Shown: piece by piece, positions 1 through 64,000 of the stretch | How positions within the stretch are numbered: position 1 is the stretch's first letter | Layout: the number at the start of each line of letters is the position of its first letter | NCBI RefSeq assembly: GCF_001570525.1 | Contig: NZ_BBXC01000014.1 | Location: 21,458 to 85,457, forward strand | Direction: 5' to 3' | Length of the DNA: 64,000 nucleotides | Source of the DNA: Herbidospora sakaeratensis | GTDB taxonomy: Bacteria; Actinomycetota; Actinomycetes; Streptosporangiales; Streptosporangiaceae | Program-made: the position numbers and the translations under genes | The notes under the pieces: model-generated | What the model was told of the DNA's origin: nothing | The model's database searches: none | The model's input: only the letters and a program-made list of their open reading frames with translations

Positions 1-1135
1 CGTCGCGGGCCTGCTCGCCTGGACGGCCGCCGGTGGCCCCGCGCTGACCGGCGTGATGCACACCGCCGGCGTGGTCGACGACGGCGTGCTCGACGGGATG
101 AGCCCGGCCCGGCTGGAGGGCGTGCTGGCGCCCAAGGCGGGCGGGGCCGTCCACCTCGACGAACTGACCGCCCACCTCGACCTGTCGGCCTTCGTGTTGT
201 TCTCCTCGGCCACGGCGACCTTCGGCGGCGCCGGCCAGGGCAACTACTCGGCCGCCAACACCTTCCTCGACGCGCTGGCCGAGAACCGGCGCGGCCGCGG
301 CCTGGCCGGTCTGTCGGTGGCCTGGGGCGTCTGGGCCGGCGGCGGCATGGCCGAGGCCGACGCGGCGGTCCGCCGCCGCGTCGGGCGCGGGCCGCTGCGC
401 GCGATGGACCCCCGGCTCGCGCTGCGGGCGCTGGGCCGCGCGCTGGAGACCGGCGAGGCCGCGCTGAACGTGATGGACATGGACTGGGCCCAGGCCGCCG
501 CCGCGATGGGGGACCTGCGGCACGTGCCGCTGTTCCGCGAGCTGCCCGACGTGCGGGCGTTCGCCCCGGCCGCCGGGGCCGGGCCCGAGCCGGTCGCCCC
601 GGCCGAGCTGATCACCCGGCTGGCCGCCCAGCCCGCCGGGGAGCAGGACCGCATCCTCACCGACCTGGTCAGAGCCGAGGTCGCCGCCGTGCTCGGGCAC
701 GACTCCCCGGACTCCGTCGGCGCCGGGCAGGCCTTCCAGGACCTCGGCTTCGACTCCCTCACCGCCGTCGAACTGCGCAACCGGCTGTCCATGGCCACCG
801 CGCAGCGGCTGCCCGCGACCCTGGTCTTCGACTATCCGACCCCCGCCGGGCTGGCCCGGTTCCTCCGGTCGGAGCTCCTCCCGTCGTCCGGCGACGAGAG
901 CCCGGAGGACGCCGAAGAGGCCGAGCTCAGGAAGCTGCTGTCCTCGGTCCCGCTCGCCCTGCTGAAGAGCGCCGGGCTCCTCGACCCGATCCTCGAACTG
1001 GCCGGGGCCCCCGCCGCCGCGCCGGAACCGGAGCAGGAGTCCGTGAGCATCCAGGACATGGACGTCGCCGACCTCATCAAGATGGCCCGCGACCGGGCCG
1101 ACGAGACGGAAACGGGAGCCCACGGTGGCATCTGA
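1..1135 (+). CDS. Type I PKS, 3' fragment: KR C-terminal part, ACP, C-terminal docking domain
   Basis: This is the last part of a modular PKS whose gene begins left of the window; the reading frame is open from base 2. The fragment starts inside a ketoreductase. It keeps the HTAG-VVDDG stretch (an LDD-like B-type signature), the FSS serine region and the GNYSAAN tyrosine/asparagine site, so this KR looks active. An ACP follows with an intact GFDSL phosphopantetheine site near nt 750. The tail (nt about 890-1132) is a docking domain with an LRKLLSS helix, an LLDPILELA helix and an MDVADLIKMA end motif. Its stop overlaps the GTG start of the next PKS by 11 bp, which implies translational coupling. 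Neighbourhood and docking type predict that it hands its chain to the terminal PKS at 1125-15275. How many modules lie upstream is unknown. Confidence 0.93.
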   Translation, partial: VAGLLAWTAAGGPALTGVMHTAGVVDDGVLDGMSPARLEGVLAPKAGGAVHLDELTAHLDLSAFVLFSSATATFGGAGQGNYSAANTFLDALAENRRGRGLAGLSVAWGVWAGGGMAEADAAVRRRVGRGPLRAMDPRLALRALGRALETGEAALNVMDMDWAQAAAAMGDLRHVPLFRELPDVRAFAPAAGAGPEPVAPAELITRLAAQPAGEQDRILTDLVRAEVAAVLGHDSPDSVGAGQAFQDLGFDSLTAVELRNRLSMATAQRLPATLVFDYPTPAGLARFLRSELLPSSGDESPEDAEEAELRKLLSSVPLALLKSAGLLDPILELAGAPAAAPEPEQESVSIQDMDVADLIKMARDRADETETGAHGGI

Positions 1136-4100
1136 GACGGAAGACCTGGTCGCGGCGCTGCGCGGGTCGCTGGTCGACAACGAGCGCCTGCGCCGCCAGA
1201 ACAAACGCTTCATGGCGTCCCTGCGCGAGCCGATCGCGATCGTCGGGATCGGCTGCCGGTTCCCGGCCGGGGTCCGGAGCCCGGAGGACTTCTGGCAGCT
1301 GCTCGTCTCGGGCACCGACGCCGTGACGGGCTTCCCGGCCGACCGGGGCTGGGACACCGCGATGCTCGGCGCGCTCGGGCTCGACGACGGCTCCCCGGCG
1401 GCCCAGGGCGGGTTCGTGCACGACGCGGGCGACTTCGACCCGGCGTTCTTCGGCATCTCGCCGCGTGAGGCGCTGGCCATGGACCCGCAGCAGCGGCTGC
1501 TGCTGGAGACGTCGTGGGAGGCGCTGGAGCGGGCCGGCATCGAGCCGAGGTCGCTGCGCGGCAGCCGGACCGGCGTCTTCGCGGGCGGCAGCTTCCTCGG
1601 GTACGGGACCGGGCTGGAGGGCAGCGGGTCGGAGGGCTACCTGCTGACCGGCACGGCGGCCAGCGTGATCTCGGGCCGGGTGTCGTACACCCTCGGGCTT
1701 GAGGGGCCCGCCGTCACGGTGGACACCGCGTGCTCGTCGTCGCTGGTGGCACTGCATCTCGCCGTGCAGTCGCTCCGGTCGGGGGAGTGTTCGCTGGCGC
1801 TGGCCGGCGGCGTGACCGTGATGGCGACGCCGGGCTCGTTCATCGGCTTCGCCCTGCAGCAGGGCCTCGCCTCCGACGGGCGCTGCCGGTCGTTCGGCGC
1901 GGGGGCCAACGGGACGGGCTGGGGCGAGGGCGCCGCCGTCCTGGTGGTGGAACGCCTGTCGGACGCCCGCAGGAACGGGCACCCGGTGCTGGCCGTGGTG
2001 CGGGGCAGCGCGGTGAACCAGGACGGCGCGTCCAACGGCCTGTCGGCCCCCAACGGCCCTTCGCAGCAGCGGGTGATCAGGGCCGCGCTGGCGAGCGCCC
2101 AGCTGACGGCGGCCGACGTCGACGTCGTGGAGGCGCACGGCACCGGCACGGTGCTGGGCGACCCGATCGAGGCGCAGGCGCTGCTGGCGACGTACGGGCA
2201 GGACCGGCCCGAGGACCGCCCGGTCTGGCTGGGCTCGGTGAAGTCGAACATCGCCCACACCCAGTCGGCGGCGGGCGCGGCCGGGGTGATCAAGATGGTG
2301 CTGGCCCTGCGCAACGGCCTGCTCCCGGAGTCCCTGCACGCCGGCGAGCCGTCCCCGCACGTCGACTGGAGCGCGGGCCACGCCCGCCTGCTGACCGAGG
2401 CGGTGCCCTGGCCGGCGGGCGCGACCCCGCGCCGGGCCGGGGTGTCGGCGTTCGGCATCAGCGGCACCAACGCGCACGTCGTCATCGAGGAGGCGCCCCC
2501 GGCCGGCGAGGCCCCCAAGGAGCCCGCCGACCGCACCCCGGTGCTGACCGGGATCCCGCCCGTCTGGCTGGTCTCCGGCCACACCGAAGCCGCGCTGGCC
2601 GCCCAGGCGGGCCGGCTGGCCGCCGTCGCGGGCGGGTCAGACCCGGTGGACGTCGCCTGGTCCCTGGCCACCACCCGCTCCGTGCTCGACCACCGCGCCG
2701 TCGTGACGGAGGAACTCCTCGACGGGGTGGCGGCGCTGGCCGCCGGCCGGTCGCACCCCGGCGTGTTCTCGGGGCAGGCCCGTCCGGGCCGCGTGGGTTT
2801 CGTCTTCGCCGGTCAGGGCGCCCAGAGGGCGGGCATGAGCGCGGAGTTGTACGCCGCCTCGCCAGTGTTCGCGGAGGTCTACGACCAGGCGATCGGCCTG
2901 ATCGAGGCCGAATTGGGCGTGCCGATCCGCGACGCCGCCCCCGACGTGGCCGACCAGACCTTGTACGCCCAAACCGGCCTGTTCGCCTTAGAGGTCGGCC
3001 TGGTCGCCCTGCTCAAGGCGGCCGGGATCACGCCCGACGTGGTCGCCGGTCACTCGGTGGGCGAGATCGCCGCCGCCCACGCGGCCGGGGTGCTGACCCT
3101 GGAGCACGCCTGCCGCCTGGTCGCGGCCAGAGCCCGGCTGATGCAGGACCTCCCGCCCGGCGGCGCGATGGCCGCCATCGAAGCGGGCGAAGACGAGATC
3201 GACCTGGAACACGTCTCCCTGGCAGCGGTGAACGGCCCGCGCTCGGTGGTCGTCTCCGGCGACCAGGACGCGGTCGACGCCGTCGTCGAGGAGTGGCGCG
3301 CGAAGGGCCGCCGGGTGCGCCGCCTGCGGGTCAGCCACGCCTTCCACTCCGCCCGCATGGACCCGGTCCTCACCGAACTCGGCCAGGTCGCCGCAGGTCT
3401 GGCGCACGCCCGGCCGCTCGTGCCGTGGGCCTCGACGTCGTCGGGCGAGCTCGTGACGGCGCCGGAACCCGGCTACTGGCCGGAGCAGGCCCGGGGCGCG
3501 GTCCGGTTCGCCGACGCGGTCACCACGATGGCCGGCCTGGGCGTCACGGTCTTCGTCGAGATCGGCCCCGACGGCACCCTGTCGGCCATGGGTTCCCTCA
3601 CCCAGGACGCCCCCTTCGTCCCGATGCTCAACCCCGCCCTCCCGGCGGGCCGCGCCGTGCTGACCGGGCTGGCCGAGGCCCACGTGAGGGGCGTGGCGGT
3701 CGACTGGGCGGCCGTCCTGCCGACCGGGCGGCGCGTCGACCTGCCCACCTACGCCTTCCAGCACCAGCGGTTCTGGCCGGTGCCCGGTCCCGTCGCCGCC
3801 GCTCCCGGTTCGGAGACGGAGGCCCGGTTCTGGGCGGCGGTCGAGTGTGGCGACGTGGCGGGGCTGAGCGACGCGCTGATGGTGGACGCCGACCGGCCCT
3901 TCGGCGAGGTGCTGCCGGTGCTGGCGTCGTGGCGGCGGCGCGAGCGCGAGGAGGCCCGCGCGTCCGACGTGCGCTACCGCGTCTCCTGGACGCCGGTCGC
4001 CGACCCGGAGCCGCCGGTGCCCGACCGGCCCTGGCTCGTGGTGACCGGCCCGACCGGCGCGGGCCTGGCCGACGCCTGCGCCGGGGCGCTGGGCGCGACG

Positions 4101-7100
4101 GTCGTCGCCGCCGGGGACCTGACCCGGGAGGCGCTGGCGGCCCTGCTGCCCGCCTCCCCGATCGCGGGCGTGTTGTCCCTGCTGGCCCTGGAAGAGGAGC
4201 CGCTGCCCGGCCACCCCCGGCTGCCCGCCGGTCTGGCCGGGACGGTGGCCCTGATCCAGGCGCTCGGCGACGCGGGAGCCGGCGCGCCGTTGTGGCTGGC
4301 GACCCGCGGCGCGGTGGCCGCCGGACCCGGCGACGCGGTGACGCGCCCCGTCCAGGCGCACGTGCTCGGCGTCGGCCGGGTCGCGGCGATGGAGAACCCC
4401 GACCGCTGGGGCGGCCTGGTCGACCTGCCGGAGACGTTCGACGCGCGGACCGGTGCCCGCCTGGCCGGAGTGCTCGCCGGGTGCGGCGAGGACCAGGTCG
4501 CCATCCGGGCCGCCGGCGTCCGCGCCCGCAGGCTGGTCCGCGCGCCCCGCACGGCCGGGGAGACGGACGTGCCGGAGCGGCTCGCGCGCGGCACCGTGCT
4601 GGTGACCGGCGGGACCGGGGCGCTCGGCGGGCACACCGGAGACTGGCTGGCCGGCCGGGGCGCCGCCCGCGTGGTGTTGCAGAGCCGGTCGGGACCGGAG
4701 GCGCGCGGAGCCGCCGGGCTGGCGGCCCGGCTGGCGAGTAAGGGCACGGCCGTGGCCGTCGTGTCCGGTGACGTGGCCCGCAAGGACGACGTCGCCGGGC
4801 TGCTCACGTGGATCGCCGCCGACGGACCGGCCCTGTCGGGCGTCGTCCACACGGCGGGCGTGCTCGACGACGGCGTGCTCGACCGGATGACCCCCGGCCG
4901 TCTGGAGCGGGTGCTGGCGGCGAAGGCCGCCGGGGCGGCCCACCTCGACGAGCTGACGGCCGGTCTCGACCTGGCCGCGTTCGTGTTGTTCTCCTCGGCG
5001 GCGGCCACGTTCGGCGGCGGCGGGCAGGGCAACTACGCCGCGGCCAACGCCTACCTCGACGCGCTGGCGGAGCACCGGCGGGCGCGCGGGCTGGCCGCGA
5101 CCTCGCTGGCCTGGGGCGCGTGGGCGGGCGGCGGCATGGCCGCGTCCGACGACACCGTCCGGCACCGGGTCGGCAGCGGGCCGACCCGGGCGCTGGACCC
5201 CGGCCTGGCCCTCCAGGTGATGGGACAGGCGATCGAGGGCGGCGAGAGCACGCTGACCGTGTCCGACATGGACTGGGCCGCCATCGCCGCCGGGCTCACC
5301 GACCCCGGCCAGGCCCCGCTGCTCCGCGACCTGCCCGACGTCCGGGCACTCGTCCCGGCAGGCGCGGCGGCGGCCCGACCGGCGGGCGACCTGGCCGCCC
5401 GCCTGACCGGCCGTCCGGCGGCCGAGCAGCACGACGTCATCACCGCCCTGGTCCGGGCCGAGGCGGCGGCCGTGCTGCACCACCCCTCACCGGACACGAT
5501 CGAGGCCGACCGCGCGTTCGGCGACCTCGGCTTCGACTCGCTGACCGCCGTGGAGTTGCGGAACCGGCTCTCGGCCCTCGCCGGGGTCCGGCTCCCGGCG
5601 ACCCTGATCTTCGACTACCCGACCCCTGACCGGCTGGCCCGCCACCTCCGCGCCGAACTCCTCGGCGAGGCCGCGGACCGTCCGGCCGCCGCGCCGATCG
5701 CCGTGGCCGACGGCGAGCCGATCGCGATCGTCGGCATGGGCTGCCGCCTCCCCGGCGGCGTGAACGGCCCCGACCAGCTCTGGGACCTGCTCGTCTCCGG
5801 CGCCGACGCCGTGTCGGGCTTCCCGGCCAACCGGGGCTGGGGCACGGAGACGGGCCGGGGCGGGTTCGTGTACGACGCGGGCGACTTCGACCCGGCGTTC
5901 TTCGGCATCTCCCCGCGCGAGGCGCTGGCGATGGACCCCCAGCAGCGCATGTTGCTGGAGGTGTCGTGGGAGGCGCTGGAGCGGGCCGGCATCGAGCCGA
6001 GGTCGCTGCGCGGCAGCCAGACCGGCGTCTTCGCCGGCGGCACCCCCACGGGCTACGGCGCCGGGCTGGAGGGCAGCGGCTCGGAGAGCTTCCTGCTCAC
6101 CGGCACCGCCGGAGCCGTGCTCGCGGGCCGGGTCTCCTACGCCCTCGGCCTGGAAGGCCCCTCCGCGACCGTGGACACGGCGTGTTCGTCGTCGCTGGTG
6201 ACGCTGCACCTGGCCGCCCAGGCGCTCCGGGCGGGCGAGTGCTCGCTGGCGCTGGCGAGCGGCGTGACCGTGCTGGCCACCCCCGCGCCGTTCGCGGCGT
6301 TCGCGCAGCAGCAGGGCCTCGCCTCCGACGGCCGCTGCAAGTCGTTCGGGGCCGGCGCCGACGGCACGGGCTGGGCCGAGGGCGTGGGCGTGCTCGTGCT
6401 GGAGCGGCTCTCGGACGCCCGGAGGAACGGCCACCCGGTGCTGGCCCTGGTACGCGGCAGCGCGGTCAACCAGGACGGCGCGTCCAACGGCCTGACCGCC
6501 CCCAACGGACCCTCGCAGCAGCGCGTGATCAGGGCCGCGCTGGCCGCCGCCCGCCTGTCGGCCGCCGACGTGGACGTGGTCGAGGCGCACGGCACCGGCA
6601 CCGTGCTGGGCGACCCGATCGAGGCGCAGGCGCTGCTGGCGACGTACGGGCAGGACCGGCCGAGCGACCGCCCGCTGCTCCTGGGCTCGGTGAAGTCGAA
6701 CATCGCGCACACCCAGGCCGCGGCGGGGGCCGCCGGGGTCATCAAGATGGTGCTCGCGCTGCGGCACGGCCTGCTCCCGGCCACCCTCCACGCGGGCGAG
6801 CCGTCGCCGCACGTCGACTGGGACGCCGGCGACATCCGGCTGCTCACCGAGCCGGAGCCGTGGCCCGAGGGCGAACGCCCGCGCCGGGCCGGCGTGTCGG
6901 CGTTCGGCATCAGCGGCACCAACGCCCACGTCATCATCGAGGAACCGCCCCCGGCCGCCGACGCGCCCGCCGCCCCCGCGCGGGTGCCGGTGCTCCCGGC
7001 CGGGCCGCCGGTCTGGCTGGTGTCGGCCCGGTCGGCGAAGGGCCTGGCCGCCCAGGCCGGCCGGCTCGCCGCCCACGTCGCCGCCCGGCCGGACCTCGAC

Positions 7101-10100
7101 CCGGCCGACGTGGCCTGGTCGCTGGTCACCACCCGCTCGGCCTTCGAACACCGCGCGGCGGTCCTGGCCGACCACGCGAGCGGCCTCGACTCCGTCGCCA
7201 CCGGCCGGTCGGCGAGCCGGGTGGTCACGGGCGAGGTCCCGGCGGGCCGCCTGGGCCGGATCGGCTTCGTCTTCGCCGGTCAGGGCGCCCAGAGGGCGGG
7301 CATGAGCGCGGAGTTGTACGCCGCCTCGCCGGTGTTCGCGGAGGTCTACGACGAGGCGATCGGCCTGATCGAGGCCGAATTGGGCGTGCCGATCCGGGAC
7401 GCCGCCGCTGACGTGGCCGACCAGACCTTGTACGCCCAGACCGGCCTGTTCGCACTTGAGGTCGGCCTGGTCGCCCTGCTGAAGGCGGCCGGGATCACGC
7501 CCGACGTGGTGGCGGGTCATTCGGTGGGCGAGCTCGCCGCAGCCCACGCGGCCGGGGTGCTGACCTTGGAGGACGCCTGCCGCCTGGTCGCGGCCAGGGC
7601 TCGGCTGATGCAGGACCTCCCGCCCGGTGGCGCGATGGCCGCCATCGAGGCGGGCGAAGACGAGATCGACCTGGCGAACGTCTCCCTGGCGGCCGTGAAC
7701 GGCCCGCGCTCGGTGGTCGTCTCCGGCGACGAGGACGCGGTCGACGCCGTCGTCGACGAGTGGCGCACGAAGGGCCGCCGCGTGCGCCGCCTGCGGGTCA
7801 GCCACGCCTTCCACTCCGCCCGCATGGACCCGGTCCTGGCCGAACTCGGCCAGGTCGCGGCCCGGCTGGAGCACGCCCCGCCCGCGCTCACGTGGGTGGG
7901 CGCGTTGTCGGGCGAGCAGCTCCCGGCCCCCGACGCCGGATACTGGGCTGCCCAGGCGCGGCGGCCGGTGCGCTTCGCCGACGCCCTCACGACCATGGCC
8001 GCCCAGGGCGTCACCGTGTTCGTCGAGATCGGCCCTGACGGCACCCTGTCGGCGATGGGCGGGGCGGTCCTCGACGGGGACGCCCACTTCGTCCCGGTGC
8101 TGAACCCGGCCCTCCCGGCCGCCGAGGCGGTGCTCACCGGGCTCGCCAAGGCGTACGTCCGGGGCGTGCGGGTCGACTGGCCCGCCGTCCTCCCGGCCGG
8201 GCGGCGGGCCGACCTGCCCACCTACGCCTTCCAGCACCAGTGGTTCTGGCCCGAGCACCCGATGACGGCCGGGCCGCCGGAGACCGGCGGCGGCACGGCG
8301 GCCGAGGCCCGCTTCTGGGCCGCGGTCGAGCACGGCGACCTGACCGGCCTGGCCGGGGCGCTCGACGTGGACGCGGGGCGGCCCTTCAGCGAAGTGGTGC
8401 CGGTGCTGGCCTCGTGGCGGCGGCGCGACCGCGAGGCGGCGGCGGTCGCCGACTGGCGCTACCGGGTCGCCTGGGAGCCGGTCGCCGATCCCGGGCCCGC
8501 CGCGCTGACCGGAACCTGGCTGATCGTGACCGGCGCGGCCGGTCGTGCCCTGGCCGCCCGCTGCGCCCGCGCGCTGACCGGCCGGGGCGCGGACCCGATC
8601 GAGGTCGTGGCCGCCGAGGGCGACGCCGACCGGGCGTCGCTGGCCGCGCTGCTCGCCCCGCACCGGACGGTCGCGGTCGCCGGGGTGGTGTCGCTGCTGG
8701 CGCTGGAGGACGCGGCGCTGCCGGGCCTCCCCCCGGTCTCGGCCGGGCTGGCCGCCACCCAGGGCCTGATCCAGGTGCTCGGCGACGCGGGCGTGGACGC
8801 GCCCCTGTGGGTGCTGACCCGGTCGGCGGTCGCGGCCTGGCCGGGGGACGGCGTGCCCGACCCCGTACAGGCCCAGATCTGGGGGCTCGGACGGGTGGCC
8901 GCGCTCGAACACCCCGACCGGTGGGGCGGCCTGGCCGACCTGCCGCCCGAGCCGGCCGAACGGGACCTGGCGCGGCTGGCCGGAATGCTCGCCGAACGCG
9001 GAGAGGACCAGGTCGCGATCCGCGGCTCCGGCATCACCGCCCGCCGACTGGTCCGCGACCCCTGGCCGGGCGGCGGAACCCGGTGGGAGCCGCGCGGCAC
9101 CGTCCTGGTCACCGGCGGCACCGGCGCGATCGGCGGCCGGGTGGCACGCTGGTCGGCCGGTCGTGGCGCGGCGCGCGTCGTGCTGTCGAGCCGGTCCGGC
9201 CCGGCGGCCGAGGGCGCGGCCCGGCTCGCCGCCCAGCTGGCGGAGGCCGGGACCCGGGCCGAGGTGATCGCCTGCGACGTCGCCGAACGGACGGAGACGG
9301 CCGGGCTGCTGGCCCGGATCGCCGCCGGAGGACCGCCGCTGACCTCGGTCTTCCACACCGCGGGCGGCGAAAGGGGCGGCGCGCTGGAGTCGGGCGGCCA
9401 CCACGACCTCGCCGCGATGCTGGCCCCCAAGGCCGCCGGGGCGACCCATCTCGACGAGCTCACCACCGGGCTCGACCTCGACGCGTTCGTGTTGTTCTCC
9501 TCGATCGCCGCCGTCTGGGGCGGCGGGCACCAGTCGGCGTACGCCGCCGCCAACGCCCACCTCGACGGCCTGGCCGCCAACCGCAGGGCCCGGGGCCTGG
9601 CCGCGACCTCGGTCAGCTGGGGCCTGTGGGGCGGCGGCGGGCTCGGCTCGCGCGACGCCGGCACCGGCGCGCAGATGGCCCGGCGCGGCGTCCGGACGAT
9701 GGACCCCGACCGCGCCGTCGCCGCCCTGGCCGCCGCGCTCGACGCGGGCGACGAACTGGTCACGGTCGCCGACATCGACTGGGACACCTTCGTCCCGGTC
9801 TTCACGCTGCGCCGCCCCAGCCCGCTCCTCGGCGCGCTGGCCCGGGAGGTCCCGGCCGGCGTCCCGGCCCCGGCGACCACCCTCGGCCCGCTGGGCGAGC
9901 GGCTGGCCGCCGTCCCGGCCGCCGAACAGGACCGGATCCTGACCGAGCTCGTGCTGGCCGAGACCGCCGCCGTCCTCGGCTACGACCCGGCCGAGGCGGC
10001 CGAGGTCGTCCAGCCGGGCCGGGCGTTCCGCGACCTCGGCTTCGACTCCCTCGCCGCCGTCGAGCTGCGCGACCGGCTCAACGCGGCCACCGGCCGCAGC

Positions 10101-13100
10101 CTCCCGGCCACCCTGGTGTTCGACCACCCGAACCCGCAGGAGGCGGTGCGGTTCCTGCGGGCCGAACTGCTCGGCGTCGTGCCGGAGACCCCGGCCGAGG
10201 TCACGGCCGCGCCGGCCGACGCCGCCGACCCGGTCGTCGTGGTGGGCCTCGGGTGCCGGTTCCCCGGCGGGGTGCGGCGGCCCGAGGACTTCTGGGACCT
10301 GCTGGTCAGCGGCGCCGACGCGGTCGGGGCCTTCCCCGCCGACCGGGGCTGGGGCCTGACGGCGGGCGAGGGCGGTTTCGTGTACGACGCCGCCGGCTTC
10401 GACGCCGGGTTCTTCGGCATCAGCCCGCGCGAGGCCCTCGCGATGGACCCCCAGCAGCGCATGCTCCTGGAGACCGCGTGGGAGGCGCTGGAGGACGCCG
10501 GGATCGACCCCGAGTCGCTGCGCGGCAGCCGGACGGGCGTCTTCGCCGGGGCGTCCGCCTCGGGCTACGGGCTCGGCGCGGCCGGGGAGGGCACCGAGGG
10601 CTTTCTGATGACCGGCAACGCCATGAGCGTGATCTCGGGCCGGGTCTCCTACACGCTCGGCCTGGAGGGGCCCGCCGTCACGGTCGACACGGCGTGCTCG
10701 TCGTCGCTGGTGGCGCTGCACCTGGCGGTGCAGTCGCTCCGGTCGGGGGAGTGCTCGCTGGCGCTGGCGGGCGGCGTGGCCGTGATGGCCACCCCCGCCG
10801 CGTTCGCGGAGTTCGCCGTCCAGCAGGGGCTGGCCGGAGACGGCCGGTGCAAGTCGTTCGCGGCCGGGGCCGACGGCACCGGCTGGGGCGAGGGCGCCGG
10901 CGTGCTGGTGGTCGAACGCCTGTCGGACGCCCGCCGCAACGGCCACCCGGTGCTGGCCGTGGTGCGCGGCAGCGCGGTCAATCAGGACGGCGCGTCCAAC
11001 GGCCTGACCGCCCCCAACGGACCCTCGCAGCAGCGGGTGATCCGCGCCGCCCTCGCCAACGCCGGGGTGACCGCCGCGGACGTCGACGCGGTCGAGGCGC
11101 ACGGCACCGGAACCGTGCTGGGCGACCCCATCGAGGCGCAGGCGGTGCTGGCGGCGTACGGACGGGACCGGGACCGGCCGCTCTGGCTCGGCTCGGTGAA
11201 GTCGAACATCGCGCACACCCAGGCCGCGGCGGGCGCGGCCGGGGTCATCAAGATGGTGCTGGCCCTGCGGCACGACCTGCTCCCGGCGACGCTGCACGCC
11301 GACGTGCCGACCCCGCACGTCGACTGGTCGGCCGGCGACGTCCGGCTGCTCACCGAGCCGGTGGCGTGGAAGGCGAACGGCCGGGCCCGCCGGGCCGGGG
11401 TGTCGGCCTTCGGCATCAGCGGCACCAACGCCCACGTGATCATCGAGGAGCCGCCGCCCGCCCCGGAGCCCGCGCCCCGCGAGCCGGCCGACCCCGTGCT
11501 GGCCGGCGGACCGGCGGTGTGGCCGTTGTCGGCCCGCACCGCCGACGGCCTGACGGCGCAGGCGGCGCGGCTGGCCGCGCACGTGCGGGCCCGCCCCGAC
11601 CTCGGCGCCGCCGACCTCGGGTGGTCCCTGGCCACCACCCGATCCGCCTTCGGGCACCGGGCGGTGGCCCTGGGCGGCGACCGGGCCGAACTGCTGGCCG
11701 GACTGTCCGCGCTCGAAGCACGCCGGCCGGCCCCGGGCGTCGTCTCCGGCACGCCCTCCGACGCGGGCCGGGTCGGGTTCGTGTTCGCCGGGCAGGGCGC
11801 GCAACGGGCCGGGATGGGCCGCGACCTGCACGCCGCCAGCCCCGTGTTCGCCCGCGCCTTCGACCGGGCGTGCGCCCTGCTGGAGGTCATGCTCGGGCTG
11901 CCCATCGCCGACGTGGTGCTCGGCCGGGCCGCCGACGACCGGGCCGACCAGACCGTGTACGCCCAGACCGGCCTGTTCGCCGTGCAGACCGGCCTGCTGG
12001 CGCTGCTGGCCGACGCCGGGGTCGTCCCCGACGCGGTGGCCGGTCACTCGGTCGGCGAGATCGCCGCCGCGCACGCGGCCGGGGTGCTCACCCTGGAGGA
12101 CGCCTGCGCGCTGGTGGCCGTCCGGGCCCGGCTGATGCAGGCGCTGCCGACCGGCGGCGCGATGGCCGCCGTCGAGGCGGGCGAGCACGAGATCGACCTG
12201 GAGAACGTCTCCCTGGCCGCCGTGAACGGCCCGTCGTCCGTGGTCGTCTCCGGCGACGAGGACGCGGTCGAGGCCGTCGTCGACGAGTGGCGGGCGAAGG
12301 GCCGCCGGGTCCGCCGCCTGCGGGTCAGCCACGCCTTCCACTCGGCCCACATGGACCCGATCCTGGCCGAACTGGGCGAGCTCGCCGCCAAGCTGCGGCA
12401 CGCCGCCCCCTCGGTCCCGTGGATCGGCGCCCTGCACGGCGCCCCGGTCACCGACCCGGGACCGGACTACTGGACCGGCCAGGCCCGCCGGCCGGTGAGG
12501 TTCGCCGACGCCGTCGCCGCCATGGCGGAGCGGGGCGTGCGCACCGTCGTCGAGGTCGGCCCCGACGCCACCCTGTCGGCGATGGGCCTGGCCCCCGAGT
12601 TCGTCCCCCTCCTGCGCCCCGGCGCCGACGCCCCGGCGAGCGTGACGGCGGCGCTGGCCCGCCTCCACGTGCGCGGCGTCCCGGTCGACTGGACGCGGGT
12701 CCGGCCGGCCGCCTCCCGCGTCGACCTGCCCACCTACGCCTTCCGGCGCACCCCCTACTGGCTGCTGCCGCAGCCCGTCACACCGGCGGCGCCGTCGTGG
12801 CGCTACCGGGTCGCCTGGACGCCGCTGCCCGAACCCGCGCCCGCCGCGCCCGGCGGGGCCTGGCTCGTGGTGGCCCCCGCGTCGGGGGCGGCCGGCGACC
12901 TGGTGGCCGACTGCGTGCACGCCCTGTCGGCGGGCGGCGCCGAGGTGACGGTCGCCGAGGTGGCCGCCGGCGAGCTCGACCGGGCCGCGCTGGCGGCCCG
13001 GGGCCTGCCGCCCGGATTGTCCGGAGTGGTCTCGCTGCTGGCCCTCGACGAGACCCCGCTGCCGGGCTCGCCCGTGACCGCCGGTCTGGCCGGCACGCTG

Positions 13101-15275
13101 GGCCTGGCCCAGGCTTTGGCCGACGCCGGGGTGCGCGTCCCGCTCTGGACGCTCACCCGGGAGAGCCCCCTCCAGGCCCAGGTCTGGGGCCTCGGCCGGG
13201 TGATCGCCCTGGAGCACCCCGACCAGTGGGGCGGCCTGGTCGCCCTGCCCGACCGGCTCGACGAACGTGCCGGGGCCCGGCTGCGCGCGGTGCTGGCCGC
13301 CCGGGGCGAGGACCAGGTCGCGATCCGCGACGCGGGCCTGCTCGGCCGGCGCATGGTCCCGGCCGGACCGGCCGCCGAGGGCACGCCGTGGCGGCCGCGC
13401 GGCACGGTCCTGGTCACCGGCGGCACCGGCTCGATCGGCTCCCGCGTCGCCCGGTGGGCGACCGGCCGCGACGCCCGGCACGTGGTGCTGACCTCCCGCT
13501 CCGGCCCGGCCGCGCCGGGCGCGGCGGCCCTCGCCGCCGACCTGGCCGCCCTGGGAACCTCCGTGGACGTGCTGGCCTGCGACGGCGCCGACCGCGCCCA
13601 GCTGACCGGTGTGCTCGCCCGCATCCCCGACCTGAGCTCGGTCTTCCACGCGGCCGGCGTCTCCCTCGACCGCCCGGTGCGCGACCTCACCACGGACGAC
13701 CTGGCCCACGTCCTCGGCCCCAAGGCCGTCGCCGCCTCCCTGCTCGACGAACTGACCGCCGATCTGGACGCCTTCGTCCTCTTCTCCTCGGGTTCGGCGA
13801 CCTGGGGCAGCGGCCTGCTCGCCGGATACGGGGCCGCCAACGCCCACCTCGACGGCCTGGCGGCCGACCGCCGCGCCCGCGGCCTGGCGGCGACGTCGGT
13901 CGCCTGGGGCGTGTGGGGCGGCGACGGCATGGGGGCCGGCGAGGCCGCCGTCCAGATGGCCCGGATGGGCGTCCGGGCGATGGACCCCGACCGGGCGATC
14001 GGCCACCTGGCCGAGGCGCTCGACGGCGACGACGGCCTGGTCACGGTCGCGGACATCGACTGGGAGCGGTTCGTCCCTGTCTTCACCCTGCGCCGGCCCA
14101 GCCCGCTCGTCGGCGGCGTCCCCGAGGCCGCGCGGGCCCTCCGGGAGACCCCGGCCGCCTCCCGTGACGAAAGCCCGCTGGCCCACCGCCTGGCCGCCGC
14201 CCCGCCCGCCGAGCACGACCGGATCCTCGCCGACCTGGTCCGGGCCGAGGCCGCCGCCGTCCTCGGGCACGACTCGCCCGAGGCCGTCGACCCCGACCTC
14301 GGCTTCATCGAGCAGGGTTTCCACTCGCTGACCGCGATCGAGTTCCGCGACGCCCTCAACGCGGCGACCGGCCTGCGGCTGCCCGGCTCGCTGGTGTTCG
14401 ACCACGCCACCCCCGGCCTGCTCGCCCGGCACCTGCGCGCCGAGCTCGCCGTCGCCGCCCCGGCCGCCGAACCGGGCACCTCCCTCAGCGGCCTGTACGC
14501 CGAGGCCGCCCGCACCGGCCGGTCGGCCGAGGCGGTGCGGCTGATCACCGGGCTGGCCGCGTTCCGGCCGACCTTCCACGGCCCCGGCGACGCCGGACCG
14601 CCGCCCGCCGCGCTGCACGTCGCCCGCGGCCCCGGCGCTCCCGGGCTGGTCTTCCTCACCTCGTTCTTCGGCCGGTCGGGCGTGCGCGAGTACGCCCGCA
14701 TCGCCGCCGGGTTCCAGGGCGTGCGCGACGTGACCGTGCTCCGGGAACCGGGCTTCCTCGGCGGGGAACCGCTGCCCGCCGACGTCGAGGCGCTCGTCGA
14801 CGTGCTGGCCGGGCAGCTGCCCGGCGGGCCGTTCGTGCTCGCCGGGCACTCCACCGGTGGCCTGGTCGCCTACGCGCTCGCGACCCGGCTGGAGAAGGCC
14901 GGGCGGGCGCCCGAGGGGATCGTGCTGCTGGACACCCCGGCCGTCGGCCCCGACGGCTTCTCCGGCGAGTGGCCCGGCTTCCTCGACACGACGCTGGCGC
15001 TGACGGCCGACTACGCCAAGGACGACACCTGGCTCACCGCCACCGTCCACTACCTGTCGCTGCGCTGGCAGGACCTGCCCGCGACCGCGATCCCGATCCT
15101 GCACCTGCGGGCCGCCGACACCCCGGACGGGTTCCCGGTCGTCGCCCCGCCGGACGCCGCGTTCTTCACCAGCCCCGCCGTCGTCGCCGACGTGCCGGGC
15201 GACCACTTCTCGATGATGGGCGACCACGCGGAATCCACCGCGGAGGCGATCAACCAGTGGCTTACCGACCTGTGA
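1125..15275 (+). CDS. Type I PKS, three KS-AT-KR-ACP modules plus thioesterase (terminal PKS)
   Basis: About 4716 aa; the start is GTG inside the end of the preceding PKS. Approximate residue map: docking helix 1-33. Module A1: KS 35-460 (Cys203), AT 558-825 (GHSVG Ser644, HAFH 738-741), KR 1155-1330, ACP about 1440-1520. Module A2: KS 1532-1945 (Cys1687), AT 2047-2320, KR 2660-2830, ACP about 2940-3015. Module A3: KS 3036-3445 (Cys3191), AT 3549-3820, KR 4093-4270, ACP about 4370-4440. Thioesterase 4455-4716 with GHSTGG (Ser4576), Asp4603 in LLDTP and His4694 in GDHFS, a full triad. The HAFH motif points to malonyl-type extenders; these ATs form a subgroup different from those of the two downstream PKSs. 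KR A1 has LDD (B-type); KRs A2 and A3 lack LDD and have Trp eight residues before the Tyr (A-type). No DH or ER is present, so hydroxyls should remain. ACP A3 has GFHSL in place of GFDSL. A TTA codon lies at 2988. Confidence 0.96.
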   Translation: MASETEDLVAALRGSLVDNERLRRQNKRFMASLREPIAIVGIGCRFPAGVRSPEDFWQLLVSGTDAVTGFPADRGWDTAMLGALGLDDGSPAAQGGFVHDAGDFDPAFFGISPREALAMDPQQRLLLETSWEALERAGIEPRSLRGSRTGVFAGGSFLGYGTGLEGSGSEGYLLTGTAASVISGRVSYTLGLEGPAVTVDTACSSSLVALHLAVQSLRSGECSLALAGGVTVMATPGSFIGFALQQGLASDGRCRSFGAGANGTGWGEGAAVLVVERLSDARRNGHPVLAVVRGSAVNQDGASNGLSAPNGPSQQRVIRAALASAQLTAADVDVVEAHGTGTVLGDPIEAQALLATYGQDRPEDRPVWLGSVKSNIAHTQSAAGAAGVIKMVLALRNGLLPESLHAGEPSPHVDWSAGHARLLTEAVPWPAGATPRRAGVSAFGISGTNAHVVIEEAPPAGEAPKEPADRTPVLTGIPPVWLVSGHTEAALAAQAGRLAAVAGGSDPVDVAWSLATTRSVLDHRAVVTEELLDGVAALAAGRSHPGVFSGQARPGRVGFVFAGQGAQRAGMSAELYAASPVFAEVYDQAIGLIEAELGVPIRDAAPDVADQTLYAQTGLFALEVGLVALLKAAGITPDVVAGHSVGEIAAAHAAGVLTLEHACRLVAARARLMQDLPPGGAMAAIEAGEDEIDLEHVSLAAVNGPRSVVVSGDQDAVDAVVEEWRAKGRRVRRLRVSHAFHSARMDPVLTELGQVAAGLAHARPLVPWASTSSGELVTAPEPGYWPEQARGAVRFADAVTTMAGLGVTVFVEIGPDGTLSAMGSLTQDAPFVPMLNPALPAGRAVLTGLAEAHVRGVAVDWAAVLPTGRRVDLPTYAFQHQRFWPVPGPVAAAPGSETEARFWAAVECGDVAGLSDALMVDADRPFGEVLPVLASWRRREREEARASDVRYRVSWTPVADPEPPVPDRPWLVVTGPTGAGLADACAGALGATVVAAGDLTREALAALLPASPIAGVLSLLALEEEPLPGHPRLPAGLAGTVALIQALGDAGAGAPLWLATRGAVAAGPGDAVTRPVQAHVLGVGRVAAMENPDRWGGLVDLPETFDARTGARLAGVLAGCGEDQVAIRAAGVRARRLVRAPRTAGETDVPERLARGTVLVTGGTGALGGHTGDWLAGRGAARVVLQSRSGPEARGAAGLAARLASKGTAVAVVSGDVARKDDVAGLLTWIAADGPALSGVVHTAGVLDDGVLDRMTPGRLERVLAAKAAGAAHLDELTAGLDLAAFVLFSSAAATFGGGGQGNYAAANAYLDALAEHRRARGLAATSLAWGAWAGGGMAASDDTVRHRVGSGPTRALDPGLALQVMGQAIEGGESTLTVSDMDWAAIAAGLTDPGQAPLLRDLPDVRALVPAGAAAARPAGDLAARLTGRPAAEQHDVITALVRAEAAAVLHHPSPDTIEADRAFGDLGFDSLTAVELRNRLSALAGVRLPATLIFDYPTPDRLARHLRAELLGEAADRPAAAPIAVADGEPIAIVGMGCRLPGGVNGPDQLWDLLVSGADAVSGFPANRGWGTETGRGGFVYDAGDFDPAFFGISPREALAMDPQQRMLLEVSWEALERAGIEPRSLRGSQTGVFAGGTPTGYGAGLEGSGSESFLLTGTAGAVLAGRVSYALGLEGPSATVDTACSSSLVTLHLAAQALRAGECSLALASGVTVLATPAPFAAFAQQQGLASDGRCKSFGAGADGTGWAEGVGVLVLERLSDARRNGHPVLALVRGSAVNQDGASNGLTAPNGPSQQRVIRAALAAARLSAADVDVVEAHGTGTVLGDPIEAQALLATYGQDRPSDRPLLLGSVKSNIAHTQAAAGAAGVIKMVLALRHGLLPATLHAGEPSPHVDWDAGDIRLLTEPEPWPEGERPRRAGVSAFGISGTNAHVIIEEPPPAADAPAAPARVPVLPAGPPVWLVSARSAKGLAAQAGRLAAHVAARPDLDPADVAWSLVTTRSAFEHRAAVLADHASGLDSVATGRSASRVVTGEVPAGRLGRIGFVFAGQGAQRAGMSAELYAASPVFAEVYDEAIGLIEAELGVPIRDAAADVADQTLYAQTGLFALEVGLVALLKAAGITPDVVAGHSVGELAAAHAAGVLTLEDACRLVAARARLMQDLPPGGAMAAIEAGEDEIDLANVSLAAVNGPRSVVVSGDEDAVDAVVDEWRTKGRRVRRLRVSHAFHSARMDPVLAELGQVAARLEHAPPALTWVGALSGEQLPAPDAGYWAAQARRPVRFADALTTMAAQGVTVFVEIGPDGTLSAMGGAVLDGDAHFVPVLNPALPAAEAVLTGLAKAYVRGVRVDWPAVLPAGRRADLPTYAFQHQWFWPEHPMTAGPPETGGGTAAEARFWAAVEHGDLTGLAGALDVDAGRPFSEVVPVLASWRRRDREAAAVADWRYRVAWEPVADPGPAALTGTWLIVTGAAGRALAARCARALTGRGADPIEVVAAEGDADRASLAALLAPHRTVAVAGVVSLLALEDAALPGLPPVSAGLAATQGLIQVLGDAGVDAPLWVLTRSAVAAWPGDGVPDPVQAQIWGLGRVAALEHPDRWGGLADLPPEPAERDLARLAGMLAERGEDQVAIRGSGITARRLVRDPWPGGGTRWEPRGTVLVTGGTGAIGGRVARWSAGRGAARVVLSSRSGPAAEGAARLAAQLAEAGTRAEVIACDVAERTETAGLLARIAAGGPPLTSVFHTAGGERGGALESGGHHDLAAMLAPKAAGATHLDELTTGLDLDAFVLFSSIAAVWGGGHQSAYAAANAHLDGLAANRRARGLAATSVSWGLWGGGGLGSRDAGTGAQMARRGVRTMDPDRAVAALAAALDAGDELVTVADIDWDTFVPVFTLRRPSPLLGALAREVPAGVPAPATTLGPLGERLAAVPAAEQDRILTELVLAETAAVLGYDPAEAAEVVQPGRAFRDLGFDSLAAVELRDRLNAATGRSLPATLVFDHPNPQEAVRFLRAELLGVVPETPAEVTAAPADAADPVVVVGLGCRFPGGVRRPEDFWDLLVSGADAVGAFPADRGWGLTAGEGGFVYDAAGFDAGFFGISPREALAMDPQQRMLLETAWEALEDAGIDPESLRGSRTGVFAGASASGYGLGAAGEGTEGFLMTGNAMSVISGRVSYTLGLEGPAVTVDTACSSSLVALHLAVQSLRSGECSLALAGGVAVMATPAAFAEFAVQQGLAGDGRCKSFAAGADGTGWGEGAGVLVVERLSDARRNGHPVLAVVRGSAVNQDGASNGLTAPNGPSQQRVIRAALANAGVTAADVDAVEAHGTGTVLGDPIEAQAVLAAYGRDRDRPLWLGSVKSNIAHTQAAAGAAGVIKMVLALRHDLLPATLHADVPTPHVDWSAGDVRLLTEPVAWKANGRARRAGVSAFGISGTNAHVIIEEPPPAPEPAPREPADPVLAGGPAVWPLSARTADGLTAQAARLAAHVRARPDLGAADLGWSLATTRSAFGHRAVALGGDRAELLAGLSALEARRPAPGVVSGTPSDAGRVGFVFAGQGAQRAGMGRDLHAASPVFARAFDRACALLEVMLGLPIADVVLGRAADDRADQTVYAQTGLFAVQTGLLALLADAGVVPDAVAGHSVGEIAAAHAAGVLTLEDACALVAVRARLMQALPTGGAMAAVEAGEHEIDLENVSLAAVNGPSSVVVSGDEDAVEAVVDEWRAKGRRVRRLRVSHAFHSAHMDPILAELGELAAKLRHAAPSVPWIGALHGAPVTDPGPDYWTGQARRPVRFADAVAAMAERGVRTVVEVGPDATLSAMGLAPEFVPLLRPGADAPASVTAALARLHVRGVPVDWTRVRPAASRVDLPTYAFRRTPYWLLPQPVTPAAPSWRYRVAWTPLPEPAPAAPGGAWLVVAPASGAAGDLVADCVHALSAGGAEVTVAEVAAGELDRAALAARGLPPGLSGVVSLLALDETPLPGSPVTAGLAGTLGLAQALADAGVRVPLWTLTRESPLQAQVWGLGRVIALEHPDQWGGLVALPDRLDERAGARLRAVLAARGEDQVAIRDAGLLGRRMVPAGPAAEGTPWRPRGTVLVTGGTGSIGSRVARWATGRDARHVVLTSRSGPAAPGAAALAADLAALGTSVDVLACDGADRAQLTGVLARIPDLSSVFHAAGVSLDRPVRDLTTDDLAHVLGPKAVAASLLDELTADLDAFVLFSSGSATWGSGLLAGYGAANAHLDGLAADRRARGLAATSVAWGVWGGDGMGAGEAAVQMARMGVRAMDPDRAIGHLAEALDGDDGLVTVADIDWERFVPVFTLRRPSPLVGGVPEAARALRETPAASRDESPLAHRLAAAPPAEHDRILADLVRAEAAAVLGHDSPEAVDPDLGFIEQGFHSLTAIEFRDALNAATGLRLPGSLVFDHATPGLLARHLRAELAVAAPAAEPGTSLSGLYAEAARTGRSAEAVRLITGLAAFRPTFHGPGDAGPPPAALHVARGPGAPGLVFLTSFFGRSGVREYARIAAGFQGVRDVTVLREPGFLGGEPLPADVEALVDVLAGQLPGGPFVLAGHSTGGLVAYALATRLEKAGRAPEGIVLLDTPAVGPDGFSGEWPGFLDTTLALTADYAKDDTWLTATVHYLSLRWQDLPATAIPILHLRAADTPDGFPVVAPPDAAFFTSPAVVADVPGDHFSMMGDHAESTAEAINQWLTDL
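2770..3400 (+). repeat. AT-domain DNA repeat, copy 1 (pair with 7240-7860)
   Basis: The DNA of the first AT in the terminal PKS is nearly identical to that of the second AT at 7240-7860, including silent positions, from the GQGAQRAG region through HAFHSARMD. Differences are scattered single bases, one of which makes the TTA codon in this copy. This indicates recent duplication or gene conversion. Confidence 0.8.
2988..2990 (+). promoter_or_regulatory. In-frame TTA leucine codon (bldA-type control candidate)
   Basis: Residue 622 of the terminal PKS, in the first AT (GLFALEV), is encoded by TTA. The otherwise near-identical second AT copy uses CTT at the same place. TTA is very rare in GC-rich actinomycetes, and in Streptomyces it is read by the bldA tRNA, linking translation to development. 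The codon is seen directly; the regulatory role is inferred. Confidence 0.6.
7240..7860 (+). repeat. AT-domain DNA repeat, copy 2 (pair with 2770-3400)
   Basis: Second copy of the near-identical AT segment. The flanking KS-AT linkers are much less alike, so the high identity is local to the AT. Confidence 0.8.
14480..15275 (+). other. Thioesterase domain of the terminal PKS
   Basis: C-terminal alpha/beta-hydrolase domain (residues about 4455-4716 of the 1125-15275 protein). The nucleophile Ser4576 sits in GHSTGG, the acid Asp4603 in LLDTP, and the base His4694 in GDHFS, the arrangement of macrolactone-forming type I PKS thioesterases. Its presence marks this PKS as the last in the line although it is the first complete gene in map order. 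Whether it releases a macrolactone or a free acid cannot be told from sequence. Confidence 0.93.
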
Positions 15276-15280
15276 AGGAG
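15275..15280 (+). promoter_or_regulatory. Ribosome binding site AAGGAG for the fkbK-like gene
   Basis: AAGGAG lies 6 nt before the ATG at 15287 and favours that start over the in-frame GTG at 15272, which overlaps the preceding TGA. Confidence 0.75.
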
Positions 15281-15286
15281 CCGTAC

Positions 15287-16153
15287 ATGAGCCCTCGTTT
15301 ACCCGGCCACCGCCTGGCGGTCGTGGGCGGCGGGGTGATGGGAACCAACATCACCGCGCTGGCCCTCGGCCACGGCGTCCCGGTCGTGCTCGTCGACGTC
15401 AGTGAGGAGGTGCTGGCCGAGGCCGCCAGGACGGTCGCCTTCAAGCTGCGGCACGCCCAGCTGATGGGCCGTCTGCCGGCCGGGCGCGACGTGCCGAAGC
15501 TGGTGACCGGCGTGTCCCTGACGGCCGCGGCCGACGCCACGACCGTGATCGAGGCGGTCACCGAACTGCCGGAGACCAAGACCAAGGTGCTGGCCGAGGT
15601 CTCCGCGATCGTCCGGCCCGGCACCCTGCTGATCTCCAACACCTCATGCATCCCGATCGACGAGATGGCGTCCTCGGTGGCCCGTCCGGAGGAGCTCGTC
15701 GGGGTGCACTTCATGAACCCGGCGTACATGATCGAGATGGTCGAGGTGATCCGCGGCCCCCGCACCGGCGCGGCCGCCATGACGGCCGTCACCGGGCTGC
15801 TCACCGCCCTCGGGCGCACCTGCCTCGTGGTGAACGACGCCCCCGGGTTCGTGATCAACCGGGTGCTGCACCCGCTGATCAACAGCGCGGCCCGGCTGGT
15901 GCAGGACGGCGTCGCCCCCGTCGAGGTCGTCGACGGCCTCCTCGAAGGCTGCCTCGGCCACGCGACCGGCCCGCTGCGCACCGCCGACCTGATCGGCCTC
16001 GACAACCTCGTCGACTCCCTCAACGTGCTGCACGCGCGCACCGGCGACCCCGGCGCGCGACCCTGCGACCTCCTGCTCGACCTGGTCCGCGCCGGCAAGT
16101 TCGGCCGCAAGTCCGGCCAGGGTTTCTACGACTACGCGGAAGTGACGTCATGA
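15287..16153 (+). CDS. fkbK: FkbK-like 3-hydroxyacyl-CoA dehydrogenase family protein (glyceryl-ACP oxidation)
   Basis: 288 aa. The N-terminus carries a Rossmann dinucleotide site (VVGGGVMG, residues about 11-18), and the body follows the 3-hydroxyacyl-CoA dehydrogenase pattern: NTSCIPI, GVHFMNP with its histidine, a PGFVINR segment starting the C-terminal domain, and GKFGRKSGQGFYDY at the end. In the methoxymalonyl- and hydroxymalonyl-ACP pathways (fkb, asm, zma clusters) such enzymes oxidise the primary alcohol of glyceryl-ACP to the semialdehyde. The gene starts 11 nt after the PKS stop, and its own stop overlaps the ACP start (ATGA), so it sits in the middle of the presumed PKS operon. 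Codon 5 is TTA (15299-15301). Family assignment is firm; the substrate is inferred from the neighbouring fkbJ/I/H-like genes. Confidence 0.9.
   Translation: MSPRLPGHRLAVVGGGVMGTNITALALGHGVPVVLVDVSEEVLAEAARTVAFKLRHAQLMGRLPAGRDVPKLVTGVSLTAAADATTVIEAVTELPETKTKVLAEVSAIVRPGTLLISNTSCIPIDEMASSVARPEELVGVHFMNPAYMIEMVEVIRGPRTGAAAMTAVTGLLTALGRTCLVVNDAPGFVINRVLHPLINSAARLVQDGVAPVEVVDGLLEGCLGHATGPLRTADLIGLDNLVDSLNVLHARTGDPGARPCDLLLDLVRAGKFGRKSGQGFYDYAEVTS
15299..15301 (+). promoter_or_regulatory. In-frame TTA codon at position 5 of the fkbK-like gene
   Basis: The codon series after the ATG is AGC CCT CGT TTA CCC. A TTA this early in a gene is the typical placement for bldA-dependent genes in Streptomyces. 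Control at this codon would also affect the translationally coupled downstream genes. Confidence 0.6.
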
Positions 16154-16425
16154 CCGACCGGACCACCACCCTGACGGCCGAGGACCTCGAGAAGGAACTG
16201 GCCGCCTACCTGTCGGAGAAGACCAAGACCGAGGTCGGGCCCGCCGACGACGTCTTCGCCTCCGGCCTGGTCTCCTCGATGTTCGCCATGCAGCTGGTCG
16301 TCCACCTGGAGTCGACCTACGACGTCGCGATCATCGGACCCGAGCTGAAGATCGACAACTTCCGCACCGCCCAGGTGATGGCCGCGCTCGTGCTGCGCCT
16401 GTCCGACGAGGCCGGCGATGCCTGA
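16150..16425 (+). CDS. fkbJ: FkbJ-like discrete acyl carrier protein for the glycerate-derived extender
   Basis: 91 aa, acidic, the size of a free ACP. The phosphopantetheine site reads GLVSSMFA instead of the GxDSL of PKS ACPs; this VSSM form is typical of the ACPs that carry glyceryl, hydroxymalonyl and methoxymalonyl groups. The ATG overlaps the stop of the fkbK-like gene by 4 nt (ATGA), and the end overlaps the fkbI-like start by 8 nt, so all three are probably translationally coupled. The expected role is to receive the glyceryl group from the FkbH-like protein, carry it through two oxidations, and offer the product to one of the PKS acyltransferases. Confidence 0.88.
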   Translation: MTDRTTTLTAEDLEKELAAYLSEKTKTEVGPADDVFASGLVSSMFAMQLVVHLESTYDVAIIGPELKIDNFRTAQVMAALVLRLSDEAGDA

Positions 16426-17545
16426 GACGGCAGTCCTGGACGACCGGGCCCTGATCGGCGACCTCATCGGCGACCGGGCCGAGGAGTGGGACCTGACCGG
16501 CGAACTGCCGGTCGGCCTGCTGCGCGACCTCGGCGCCCGGGGCCTGCTCTGCGCCGAGGTGCCGGAGGCCTTCGGGGGCCTGGGCCTCGACAGCCGGGAG
16601 AGCGGCGAGCTGACCGCGTACGTCGGCAGCCTGTGCAGCTCCACCCGCAGCATCATGACCTCGCACGGCATGGCCGCCTGGATGGTGTCCCGCTTCGGCG
16701 ACCGGGCCCAGCGCAAGGGCTACCTGACCGAGCTGACCAGCGGGCAGCTGGCCGCCGTCGGCTTCAGCGAGCCCGGCGCCGGCAGCGACCTGGGCGCGAT
16801 GCGCACGGAGATCCGGCGCGACGGCGACGACGTCGTGGTGACCGGCGAGAAGAAGTGGGTGACCGGCGCCCGGTACGCCGACCAGCTCATGATCCTCGGC
16901 CGGATGGGGGAGGCGGGCGGCGTGGTCGCCGTCCCGGTGACCGCGCCCGGCGTGGAACTGGTGCCGATCTCCACGCCCGTGCTCGGCTGCCGGGCCGCCG
17001 GGCACTGGCACGTCCGGCTGAACGAGGTCCGCCTCCCGGCCGACCACCTGCTCGGCGGCGGCGGCCAGGACCTGTCCATGTTGTTCACCACCGCCCTGGC
17101 CTACGGCCGGATCTCGGTCGCCTGGGGCTGCACCGGCATCGTCCGGGCCTGCCTGCGGGCGGCCACCGAGCACGCCCGCGAGCGCGAGCAGTTCGGCAAG
17201 CCGATCGGCGAGCACCAGCTCGTCGCCCGGCACCTCGCCGACCTCCTCGTCGCCGAGCAGGTCGCGACCCGGGTGTGCGAGCACGCCAGCGCGGCCTGGC
17301 AGTCGTTCTCGCCCGACATGGTGATCGCGACCGTGCTGGCCAAGCACGTCAGCGCCGGGCACGCCGCCGACGCGGCCGCCACGGCCGTCCAGGTCCTCGG
17401 CTCGGCCGGGGCCACCGACGGCCACGTCGTGGCGCGCGCCTACCGCGACGCCAAGCTCATGGAACTCATCGAGGGGAGCAACGAGATCTGCCAGCTCATC
17501 CTGGCCGGCCACGCCCTCTCCCAACCACAGGGAACGCGGTCATGA
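16418..17545 (+). CDS. fkbI: FkbI-like acyl-CoA dehydrogenase family flavoprotein
   Basis: 375 aa. It shows the acyl-CoA dehydrogenase pattern: an all-helical N-terminal part, the flavin-contact segment GFSEPGAGSDLGAM in the middle, GEKKWVTGA shortly after, and EGSNEICQLILAG near the C-terminus around the usual catalytic glutamate. In FK520-, ansamitocin- and zwittermicin-type pathways this family converts the ACP-bound hydroxy-semialdehyde to hydroxymalonyl-ACP. The start overlaps the ACP gene by 8 nt, and the stop overlaps the next ATG by 4 nt (ATGA). A primary-metabolism acyl-CoA dehydrogenase is less likely because of the tight coupling to ACP and fkbH-like genes. Confidence 0.9.
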   Translation: MPETAVLDDRALIGDLIGDRAEEWDLTGELPVGLLRDLGARGLLCAEVPEAFGGLGLDSRESGELTAYVGSLCSSTRSIMTSHGMAAWMVSRFGDRAQRKGYLTELTSGQLAAVGFSEPGAGSDLGAMRTEIRRDGDDVVVTGEKKWVTGARYADQLMILGRMGEAGGVVAVPVTAPGVELVPISTPVLGCRAAGHWHVRLNEVRLPADHLLGGGGQDLSMLFTTALAYGRISVAWGCTGIVRACLRAATEHAREREQFGKPIGEHQLVARHLADLLVAEQVATRVCEHASAAWQSFSPDMVIATVLAKHVSAGHAADAAATAVQVLGSAGATDGHVVARAYRDAKLMELIEGSNEICQLILAGHALSQPQGTRS

Positions 17546-18615
17546 CGCTCGTCAAGTGCCTGGTCTGGGACCTCGACAACACCCTCTGGCAGGGCACCCT
17601 CCTGGAGGACGGCGACGTCCGCCTGCCCGACGAGGTGCGCGCCGTCATCGTGGAGCTCGACTCCCGCGGCATCCTCCAGTCGGTCGCCAGCAAGAACGAC
17701 CACGACCTGGCCTGGAAGAAGCTGGAGGAGCTCGGCGTCGCCGAGTACTTCCTCGTCCCGCGCATCGGCTGGGGCCGCAAGTCCGACGCCGTCATGGGCA
17801 TCGCCAGGGACCTGCAGTTCGCGCTGAGCACCGTCGCCTTCGTCGACGACACCCCGACCGAGCGGGCCGAGGTGAACTACCACGCGCCCGAGGTGCGCTG
17901 CTACACCGAGCAGGACGTGCTCTCCCTGATCGGCCTGCCGGAGTTCAGCCCCGAGGTCGTCACCGTGGACGCCCGCCGCCGCCGCGAGATGTACAGGGCC
18001 AACGCGCTGCGCACGGAGGAGCAGGAGTCCTTCGACGGTCCCGACGAGGACTTCCTGCGCTCGCTCGACCTGGTGATGGAGATCCGGCGGGCCGACGACG
18101 ACGACCTGTCGCGGGTCGAGGAGCTCACGCTGCGCACCAGCCAGATGAACGCCACCGGCGTCCACTACCCCGACCGCGTGCTGCGCGGGCTGCTGGCCGA
18201 CCCCGCCCACGAGGTCCTCACCATCACCCTCACCGACCGGTTCGGCCCGCACGGCGCGGTCGGTGTCCTGCTGCTGGAGCGCCACCCCGGCGTGTGGCGG
18301 CTCAAGCTGCTCGCCACCTCCTGCCGGGTGGTCGCCTTCGGCGCCGGGACGGTGCTGCTGAACTGGCTGGTCGACCAGGCCGCCCAGGCCGGCGTGCACC
18401 TGGCCGCCGACTTCCGGCCCACCGACCGCAACCGGATGATGGAGATCGCCTACCGCTTCGCCGGTTTCACCCAGGACCCGTGCGTGTGCCTGGCCGGGAT
18501 CGGCGACCCCGCCGGCGGCGACGTCCAGTGCCTGCACCTGGTCACCGCGCGCCGGGAGGGCCCGGCCACGATGCGGCTCCTCTCACCCGACCTGACCGTG
18601 GCGACCTCGATCTGA
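17542..18615 (+). CDS. fkbH: FkbH-like HAD-family glyceryl-ACP synthase
   Basis: 357 aa. The HAD nucleophile motif is close to the N-terminus (D10, D12 and T14 in VWDLDNTLW, with Cys6 just before it), a second HAD element FVDDTPTERAEV follows, and the C-terminal half is the acyltransferase-like region of FkbH proteins (GAVGVLLLE, TSCRVVAFG). FkbH proteins take 1,3-bisphosphoglycerate, transfer the glyceryl group to a dedicated ACP and remove phosphate. The ATG overlaps the fkbI-like stop. No O-methyltransferase (FkbG) follows; the next gene is the loading PKS 35 nt downstream. The same frame stays open far past this gene in other phases of the PKS, but the protein ends at TGA 18613-18615. Confidence 0.92.
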   Translation: MTLVKCLVWDLDNTLWQGTLLEDGDVRLPDEVRAVIVELDSRGILQSVASKNDHDLAWKKLEELGVAEYFLVPRIGWGRKSDAVMGIARDLQFALSTVAFVDDTPTERAEVNYHAPEVRCYTEQDVLSLIGLPEFSPEVVTVDARRRREMYRANALRTEEQESFDGPDEDFLRSLDLVMEIRRADDDDLSRVEELTLRTSQMNATGVHYPDRVLRGLLADPAHEVLTITLTDRFGPHGAVGVLLLERHPGVWRLKLLATSCRVVAFGAGTVLLNWLVDQAAQAGVHLAADFRPTDRNRMMEIAYRFAGFTQDPCVCLAGIGDPAGGDVQCLHLVTARREGPATMRLLSPDLTVATSI

Positions 18616-18641
18616 CACCGGCCGCTTCGGCGCGGGACTGT

Positions 18642-18645
18642 GGAG
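18642..18645 (+). promoter_or_regulatory. Ribosome binding site GGAG for the loading PKS
   Basis: GGAG lies 5 nt before ATG 18651. It fixes the start of the loading PKS, whose frame is open upstream as far as 17556 across the fkbH-like gene without PKS homology. Confidence 0.7.
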
Positions 18646-18650
18646 CACAC

Positions 18651-21600
18651 ATGAGCGAGTACGATCAGCTGCCCCTGGCCGTCGTGGGCATGAGCTGCCG
18701 CTACCCCGGCGGCGTGCGGTCGCCGGAGGACCTGTGGCAGGTCGCGGTCACCGGGCGCGAGGTCCTCTCGCCGTTCCCCCGCGACCGGGGCTGGGACCTG
18801 TCGTCCCTGCGCCACGACCGGGGCGGCTTCCTCGACGACGCGGCCGGGTTCGACCCCGGCTTCTTCGGCATCGGCCCGCGCGAGGCGCTGGCGATGGACC
18901 CGCAGCAGCGGGTGCTCCTCGAAGTCGCCTGGGAGGCCGTCGAGCGGGCCGGCCTCGACCCGCTGACCCTGCGCGGGACCCGGACCGGCGTCTTCGTCGG
19001 CGGCGAACCGCGCGAGTACGGCCCGCGCCTGTCGGAGGCTCCCGAAGGCGTCGAGGGCCACCTGTTCACCGGCACCGCGACCAGCGTGCTCTCCGGGCGC
19101 GTCGCCTACACGCTCGGCCTGCACGGCCCGGCGCTCACCGTCGACACCTCCGCCTCCGGCTCCCTCGTCGCGCTCCACCTGGCCGCCCGCGCCCTGCGCA
19201 ACGGCGAGTGCTCCCTCGCGCTGGCCGGCGGGGTGTCCGTGATGGCCACCCCGGCGACCTTCACCGCGCTGGGCGCGCTCGGCGTCCTGTCACCCGACGG
19301 CCGCTGCCGCCCCTTCTCCGCCGACGCCGACGGCACCGTCTGGTCGGAGGGCGCCGGCGTCGTCGTCCTCGAACGCCTGCCCGACGCCCTGCGCAACGGC
19401 CACCGCGTGCTCGCCCTCGTGCGCGGCACCGCGATCAACTCCGACGGCGCGGGCGACGGCCTCACCGCCCCCAACGGCCACGCCCAGGCGGCCGTCATCG
19501 CCCAGGCCCTCGCCGACGCGGGCCTGCGGCCGTCCGAGGTGGACGCCGTCGAGGCCCACGGCACCGGCACCCCGCTCGGCGACCGCACCGAGGCCCGCGC
19601 CCTGGCCGCCGCCTACGGCGCGGACCGGGAGCACCCGCTGCTGGTCGGTTCCGTGAAGTCCAACATCGGCCACACGCAGGCGGCGGCGGGCGTGGCCGGG
19701 TTCATCAAGACCGTGCAGGCCCTGCGGCACGGCGTGCTGCCCGAGACGCTCGGCGTGGGCGACCCGAACGCCCACCTCGACTGGCCCGCGTCCGGGTTGC
19801 GGCTGCTCACCGAGACCCGCCCGTGGCCGGAGATGGGCCGCGCCCGCCGCGCGGGCGTCTCGTCGTTCGGCATCAGCGGCGCCAACGCCCACGCCGTTCT
19901 GGAACAGGCTCCAGATCCGGTACGAGACCAGGAAGCCGTCCCCGCCGAGGGCCCTTCGGCGTGGCTGGTGTCGGCGCGATCCGAGACGGCCCTTCGTTCG
20001 CAGGCCGCCCGACTGGCCGAGTCCGGCGTCGCCGCCTCCGCCGGCCCGGCCGACGTCGCCTGGTCGCTGGCCACCACCCGGACCGCGTTCGACCACCGGG
20101 CCGTGATCGTCGGCGCCGGACCCGAGGAGCTGACGGCGGGCCTCGACGCGCTGGCGTCAGGCCGTCCGTCGCCGTCGGTCGTCATGGGACAGGCCGCGCC
20201 GACGGGCCGGGTGGTCTTCGTCTTCCCCGGTCAGGGGTCGCAGTGGGCCGGGATGGGCCGCGACCTGGCCGCCGCCTCGCCCGTGTTCGCCGCCCGGCTG
20301 GCCGAGTGCGAGCGGGCGCTCTCGCCGCACGTCGACTGGTCGTTGACCGAGGTCCTGGCGGGGGCCGACGGCGCTCCCGGGCTCGACCGCGACGACGTCG
20401 TCCAGCCGGTGTTGTGGGCGGTCATGGTCTCCCTGGCCGCCGTCTGGCAGGCCGCGGGCGTCGCCCCCGACGCGGTGCTCGGCCACAGCCAGGGCGAGCT
20501 CGCGGCGGCGTGCGTCGCGGGTGTTCTGTCGCTGGACGACGCGGCGAAGGCGACGGCCGTGCGGAGCCGGGCCGTCGCGGCCCTGGCCGGACGCGGCGGC
20601 ATGTTGTCGATCGCCGAACCCGCCGAGACGGTGGAGGCCCGGCTGGCCGCCCACGGCGACCAGGTCACGGTCGCCGTCGTCAACAGCCCCGGCGCGACCG
20701 TGATCAGCGGCGACCCGGCGGCGCTGGCCCGGATCGCCGCCGAGTGCGCCCGCGACGGCGTCCGGACCAAGCCCGTCCCCGTCGCCTACGCCTCCCACAG
20801 CCCGCAGGTGGACGAACTCCGCGACGACCTCCTCACCGCCCTCGCCGACCTCGCCCCGGCCCCCGGAACGGTCGCGATGGTCTCGTCGGTCACCGCCGAC
20901 GTCCTCGACGGCACGACGGCGGACGCCGCCTACTGGTACGAGAACCTGCGCCGCCCGGTGCGCTTCGCCGACGCCGTCGCCGCGCTCGGCCGCACCGGTC
21001 ACGACGTGTTCGTCGAGGTCTCCCCGCACCCCGTGCTCACCGGCGCGATCACCGCCACCCTCGACGGCGTCCCGGCCCCCGTCGTCGTGGGCACGCTGCG
21101 CCGCGACGCCGGAGGCCGCGACCGGTTCCTCGCCTCCCTGGCCGAGGCGCACGTCCGCGGCGTCCCGGTCGACTGGCGGGCGGTTCTGCCGGCCGCCCGC
21201 ACGGTCGACCTGCCCACCTACGCCTTTGAACACCGCCGGTTCTGGCTCGACCCGGGTCTGGCCCCCCGCCCGGAGCCCCGCCAGGAGCCCCGTCAGGACG
21301 CCGCCGCCGAGAGCGGGTTGCGGGAGCGGCTCGCCGGTCTCCCGGCCGTCGGCCAGGTCAGGGCCGTGCTGGACCTGGTCAGGGCGCACGCCGCCGCCGT
21401 CCTCGGCCAGTCGTCGCCCGAGGCGGTCCACCCCGCGCGCACGTTCCGGGACGCCGGCTTCGACTCGGCCGCCGGAGTGGAACTGCGGACCCGCCTGAAC
21501 GCCGCCACCGGCCTGGTGCTGCCGACCACGCTGACCTTCGACCACCCCACCCCGAACGCGCTGACGGCGTTCGTCCGGGCCCGGCTGCTGGGCGCGGCCG

Positions 21601-24600
21601 AGGGCCCGGTGGTCCCGTCGGCCACCGGATCGGCCACCGGCGAGCCGATCGCGATCGTCGCCATGGGCTGCCGGTTCCCGGGAGGCGTCCACGACCCCGA
21701 GAGCTTGTGGGACCTGCTCGACGCGGCCGGCGACGCGATCGGCGACGCCCCGGCCGACCGAGGCTGGGACCTCGACGGCCCCGAGTTCGCCTCCGCCCGG
21801 CGCGGCGGCTACCTGCGCGACGCCGCGAGCTTCGACCCGGCCTTCTTCGGCATCAGCCCGCGCGAGGCGCTGGCGATGGACCCGCAGCAGCGCATCCTGC
21901 TGGAGATCGCCTGGGAGACCCTGGAGCGCGCCGGCGTGGACGTCCCGGCCCTGCGCGGCTCGGCCACCGGCGTCTTCGTCGGCGCCGCCTCCTCCGGCTA
22001 CGGCGACGACGGCCCCCCGGAACTGGAGGGACACCTGCGGACCGGCGCCGCGACCAGCGTCCTGTCCGGCCGGGTGGCCTACACGTTCGGTTTCGAGGGC
22101 CCGGCGGTGACGGTGGACACGGCCTGCTCGTCGTCCCTGGTCGCGCTCCATCTGGCCGCGCAGGCGCTGCGGTCGGGGGAGTGCTCGCTGGCCCTGGCGG
22201 GCGGCGTCACCGTGCACGCCACCCCGTCGTGGCTGACCTGGTTCACCCGCCAGCACGGCCTGTCCTCCGACGGCCGGTGCAAGGCGTTCTCGGCCGCCGC
22301 CGACGGCATGGGCATGGCCGAAGGCGCCGGCGTGGTCCTCCTGGAACGCCTGTCCGACGCCCGCCGGAACGGCCACCCGGTCCTGGCCGTGGTGTCCGGC
22401 AGCGCCGTCAACCAGGACGGCGCCTCCAACGGCCTGACCGCCCCCAACGGCCCCGCGCAACAGCGCGTCATCCGCTCGGCCCTGGCCGCCGCCCGCCTCA
22501 CTCCGGGCGACGTCGACGCGGTCGAGGCCCACGGCACCGGCACGACCCTCGGCGACCCGATCGAGGCCCAGGCCCTCCTCGCCACCTACGGCCAGAACCG
22601 CGACGCCGAGCGGCCCCTGCTCCTGGGGACGGTGAAGTCGAACATCGGCCACACCCAGTGGGCGGCCGGGGCCGCGGGCATCATCAAGACGGTCCTGTCT
22701 TTGAGACACGCACGGTTGCCCCGCACCCTCCACGCCGAGACCCCTTCACCGCACGTGGACTGGTCACCGGGCACGGTCCGCCTGCTGACCGAGCCGCAGG
22801 CGTGGCCCGAGACGGACCGCCCCCGCCGCGCGGGTGTGTCGGCCTTCGGCATCAGCGGCACGAACGCCCACGTCATCCTCGAACAGGCCCCCGACGAGTC
22901 GGCCCCCGAGAACATGGCCTCTGACGAGGCGGCATCCAGCCACGTGGCATCGGGCAACGCGGTTTCCGGTGATACGGTCGCCGGCGGCCGGGTGGTGCCG
23001 TGGATCTTGTCGGCGCGCGATGCCGCCGGGGTGGCCGCGCAGGCACGACGGCTGCGGGAGTACCTCTCGGCCCGGCCGGAGCTCGATCCTGTCGACGTCG
23101 CCTGGACACTGGCGAACGTCCGGACCGGGCTGACCGAGCGGGCCGTCGTGGTGGGGGCGGACCGCGACGAACTGCTGGCCGCTCTGGCCGATCCCGTGCC
23201 CGTGTCGTCGGGTGGCGTGGCGTTCGTGTTCACCGGTCAGGGTGCGCAGCGGGTCGGCATGGGCCGGGGCCTTTATGAGACCTATCCGGTGTTCGCCGAG
23301 GCGTTCGACGTGGTCTGCGCCGAACTGGACAGGCACCTTAGTGGGTCCGTGGCGGCGGTCGTCCACGGAGATGACCCCGATCTGCTCAACCAGACGATGT
23401 GGGCCCAAGCCGGGCTTTTCGCCGTCGAGGTGGCGCTGTTCCGCCTGTTGGAGTCGTGGGGCGTCACCCCGTCGGCGCTGGCCGGGCACTCGATCGGCGA
23501 GCTCGCCGCCGCCCACGTGGCCGGGGTGTGGTCGCTGGAAGACGCGTGCGCGGTGGTGGCGGCCCGAGGTCGCCTGATGCAGGCGCTTGCGCCGGGCGGG
23601 GCGATGCTCTCGATCCGGGCGAGCGAAGCCGAAGTCCGCAAGGCCCTGGTCGAGGGTGTCGACGTCGCGGCCGTCAACGGCCCGGACGCGGTGGTCGTCT
23701 CCGGCCCGCTTGATCTGGTGTCCTCGCTCAGGGACCGGTTCGACGACACGCGGCTCCTGCGGGTCTCGCACGCCTTCCACTCGGCCTTGATGGATCCGAT
23801 GCTGGCCGAATACGCGCAGGTCACCGCCTCGGTGCCCTACAACCCGCCGCGGATCCCGCTGGTCTCCACGGTCACCGGCGAACCGGTGACCGCGACCGAC
23901 CCGGACTACTGGGTGCGGCAGGTCCGTGAGCCGGTCCGGTTCGCCGACGCCGTCACGGCGATGCGCGAGAGCGGCGTGCGGACCTTCGTCGAGATCGGCC
24001 CCGACGCGGTGCTCACCGCCCTCGGCGCGCGTACCGCGGACGCGGACGAGACCTGGCTCGCCGCACTGCGCCGCGACCACGACGAGGAGCGCGCCGTCGT
24101 CGCGGCCGTGGGCGGGCTCGCCGTCGACTGGACGCGGTTCTTCGCCGGGACCGGCGCCCGCCGCGTCGACCTGCCCACCTACGCCTTCTCCCGCCGGCGC
24201 TACTGGCTCACCCCCCGGCCTGCCGGGCGGCTCCGCGACCTCGGGCTCACCGCCTCCGGGCACCCGCTGCTCGGCGGCGTGGTCGAGTTGCCCGCCGGGG
24301 GCGGGCTGGTGCTGACCGGGCGGTTGTCGGTCGCGGCCCAGCCGTGGCTGGCCGATCACGTGGTCGCCGATCGGATCGTCGTCCCGGGAACCGCCCTGGT
24401 CGAGATGGCCGTCAGGGCGGGCGACGAGATCGGCTGCGACCGGCTGGCCGAGATGATCATCCAGGTCCCGATGGAGCTGCCCGCCACCCGGGGACTCCAG
24501 GTCAGCGTCACGGTCGGCGATCCCGGCGACGACGGGACACGCGACCTGGCCGTCCACTCCCGGCCCGAAGACGACGCCGGCCCCTGGACCGCCCACGCCA

Positions 24601-27600
24601 CCGGCGTGCTGGCCCCCGCCGACGCCGCCGAACCGGCCGTCGCGCGGGAATGGCCGCCGCGCGGCGCGGTCGAGGTGGACCTGACGGACCTCTACCCGGC
24701 GCTGGCCCGCACCGGCCTGCCCTACGGCCCCGCCTTCCAGGGCATGCGCCGGGCCTGGCGGCGCGGCGAGGAGATCTTCGCCGAGGTCGCGCTCGGCGAC
24801 GACGCCGACGTCACCGGTTTCGCCCTCCACCCCGCCCTGTTCGACGCCGCCCTGCACCTGCTCGCCGCCCCCGGCGACGACGCCGCGGAGGGACCGCTGC
24901 TGCCGTTCGCGTGGACCGACGCCGTCGTCCACGCCACCGGCGCGGCCGGCGCCCGGGTCACGATCGCCCCTGCCGGCGAGGGCGTGTCACTGACCCTGAC
25001 CGACGACGACGGCGGCCCGATCGCGGCCGTCGGCTCCCTGCTCCTGCGTCCCCTCCCGGCCGCCTCCGGCTCGGCGGAGAGTCTGTACGAACTGGACTGG
25101 ATCCCCGCACCCGAGGGCGCCGTGGAACCGGGCCGATGGGCCGTGCTGGGCCCCGACCGGTCGGCCGCCCCGCCGGAGGCGACGGGGTACGACAACGTGG
25201 CGGATCTGGTCGCCGCGATCGGCGGCGGCGCCCCCGTACCGGACACGATCCTGTTCCGCCCGGCGCGGCGCGCGTGCACCCGGGCGACGACCCTCGACAC
25301 GCTGGCGGTGGTCCAGGAGTTCCTGCTCGCCGAGAACCTGTCCGGATCGCGGCTGCTGGTCGCGACCGAACGGGCCGTGGACGCCGGAGCCGTCGACCTC
25401 GACGTCACCGCCGCCGGCGTGTGGGGCCTGATCAGGGTCGCCCAGTCGGAACACCCCGGCCGAGTCGTCCTCGTCGACCTCGACGACGACACCGGCCTGC
25501 TGACCGCCGCCGCGACGGGCGAACCGCAGGTCGCCGTCCGCGCCGGCCGGCCGCTGACGCCGCGCCTGGCCCGTGTCCGCCCCGGCCTCCTGGTCCCGCG
25601 CGGGGACTGGCGGCTGGAGTGCGCCCGGCGCGGCACCTTCGACGACCTCGTCCTGTCGGCCGCCGACCGCCGCGCGTTGGCCCCGGGCGAGGTCAGGGTC
25701 GCCCTGCGCGCCGCCGGGGTGAACTTCCGCGACGTCCTCAACGTCCTCGGCATGTATCCCGGCGACCCCGGCCCGCTCGGCCTGGAGGGCGCGGGCGTCG
25801 TCACGGAGACCGGGCCCGGCGCCGTCCTGCGACCGGGCGACCGGGTGATGGGCCTGTTCACCGGGGCCTTCGGCCCGGAGGTGGTCACCGACGCCCGCCT
25901 GTTGGCCCCCGTCCCGGCCGGATGGACGTTCGCCGAGGCCGCCGCCGCGCCGGTCGTGTTCCTCACCGCCTGGCACGCCCTGGCCGGCCTGGCCGGACTG
26001 CGCGCCGGTGAATCCGTGCTCATCCACGCCGCCGCCGGTGGCGTCGGAACGGCCGCCGTGCAGATCGCCCGCCACCTGGGCGCCGAGGTGTTCGGCACGG
26101 CCGGCCCGTCGAAGTGGGCGGCGCTGCGCGCGATGGGCCTCGACGACGCCCACCTCGCCTCGTCGCGCACCCTCGATTTCGCCACCCGCTTCCCGGCCGG
26201 GATGAAGGTCGTGCTCGACTCGCTGGCGGGGGAGTTCGTGGACGCTTCTCTGCGTCTCGCCGCCGGGCCCGGCCACCGGTTCGTCGAGATCGGCAAGACC
26301 GACGTCCGCGACCCCGACCAGGTCGCCCGCGACCACCAGGGCCTCGTCTACCAGGCGTTCGACCTGCTCGACCTCGACCCCGGCGAGATCGCGCGCATGT
26401 TCGCCACGTTGTCCGGCCTGTTCGCCGGCGGTGTGCTCACGCCGCCGCCGGTCGCCTGCTGGGACGTGCGCCGGGCCCCCGACGCGTTCCGCCACCTGAG
26501 CCAGGCCCGCAACGTCGGCAAGGTCGTGCTGACCATGCCCGCCCCCGCGACGCCGCGCGGCACCACGCTGGTGACCGGCGTCTCCGGCGCGCTGGGCGGC
26601 CTGGTCGCCCGTCACCTGGCCCCCGGGAACCTGCTGCTGCTGTCGCGGCGCGGCCCGGCCGCCCCCGGATCGGCCGCCCTGGCCGCCGGGCTCGCCGCGC
26701 GCGGCTCCGACGTGCGGCTGGTCGCGGCCGACGCGGCCGACCACGACCAGCTGGCCGGCGTGCTGGCCGACGTGCCGGACCTGCGCGCCGTCGTGCACGC
26801 CGCCGGGCTCCTCGACGACGGCGTGATCCACACGCTGACCCCCGGCCGGGCCGACGCCGTCCTGCGGCCCAAGGTCGACGGCGCCTGGAACCTGCACCTG
26901 CTGACCAGGCACCTCGACCTCGACCGGTTCGTGCTCTTCTCCTCGGTCGCGGGCCTCTGGGGCAACCCCGGCCAGGCCCCCTACGCCGCCGCCAACACCT
27001 TCCTCGACGCGCTGGCCGCGCACCGCCGCCGGGCCGGGCTGCCCGCCACCTCCTTGGCCTGGGGCCCCTGGCAGGCCGGAGGCATGGCCGGCAACCTCAC
27101 CGACACCGACTGGCAGCGCATGGCCCGCCAGGGCCTCGCCCCCCTCGCCGACGCCGATGGCCTCGCCCTGCTCGACGCCGCCACGCCCCGCGCGGAGGCC
27201 GCCCTCGTCGCGGCCCGGCTCGACCTGCGCGCCGCCGCGCTCCCCCCGCTGCTCGCCGGGCTGGCCGCCCCCGCCCGCACCCGGCGCGCCGCCGGGCCGG
27301 CGAAGACACAGGGCGGCTTCGCCGGAGGCACGGACGCCGTCCACGAACTGGTCCTGACCCAGGCCGCGCTCGTCCTGGGCATGCCCGGCCCCGAAGCGGT
27401 GGAGGCCACCCGGTCGTTCAAGGACCTCGGCGTCGACTCGCTGACGGCGGTCGAACTGCGCAACCGGCTGAACGCCGCCACCACCCTGCGCCTGCCCGCG
27501 GGCGTCGTCTTCGACCACCCGACCCCGGCCCTGCTGGCCGCCCACCTCGACGCCGCCCTGCGGGGCACGACGCCCGCCCCCGTCGCGGCCGCCGCGCCCC

Positions 27601-30600
27601 GGGCGCAGGCCGGCGACCCGATCGTCATCGTCGGGATCGGCTGCCGGTTCCCGGGAGGGGCCGACTCGCCCGGCCGCTTCTGGGATCTGGTCTCCTCGGG
27701 CGCCGACGCCGTCTCGGCGTTCCCCGCCGACCGAGGCCCGTCGTGGGAGGGCGTCTTCGAGACCTCGCCGCACACGCGGAGCGGAGCCTTCCTGTACGAC
27801 GCGGGCGACTTCGACGCACGATTCTTCGGCGTCTCCCCGCGTGAGGCGCTGGCCATGGACCCGCAACAGCGGCTCCTATTGGAGACCTCCTGGGAGGCCC
27901 TGGAGCACGCCGGCATCGACCCGACCTCGTTGCACGGCACCGCGACCGGCGTCTTCGCCGGCTTGATCTACCACGACTACGGCACCGGCGCGGTGTTGCC
28001 CGACGAGGTCCACGGCTACGTGAGCACGGGCCGATCCGGCGGCGTCGCCTCCGGCCGGGTGGCCTACGCCCTCGGGCTGGAAGGCCCCGCGATGACGATC
28101 GACACGGCGTGCTCGTCGTCGCTGGTGGCGCTGCACCTGGCCGTCCAGGCGCTGCGGTCGGGGGAGTGCTCGCTGGCCCTGGCCGGGGGCGTCACCGTGA
28201 TGGCCACGCCGGGCACGTTCCTGGAGTTCGCCCGCCAGCGCGGGCTGGCCGCCGACGGCCGCTGCAAGGCGTACGCGGAGGCGGCCGACGGCACCGGCTG
28301 GGGTGAGGGCGTCGGCGTCCTGGTCGTCGAACGGCTGTCGGACGCCCGCACGAACGGCCACCGGGTGCTGGCCGTGGTGGCCGGGACGGCCGTGAACCAG
28401 GACGGCGCGTCGAACGGCCTGACCGCCCCCAACGGCCCCTCCCAGCAGCGCGTCATCCGGACCGCCCTGGCCGACGCGGGCCTGTCGGCGACCGAGGTGG
28501 ACGTGGTCGAGGGCCACGGCACCGGCACCCGGCTCGGCGACCCGATCGAGGCTGAGGCGCTGCTCGCGACCTACGGCCAGGACCGGGAGCACGCCGTGCT
28601 CCTGGGATCGGTGAAGTCGAACATCGGGCACACCCAGGCGGCGGCCGGAGTGGCGGGCGTCATCAAGATGGTGCAGGCCATGGCGCACGGCGTGGTCCCG
28701 CCGACGCTGCACGTGGACGCCCCCTCCTCCCACGTGGAGTGGGGGTCGGGCGCGGTCCGGCCGGTGACGGAGACGACGCCGTGGCCCGAGACCGGCCGCC
28801 CGCGCCGCGCGGGCGTGTCGTCGTTCGGCTTCTCCGGCACCAACGCGCACGTCGTCCTGGAACAGGCCCCGGCAGACGACGCCGAACGCCCCGCCAAGAA
28901 CACCACCCCCGTCGTCGTGTGGCCCGTCTCGGCGCGGAACGCCGATGGTGTGGCCCGGCAGGCGGCCCGGTTGCGTGACTTCCTGATCGAGCGCCCCGGC
29001 CTCGACCCGGCCGACGTCGGCTGGTCGCTGGCCACGACCCGCGCCCACCTCGGCCACCGCGCCGCGATCGTGGGCGCCGACCGAGACGAACTCCTCGCCG
29101 GCCTGGCCGACGTGACGTCGATCAGCGCAGGTCAGCCGGGCAGGCTCGCGTTCGTCTTCACCGGTCAGGGTGCGCAGCGGGTGGGCATGGGCCGGGGCCT
29201 GTATGAGGCGTATCCGGTGTTCGCGGAGGCGTTCGACGCCGTCTGCGAGAAGCTGGGCGGTTCGGCGATCGACGACGCCGACCTGCTGAACCAGACGATG
29301 TGGGCGCAATCGGGACTGTTCGCGGTCGAGGTGGCCCTGTTCCGCCTGCTGGAGTCGTGGGGCGTGACCCCGTCGGTGGTGGCCGGTCACTCGATCGGTG
29401 AGCTGGCCGCCGCACATGTGGCCGGGGTCTGGTCCCTGGAAGACGCCTGTGCGGTCGTGGCGGCGCGTGGCCGGTTGATGCAGGCGCTCCCGCCCGGCGG
29501 TGGGATGTTGTCGATCCGGGCGAGCGAAGCCGAAGTCCGCAAGGCTCTGATCGACGGCGTGGACATCGCGGCGGTCAACGGCCCGGACGCGGTCGTCGTC
29601 TCGGGCCCGATCGACCTCGTGTCCGCGCTGAGGGACCGGTTCGAGAACACCAGGCTGCTGCGGGTCTCGCACGCCTTCCACTCGGCTCTGATGGACCCGA
29701 TGCTGGCCGAATACGCGCAGGTCACGGCCTCGGTTTCCTACGCGCCGCCGCGTATCCCGCTGGTCTCCACGGTGACCGGGGAATTGGTGGCCGCGACCGA
29801 CCCGGACTACTGGGTGCGGCAGGTCCGCGAACCGGTCCGCTTCGCCGACGCCGTCGCGACGATGCGCGACAGCGGAGTGCGGACCTTCGTCGAGATCGGC
29901 CCCGACGCGGTGCTCACCGCCCTCGCCGACGACGACTGGATCCCCGCCCAGCGCCGCGACCGCGACGACGCGACCACCCTCGTCTCGGCGGTCGCCCAGC
30001 TGCACGCGCGGGGCGCGGCCGTCGACTGGGCCCGCTTCTACGACGGCGCGGCCCGCGTCGACCTGCCCACCTATGCGTTCACCCGCGAGCGCTACTGGCT
30101 CGACGCCGACACCGGCCTGGCCGGGGCCGCCCACCCGCTGCTCGGCGCGAGCATCACCCTGGCCGAGGGCGGCGTGATGCTGACCGGCCGGTTGTCGGCG
30201 AGGTCGCAACCGTGGCTGGCCGATCACGTCGTCGCCGGGCGCGTCGTCGTGCCGGGCGCGGCCCTGGTCGAGATGGCCGTCCGCGCGGGCGACGAGACGG
30301 GCGCGACCCGCCTCGCCGAACTCGTCATCGAGACGCCCCTGGTCCTGCCGCCGGACGGCGGCGTCCGCGTCCAGGTCACGGCCGCCGACGGCGCGGTGGC
30401 GATCTACTCCCAGCCCGAGAAGCCGGGCGCCGGCCCGTGGACCCGGCACGCCACCGGTGTCCTGGCCCCGGCGGAGCCGCAGACGGCGGCGACCGGCCTC
30501 ACCCGCTGGCCGCCGGAGGGGGCCGTCGAGGAGGACGTCCACGACCTCTACCCGGCGCTCGCCACGACCGGCCTCGCCTACGGTCCGGCGTTCCGGGCCG

Positions 30601-33600
30601 TCCGCCGGGCCTGGCGGCGCGGCGACGAGGTCTTCGCCGAGGTCGCCCTCCCCGACGACGTCCAGGTCGCCGGGTACGCCGTCCACCCGGCCCTCCTGGA
30701 CGCCTGCCTGCACCTGAAGGGCCGCCCCGGCCAGGCGGAGAGCAGCCCTCTGCTCCCGTTCGCCTGGACGGACGTCGTCGTGCACGCCACCCACGCCGAC
30801 ACGGTCCGGGTCCGGCTGGCCCCGGCCGGAGAGGGCGACGGCCTGTCGGTCACCGTGGCCGACGCGGCGGGCGCGCCGGTCGTCTCCGTCGGCTCCCTGG
30901 TCCTGCGCGCCCTCCCGGCCGCCGGGTTCGGCGACGAGACGAGCGCCGACGCGGAGGCGCTGTACGAGGTCGCCTGGGTTCCGGCCGCCCTTCCCGACAC
31001 CGATCCGGCCGCCCCCTGGGCCGTCCTGACGGGAGACGGGGGAGACCTCGACCTGCCCGACTTGAATGGGAAAAATCCGGAAATCGTGGTGCTGCCTGTC
31101 GTCCACGCCCCGGAAGGCGACGACCCGGCGGAGGCGGCGCGGAAGCTGGCCGCCTCGACCCTCGGCGTCGTCCACGACTGGCTGGCCGACGAGCGCCACG
31201 CCGGGGCGCGGCTCCTGGTCGTCACCCGCCGGGCCGTCGACGCCGGTCCCGGCGCGGCCCCCGATCCCGCCCTGGCCGGCGTCCACGGGCTGATCCGGGT
31301 GGCGATGGCGGAGAACCCCGGCCGGTTCGTGCTGGCCGACGTCGACGAGCTGACCGGCGTGCGGGAGCTGCTGGCCGCCGGGGTGGGCTCCGGCGAGCCG
31401 GAGTTCGCGATTCGCCAGGGGGAGGTCCGGGTGCCCCGGCTCGTCCGCCCGGCCGCCGCCCTGCCGGTCCCCGCCGGCCCGTGGCGGCTCGGCTTCACCG
31501 GGCGCGGCACCCTGGAGCACCTGGCCCTGGTGCCCGCCGACGTTCCCTCGCCGGGGCCTGGCGAGGTCAGGGTCGCCGTCCGGGCGGCGGGGGTGAACTT
31601 CCGCGACGTGCTCAACGTGCTCGGCATGTATCCGGGCGACGCCGGAGTCCCGGGCCTCGAAGGCGCGGGCATCGTGCTGGAGACCGGGCCCGGCGTGACC
31701 GGCCTGCGGCCGGGCGACCACGTGATGGGCCTGTTCACCGGGGCCTTCGGCCCGGAGGCGGTCACCGACGCGCGGCTGCTGGCCCCCGTCCCGGCGGGCT
31801 GGAGCCCAGCCGAGGCGGCCGCCGCGCCGGTGGTCTTCCTCACCGCCTACCACGCGCTGGTCGAGCTGGCCGGGCTCCGCTCCGGCGAGACCGTCCTGAT
31901 CCACGCCGCCGCCGGTGGCGTCGGCATCGCCGCCGTGCAGCTCGCCCGCTACCTGGGGGCCGAGGTGTTTGGCACCGCCAGCCCGTCGAAGTGGCCGGTG
32001 TTGCGGGAGCTCGGGCTGCCGGAGACGCACGTGGCGTCGTCCCGGACACTCGACTTCGAGGACGCCTTCCGGGCCGCGACCGGCGGGGCCGGCATCGACG
32101 TGGTTCTCGACTCCCTGGCCGGGCCGTTCGTGGACGCCTCCCTGCGGCTGGCCGCCGGTCCCGGCGGCCGGTTCGTGGAGATGGGCAAGACCGACGTCCG
32201 CGACCCCGAGCAGGTCGCCGCCGACCACGACGGGCTCGCCTACCGGGCCTTCGACCTGTTCGGCGCCGACCCCGACCGCATCGCCGCCATGTTCGGCGTG
32301 TTGTCGGAGCTGTTCGCCCACGGGGTGCTGAAGCCGCCGCCGGTGGCGTGCTGGGACGTGCGCCGCGCGCCGGAGGCGTTCCGGCACCTCAGCCAGGCGC
32401 GCAACGTCGGCAAGGTCGTGCTGACCATGCCCGCCCCCGCCGATCCGGCCGGGACGGTGCTGGTCACCGGCGCGCCCGGGGCGCTCGGCACGCTGGTCGC
32501 CCGGCACCTCGCCGGTCGCCGGGGGGTCCGGTCGCTCGTGCTGCTGTCGCGGCGCGGCCCGCAGGCCCCCGGCGTGGCCGCGCTGGCCGCCGACCTGGCC
32601 GGGCTGGGCGCGACGGTCCGCATCGCCGCCGGCGACGTCGCCGACCGCGACGGGCTGGCCGCCGTCGTCGCGGGCGCCGCCGGCCTGCGCGGGATGGTGC
32701 ACGCGGCCGGGTTCCTGGACGACGGCGTGCTCGGCTCCCTGACCCCCGCCCGCGTCGACGCGGTCATGCGCCCCAAGGTCGACGGCGCATGGCATCTGCA
32801 CGAACTCACCGAGCACCTCGACCTCGACCTGTTCGTGCTGTTCTCCTCGATCGCCGGAATCCAGGGCAACCCGGGCCAGGGCGGCTACGCCGCGGCCAAC
32901 ACCTTCCTCGACGCGCTGGCCGCCTGCCGCCGCGCCCGCGGCCTGCCCGCCGTGTCCCTCGCCTGGGGCCCGTGGCAGGAGGGCATGACCGCCGGGCTCG
33001 GCCAAGCGGACTGGGACCGGCTCGCCCGCTCGGGCACCCTGCCGCTGACCCGCGACGAGGGCCTCGCGCTGCTCGACGCCGCCGGCACGGCCGGGAGGTC
33101 GCTGCTGGTGCCGGTCCGCCTCGACCCGGCGGCCTTGGCGGAGTCGGGCGACGTCGCCCCGCTGCTCTCGGCCGTGGTCCGCCGCGCGGGCCGCCGCAGG
33201 GCGGGCGCAGCCCCCGCCGCCGGTCCCGGCAACGCGCTGGCCGAACTGCTCGCCGCGATGCCGGAGACCGAACGCGAGACGGCGATGCTCGACCTGATCC
33301 AGGCCCAGGCCGCTTTGGTGCTGGGCCTGCCCGGGAGCGAGGCGGTGCACGCGGGCGACACGTTCAGGGAACTGGGCGTCGACTCGCTGACCGCGCTGGA
33401 GCTGCGCAACCGGCTCAACACCGTCACCGGCCTGCGGTTGCCCGCCACGCTCCTGTTCGACTACCCGACCCCGGTGACGCTCGCCGGGCACATCCGGGCC
33501 GAACTCCTGGGCGACGGCGGCGCGGCCGTCGTGCCGGACACCCGCGTCAGGGTCGCCTCGGCCGAAGACGAGCTGGTGATCGTCGGCATCGGCTGCCGGT

Positions 33601-36600
33601 TCCCCGGCGGCGCGACCTCCCCGGCGCGGTTCTGGCGGCTGCTCGCCGACGGCACCGACACGGTGGCCGGCTTCCCCCGCGATCGGGGCCCGCAGTGGGC
33701 CGAGGTCTTCGACGCCGATCCGGACGCCATCGGCCGGAGCTACGCCCGCGAGGGCGCGTTCCTCGACGGCGCGGCCGACTTCGACGCCCCCTTCTTCGGC
33801 ATCTCCCCGCGTGAGGCCCTGGCCATGGACCCGCAGCAACGTCTGCTGCTGGAGACGTCCTGGGAGGCCCTGGAGGACGCCGGCATCGACCCGGTCTCCC
33901 TGCACGGAAGCGAGACCGGCGTCTTCACCGGCCTGATCTACCACGACTACGGCGTCGGCGGCGGAACCCCCGGCGAGGTCGAGGGTTACGTCAGCACCGG
34001 CACCTCCGGGGGCGTCGCCTCGGGCCGGGTGGCGTACACGCTCGGGCTGGAGGGCCCGGCGGTCACGATCGACACGGCGTGTTCGTCGTCGCTGGTGGCG
34101 CTGCACCTGGCCGCGCAGGCGCTGCGGTCGGGGGAGTGCTCGCTGGCGCTGGCCGGCGGCGTGACCGTGATGGCGACCCCGGGCACCTTCGTGGAGTTCT
34201 CCCGCCAGCGCGGCCTGGCCGCCGACGGCCGGTGCAAGGCGTACGCGGACGCCGCCGACGGGACCGGCTGGGGCGAGGGCGTCGGCGTGCTCGTCCTGGA
34301 GAGGGCGTCGGACGCCCGCCGCAATGGCCACCGTGTGCTGGCCGTCCTCCGGGGCAGCGCCGTCAACCAGGACGGCGCGTCCAACGGCCTGACCGCCCCC
34401 AACGGCCCCTCCCAGCAGCGCGTCATCCGGGCGGCCCTGGCGAACGCGGGCCTGTCGGCGGCCGAGGTGGACGTGGTCGAGGGCCACGGCACCGGCACCC
34501 GATTGGGCGACCCGATCGAGGCGCACGCCCTTCTCGCCACCTACGGCCAGGACCGGGAGCATCCCGTGCTGCTCGGGTCGGTGAAGTCGAACATCGGGCA
34601 CACCCAGGCGGCGGCCGGAGTGGCGGGCGTCATCAAGATGGTGCAGGCCATGGCGCACGGCGTCGTCCCGGCGACCCTGCACGTCGACGCGCCCTCCTCC
34701 CACGTCGGATGGGAGTCGGGTGCGGTCCGGCTGGTGACCGAGGCCACGCCGTGGCCCGAGACCGGCCGCCCCCGCCGGGCCGCCGTCTCGTCGTTCGGCT
34801 TCTCCGGCACGAACGCCCACGTCATCATCGAACAGGCCCCCGCCGCCGAGGAGCCCGCGCCCGCCGTCGCGCTGCCGGCCGTGCCGTGGCTGATCTCCGC
34901 CCGCAGCCGGGCCGGGCTGGCCGCCCAGGCCGCCCGCCTGGCCGACTTCGTGTCGGAGCGGCCCGGCCTCGACCCGGCCGACGTCGGCTGGTCGCTGGCG
35001 ACGACCCGCTCGGGGCTCTCGCACCGCGCCGTCGTCGTCGGCGGCGCTCGCGGCGACCTCCTGGCCACCCTGTCTGACCTGGCCGGTTCACTCGCCGACG
35101 AGACCGCGCCCCCGCCCGGGGCCGTGGCCGGCGTGGTGGGCGGCGTCGGCAAGGTCGGCTTCGTCTTCACCGGCCAGGGCGCGCAGCGGATCGGCATGGG
35201 CCGCGGCCTCTACGAGGCGTATCCGGTGTTCGCCGACGCCTTCGACGCCGTCTGCGCGGGCCTGGACGACCACCTCGACGGCTCCGTGGCGGCGGTCGTG
35301 CACGGGAACGACCCCGATCTGCTCAACCAGACGATGTGGGCGCAGGCCGGGCTGTTCGCCGTCGAGGTCGCGCTGTTCCGGCTGCTGGAGTCGTGGAAGG
35401 TGACCCCCGCCGTCGTCGCCGGGCACTCGATCGGCGAACTCGCCGCCGCCCACGTGGCCGGGGTCTGGTCGCTGCCCGACGCGTGCGCGATCGTGGCCGC
35501 GCGCGGCCGCCTGATGCAGGCGCTCCCGGCCGGTGGCGGCATGGTGGCGATCCGGGCGAGCGAAGCCGAGGTCCGCGAGGCTCTTATCGACGGCGTCGAC
35601 ATCGCGGCCGTCAACGCCCCCGACGCCGTGGTCGTCTCGGGCCCCGCCGAGGCGGTCTCCCAGGTTCGGGAGCGCTTCGAGCGGGTCCGCGACCTGAAGG
35701 TCTCGCACGCCTTCCACTCGGCCCTCATGGAACCGATGCTGGCCGAGTTCGCGCAGGTTACCGCCTCCGTCGGGTACGACGTCCCGCGGTTCCCCCTCGT
35801 CTCCACCCTCACCGGGGCGGCGGTCACCGGCGAGGTCCTCGACCCCGATTACTGGGTGCGGCAGGTGCGCGAACCGGTCAGGTTCGCCGACGCCGTCGCC
35901 ACGCTCCGCGAGACCGGCGTGCGCACGTTCGTCGAGATCGGCCCCGACGGCGTGTTGTCGGCCCTCGGCGGCCACGACGACGAGGTCTGGGTCCCGGCGC
36001 TGCACCGTAGCCGCGACGACGCGCCGAACCTGGTCGCCGCCGCCGCGCAGGTGCACGTCCGGGGCGGCGTCGTCGACTGGACCCGGGTCCACGAGGGCGG
36101 CGGCCGCCGGGTCGACCTGCCGACCTACGCGTTCACCTGCCAGCCCTACTGGCTCACCCCCGCCCCGGCCGACGCCGGCGGGCGCGGCTTCGCCTCCTCC
36201 GGCCACCCGCTGCTGGGCGCCGCCCTCGACCTGCCGGGCGGCGGCGGCCTCGTCATGACCGGACGGCTCTCGGCAGCCGCCCAGCCGTGGCTGGCCGACC
36301 ACGTCGTGGCGGGCCGGATGGTGGTGCCCGGGGCGGCGCTGGCCGAGATGGCGGTCCGGGCCGGCGACGAGACCGGCTGCCCCCGGCTCGCCGAACTGGT
36401 CGTGCGGACGCCGATCGTGCTCTCCCGCGACGACGTGCTCCGCGTCCAGGTCACCGTGGCCGCGCCCGGCCCCGACGGCGACCGGGAGCTCACGATCCAC
36501 ACCCGCCCCGAGGACGACCCCGGCTCCTGGACCACGCACGCCGAGGGGGTGCTCACGCCGAGGACCGGCGAGACCCCCGGCCTGGGCGAGTGGCCGCCGC

Positions 36601-39600
36601 CGCGGGCGACCGAGGAGGACGTGACCGGCCTCTATCCCACCCTGGCCGCCTCGGGCCTGGTCTACGGCCCGCAGTTCCAGGGCGTGCGGCGGCTCTGGCG
36701 GCGCGACTCGGAGATCTTCGCCGAGGTCGCCCTGGCCGACGGCGCGAACGTCGCCGGGTTCGGCCTGCACCCGGCCCTGCTCGACGCCGCCCTCCACCCC
36801 CTGGGCGCGGCGGGCGGCCCCGCGCCGAAGTTGCCGTTCGCCTGGACCGACGTCGAGGTGCACGCCACCGGCGCGACCTCGGCCCGGGTCCGGCTCGCCC
36901 CGGCCGGTGAGGGCGTGTCGGTGACTTTGGCCGACGAGACCGGCGCCCTCGTGGCCAGTGTCGGATCGCTCGTCCTGCGCGAACCGCCCGCCGGAGAAGC
37001 GGCCCCGGACGCGCTGTTCGAGCTCGACTGGGTCGTCGCACGCGGCGCGGCCCCCGAGGCGGAGCCCGACCTGAGCGGCTGGACGCTGCTCGGCGACGGC
37101 CTCGACCTGCCCGGCGCGACCCCCGGCCCCGAAGCGCACACCACGATCCTGCCCTGCGGGTTCGACGGCGGGACGGTCCGGGACGTGACGGTCGGCGTGC
37201 ACGCGGCACTGCGCTCGTGGCTGGCCGCCGACCACCCCGACGGGTCCCGGCTGGTGCTGGTCACCCGGCGGGCCGTGGACGCGGGAGCCGTGCCGCTCGA
37301 CCTCGCGGCGTCCGGCGTCTGGGGTCTGGGCCGCGTGGCCGCCGCCGAGAACCCCGGCCGGATCGTCCTGGTCGACCTCGAGTCGGAGACCGGCGCGGCC
37401 GCCGCCCTGCACGCGGCGCTCGCCACCGGCGAACCGCAGGTCGCCGTCCGGGCCGGGCAGGTCCTGGCGCCGAGGCTCGCCCGCGCGACCACCGGCCTCA
37501 CGACGGCCGCGCCGAACTGGCGGCTCGACTGCACCGGCCGGGGCACCCTGGAGCACCTCGCCCTGGTGCCCGCCGACGTCCGCCCGCCGGGGCCGGGCGA
37601 GGTTCGGGTCGCGCTCCGGGCGGCCGGGGTGAACTTCCGCGACGTGCTCAACGTGCTCGGCATGTATCCGGGCGACCCCGGGCTGATGGGCCTGGAGGGC
37701 GCGGGCGTCGTGCTCGACGTCGGTGAGGGGGTGACCCGCCTGCGGCCGGGCGACCGCGTCATGGGCCTGTTCACCGGGGCCTTCGGCCCGGAGGCGGTCA
37801 CCGACGCCCGGCTGCTGGTCCCGGTCCCGGCCGGCTGGACGACGGCCCAGGCCGCCGCTGCGCCGGTCGTCTACCTGACCGCCTGGTACGCCCTCGTGGT
37901 GCTGGCCGGGCTGCGGCGCGGCGAGTCGGCGCTGATCCACGCGGCGGCGGGCGGGGTCGGCCTCGCCGCCGTCCAGGTCGCCCGCCACCTGGGGGCCGAG
38001 GTCTTCGGCACCGCCAGCCCGGCGAAGTGGCCGGTGCTGCGGGAACTCGGGCTGCCGGAGACCCACGTGGCCTCCTCCCGCACCCTCGACTTCGAAGCGG
38101 CCTTCCCGCCGGTGGACGTCGTCCTCGACTCCCTGGCCGGGGAGTTCGTCGACGCCTCGCTCCGGCTCGCCGCAGGTCCGGGCGGCCGGTTCGTCGAGAT
38201 GGGCAAGACCGACGTCCGCGACCCCGCGCAGGTCGCCGCCGACCACGACGGTCTCTCCTACCAGGCGTTCGACCTGCTCGACTGCGAGCCGGAACTGATC
38301 GCGGGCATGTTCGCGGCCTTGGCCGACCTGTTCGCCGCCGGGGTGCTGACGCCGCCGCCGGTGGCGTGCTGGGACGTGCGCCGCGCCCCGGAGGCGTTCC
38401 GCCACCTGAGCCAGGCCCGCAACGTCGGCAAGGTCGTGCTCACCTTCCCGGCCGCCCTCCGGGGCGGGGCCGTGCTGGTGACCGGCGGGACCGGCGCGCT
38501 GGGCGGGCTCGTGGCCCGGCGGCTGGCCGACCGGGCCGACCTGCTCGTGCTGCTCTCCCGGCGCGGCCCCGCCTCTCCCGGCGCGGCGCGGCTGGCCGCC
38601 GGCCTCGCCGAGTCCGGCGTCGAGGTCAGGGCCGTCGCGGGCGACGCCGCCGACCGCTCCGGGCTCGCCGCCCTGGTGGATTCTTTCGGTACGACTCCGC
38701 TGCGCGGCGTCGTGCACGCCGCCGGAGTCCTCGATGACGCCGTCGTCGGCTCGCTCACCCCGTCCACGATCGAATCGGTGCTGCGCCCCAAGGTCGACGG
38801 CGCCCGGAACCTGCACGACCTCACGGCGGGCCTGGACCTCGACCTGTTCGTGTTGTTCTCCTCGATCGCCGGCGTCTGGGGCAACCCGGGCCAGGGGAAC
38901 TACGCCGCCGCCAACACCGCCCTCGACGCCCTGGCCGCCCACCGGCGGCGCGCCGGGCTGGCGGCCGCCTCGCTGGCCTGGGGGCCGTGGGAGCTCGACG
39001 AAGGCGGCATGGCCGGCGCCCTCTCGGACGCCGACCGCCGCCGCCTCGCAAGCCGGGGATTCGTCCCGCTGACCGCCGCCGACGGCCTGGCCCTGTTCGA
39101 CGCGGCGACGCGGACGTCCAGAGCACTGCTGGTCCCGGCCCGCCTCGACCGCGCGGCCCTGCGCGCGCACGGCGGCGCGGGACTGCCGCCGGTCGCCGCC
39201 GACCTCGTCGCGGCCCGGGTGCCGAACGCGGCGCGGCGGGCGGCCGGCACGTCCGACGCCGGTTCGAAGGGCATGGCCGCACGGCTGGCGTCCCTCGGCC
39301 CCGACGACCGCGAGAAGGCGATCGGCGAACTGGTGCTCACCCAGGCGGCCCTCGTGCTCGGACTGCCCGGCGCCGAGGCCGTGGAGACCGCCCGGTCGTT
39401 CCGCGAGCTCGGCTTCGACTCGCTGACGGCGGTCGAACTGCGCAACCGGCTCGGCACGGCGACCGGCCTGCGGCTCGGCGCGGCCGTGGTCTTCGACCAC
39501 CCGACCCCCGGCGCGCTGACCGCCCACCTCAGCCGTCAGCTGGACGGCTCGGCCGCCGGGGAGAACGGCGTCCTGGCCGCCTTCTCCGGGCTGGAGAAGG

Positions 39601-39788
39601 TCGAGTCGGCGCTGGCCCGGATCCTCCAGGACGACACCGCCCGGAGCCGCGTGACGGCGCGCGTCCAGAACCTGCTCGCCGCGCTGCGCCCCGGCGAGAC
39701 CACCGAGGAGGTCTCGGTCGCCGACCGCATCGACGCGGCGGGCGACGACGACATCTTCGACTTCATCGACAACGAGCTCGGCGTCTAA
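18651..39788 (+). CDS. Type I PKS: loading module (KS-Ala, AT, ACP) plus modules 1-3, each KS-AT-DH-ER-KR-ACP
   Basis: 7045 aa; there is no N-terminal docking helix, as expected for a first PKS. Loading: KS 6-420 with Ala168 where Cys is expected, AT 522-830 with GHSQG (Ser613) and YASH (713-716), the methylmalonyl pattern, ACP Ser939. Module 1: KS Cys1159, AT with HAFH, DH His1903/Asp2065, ER 2320-2630, KR 2640-2820, ACP Ser2930. Module 2: KS Cys3154, AT HAFH, DH His3859, ER 4286-4594, KR from 4602, ACP Ser4912. Module 3: KS Cys5144, AT HAFH, DH His5884, ER 6299-6600, KR from 6607, ACP Ser6924. A C-terminal docking domain fills about 6960-7045 and ends [14 protein letters not shown]. ERs have the HAAAGGVG nucleotide site; KRs have LDD and Ser/Tyr/Asn residues. 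Expected outcome: propionyl start and three fully reduced malonyl units, unless DH1 (Gly to Asp in its histidine motif) is inactive. Confidence 0.96.
18669..21590 (+). other. Loading module: active-site-Ala KS, methylmalonyl-type AT, ACP
   Basis: The KS reads VDTSASGSL where the extending KSs of this locus read DTACSSSL, so the condensing Cys is Ala (GCC, 19152-19154). The histidine motifs EAHGTGT and KSNIGHT are kept. Other deviations include GIGPRE for GISPRE and NSDGAGD for NQDGASN. The AT has GHSQG and YASH, typical of methylmalonyl-CoA. The ACP has GFDSA. KS variants lacking Cys in loading modules (KSQ; Ser variants in polyene PKSs) serve to decarboxylate the extender, so propionyl is the predicted starter. 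Confidence 0.88.
21640..27570 (+). other. Module 1: KS-AT-DH-ER-KR-ACP
   Basis: All condensing, transferase and reducing motifs are present, with HAFH in the AT (malonyl type). The DH histidine motif has Asp1907 at the position of the conserved Gly (H-x3-G-x4-P), while the catalytic Asp2065 and the following His are kept. ER (HAAAGGVG) and KR (LLDD, APYAAAN) look complete. The ACP site is GVDSL. Confidence 0.88.
27615..33510 (+). other. Module 2: KS-AT-DH-ER-KR-ACP
   Basis: KS Cys3154, AT with GHSIG and HAFH, DH with an intact H-x3-G-x4-P at His3859 and the [10 protein letters not shown] acid motif, ER with [10 protein letters not shown] with FLDDG and GGYAAAN, ACP GVDSL. A full reductive loop acting on a malonyl unit is expected. 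Confidence 0.9.
29150..29960 (+). repeat. AT-domain DNA repeat, copy 1 (pair with 41450-42240)
   Basis: The AT of module 2 and the AT of module 4, in different PKS genes, share long runs of identical DNA from [10 protein letters not shown] through the [11 protein letters not shown] region. Further related copies lie in modules 1, 5 and 6. Confidence 0.7.
33570..39540 (+). other. Module 3: KS-AT-DH-ER-KR-ACP
   Basis: KS Cys5144, AT HAFH, DH His5884 with intact H-x3-G-x4-P, ER with [10 protein letters not shown] with [13 protein letters not shown] and GNYAAAN, ACP GFDSL at Ser6924. A full reductive loop on a malonyl unit is expected. It is followed by the C-terminal docking domain. Confidence 0.9.
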
Positions 39789-39808
39789 CGGGGAAGGTCC
39801 GGCGGAAC

Positions 39809-42800
39809 ATGGCGAACGAGGAGAAGCTTCGTGACTACCTCAAGCGGGTCACCACCGACCTGCACCAGACGCGCGCCCGCCTGCGCGAACTGGAGGAGGA
39901 GCGGCTCGAACCGATGGCCGTCGTCGGCATGGCCTGCCGGTTCCCCGGCGGGGTGGCCTCACCCGGCGACTTCTGGACGCTGCTGATCGCGGGCGCCGAC
40001 ACCGTCGCGCCCTTCCCCGCCGACCGCGGCGCCGAATGGGCGACCGTGTACGACGCCGACCCCGACGCGATCGGCCGGAGCTACGCCCGCGAGGGCGCGT
40101 TCCTCGACGGCGCGGCCGACTTCGACGCCCCCTTCTTCGGCGTCTCCCCGCGTGAGGCGCTGGCCATGGACCCGCAGCAGCGCTTGTTGCTGGAGACGTC
40201 GTGGGAGGCCCTGGAGCACGCCGGCATCGACCCGACGTCGTTGCACGGCACCGCCACGGGCGTGTTCGCCGGGCTGATCTACCACGACTACGCGGCCGGC
40301 GGCGTGGGCGACGTGGAGGGATACGTCAGCACCGGCATCTCGGGCGGCGTCGCGTCGGGCCGGGTGGCGTACACCCTCGGGCTGGAGGGCCCGGCGGTCA
40401 CCGTGGACACCGCCTGCTCCTCATCGCTGGTGGCGCTGCACCTGGCCGCCCAGGCGCTGCGCTCGGGGGAGTGCTCGCTGGCGCTGGCGGGTGGCGTGAC
40501 CGTGATGGCCCGGCCGGGCACCTTCGTGGAGTTCTCCCGGCAACGCGGCCTGGCCGCCGACGGCCGCTGCAAGGCGTATGCCGACGCGGCCGACGGGACC
40601 GGCTGGGGCGAGGGCGTGGGCGTCCTGGTCCTGGAGAAGCTCTCGGACGCCCGCCGCAACGGCCACCGCATCCTGGCCCTGGTGCGCGGCAGCGCCGTCA
40701 ACCAGGACGGCGCGTCCAACGGCCTGACCGCCCCCAACGGCCCCTCCCAGCAGCGGGTCATCGAGTCGGCGCTGGCCGGGGCCGGGTTGTCGGCGGGCGA
40801 GGTGGACGTGGTCGAGGGCCACGGCACCGGCACCCGGCTGGGCGACCCGATCGAGGCCGAAGCCCTGCTCGCCACCTACGGGCAGGAGCGTGACCACCCG
40901 GTGCTGCTCGGGTCGGTGAAGTCGAACATCGGGCACACCCAGGCGGCGGCCGGGGTGGCGGGCGTCATCAAGATGATCCAGTCGATGGCCCATGGGGTGG
41001 TCCCGGCGACCCTGCACGTGGACGCGCCCTCCTCCCACGTGGACTGGAAGGCGGGCGCCGTCGACCTGGTGACGGAGGCGACGCCCTGGCCGCGGACCGG
41101 CCGGCCGCGCCGTGCCGGTGTGTCGTCGTTCGGTTTCTCCGGGACGAACGCGCACGTCATCCTCGAACAGGCCCCCGCCGAGGAGCCCGCGCCGGGTGTC
41201 ACGCTTCCGGTGGTGCCCTGGCTGATCTCCGCTCGCAGCCGTGACGGTCTGGCCGCCCAGGCCGCCCGCCTGGCCGACTTCGTGTCGGCCCGCCCCGACC
41301 TGAACCCGGCCGACGTCGGCCGGTCGCTGGCGGAGTCGCGGTCGAGCCTGTCCCACCGGGCCTTCGTCGTCGGCACGAACCGGCACGAACTCCTCGCCGG
41401 CCTGGCCGACATGACCCCAACCGGCGTCGGCCAGCCGGGCAAGCTCGCGTTCGTCTTCACCGGTCAGGGTGCGCAGCGGGTGGGCATGGGCCGGGGCCTC
41501 TACCAGGCATATCCGGTGTTCGCGGAGGCGTTCGACGAGGTCTGCGAGAGGCTGGGCGGTTCGGCGATCGACGACCCCGAGCTGCTGAACCAGACGATGT
41601 GGGCGCAATCGGGCCTGTTCGCGGTCGAGGTGGCCCTGTTCCGCCTGCTGGAGTCGTGGGGCGTCACTCCGTCGATGGTGGCCGGTCACTCGATCGGTGA
41701 GCTGGCCGCCGCACATGTGGCCGGGGTGTGGTCGCTGGAAGACGCCTGCACGGTCGTGGCGGCGCGTGGCCGGTTGATGCAGGCGCTCCCGTCGGGTGGC
41801 GGCATGTTGTCGATCCGGGCGAGCGAAGCCGAAGTCCGCCAGGCCCTGATCGACGGCGTGGACATCGCGGCGGTCAACGGCCCCGACGCGGTCGTCGTCT
41901 CGGGCCCGATCGATCTGGTGTCCGCGCTGAGGGACCGGTTCGAGAACACCAGGCTGCTGCGGGTCTCGCACGCCTTCCACTCGGCCTTGATGGACCCGAT
42001 GCTGGCCGAATTCGCGCAGGTCACCGCCTCGGTGTCCTACAACCCGCCGCGTATTCCGCTGGTCTCCACGGTGACCGGGGAACCGGTGACGGCGACCGAC
42101 CCGGACTACTGGGTGCGTCAGGTCCGTGAGCCGGTCCGGTTCGCCGACGCCGTCGCCACGATGCGCGAGAGCGGCGTGCGGACCTTCGTCGAGATCGGCC
42201 CCGACGCGGTGCTCACCGCCCTGGAAGACGACTCCTGGATTCCCGCGCAGCGCCGCGACCGCGACGACGCGACCACCCTGGTCACCACCGTCGCGCGGCT
42301 GCACACCCGGGGGGCGGCGGTCGACTGGGCACGGTTCTTCGACGGCGCGGCCCGCGTCGACCTGCCCACCTACACGTTCACCCGCGAGCGCTACTGGCTC
42401 GACCCCGCCGCCGGGAAGGCCGACGTCACCGGCATGGGCCAGTCGGCCGCCGGGCACCCGCTGCTCGGCGCGACCGTCAGCCTCGCGGCGGGCGGCGGGC
42501 TGATGCTCACCGGACGTCTCGGCGTGGACACCCAGCCCTGGCTGGCCGACCACACGGTGGCCGGGCGGGTGATCGTCCCGGGGACGGCGCTGGTCGAGAT
42601 GGCGATCCGGGCGGGCGACGAGATCGGCGCGGCCCGGCTGGCCGAACTGGTCGTGGAGTCGCCGCTGGTGCTGCCCGCCACGTCCGGCGTCCGGGTCCAG
42701 GTCGTCGTCACCGCACTGGACGCGGGCCGCGGCGAGGTCGCCGTCTACTCCCAGGCCGAAGACGACGACGTCACCGGCGGCTGGACCCGGCACGCCGCCG

Positions 42801-45800
42801 GCGTCCTCGAACCGGCCGACCACGAACGGGCCGACTTCCCCTCCTGGCCGCCCGAGGGCGCGGCGCCGATCCCGCTCGACGGCTTCTACGCCACCCTGGC
42901 CGACGCCGGACTCGCCTACGGCCCCGCGTTCCAGGGCGTCCGCGCCCTGTGGCGGCGCGGCGAGGAGATCTTCGCCGAGGTCGCCCTGCCCGACGGCGTG
43001 ACCGTCACCGGGTTCGGCCTGCACCCGGCGCTCCTGGACGCCGCCCTCCACGGCCTCGCCGCCGGCCGCGCCGAGACCACGCCGCTGGTGCCGTTCGCCT
43101 GGACCGACGTGGTCGTGCACGCCACCGGAGCCGCCGCCGCCCGGGTCCGCATCGCCCCCGCCCCGGCAGGGGTGACGGTCACCCTCGCCGACGAGTCGGG
43201 CGAACCGATCGCCTCGGTGGCGTCGTTGTCGCTGCAACCCCTGCGGACCGGCCCGGCGACCGACACGGCGCTGGTGCGCGACTCCCTGTTCGGCCTCGAC
43301 TGGGTGCCGGCCACTCCCGTCGGCGAGAGCGACGAGACGCCATGGGCCGTGATCGGGCCGGAGATCCCCGGCGACCTGGCCGCGCTGCGGACCGACGGCG
43401 GCGTCCCCGCCACCACGGTCGTGTGTCCCCGTCCGGCCGGTGCCGGGCCGGAGGCGGCCCGGGCCCTCGCCGTCGAGGTGCAGGGCGTGATCCAGGAGTG
43501 GCTCGCCGCCGGGGACCTCGCCGGAGCCCGGCTGCTGGTGGTCACCGAGAACGCCGGGCTGGACGTGTGGTCGTCGCCGGTGACCGGCCTGGTGCGGGCC
43601 GCCGCGGCGGAGCACCCCGGCAGGCTGATCCTGGCTGACGTCGACGACCTCACCACCGCCGGACCGCTGCTGCGCGCGGGCGTGACCTTGGGCGAACCCG
43701 AGTTCGCCGTCCGCGCCGGGCGGCTGCTGGTCCCGCGCCTGGCCCGACCCGGGGGCGACCTGGTCGTTCCCGACGGCGGCTGGCGGCTGGACTTCACCGG
43801 GCGCGGCACGCTGGAGAACCTGACCCTGACGAGTGCCGACAGCGCGGTGTTGAAGGCGGGCGAGGTGCGGGTCGGGCTGCGGGCCGGTGGGGTGAACTTC
43901 CGGGATGTCCTCAATGTGCTGGGCATGTATCCCGGCGACGCAGGCAAGTTGGGCCTCGAAGGCGTGGGTGTCGTTTTGGAGACCGGGCCCGAGGTCACCT
44001 CCTACAAGCCCGGTGACCTGGTGATGGGCCTCTTCAAGGGCGCCTTCGGTCCGGAGGCGGTGACGGACCAGCGTTTGCTCGCCCGGGTCCCTGACGGCTG
44101 GACTTTGGCCGAGGCGGCGGCCGCCCCGGTGGTGTTCCTGACCGCCTATCACGCCCTGGTGGAGCTGGCGGAGCTGCGGCGCGGAGAGTCGATTCTGATC
44201 CACGCCGCCGCCGGCGGTGTCGGCATCGCGGCGGTGCAACTGGCCCGCCATCTGGGCGCGGAGGTGTTCGGCACCGCCAGCCCGTCGAAGTGGCCGGTCC
44301 TGCATGAACTGGGTCTGCCCGAGACGCATGTCGCGTCGTCGCGCACCCTGGATTTCGAGTCCGTGTTCCCTTCCGTGGACGTCGTGCTCGATTCGTTGGC
44401 GGGGGAGTTCGTCGACGCCTCGTTGAGGCTGGCCGCCGGTGGCCGGTTCATCGAGATGGGCAAAGCCGACATCCGCGACGCCGAGCAGGTCGCCCGCGAC
44501 CACGACGGCCTGCAGTACCAGGCGTTCGACCTGCTCGAACTCGATCCCGATCGCATCGGCCGGATGCTGACCGTGCTGACGGATCTCTTCGCGCGTGAAG
44601 TGCTGACCCCCTTGCCGGTGGCGTGCTGGGATGTGCGCCGAGCTCCGGAGGCGTTCCGGCACCTCAGCCAGGCCCGCAACGTCGGCAAGGTCGTGCTGAC
44701 CATGCCGGCGCGCGACAGGCGCGGGACTGTTCTGGTGACCGGGGCCTCGGGCGCGCTGGGCGGTCTGGTCGCCCGTCACCTGACCGCCGACCGTCTCGTG
44801 CTGCTCTCCCGCCGGGGGCCCGCTGGCACAGGGGCACTGGCCGCCGATCTCGCCTCCCGGGGAGTCGACGTCGAGGTGTACGCGGTAGACGTCGCCGACC
44901 GCGACGCGCTCGCCGCCGTGGTCGCCGGGATCCCGGACCTGCGGGGCGTCGTCCACGCCGCCGGAATCGTGGACGACGGCCTGATCGCATCGCTCACGCC
45001 CGCCCGGACCGACGCGGTGTTGCGAGCGAAGATCGACGGCGCCTGGCACCTCCACGAACTGACCCGGCACCTCGACCTCGACCGGTTCGTGCTCTTCTCC
45101 TCGATCGCCGGCATCTGGGGCAACCCCGGCCAGGCCGCCTACGCGGCGGCCAACACCTTCCTGGACGCCCTGGCCGCCCACCGCCGGAGCGAGGGCCTGC
45201 CCGCGGTCTCCCTGGCCTGGGGACCCTGGACCGGCGGCATGACCGGCCACCTCACCCCGGCCGACTGGCAGCGCATGGCCGCCCAGGGGCTGCGGCCGCT
45301 CTCCGACGCCGACGGCCTGGCCCTGTTCGACGCCGCGACGGACGTGCCCAGAGCCCTGCTGGTCCCGGCCCGGTTCGACCGGGCGAGCCTGCGTCGCCGG
45401 GGATCACCGCTGCTCTCCGCTCTGGTCCCGGCCGCCGCCTCGCGCCGCACGGCAGGATCGGTCACCGCCGGCGCCGGCCTCGCCGAGCGGGAAGAGACCC
45501 TGAGGGAGACGGTCCTCACCCAGGCCGCCGTCGTCCTCGGCATGTCCGGGCCGGCCTCGATGGACCCCGGCCGGTCGTTCCGCGAGCTCGGCTTCGACTC
45601 GCTGACCGCCGTCGAACTGCGCAACCGGCTCGCCGACACGACCGGCCTGCGGCTCCCGGCCACGCTCGTCTTCGACTACCCGACCCCGTCGGCGCTGGTC
45701 GCCCACCTCCGCACCGAACTGCTCGGCGGCGCCGCCCCCGTGCCGGCCCCCACCCAGCGGACCGAAGCCCAGACCGACGATCCGGTGGTGATCGTGGGCA

Positions 45801-48800
45801 TCGGCTGCCGGTTCCCCGGCGGCGTCGGCTCGGCCGACGAGTTCTGGGACCTGCTCTCCTCGGAGACCGACGCCGTGACCGGCTTCCCCCGCGACCGGGG
45901 GCCCGCCTGGGAGGGCGTCGTCGACCCCGACCCGGCCGCGCCCGGCAAGAGCTACGCCGGAACCGGCGGGTTCCTGCACGACGCCGGGGCGTTCGACGCC
46001 CCGTTCTTCGGCGTCTCCCCGCGTGAGGCGCTGGCCATGGACCCGCAGCAGCGGCTCCTGCTGGAGACCTCGTGGGAGGCCCTGGAGGACGCCGGCATCG
46101 ACGCCACCGGCCTGCACGGCAGCCAGACCGGCGTCTTCACCGGCCTGATCTACCACGACTACAGCACCGGCGGCCCGGTCCCCGAAGAGGTGGAGGGCTA
46201 CGTCAGCACCGGCAACTCGGGCGGCGTCGCGTCGGGCCGGGTCGCCTACGCGCTGGGCCTCGAAGGCCCCGCGATGACCGTCGACACGGCCTGCTCGTCG
46301 TCGCTGGTCGCCCTGCACCTGGCCGTGCGGGCACTCCGCGCGGGGGAGTGCTCCCTGGCCCTGGCCGGTGGGGCGACCGTCATGGCGACCCCGAACACCT
46401 TCGTGGAGTTCTCCCGCCAACGCGGCCTCGCCGCCGACGGCCGGTGCAAGGCGTACGCGGACGCCGCCGACGGGACGGGCTGGGGCGAGGGCGTCGGCGT
46501 CCTGGTCCTGGAACGACTCTCGGACGCCCGCGCCAACCGCCACCGGGTGCTCGCCGTGGTGCGCGGCACGGCCGTCAACCAAGACGGCGCGTCCAACGGT
46601 CTGACCGCCCCCAACGGCCCTTCGCAACAACGGGTGATCCGCACCGCCCTGGCCGACGCCGGCCTGTCGGCGGCCGAGGTCGACGTCGTCGAGGGCCACG
46701 GCACCGGCACCCGGCTCGGCGACCCGATCGAGGCGCACGCCCTCCTCGCCACCTACGGCCAGGACCGCGAGCATCCCGTGATGCTCGGGTCGGTGAAGTC
46801 GAACATCGGCCACACCCAGGCGGCGGCCGGAGTGGCGGGCGTCATCAAGATGATCCAGTCGATGGCCCGTGGCGTGGTCCCCGCGACGTTGCACGTGGAC
46901 GCCCCCTCCTCCCAGGTCGACTGGGACTCGGGCGCGATGACGCTGGTCACCGGCGCGACGGCCTGGCCCGAGACCGGCCGCCCTCGCCGCGCGGGCGTGT
47001 CGTCGTTCGGCTTCTCCGGCACGAACGCCCACGTCATCCTTGAACAGCCGCCGGTCGAGGAGCCCGCGCCCGGTGTCGTCCTTCCGGCCGTGCCCTGGCT
47101 GATCTCCGCCCGTAGCCGCGACGGTCTGGCCGCCCAGGCCGCCCGCCTGACCGAGTTCGTGTCGGCGCGGCCCGACCTGGACCCGGCCGACGTCGGATGG
47201 TCCCTGGCGACGACCCGTTCCAGACTCTCTCACCAGGCCGTCGTCGTCGGAGGCGACCGCAGCGAACTCCTCGCCGGGCTGGCCGACGTCACTTCGGTGA
47301 GCACCGGCCCCTCGGGCAAGGTCGGCTTCGTGTTCACCGGCCAGGGCGCGCAGCGGGTCGGCATGGGCCGGGGCCTGTATGAGGCGTATCCGGTGTTCGC
47401 CGACGCTTTCGACGCCGTCTGCGCCCGTCTGGACGATCACCTCGACGGTTCCGTGGCGGCGGTCGTGCACGGGAACGACCCCGATCTGCTCAACCAGACG
47501 ATGTGGGCGCAATCGGGACTTTTCGCCGTCGAGGTGGCCCTGTTCCGCCTGCTGGAGTCGTGGGGCGTCACCCCGTCGATGGTCGCCGGTCACTCGATCG
47601 GCGAACTCGCCGCCGCGCATGTCGCCGGGGTCTGGTCGCTCGAAAACGCATGTGCCGTCGTGGCCGCCCGAGGCCGGTTGATGCAGGCGCTCCCGCCAGG
47701 CGGGGCGATGCTCTCGATCCGGGCGAGCGAAGCCGAAGTCCGCAAGGCGCTGATCGACGGCGTCGACATCGCGGCGGTCAACGGCCCGGACGCGGTGGTC
47801 GTCTCCGGCCCCGCAAACCTGGTGTCCTCGCTGAGGGACCGGTTCGAGAACACCCGGCTGCTGCGCGTCTCGCACGCCTTCCACTCGGCTCTGATGGACC
47901 CGATGCTGGCCGAATACGCGAAGGTCACCGCCTCGGTGTCCGACAAGCAGCCGCGTATCCCGCTAATCTCCACGGTCACCGGCGAACCGGTGACGGCGAC
48001 CGACCCGGACTACTGGGTGCGGCAGGTCCGCGAGCCGGTCCGCTTCGCCGACGCCGTCGCCACGATGCGCGACAGCGGCGTCAGGACCTTCGTCGAGATC
48101 GGCCCCGACGCGGTGCTCACCGCACTGGCCGCGGACGACAGCTGGATCCCCGCCCAGCGCCGGAATCGCGACGAGGCCCGGACCCTCGTCTCGGCGGTCG
48201 GCCGTGTGCACGCCCGTGGCGGCGACGTCGACTGGGCCCGCTTCTTCCCGGGTGCGAACCGGGTCGGCCTGCCCACCTACGCCTTCGACCGGCGGCACTA
48301 CTGGCTGAACGCCGCCGGGACCCACGGCGACGCCGCCGGCCTGGGCCTCGAACCGTCCCGGCACCCGCTGCTGGGCGCGGCCGTGAACCTGCCGGCCAGC
48401 GGCGGCCTCGTGCTCACCGGCAGATTGTCCCTGAGCGCCCACCCGTGGCTGGCCGACCACGTCGTGGCCGGCAGGGTCGTGGTGCCGGGCACGGCCCTCG
48501 TGGAGATGGCGATCCGCGCCGGAGACGCGACGGGCCGGCCCCGGCTCGCCGAACTGGTCATCGAGGCCCCGCTGGTCGTGCCGCCCGAGGGCGGCGTCCG
48601 CGTCCAGGTCACGGCCGACGACGGCGCGGTGGCCGTCTACTCCCAGCCGGACCACGACGACCCATCGGGTGCCTGGACCCGCCACGCCACCGGCCTCCTC
48701 GACGTGGCCGACCCGTCGGAAACCCGTCTGACTCCGTGGCCCCCGGAAGGGGCGGCGGCCCAGGACGTCGACGCCTGCTACCCCGCACTGGCCGCCGCCG

Positions 48801-51800
48801 GACTGGACTACGGCCCGCTCTTCCGGGGAGTCAAGACCCTCTGGCGGCGCGGCGACGAGGTCTTCGCCGAGATCGCCCTCGCCGACGACGTCCAGGTCGC
48901 CGGGTTCGCCCTGCACCCGGCCCTGCTCGACGCCGCCCTCCACCCCATCTCCGCCACCCGCGCGGCCGAGGGCCCGTTGTTGCCGTTCGCCTGGACCGAC
49001 GTCGTCGTGCACGCGACCGGAGCCCGCGCCGCCCGGGTCCGGCTGGCCCCCAGCGGAGACGGGGTGTCGCTGACCCTGGCCGACGAGAGCGGCGCGCCGA
49101 TCGCGACGGTCGGCGCACTGGCCCTTCGTCCCCTCCCGGCGGCCCAGGCGGTCACCGTCGCCGACGAGGCGCTGTTCACCCTCGACTGGGTGCCCCCGCG
49201 CGCCACCGAGCCCGTGCACACGCCGGTCACCGTCATCGCCTGCCCTGCGTCCGGAGGCGGCGACGTCGCCGAGGAGGCCCGTGCGGCGGCCGCCCGCCTG
49301 CTCGGCGTCGTGCGGGAGTGGCTGGCGGCCGAGAACCCGGGCCGCCTGGTCGTGGTGACCGAACGCGCGGTCGACACCGGCTCCGGCGGGCTCCTCGTCG
49401 ACGTGACCGGCGCGGCCGTCTGGGGACTGGTCCGCGCCGCCGCCGCCGAGAACCCCGGCCGCCTCGCCCTCGTCGACCTCGACGTCCCCCTGTCGGCGGA
49501 CGGCGCGCAGGAACTGGTGCGGGCGGCGGCGGCCGCCGGCGAGAGCCAGATCGCCGTTCGCGGAGGCCGCCCGCTGGTGCCGCGCCTGGCCCGTCCCGAT
49601 AAGGCTCTGGCCCTGCCCAGCGGCAGTTGGCGGCTGGACTTCACCGAGCGCGGCACCCTGGAGAACCTGACCCTGACGAGTGCCGACAACGCGGTGTTGA
49701 AGGCCGGGGAGGTGCGGGTCGGGCTGCGAGCCGGCGGGGTCAACTTCCGGGATGTCCTGAACGTGCTGGGCATGTACCCCGGCGACGCGGGCCAGTTGGG
49801 CCTCGAAGGCGCGGGTGTCGTGCTGGAGACCGGACCTGAGGTGACGGCCTACAAGCCCGGTGACCTGGTGATGGGCCTGTTCTCGGGTGCCTTCGGTCCG
49901 GAGGCGGTGACGGATCAGCGTTTGCTCGCCCGAGTCCCCGACGGCTGGACTTTGGCCGAGGCGGCGGCCGCCCCGGTGGTGTTCCTGACCGCGTATCACG
50001 CGCTGGTCGAACTGGCCGACCTGCGACCCCGCGAATCCGTCCTCATTCACGCCGCCGCCGGTGGTGTCGGCATCGCGGCGGTGCAACTGGCCCGCCACCT
50101 GGGCGCCGAGGTGTTCGGCACCGCGAGCCCGTCGAAATGGCCGGTCCTGCGCGAACTCGGCCTGCCCGAGACCCACGTCGCGTCGTCGCGCACCCTGGAT
50201 TTCGAGACCGCGTTCCCTTCCGTGGACGTCGTGCTCGATTCGTTGGCGGGGGAGTTCGTCGACGCCTCGCTGAGGCTGGCTGCCGGTGGCCGATTCATCG
50301 AGATGGGCAAAGCCGACATCCGCGACGCCGAGCAGGTCGCCCGCGACCACGACGGCCTGCAGTACCAGGCGTTCGACCTGCTCGAACTCGACCCCGATCG
50401 CATCGGCCGCATGCTCGCTGTGCTGACGGAGCTGTTCGCCCGGAAGGTGCTGACGCCCCTCCCGGTCGCCTGCTGGGATGTGCGCCGAGCTCCGGAGGCG
50501 TTCCGGCACCTCAGCCAGGCCCGCAACGTCGGCAAGGTCGTGCTGACCATGCCGACCCGCGACCAGGGCGGCACCGTTCTGGTGACCGGAGCATCGGGTG
50601 CCCTGGGCGGTCTGGTCGCCCGTCACCTGACCGCCGACCGTCTCGTGCTGCTCTCCCGCCAGGGACCCGTCGGCACCGGCGCGCTCGCTGCCCAGCTCGC
50701 CACTCAGGGAGTCGACGTCGAGGTGTGCGCCGTGGACGTCGCCGACCGCGACCCGCTCGCCGCCGTGGTCGCCGGGATCCCGGACCTGCGGGGTGTCGTC
50801 CACGCCGCCGGAATCCTCGACGACGGCCTGATCGCATCGCTCACCCCCACGGCGCTGGACGCCGTCATGCGCCCCAAGGTCGACGGCGCCTGGCACCTCC
50901 ACGAACTGACCCGGCACCTCGACCTCGACCGGTTCGTGCTCTTCTCCTCGATCGCCGGGATCTGGGGCAACCCCGGCCAGTCGGCCTACGCGGCGGCCAA
51001 CACCTTCCTGGACGCCCTGGCCGCCCACCGCCGCAACGAGGGCCTGCCCGCGGTCTCCCTGGCCTGGGGACCCTGGACCGGCGGCATGACCGGCCACCTC
51101 ACCCCGGCCGACTGGCAGCGCATGGCCGCCCAGGGCTTGCGCCCCCTCTCCGACGCTGACGGCCTCGCCCTGCTCGACGCCGCCGCCCACCTGCCCACGG
51201 CCCTGGCGGTCCCGGCCCGGCTCGACCCGGCCGTGTTCCGCCGCCGGGACGGCGACGTGCCCGCGCTCATGTCCGGCCTGGTCACCCGCACCACCACCCG
51301 CCGCACCGCAGGGCCCGTCGCCACGAGCGGTCTGGCCGGCCTCCCGGCGGCCGAACGCGAGGAGGCCGTCAGAGAGCTGGTAATGGCCCAGGCGGCGGTC
51401 GTGCTCGGCATGTCCGGGACGGCCTCGATGGACCCCGGCCGCTCGTTCCGTGAGCTGGGTTTCGACTCGCTGACCGCCGTCGAACTGCGCAACCGGCTCG
51501 GCGAGGCGACCGGCCTGCGACTCCCCGCCACGCTCGTCTTCGACCATCCGACGCCGTCCGCGCTGGTCGCCCACGTCCTCACCGAACTGGGCGGCCCGAT
51601 CGCCGACCCGTTGCTTTCGGGCGTGCCGAGGGCGGTGGACGCCGACGACCCGGTGGTGATCGTCGGCATGGGCTGCCGGTTCCCGGGCGGCGTCTCCTCC
51701 GCCGCCGAGTTCTGGACCCTGCTCGCCGCCGGCGCCGACACCGTGTCGGGCTTCCCTGCCGACCGGGGCCCGGAGTGGGGGAGCGTCTTCGACGCCGACC

Positions 51801-54800
51801 CGGAGGCGGTCGGCCGGAGCTACGCCCGCGAGGGCGCGTTCCTCGACGGCGCGGCCGACTTCGACGCCCCCTTCTTCGGTGTCTCCCCGCGTGAGGCGCT
51901 GGCCATGGACCCGCAACAACGGCTCCTGCTGGAGACCTCGTGGGAGGCCCTGGAGCACGCCGGCATCGACGCCACCGGCCTGCACGGCAGCCAGACCGGC
52001 GTCTTCACCGGCCTGATCTACCACGACTACAGCACCGGCGGCCCCGTCCCCGGCGACGTCGAAGGGTATGTGAGCACCGGCATGTCCGGCGGCGTGGCCT
52101 CGGGCCGGGTCGCCTACGCGCTGGGTCTGGAGGGCCCGGCGATGACCGTCGACACGGCGTGTTCGTCGTCGCTGGTGGCGCTGCACCTGGCCGTGCGGGC
52201 GCTGCGGTCGGGCGAGTGCTCCCTGGCGCTCGCCGGGGGAGTCACGGTGATGGCCACCCCCGGCATCTTCGTCGACTTCTCCCGCCAGCGCGGCCTCGCC
52301 GCCGACGGCCGCTGCAAGGCGTATGCCGACGCGGCCGACGGCACCGGCTGGGGCGAGGGCGTCGGCGTCCTGGTCGTCGAACGGCTCTCCGACGCCCGCG
52401 CCAACGGCCACCGGGTGCTGGCCGTGGTGCGCGGCACGGCCGTGAACCAGGACGGCGCGTCCAACGGCCTGACCGCCCCCAACGGCCCTTCGCAGCAGCG
52501 CGTCATCCGGACCGCCCTGGCCGACGCGGGCCTGTCGGCGGCCGAGGTCGACGTCGTCGAGGGCCACGGCACCGGGACCCGGCTCGGCGACCCGATCGAG
52601 GCCCAGGCCCTGCTCGCCACCTACGGCCAGGATCGGGAGCACCCGGTGCTGCTCGGGTCGGTGAAGTCGAACATCGGCCACACCCAGGCCGCCGCGGGCG
52701 TCGCCGGCATCATCAAGATGGTCCAGGCCATGAACCACGGCGTCGTCCCGGCGACCCTGCACGTGGACGCGCCCTCGTCGCAGGTCGACTGGGAGTCGGG
52801 CGCGGTCACCCTGGTCACCGGCACGACGGACTGGCCGGACACCGGCCGCCCCCGCCGCGCGGGCGTGTCGTCGTTTGGCTTCTCCGGCACGAACGCCCAC
52901 GTCATCCTTGAACAGGCGCCCGCCGAGGAGCCTGCCCCCGGTGCCGCCCTGCCGGCCGTGCCGTGGCTGATCTCGGCCAAGACCGAGGCCGGGCTGACCG
53001 CCCAGGCCCGGCGGCTGCACGACTTCCTGACCGAGCGGCCCGACCTCGACCCGGCCGACGTCGGCCGTTCACTGGCCACGACCCGCACCCACCTCGGCCA
53101 CCGCGCCGCGATCGTGGGCGCCGACCGGGACGAACTGCTCGCCGGCCTCGCCGACCCGAGGCCGGTGAGCACGGGCGACCCGGGCAAGCTCGCCTTCGTC
53201 TTCACCGGCCAGGGCGCGCAGCGGGTCGGCATGGGCCGCGGTCTCTACCAGGCATATCCGGTGTTCGCGGCGGCGTTCGACGAGATCTGCGAGAGGCTGG
53301 GCGGTTCCGCGATCGACGACCCCGACCTGCTGAACCAGACCAGGTGGGCGCAGTCAGGACTGTTCGCCGTCGAAGTCGCCCTGTTCCGCCTGCTGGAATC
53401 GTGGGGCGTCACCCCCTCGATGGTGGCCGGTCACTCGATCGGCGAACTCGCCGCCGCCCATGTAGCCGGAGTGTGGTCGCTCGAAGACGCCTGCACGGTC
53501 GTGGCCGCCCGAGGCCGCTTGATGCAGGCGCTCCCGCCCGGCGGGGCGATGCTCTCCATCCGCGCGACCGAAGCCGAAGTCCGCGCGGCGCTGATCGACG
53601 GCGTCGACGTCGCGGCCGTCAACGGACCGGACGCCGTGGTCGTCTCCGGCCCGCTCGACCTGGTGTCCTCGCTCAAAGACCGGTTCGAGAACACGCGCCT
53701 CCTGCGCGTCTCGCACGCCTTCCACTCGGCCCTGATGGACCCGATGCTGGCCGAATACGCCCAGGTCACCGCCTCGGTGTCCTACGCGCCACCGCGGATC
53801 CCGCTGGTCTCCACGGTCACCGGCGAACCGGTGACCGCGACCGACCCCGACTACTGGGTGCGCCAGGTCCGCGAGCCGGTCCGGTTCGCCGACGCGGTCA
53901 CGACGATGCGCCGCAGCGGCGTGAAGACGTTCATGGAGATCGGCCCCGACGCGGTGCTCACCGCCCTGGCAGACGACTCCTGGATCCCCGCCCAGCGCCG
54001 CGACCGCGACGACGCGCCCGCCCTGGTCTCGGCGGTCGCCGAGCTGCACGCCCGGGGCGGCGACGTCGACTGGGCCGGGTTCTTCCAGGGCGCGAACCGG
54101 GTCGACCTGCCCACCTACGCCTTCACCCGCGAGCGCTACTGGCTGCGCGGCACCCGCGCCCCGGCCGACCCGGCCGAGCTCGGCCTGTCGACCGCCGGGC
54201 ATCCGCTGCTCGGCGCGGCCGTCGACCTGCCCGGCGACGGCGGCCTGGTGCTCACCGGCCGGTTGTCCCTGGACGCCCAGCCCTGGCTCGCCGACCACAC
54301 GGCCGCCGGACGGGTCGTCGTCCCGGAGACGGCCCTGATCGAGATGGCCCTCCGGGCCGGTGACGAGACGGGACACGCCCGCCTGGGCGAACTCCACGTC
54401 CACACCCCGCCGGTCGTGCCCGGCTCCGGCCCCCTCCAGCTGAGGGTCGTCGTCGCCCCGCCCGACGACGACGGCCGCCGGGACCTGACCGTGCACTCCC
54501 GCCCGGAGAACGGCTCCTGGACGCACAACGCCACCGCCGTCCTCACCTCCGCCACCGCCGAACCCGACGACGCCGACGGGGAGTGGCCGCCGCCCGGCGC
54601 GCGACCGCAGCCCGACCCGGCCGACCGGCGCGTCCGGGCCGTGTGGCGGCGCGGACCGGAACTCTTCGCCGAGCTCACCCTCGACGCCGACGTCACCGGC
54701 TTCGCCCTGCACCCCGCCCTCCTCGACGCCGTCCTGCCCCTGACCGGGACGGCCGGCGACCCGCCGATGCTCGCGTCCACCTGGACCGACGTCGTCGTGC

Positions 54801-56719
54801 ACGCCACCGGAGCCGCCGACGTGCGGGCCCGGCTGACGCCCGTGCCGGGCGTCGACGCGGTCTCGGTGACCCTCTCCGACGCGACCGGCCGGCCGGTGGC
54901 CATCGTGGGATCGGTGCACCGCCGCCCGCTCACCGAGGCCGAACTGCCCGCCGCGACCGCCGACGCGCTGTTCGAACTCGACTGGATCCCGGCCGCCCCC
55001 GGCGTGCGGGGCGGGCCCGTCCCCGACACGGTCGTCGTGGACGTCCGGCCGCCCGAGGGCCCGGCCGACGCCGCGGCCAGGGCGGCGGCGCGGGACACGC
55101 TGGCCACGTTGCGCGAGCGGCTGGCCGCACCGGCGATGGCCGGAACCCGGCTGGTCGTGCTCACCCACCGGGCCGTCGCGACCGGGCCGGAACCGGTCGA
55201 CGTCGCCGGCGCGGCGGTGTGGGGGCTGGTCAGGGTGGCGCAGTCGGAGTACCCCGGCCGGATCGTGCTGCTCGACGTGGACACGCCGGAGGCCGCCGAC
55301 CAGGCGGTCCCGGCCGCCGTGAGCTCGGGCGAGGCCCAGCTCGCGGTCCGGGACGGCCGTCTCCTGGTCCCGCGCCTGGTCCCGTCCACCCCCGCCGCGA
55401 CCGCACCGGCCGCACGCCCGACCGGAACCCTGCTGATCACGGGCGCCTCCGGGGCCCTCGGCGCGCTGGTCGCCCGGGGCCTTGCGGCCGAACGGATCGA
55501 GCTGCTCTCCCGGCGCGGACCCGGGGCGGCGGGAGTGGCGGCCGTCGCCGCCGACGTCGCCGGACGGGGGGTGACCGTGCGGGTCACCGCCTGCGACGCC
55601 GCCGACCGCGCCGGCCTGGCCGCCGTGCTCGCGGGCATCCCGGCCGGTACGCCGCTGCGCCGCGTGGTCCACGCCGCGGGCGTCCTGGACGACGGCATCG
55701 TCGAGTCGCTCACCCCCGACCGGGTCGACGCCGTGTTGCGCCCGAAGGTCGACGGGGCGTGGAACCTCCACGAGCTGACCCGCGACCTCGACGCGTTCGT
55801 GGTGTTCTCCTCGCTGGCCGGGATCTGGGGCAACCCCGGCCAGGCCGCCTACGCCGCCGCCAACACCTTCCTCGACGCCCTGGCCGCCCACCGCCGCTCC
55901 CTCGGCCTGGCCGCCACCTCGCTGGCCTGGGGCCCGTGGCGGCTCGACGGGCAGGGCATGGCCGACCGCATCGACGACGCCGACCGGCGTCGCATGGCCC
56001 GCACCGGCCTGCGGCCCATCACCGGCCCCGACGGCCTCGCCCAGCTCGACGCGCTGCTCGCCCGCGCCCCGGAAGGCCGCCCGGCGCTGCTGGTCCCCGT
56101 CCACCTCGACCTCGGCGCCCTGCGCCGCCACAACGGCGCCGGCCTGCCGCCGGTGTTGTCGGGCCTGACCGGGGTCCGGACGGCCCGAAGGACGGCCGGC
56201 CCGGCCGCGCCCGAGCGGAACGAGGCGGCCCGCCTGGCCGCGCTGCCCGCGCCCGCCCGCGAACGCGCCGTGCGGGAGCTGGTCAGGGCGCAGGCCGCGC
56301 AGGTGCTCGGGCTGCCGGGCGCGGACGACGTCCACGCCGAGAAGTCGTTCCTCGACCTGGGCCTGACCTCGCTGACCGCCCTGGAGCTGCGCAACCGGCT
56401 CAGCGGCGTCGCCGGGCTGACCCTGCCGGCCAGCGTGATCTTCGACTACCCGACGCCGGGCGCGCTCGCCGGATACCTGTGCGCGAACGTCGCCCCGGCC
56501 GGGACGGCGCCCGTCCTCGACGGCCTCGACCGGCTGGCCGCCCAGCTCGCCGAGGTCGGCCCCGACGGCGACCGGCGGGCCGAGATCGTCATCCGCCTGG
56601 AGGGCCTGCTCGCCGACTTCCGGTCCAAGACCAGCGACAACGCCGCCGCCTACCGGGAGCTCTCGACGGCCGGCGACGACGAGATGTTCGCCCTGATCGA
56701 CCGCGAACTGGGCATCTGA
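39809..56719 (+). CDS. Type I PKS: modules 4 and 5 (KS-AT-DH-ER-KR-ACP) and module 6 (KS-AT-degenerate DH-KR-ACP)
   Basis: 5636 aa. A charged docking coiled coil ([10 protein letters not shown], residues 4-31) opens the protein and fits the C-terminal docking domain of the preceding PKS. Module 4: KS Cys203, AT about 547-820, DH His915, ER 1328-1632, KR from 1638 (VDD), ACP Ser1931. Module 5: KS Cys2162, AT from 2507, DH His2884, ER 3274-3582, KR from 3589 (LDD), ACP Ser3887. Module 6: KS Cys4118, AT from 4463, DH-like region 4797-5110 with His4830 but a damaged remainder, no ER, KR from 5205 (LDD), ACP Ser5521 in GLTSL. The C-terminal docking domain ends [14 protein letters not shown]. All ATs carry HAFH. 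It starts 21 nt after the previous stop with only a weak purine-rich RBS (39791-39797). Expected chemistry: two saturated C2 units, then one 3-hydroxy unit. The C-terminal dock does not match the start of the terminal PKS, so another PKS outside the window is expected next. Confidence 0.96.
41450..42240 (+). repeat. AT-domain DNA repeat, copy 2 (pair with 29150-29960)
   Basis: Module 4 AT segment matching module 2 across gene boundaries. Codon choices such as TAT and TTG are shared in both copies, which argues for recent homogenisation. Confidence 0.7.
43790..45330 (+). repeat. ER-KR DNA repeat, copy 1 (pair with 49625-51165)
   Basis: About 1.5 kb covering ER and KR of module 4 is nearly identical at DNA level to module 5. 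Large blocks match including silent sites, for example the stretch encoding [16 protein letters not shown] and the KR core. Both copies use more T-ending codons than the surrounding DNA. Confidence 0.85.
45775..51590 (+). other. Module 5: KS-AT-DH-ER-KR-ACP
   Basis: KS Cys2162, HAFH in the AT, DH His2884 with intact H-x3-G-x4-P, YGPLF and [12 protein letters not shown] with [10 protein letters not shown] with ILDDG and SAYAAAN, ACP GFDSL at Ser3887. Confidence 0.9.
49625..51165 (+). repeat. ER-KR DNA repeat, copy 2 (pair with 43790-45330)
   Basis: Module 5 copy of the ER-KR segment. The DH regions upstream of the two copies differ clearly, so the repeat boundary falls near the start of the ER. 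Confidence 0.85.
51650..56480 (+). other. Module 6: KS-AT-degenerate DH-KR-ACP
   Basis: KS Cys4118 and AT HAFH are intact. The DH keeps its N-terminal histidine motif (His4830) but has Pro-Glu for Pro-Gly right after it. It lacks the YGPxF segment (about 15 residues shorter between the WPPxGA and WRRG landmarks than its sisters) and has Pro4977 instead of His in the D-x3-H acid motif at Asp4973. There is no ER between the DH remnant and the KR. The KR (VLDDG, AAYAAAN) looks active, so a hydroxyl should remain. Confidence 0.85.
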
Positions 56720-56727
56720 CGGAGAAA

Positions 56728-56768
56728 CGACAAGAGCGGCCGGGGTCGGACCCCGGCCGCTCTTGTCG
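56728..56768. terminator. Bidirectional hairpin terminator between convergent PKS and NRPS genes
   Basis: A perfect 19-bp inverted repeat (56728-56746 with 56750-56768) around a 3-nt loop (CGG). It lies 8 nt after the PKS stop and 8 nt before the stop of the convergent NRPS gene, so it can end transcripts from both sides. Confidence 0.88.
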
Positions 56769-56776
56769 TGTGCGGG

Positions 56777-59770
56777 TCAGACCTCGGCGACCTCGCGGGC
56801 GATCACCGCCACGTTCGCCACGGTGGGCTCCGCGATGACCCGCCCCAGCCGGTTCATGAACTCGGCCTCCGCCGCCGGGGGCAGCACCTCCCGGCACACG
56901 CCGGCCAGCATGTTGAGCAGCGCGACCGAGTCGCCGCCGAGGTGGTGGAAGTCCGCGTGCGGGTCGATGCGGTCGGCCTCGACGCCCAGCACCCGCGCCC
57001 ACACCTCGCCGACCTCGCGTTCGAGCCGGTCGCCGCCGTCGGCCGACGCCGGGCCTGAACCGGTCGCGGGACCGGCGAAGGGGTCGGGCAGGGCGCGCAC
57101 GTCGACCTTGCCGCTGATGCCGTAGGGGATCTCGTCGACGACGAAGACGGCGGCCGGGACCATGTAGGACGGCAACCGGTCGGCCGCGTGCGCCGTCAGG
57201 TCGGCGACCGCCACCCCGGTCCGGCTCAGGACGTAGCCGCACAACGCCTTCGACCCGCCCGCCCGGGTGCGGGCCACCACGACGGCGCGGTCGACCGCCG
57301 GGTGCTCCTCCAGGACGGCCGCCACCTCGGCGGGCTCGACCCGGTGGCCGCGGATCTTGAGCTGGTCGTCGATCCGGCCGAGGAACTCCAGCCCGCCGTC
57401 CGGCAGCCGCCGGGCCAGGTCGCCGGTCCGGTACGTCCGGGTGCCGTCGACCAGGCGGGGGAACCGCTCCTCGTCGAGGTCGGGCCGGCCCAGGTAGCCC
57501 CGGGCCAGCTGCACGCCGGCCAGGTACATCTCGCCGACCTCGCCCTCGGCGACGAACCGGCGGGTCGGGTCGAGCAGGTGGACCTGCGTGTTGCGGGCCG
57601 GCACGCCGATCGGGACGGTGCTGCGGCCGCCGTCGCGCGCCGGGTCGAAGGTGTGCGCGGTGCAGCCGATGGTGGCCTCGGTGGGGCCGTACTCGTTGAT
57701 GACGCGGCAGCCGGGCCCGAACATCTCCTGGGCGCGGGCGGCGACCTCGACCCGGAGCTGCTCGCCGACCACCACGATGCTGCGGAACCCGGTGGGCGCG
57801 ATCTCCAGGCGGCCGATCAGCTCCAGGTGGGAGGGGGTGAGGTTGAGCATGGTCGCGCCCGACTCCATCAGCAGCCGCCGCAGCGTCAGGTGGTTGGGCT
57901 GGTCGCGGACCAGCACCACGCCGCCGCCGGTGATCAGCGGCATGAAGATGGACGTCCCCGACACGTCGAACGACAACGACGTCAGCAGGGGCAGTCGCGT
58001 GTCGGCGTCGACCCCGAACTCCTCGACGCCCCAGTGGAGGTAGTTGAGCAGGCTGCCGTGCTCGATCTGCACGCCCTTGGGCTTGCCGGTGGAGCCGGAG
58101 GTGTAGAGCACGTACGCCAGGTCGTCGGCGGCCGTCTCCGGGTCGGGGGCCCCGTCGGGCGTCGCGGTGACGGCGTCGTCGAGGTCGAGCACGGCGCAAC
58201 CGGCCGGGAAGGCGTCGCGGGCGTCGTGCGGGGCCTGTGCCAGGCAGTGCTTGACCCCCGCGTCCGAGAGCAGGTCGGCCAGCCGCGAGTCGGGGTGCAG
58301 CACGTCGAGCGGCAGATAGGCGGCCCCGGCCCGCAGGATGCCCCAGATGGCGGCCACCGCGGCCGGGGTGCGTTCGGCGAGCACCCCGACGACGTCGCCG
58401 CGACCGGCGCCCCGGGCGCGCAGCCCGGTCGCCACCGCGTCGGCCCGCCGGCTCAGCTCGGCGTAGCTCATCGTGCCCTCCGGCCACGACAGCGCCAGCG
58501 CGTCGGGGGTCAGCTCGGCCTGGCGGCGGAACAGCTCCAGGAGGGACGCCGTGGAGGAGGGCCGCCAGGTGTCGTTGGCGGCGGGGTAGCGGTCGGCCTG
58601 GGGCGACAGCGCCTCGACGAGCCGGTCGAGCAGGTCGTCCATGCGCTCGGCCGCGCCCGGCACGTCGCGCCACGTCGCCACGAGCTCGGTGCGGCCGGCC
58701 GTCTCGACGACGTCGAGGCTCACCGGCGCGCCCGAGACCAGCGACCCCAGCGTGTACATCGCCTCGGCCCGGAACCCGCCGGCGCTGTAGTCGGCCAGGT
58801 CGACGAAGCCCAGGCTGGTGACGATGCCCGAGGCCAGGTAGCGGTGCCTCTTGGCGGCCGACGCCTCGTACCGGGTGAAGATCTCGCGCACGATCGTGCG
58901 GGGCAGCCGGCGCATCGCCGGGCTGGTGCGGCTGAGCAGCTCCCGGTTTTCCGCCAGGCCGGTCAGCAGCGCCTGGTGGACCTCCTCCCAGTCGCCGTCG
59001 GGCTCGACGGTCAGCGGGAGGATCTGCGACAACCAGGCGGTCGAGCGCAGCTCGGGCCGGTGGCGGCGCAGGTCGACCGAGATCAGGAACCGGCCCGGGA
59101 CCGGCGGGTCGGCCGACGCGGCGACGGCCGCGACCACCCGGGCGGTGGGGGCGGCGCAGACGCCGTCGACGCTGCGCCGGCGCCAGATCAGCCCGTGCCG
59201 ACCGGGCGGGACCGGCGCCATCGAGGTGGCGTGCACCAGGTCCTTCTCGCCGGGCGGGATCGGCGGCAGGCCGGTGGGCCGCAGGTGCCGGAGGAAGTCG
59301 TCGCTGTTCCAGTCGGAGGTCGCGCCGACCGGGTCGACGCCGCGCAGCACCCGGAAGACGTCGGCGATCCACAACAGCAGGCCGCGGGCGTCGGTGACGC
59401 CGTGGAAGGCGCGGAAGACCAGCGTCGTCGGCCGGACCCGGCGGCCGGGCACGAGCAGGACCTCGCAGGTCGGGCCGCCGTCGTAGAGCGCCGTCTGCAG
59501 GGCGGGCTCCGACAGCAGGTCGTGGCCCGGATCGACGTCCAGGACCCGCACCTCGGGAGCGACGCCGCTGTCGACCCAGCGCCGCCCCTTCTGCCGCAGC
59601 CGCATGCCGGGGCAGGCCTCCGAGGCCGCCTCGACCGCGTGGACGAGGGCCTCGACGCCCAGGTCGCCGTCGCCTTCGAAGACGTGCTGGATGACGTTGG
59701 GCCCCATGCCGAGATAGAGCCATTCGATCGGGGACATGAGCCGTGAGTACGGCGTGGCCAAGGGTTTCAC
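56777..59770 (-). CDS. NRPS-like protein: condensation-like domain, adenylation domain, peptidyl carrier protein
   Basis: 997 aa from GTG 59770, chosen because AGGAG (59777-59781) lies 6 nt upstream; a longer frame from 59845 lacks this. Domains: condensation-like about 15-400, with FHGVTDA near residue 122-128 in place of HHxxxDG (second His and Asp kept). Adenylation about 425-890: YTSGSTGKPKG near 555, NEYGPTEATI, YRTGDLARR, RIDDQLKIRGHR and GISGKVD with the catalytic Lys near 885. Carrier protein about 915-980 with LGGDS (Ser near 947). There is no thioesterase, reductase or epimerase. Reading the specificity pocket by eye gives D-V-T-E-V-G-E-I-G-K, somewhat like ornithine or Asn/Asp codes; this is weak. 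It could load an amino acid for transfer to or from the polyketide, or serve an unrelated pathway. Its promoter region is shared with the divergent lipoprotein gene. Confidence 0.92.
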   Translation of the reverse strand: MKPLATPYSRLMSPIEWLYLGMGPNVIQHVFEGDGDLGVEALVHAVEAASEACPGMRLRQKGRRWVDSGVAPEVRVLDVDPGHDLLSEPALQTALYDGGPTCEVLLVPGRRVRPTTLVFRAFHGVTDARGLLLWIADVFRVLRGVDPVGATSDWNSDDFLRHLRPTGLPPIPPGEKDLVHATSMAPVPPGRHGLIWRRRSVDGVCAAPTARVVAAVAASADPPVPGRFLISVDLRRHRPELRSTAWLSQILPLTVEPDGDWEEVHQALLTGLAENRELLSRTSPAMRRLPRTIVREIFTRYEASAAKRHRYLASGIVTSLGFVDLADYSAGGFRAEAMYTLGSLVSGAPVSLDVVETAGRTELVATWRDVPGAAERMDDLLDRLVEALSPQADRYPAANDTWRPSSTASLLELFRRQAELTPDALALSWPEGTMSYAELSRRADAVATGLRARGAGRGDVVGVLAERTPAAVAAIWGILRAGAAYLPLDVLHPDSRLADLLSDAGVKHCLAQAPHDARDAFPAGCAVLDLDDAVTATPDGAPDPETAADDLAYVLYTSGSTGKPKGVQIEHGSLLNYLHWGVEEFGVDADTRLPLLTSLSFDVSGTSIFMPLITGGGVVLVRDQPNHLTLRRLLMESGATMLNLTPSHLELIGRLEIAPTGFRSIVVVGEQLRVEVAARAQEMFGPGCRVINEYGPTEATIGCTAHTFDPARDGGRSTVPIGVPARNTQVHLLDPTRRFVAEGEVGEMYLAGVQLARGYLGRPDLDEERFPRLVDGTRTYRTGDLARRLPDGGLEFLGRIDDQLKIRGHRVEPAEVAAVLEEHPAVDRAVVVARTRAGGSKALCGYVLSRTGVAVADLTAHAADRLPSYMVPAAVFVVDEIPYGISGKVDVRALPDPFAGPATGSGPASADGGDRLEREVGEVWARVLGVEADRIDPHADFHHLGGDSVALLNMLAGVCREVLPPAAEAEFMNRLGRVIAEPTVANVAVIAREVAEV

Positions 59771-59776
59771 CGAATG

Positions 59777-59781
59777 CTCCT
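59777..59781 (-). promoter_or_regulatory. Ribosome binding site AGGAG for the NRPS gene
   Basis: On the minus strand AGGAG lies 6 nt before GTG 59770-59768 and decides the start against an in-frame ATG at 59845 and a later ATG near 59738. Confidence 0.75.
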
Positions 59782-59911
59782 GTTCGCCGGTGCAGGGCGA
59801 TCGCGACGAGGTGAGAAAGGCGTCGGTTCGTCGTGATGGAGCCATTGTTCGGCCGCCGCGGAAGTCGTCGCATCGCGGGAAATGAATTGCCGTGAAAGCG
59901 AATTCCGAAAA

Positions 59912-59940
59912 ACCCTAACAGCCGCTCTGAGCTGCGACAA
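59912..59940 (-). promoter_or_regulatory. Candidate minus-strand promoter for the NRPS gene
   Basis: Reading the minus strand, TTGTCG (59940-59935) and TAGGGT (59917-59912) are separated by 17 nt, a housekeeping-sigma-like pair. It would give a leader of about 135 nt. Found by eye only. Confidence 0.4.
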
Positions 59941-59949
59941 GTGAGCGAT

Positions 59950-59972
59950 CAACTGCTGCACGGGTGCAGTTG
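59950..59972. promoter_or_regulatory. Dyad symmetry, candidate operator in the divergent promoter region
   Basis: CAACTGC and GCAGTTG form a perfect 7-bp inverted repeat with a 9-nt spacer. An inner alternative, CTGCAC-GG-GTGCAG (59956-59969), is also perfect. The dyad overlaps the -35 of the plus-strand promoter candidate and lies just upstream of the minus-strand one, where a regulator could act on both genes. Confidence 0.4.
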
Positions 59973-59997
59973 AACGCCGCTTTCCCAGCTATATCAT
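59970..59997 (+). promoter_or_regulatory. Candidate plus-strand promoter for the copper monooxygenase-like lipoprotein
   Basis: TTGAAC (59970-59975) and TATCAT (59992-59997) are 16 nt apart in the most AT-rich part of this intergenic region. The predicted leader is about 35-40 nt to ATG 60042. Confidence 0.45.
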
Positions 59998-60030
59998 CCC
60001 CTCGGCTCATTGTGGCCTGTGCGCCATTTC

Positions 60031-60037
60031 GAAGGGA
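60031..60037 (+). promoter_or_regulatory. Ribosome binding site GAAGGGA for the lipoprotein
   Basis: This purine run lies 4 nt before ATG 60042. It supports that start over an in-frame ATG at 59964, which would put extra residues before the signal peptide. Confidence 0.65.
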
Positions 60038-60041
60038 CATC

Positions 60042-61217
60042 ATGACGACACGGAAGGGCCTATTGCGGAGGGTCGCTCCGGCGGCGATGGCGGTCGTGGT
60101 CGCCGCGTGCTCCAGTTCGACCGCCGCCACCGGCGGGGCGCTGACGAGTGGGCGGGGCGGGCACCACGCGACCACCTCCCTCCCGCCCGACGCGCTGCCG
60201 CTGCGGGCCGGTGAGCAGTTCCTCACCCTCCCCATGGAGAAGCCCTACATCCCGATGCCGCCCAGCGGCGGCACCGACGAGTACCGCTGCCTGCTGATCG
60301 ACCCCGGCCTGCTCAAGCCGGCCTACCTGACGGGCAGCCAGTTCGCGCCCTCGAACACCGAGATCGCCCACCACGCCAACATCTACGTGGTCGCCCCCGC
60401 GAACGCGGCCAAGGCCCAGGCGAAGGACGCCGCGAGCCCCGGCCAGGGCTGGACCTGCTTCGGCGCCGACGGCCTGGACACCCAGCCGCCCTCGGCCTGG
60501 GTCGACACCTGGACGCCCGGCGCCAGGGAGACCCTGCTCGACGGGAACCTCGGCTACCGGATCGAACCCGGCAGCCTGGTCATCCTCCAGATCCACTACA
60601 ACCTGCTCGCCACCGACGGGAAGCCGGGCGCGTTCGACCAGTCCAGCGTCCGGTTGCGGCTGACCGAGGGCGACGCCGGCACCAAGGCGCTGACGGCCGT
60701 CCCGCTGATGGCGCCGATCGAACTGCCCTGCGCCCCCGACGAGTCGGGCCCCCTGTGCGACCGCGAGGCCTCGCTGGCCGACGTCGCCAAGCGGTTCGGC
60801 CCCGAGGTCGCCGGCACCGAGACGCAGCTGGTGCGGGCGTGCAACGGCGGCACCCCGGTCCCGGGCGACACCCAGCGGTGCGACACCCCGATCCCGACCG
60901 AGATGACCATCTACGCCGGGCGCGGCCACATGCACCTGCTGGGCCGCTCGATCAAGGTCGAGCTCAACCCCGGCACCCCCGGCGCGCAGGTCCTCCTGGA
61001 CGTCCCGGAGTTCGACTTCGACGACCAGCAGCACGTGCCGCTGCCCGCGCCGGTGCAGGTCAGGCCGGGCGACACGGTCCGCATCACCTGCACCCACGAC
61101 GCCGCGCTGCGCACCGTGCTCCCGGCCCTGAAGAAGCTCCCGCCACGCTACGTCGTCTACGGCGACGGCACCAGCGACGAGATGTGCATCGGGCTGATGA
61201 CCGTTTCGATGCCCTGA
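60042..61217 (+). CDS. Secreted lipoprotein of the copper type II, ascorbate-dependent monooxygenase family (PHM/DBM-like)
   Basis: 391 aa. The N-terminus is a lipoprotein signal: basic MTTRKGLLRR, a hydrophobic stretch, then the lipobox VAAC, so the mature protein should be anchored outside the cell membrane. The copper ligands of peptidylglycine/dopamine monooxygenases can be placed in order: His110-His111 (AHHAN), His185 (QIHYN, like the QVHYG of PHM), His296 and His298 (GHMHLLG, like HTHHLG) and Met381 (TSDEMC, the DEMC of PHM). Several cysteines suit an oxidised extracellular fold. Enzymes of this family hydroxylate a C-H bond using O2, two copper centres and ascorbate; here the substrate is unknown. 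It is transcribed away from the NRPS gene with a shared promoter region and ends before a hairpin. A tailoring role on the cluster product outside the membrane is possible but unproven. Confidence 0.85.
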   Translation: MTTRKGLLRRVAPAAMAVVVAACSSSTAATGGALTSGRGGHHATTSLPPDALPLRAGEQFLTLPMEKPYIPMPPSGGTDEYRCLLIDPGLLKPAYLTGSQFAPSNTEIAHHANIYVVAPANAAKAQAKDAASPGQGWTCFGADGLDTQPPSAWVDTWTPGARETLLDGNLGYRIEPGSLVILQIHYNLLATDGKPGAFDQSSVRLRLTEGDAGTKALTAVPLMAPIELPCAPDESGPLCDREASLADVAKRFGPEVAGTETQLVRACNGGTPVPGDTQRCDTPIPTEMTIYAGRGHMHLLGRSIKVELNPGTPGAQVLLDVPEFDFDDQQHVPLPAPVQVRPGDTVRITCTHDAALRTVLPALKKLPPRYVVYGDGTSDEMCIGLMTVSMP

Positions 61218-61226
61218 GACGACGAG

Positions 61227-61260
61227 AAGGCGCTCCCGGTCGGCGGATCGGGAGCGCCTT
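61227..61260. terminator. Bidirectional hairpin terminator between convergent lipoprotein and P450 genes
   Basis: A 12-bp perfect stem (61227-61238 with 61249-61260) with a 10-nt loop. It lies 10 nt after the lipoprotein stop and 16 nt from the P450 stop, with a few T residues on the plus-strand side. Confidence 0.82.
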
Positions 61261-61275
61261 TCGTTTCTCCGCAGG

Positions 61276-62445
61276 TCAGGAGCGGTGGCACGTCACGATG
61301 GCGTTGCGCAGCTCATAACCCATCAGCTCGTCGGTCCAGCACAGGTCGGGCCGCCGCGCCAGCCGGATGCCCGGCACCCGCAGGAGCCGGTCGAGGAAGA
61401 CCCGCGTCTCGTTGAGGGCCACCTGCGCCCCGGGGCAGCGGTGGCTGCCGTCGCCGAAGCTGAGGTAGGAGCCGGCCGTCTTCACCCGCCGGGCCCGGTC
61501 GGGGTCGAGGGTGTACGGGCACGCGCCGACGCTCGCCTCGTCGAGGTTGGCGGCCCGGATGTCCAGCACCAGGCTCTCCCCGCTGGTCACCGAGCCCGAG
61601 TCGGTCACCGTGTCGGCGGTGACCCGGCGGGCGATCATGTTGACCACCGGGTCGAGCCGCATGATCTCCTCCAGGATGGCGATCTGGTCGGTGTCGTCGG
61701 AGTCGAGGAACCTCTGGCGCAGCGCGGCGTCGTCGAACAGGTGCCAGGCCGCCATCACGACGAACTCCCGCGTCGTGATCATCCCGGCGACGGCGTAGGT
61801 CATGCACTCGACGAGGATCGCCTTCTCCGGGTAGCCCTCGTCGAGCAGGTGCGAGATGACGTCCTCGCGCCGCCGCGCCCTGCGGGCCTCGATGGCCGGC
61901 CGCACGTCGTTCAGCAGGAACCTCAGGCCGTGGAAGGTGGCGGCCAGCTGCCCGAAGGGACGCCGCCAGCGGCTCATCAGCGGCAGGCGCAGGCCGATGA
62001 GGTTCTTCTCGATCCGCTCGGCCATCGCGGCCTGGTCGCTCTCGGTCAGCCCGACGATGTCGGCGGCGACGGTCACCGCGAGCTCGAAGCTCATCCGGTC
62101 GAGCCGGCCCTCGCCGCGCTCCCGCAACCGGGCGAGCAGGCCGTCGGTGGCCTCCTCCATGACCGTGCGATAGCGGGTGCTGATGGCCTTGGGGGTGAAG
62201 AACCGGACGATCGCCTGCCGCTTGCGCTTGTGCGGCTCGCCGTCCAGGAAGAACACCGAGGTGTACGCCGGGTCGCCGGTCACCTCGCCGGTGGCCCCGG
62301 CGCCCGACTGCCGGGTGGCGTTGCCCCGCAGCAGCTCGCGGGCGAAGGCCAGGCTGCCGACGACGCGGGTGTCGGGACCGATGGTGATGCGCTCGGCCGC
62401 CAGGGCGGCCGACTTGCGGTCGTCGCGAGTGCTCGGAGCGGTCAT
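61276..62445 (-). CDS. Cytochrome P450 (bacterial class, probable tailoring hydroxylase)
   Basis: 389 aa, soluble, typical bacterial P450 length. The heme-binding loop FGDGSHRCPG carries the axial Cys337. The I-helix has AGMITTRE in place of the usual AGxxTT, with the Thr pair kept. The K-helix ExxR is EIMR, and LDPVVNMIARR follows. A ferredoxin and reductase encoded elsewhere would be needed. No clear ribosome site precedes ATG 62445, and a strong hairpin (62476-62508) lies just upstream, so expression may depend on readthrough from the hydrolase gene or a promoter within that short gap. Location near a PKS suggests oxidation of the polyketide, but the family does not reveal the substrate. 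Confidence 0.92.
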   Translation of the reverse strand: MTAPSTRDDRKSAALAAERITIGPDTRVVGSLAFARELLRGNATRQSGAGATGEVTGDPAYTSVFFLDGEPHKRKRQAIVRFFTPKAISTRYRTVMEEATDGLLARLRERGEGRLDRMSFELAVTVAADIVGLTESDQAAMAERIEKNLIGLRLPLMSRWRRPFGQLAATFHGLRFLLNDVRPAIEARRARRREDVISHLLDEGYPEKAILVECMTYAVAGMITTREFVVMAAWHLFDDAALRQRFLDSDDTDQIAILEEIMRLDPVVNMIARRVTADTVTDSGSVTSGESLVLDIRAANLDEASVGACPYTLDPDRARRVKTAGSYLSFGDGSHRCPGAQVALNETRVFLDRLLRVPGIRLARRPDLCWTDELMGYELRNAIVTCHRS

Positions 62446-62475
62446 TGTCTACGTCCAATCAGGATGCGGGAACGA

Positions 62476-62508
62476 CGGCAGCCGGGGTCGGCACGACCCC
62501 GGCTGCCG
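62476..62508 (-). terminator. Hairpin between the hydrolase-like gene and the P450 gene
   Basis: A perfect 15-bp stem (62476-62490 with 62494-62508) and 3-nt loop, 12 nt after the stop of the minus-strand hydrolase-like gene and 30 nt before the P450 start. It could end the upstream transcript or limit readthrough into the P450. Confidence 0.75.
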
Positions 62509-62520
62509 GTGGATCAGGGG

Positions 62521-64000
62521 TTACCGGACGGTGGCCGCCGCGAGGGCGCCGCTGAAGCCGGCGACCGGCGGGGCCGCCGACTTGGCCGCCGGGGCGGCCG
62601 GGTTCGGCAGGGGAGCGGCCGGGCACTTGAGGTCGGAGGTGTTACCGGCCACGCGGGCCGGCAGGGTGCCGTTGAGCAGGTACTCGACGATCGACCGGCC
62701 GGGGGAGCACGACTCCGGCGTGGCCGTCTCGGCGGGGGTGGGGCCGCTCTCGACCAGCACCGCCTTCGGGAACAGCTTGCGGACGGCGAGGCTGCCCTCG
62801 TAGGTGGAGCTCGGGTCGATGGTCCGGTCGAGCACCATCAGCACCGACGGGGTCTTGGGCCCGCCGACGGCGGCCGGCCGCTGCGGCGGCACGCTCCACG
62901 ACTGGCACGAGGCGACGAACCACATGTCGGCCCAGGCCGCGAACGGCACCTTCCGGTAGTCGCGCTCGGTGACGCGCAGCCAGGTGTCCCAGTCCCTCGG
63001 CCACGGGGCGTCGGTGCACATGGTCGCCAGCGCCATGGCCTGGTTGTTGTCGGTGACCGTGGGGTAGTTGGCGTCGTACACCTGCTTCAGGAGCGCGGTG
63101 TCGCCGGTGTTCACGACCGCCGAGAAGAGCGTGGCCAGCTCCTGCCAGTGGTTGGTGTTGTACGCCAGCAGGAAGACGTCGGTCCACACCGCCGGGCCGA
63201 AGACGCCCCCCGCCGGCTTCTTGGCGAGCTTGGCCAGCGTGTCGTAGTACTTCTTCCTGACCGCGGCCTCGGTGGTGCCGAGATGGTAGATCGAGTCGTG
63301 CTTGGCCGTCCACGCCGAGAACGCCGCGAGGTTCTGGTCGAGCGGGTAGTTCTGGTTGAGGTTGTAGCCGAACCAGGCGTGCCGGGGGTCGACGGCGCTG
63401 TCGATGACCATCCGGCGCACCCGCGCCGGGAACATCGTGCCGTACACCTGGCCGAGGTAGGCGCCGTACACGTAGCCGTAGTAGTTGAGCTGCTCCTGGC
63501 CGAGCGCCTTGCGCAGGCTGTCCAGGTCGTTGGCGGTGTGCGCGGTGGTGGCGTGCCGGAGCAGGTCGCTGCGGGTGCGGGCGCAGGCGGCCGAGTAGTC
63601 CTTGGCGACCTTGATCTGCGCGGCGAGGTGACGCGGCGACGACGGCTCGTAGGCCATGCGGTCGTAGCCGTTGATGCCGGGGTCGCAGCTGAGCGTGGGC
63701 TCGCTGGCGCCGACGCCGCGCGGGTCGAAGCCGACCCAGTCGTAGGTGCCGCTGACGAACTCGGGCAGCAGCTTGCCGACCGACGCCTGGCCGAGACCGG
63801 AGCCGCCGGGCCAGGTCAGGTTCACCACCATGACGCCCTGGTAGGAGGCCTCGTCGGAGGTGTGCTTGAGCCGCGAGACCGCGACCTTGATCTTCTTGCC
63901 CTGAGGGCGGGCGTAGTCGAGCGGCACGACCAGGTGGCCGCACTCGCCGCCGAGGAACTGCAGCCCGTTGGTGCACGGCGACCACTCGATGGGCGGGGGC
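62521..64000 (-). CDS. Partial tripeptidyl-aminopeptidase-like alpha/beta-hydrolase homologue with lost catalytic residues
   Basis: The gene enters from the right edge, so the N-terminus and any signal peptide are missing; 492 codons are visible up to TAA 62521. The visible part fits the Streptomyces-type tripeptidyl aminopeptidase/SlpD-E family: ECGHLVVPLDYARP, a WPGGSG oxyanion-type loop, WVGFDPRGVGAS, DLDSLRKALG, and a C-terminal TAP-like segment ending VEYLLNGTLPA. The nucleophile elbow, however, reads GYVYG, with Val (GTG, 63469-63471) where these enzymes have Ser. The usual C-terminal GHG histidine is also absent: the stretch after VLVESG reads PTPAETATPES. The acid region TIDPSST is kept. 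It may be a secreted non-catalytic homologue with a binding role, or an enzyme using other residues. It is probably separate from the PKS operon. Confidence 0.85.
   Translation of the reverse strand, partial: PPPIEWSPCTNGLQFLGGECGHLVVPLDYARPQGKKIKVAVSRLKHTSDEASYQGVMVVNLTWPGGSGLGQASVGKLLPEFVSGTYDWVGFDPRGVGASEPTLSCDPGINGYDRMAYEPSSPRHLAAQIKVAKDYSAACARTRSDLLRHATTAHTANDLDSLRKALGQEQLNYYGYVYGAYLGQVYGTMFPARVRRMVIDSAVDPRHAWFGYNLNQNYPLDQNLAAFSAWTAKHDSIYHLGTTEAAVRKKYYDTLAKLAKKPAGGVFGPAVWTDVFLLAYNTNHWQELATLFSAVVNTGDTALLKQVYDANYPTVTDNNQAMALATMCTDAPWPRDWDTWLRVTERDYRKVPFAAWADMWFVASCQSWSVPPQRPAAVGGPKTPSVLMVLDRTIDPSSTYEGSLAVRKLFPKAVLVESGPTPAETATPESCSPGRSIVEYLLNGTLPARVAGNTSDLKCPAAPLPNPAAPAAKSAAPPVAGFSGALAAATVR

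Follow-up and report, generated by a model that had tools for sequence, protein, structure and literature searches.

A PHM/DBM-fold lipoprotein gene in a giant type I PKS cluster of Herbidospora sakaeratensis and its possible part in finishing the product

The copper monooxygenases PHM and DBM are known mainly from animals. A gene for a lipoprotein of this type, lying in an actinobacterium between a polyketide synthase (PKS) gene set and a cytochrome P450 gene and divergent from an NRPS-type gene (C-A-PCP), raises the question of whether such an enzyme can take part in a biosynthetic pathway. The window, i.e., the whole stretch of 64,000 nucleotides that was analyzed, and its flanks carry a giant type I PKS cluster. 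The features of the window are collected in Table 1.

Table 1. Features of the window that bear on the PHM-like gene (positions in the window).
Feature	Position	Strand	Basis or remark
Type I PKS, C-terminus like a releasing thioesterase	1125..15275	+	sequence reading
3-hydroxyacyl-CoA dehydrogenase, carrier protein, acyl-CoA dehydrogenase, FkbH-like: likely (hydroxy)malonyl-ACP extender genes	15257..18615	+	
Type I PKS, 4 AT motifs, first probably a loading module	18651..39788	+	
Type I PKS, 3 AT motifs, docking-like C-terminal tail	39809..56719	+	
C-A-PCP protein: condensation-fold domain, adenylation domain (DVTNVVEIGK), carrier domain	56777..59770	-	
StrR-type palindrome GATCAACTG-N11-CAGTTGAAC, divergent C-A-PCP/PHM promoter	59947..59975		
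PHM/DBM-fold copper monooxygenase-like lipoprotein, 391 aa	60042..61217	+	
Signal peptide and lipobox (VVAAC, Cys23)	60042..60110	+	sequence reading
Copper ligands H110-H111 (= PHM H107/H108)	60369..60374	+	88/88 sequences
N113	60378..60380	+	window and Kineosporia proteins only; Ile in 84/88
Copper ligand H185 (= PHM H172)	60594..60596	+	88/88 sequences
R294, column of the PHM Arg two before HxH	60921..60923	+	Arg 3/88, Ala 75/88
Copper ligands H296-x-H298 (= PHM H242/H244)	60927..60935	+	88/88 sequences
Y373	61158..61160	+	window and Kineosporia proteins only; Trp in 85/87
Copper ligand M381 (= PHM M314)	61182..61184	+	87/87 sequences reaching that column
Cytochrome P450 of the cluster	61276..62445	-	67.5% to Kineosporia, 84% to G034
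Alpha/beta hydrolase (TAP-like), signal-peptide-like N-terminus	62521..64000, gene continues to about 64155	-	

Fold and copper ligands

The analysis confirmed that the product of 60042-61217 is a PHM/DBM-fold lipoprotein in which all six copper ligands are present, and copper binding is predicted. Ligands, lipobox and fold agree with the sequence-only reading of a copper protein of the PHM/DBM type that carries a lipoprotein signal. The C-terminal domain model Cu2_monoox_C scored 31 bits (cut-off 23) and the N-terminal model Cu2_monooxygen 19.2 bits (cut-off 30). Fold comparison placed the window protein in the two-domain PHM fold. At E<=0.01, the two models matched 63 and 55 of 64 homologues, respectively, and 58 of the 64 have a lipobox-like motif within their first 45 residues. 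No NCBIfam family matched the window protein.

Identity to PHM (1phm, 6ala) is about 20%. The window protein differs from PHM in being a lipoprotein and in the residues that follow the ligand Met, and no lyase partner was found. DBH (4zel) is longer, at 578 compared to 391 aa, and has a DOMON domain, given as residues 57-173 in the accessible part of PMC3197665. The window protein instead has a lipoprotein anchor and a core that starts near residue 50, and it gave no DOMON match at E<=1, which sets it apart from DBH proper. The carboxylate-binding residues of PHM are R240, N316 and Y318. The column of R240 holds an Arg in the window protein, and counting from the ligand Met places I383 and L385 at the N316 and Y318 positions. 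The three PHM residues were not found in the accessible parts of PMC6123673, PMC10303134 and PMC3197665. Amidating enzymes are treated in PMC12636437, as far as its accessible part goes, and no word beginning with "bacteri" occurs in PMC6529398.

The cluster, its counterparts and a common palindrome

From their predicted products, the four genes at 15257-18615 resemble a pathway to hydroxymalonyl- or methoxymalonyl-ACP. This gene set has no O-methyltransferase next to it, which suggests a hydroxymalonyl extender unit.

Kineosporia rhizophila has nearly the same gene order, with 17 gene pairs (the PKS at 1125-15275 excluded) of 53-80% identity, including 64% for the PHM-like protein. In the Kineosporia cluster, the discrete thioesterase gene has another position and orientation, and two additional genes occur. 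With a simple pattern, 34 AT motifs were counted there in ten PKS ORFs, on a contig that is cut at its edge. A third cluster was found via the P450 in G034, a genome of the same family as the host. It is 68-84% identical on 11 genes and closer to the host cluster than the Kineosporia cluster is. As a general cluster marker, the P450 was rejected, since it matches in 15 of 394 class genomes besides the host and four of these contexts (61-62% identity) lack such a cluster.

In G034, C-A-PCP and PHM are both absent between the PKS and the P450, so that the pair is present in two of the three clusters, while the hydrolase and exporters are kept. A short-chain dehydrogenase-like gene (by eye; C18, L124 about 18258 to 19025) stands in the place of the pair, behind a retained promoter that aligns with the host divergent promoter at a score of 97.5, the highest of 500 shuffles being 69.5. 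No C-A-PCP orthologue was found elsewhere in G034, where the best match (45%) covers the A-PCP part of a larger NRPS, and the sole PHM copy of this genome lies on C7 in different surroundings. Because Kineosporia, the most distant of the three, carries both genes, it is simplest to assume that G034 lost them together; a replacement or two gains are possible.

The intergenic gap between C-A-PCP and PHM is 271 bases and contains an inverted repeat with three mismatches to the StrR consensus (1 found, 0.04 expected). The consensus is not given in the accessible part of PMC6985074. Among the 149 loci examined, the pattern TCRACTG-N11-CAGTYGA was found only in this cluster, in the host and in G034. 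One host site lies in the divergent C-A-PCP/PHM promoter, and the other two are upstream of the discrete thioesterase gene and of the small gene preceding the ABC exporters. The G034 sites have corresponding places, and the retained promoter there carries the palindrome. For the thioesterase gene and the small gene, the matching upstream palindromes are at L076:1874-1898 and L076:2754-2778 in the host and at L125:4330-4354 and L125:5383-5407 in G034. Judging from these positions, the sites in the two genomes likely make up a small regulon.

In the 8.6-Mb host genome, the palindrome occurs at four places, three of them inside the cluster, and the reversed pattern at none. The fourth place (C30:49917) lies within a long ORF and was taken as chance rather than as a regulatory site. 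In 215 kb of the Kineosporia contig, a single place at <=1 mismatch was found, and this is in the C-A-PCP/PHM promoter. Outside the palindrome, the Kineosporia and window promoters do not align, 140 of 500 shuffles reaching the same score. In the scanned G034 loci, one place with one mismatch lies inside the PKS, and none at <=1 mismatch was found in 948,795 bases of other loci. This distribution is the strongest sign that the PHM gene belongs to the pathway. The gene has a conserved place and a promoter signal in common with cluster genes, as a tailoring enzyme of the cluster should. The ParB/StrR-like protein of the cluster might bind the palindrome. The ParB/StrR-like nature of this regulator (L076:445-1398) is weakly indicated by its Kineosporia orthologue, and the host protein's own sequence gave no such indication. 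Collectively, the synteny, the palindrome and the absence together with C-A-PCP from the third cluster support the earlier placement of the gene in a PKS cluster that also encodes an NRPS-type protein.

A widespread family and two altered residues

PHM-like matches were found in 19 of 120 genomes (host and relatives) and in 47 of 394 class genomes, counts that include the host and weak or partial matches in G113, G260, G308, G384, G297 and G426. Lipoproteins of this family are therefore widespread in actinobacteria, and the rarity in bacteria that the sequence-only reading implied is not supported. From named records, 51 PHM loci of 9-21 kb each were taken, 52 with the second copy of the host. 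A PKS probe matched one of the 52, that of Kineosporia, and an adenylation-domain probe matched nine. The adenylation match adjoins the PHM gene in four loci (Kineosporia and three Nonomuraea) and lies 8-9 kb away in five Herbidospora-type loci. Neither PKS nor NRPS sequence was present in the other 43 loci, and many copies have recurrent neighbors, either PhoH/YbeY-like, RlmN-like or F420 oxidoreductase-like genes (all three named by eye) or YibE/F. Since most homologues are without biosynthetic neighbors, the general function of the family is probably something other than biosynthesis.

The window protein might likewise keep an envelope function of this wider family and merely be located in the cluster, which we consider unlikely. 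The 43 loci agree with such a location by chance, and so do the Nonomuraea homologues (L034, L039, L040), which are divergent beside NRPS genes and have neither N113, R294 nor Y373. Their sister L035 has the same right flank with no NRPS gene there, showing that adjacency to NRPS can be accidental, and this trio weakens such adjacency as proof of function. A chance location is harder to reconcile with synteny across different bacterial families, with the common palindrome and the absence together with C-A-PCP in G034, and with the fact that the host already has a family copy on C23.

A tree that excluded L064 (79 aa) and six sequence duplicates joins the cluster-borne proteins of the window and Kineosporia in one clade with support of 100/99. 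The second host copy (G000:C23:119364-120473) nests among the Herbidospora proteins, with which it has neighbor genes in common, and apart from the cluster copies, while in Kineosporia rhizophila the cluster-borne copy is the sole one. Five genomes of the host genus have PHM sequences identical to those of named Herbidospora species, which fits a Herbidospora host. The C23 copy is of the same subfamily as the window protein, with 55% identity and the lipobox and all ligands in both. However, lipoproteins of the C23 type have steady, non-biosynthetic surroundings, and carry Ile at 113, Trp at 373 and mostly Ala at 294. The survey of homologue contexts thus went against a biosynthetic role for the family, while the case for the window copy stands on its clade, its promoter and two residues.

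These two residues are among four changes (I113N, A158T, W373Y and L383I) that the window and Kineosporia proteins share at columns that are at least 90% conserved. The maximum was three in 754 other pairs of 58-72% identity, but these control pairs are interdependent and come mostly from larger clades, which lowers their counts. Among the 19 other mutual-best pairs, one shares six changes and one four, and A158T recurs in L025/L026, another sister pair. The cluster pair therefore does not share exceptionally many changes for sister proteins; this agrees with a chance location, and an excess of shared substitutions was rejected as proof of a new function. N113 lies two residues and Y373 eight residues from a copper ligand; both are unique to the cluster pair among 88 sequences and may line the active pocket. 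R294 is common to both cluster proteins and one other of the 88.

Three further observations concern the homologues. The other PHM copy of the host (L078:8712-9842) adjoins a YibE/F membrane protein, an arrangement also seen in five named Herbidospora loci. The nearest non-cluster homologues (L025:11292-12263 and L026:6476-7546) have a gene for a DoxX-like membrane protein (by eye) behind them, a possible electron source for the copper enzyme. The sister pair L117 and L118 exceeds the cluster pair with six shared changes at conserved columns, and none of these is directly beside a copper ligand.

The C-A-PCP partner and possible roles of the enzyme

The N-terminal part of C-A-PCP has no Pfam match but the fold of a condensation/acyltransferase domain (best match AzeD at 2e-19, followed by Cy, C and E domains and PapA5; model pLDDT 80.7), and retains H123 and D127 of the xHxxxD motif. 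The A-domain code is DVTNVVEIGK in the host copy and in both Kineosporia copies, and DLTKIGEIGK in a homologue in G423. The former is unlike the glycine code, and the latter resembles the Asn code. C-A-PCP is unlikely to end the polyketide chain, because the PKS at 1125-15275 has a thioesterase-like end. In C-1027 biosynthesis, the A, PCP and C parts SgcC1/C2/C5 transfer an amino acid onto a polyketide hydroxyl group. C-A-PCP may act in a similar way, with the difference that the parts are fused in one protein here. As an obligate partner of PHM, C-A-PCP was rejected, since three of the five places with homologues (Kineosporia C56, G423 and G252) have no PHM nearby. The second C-A-PCP of Kineosporia (L144/L145, G120:C56:263541-266519) is 66% identical to the window copy, with the same A code, and adjoins ABC-transporter-like genes; neither a PKS nor a PHM gene lies in the 40 kb examined there.

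These features bear on a PHM-like amidation, in which C-A-PCP would attach glycine or a similar residue whose carboxylate stays free, and the copper enzyme would hydroxylate the alpha carbon of that residue to yield an amide. The Arg before HxH, which in PHM binds the peptide carboxylate, is present in both cluster proteins and in one other of the 88. However, the A code, identical in three homologues, is not the glycine code, so that the amidation-type cleavage proposed earlier is not supported, and the code of the G423 homologue resembles that for Asn. By count from the ligand Met, Ile and Leu sit where PHM has Asn and Tyr, no lyase is among the annotated cluster genes, and a releasing thioesterase seems to be part of the PKS itself. 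We therefore regard amidation as very unlikely.

Our preferred reading, which we believe about as much as we doubt it, is that the pathway has recruited an extracytoplasmic, lipid-anchored copper monooxygenase that works together with C-A-PCP in finishing a giant macrolide. C-A-PCP would activate an amino acid, its condensation-fold domain may hand this to the polyketide, and an ABC exporter would move the product out. The PHM/DBM-fold enzyme, with two predicted single-copper sites, would then act as a late tailoring enzyme, hydroxylating a C-H bond after export with O2 and a reductant, most likely within the amino-acyl part or beside it. Several points count against this reading: only two clusters carry the pair, C-A-PCP also occurs without PHM, most homologues have no biosynthetic neighbors, the number of shared changes is not exceptional, and the Kineosporia and window promoters align at the palindrome only. 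A more specific and less likely version is that a PHM-fold enzyme serves as a bacterial natural-product finisher that is co-regulated with C-A-PCP and oxidizes the exported amino-acylated macrolide. Changes at residues 113, 294 and 373 would fit its pocket to a polyketide substrate with a carboxylate, and the reaction may be an oxidative N-dealkylation.

NapU and BerkD are secreted oxidoreductases by which antibiotics are completed extracellularly (PMC9854587). The likeness is one of working and lies in the extracellular oxidation of a nearly finished product; the accessible part of that paper makes no link to the PHM fold. The same precedents, together with an extracytoplasmic enzyme near a secreted hydrolase, would also fit self-protection, in which the copper enzyme would serve resistance, by making the compound active or inactive after export, and would not build its structure. 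However, the G034 cluster retains the hydrolase and exporters without the copper enzyme, and no evidence indicates a toxic product, which makes self-protection improbable.

Searches of the open-access literature showed no PHM-fold enzyme from bacteria that acts in biosynthesis, except for a remark on myxothiazol in the accessible part of PMC9396620. If the preferred reading holds, copper-dependent C-H hydroxylation outside the cell would be added to the ways in which polyketides are finished. A pathway-tied PHM copy and a related cluster without PHM offer a natural comparison, which makes the question of the substrate testable for this bacterial family.

Elsewhere in the cluster, the secreted hydrolase of the host (L076:1-213 with window 62521-64000) is rich in His behind the signal peptide (HHGGHHGGQH), and the G034 and Kineosporia versions are without this stretch.
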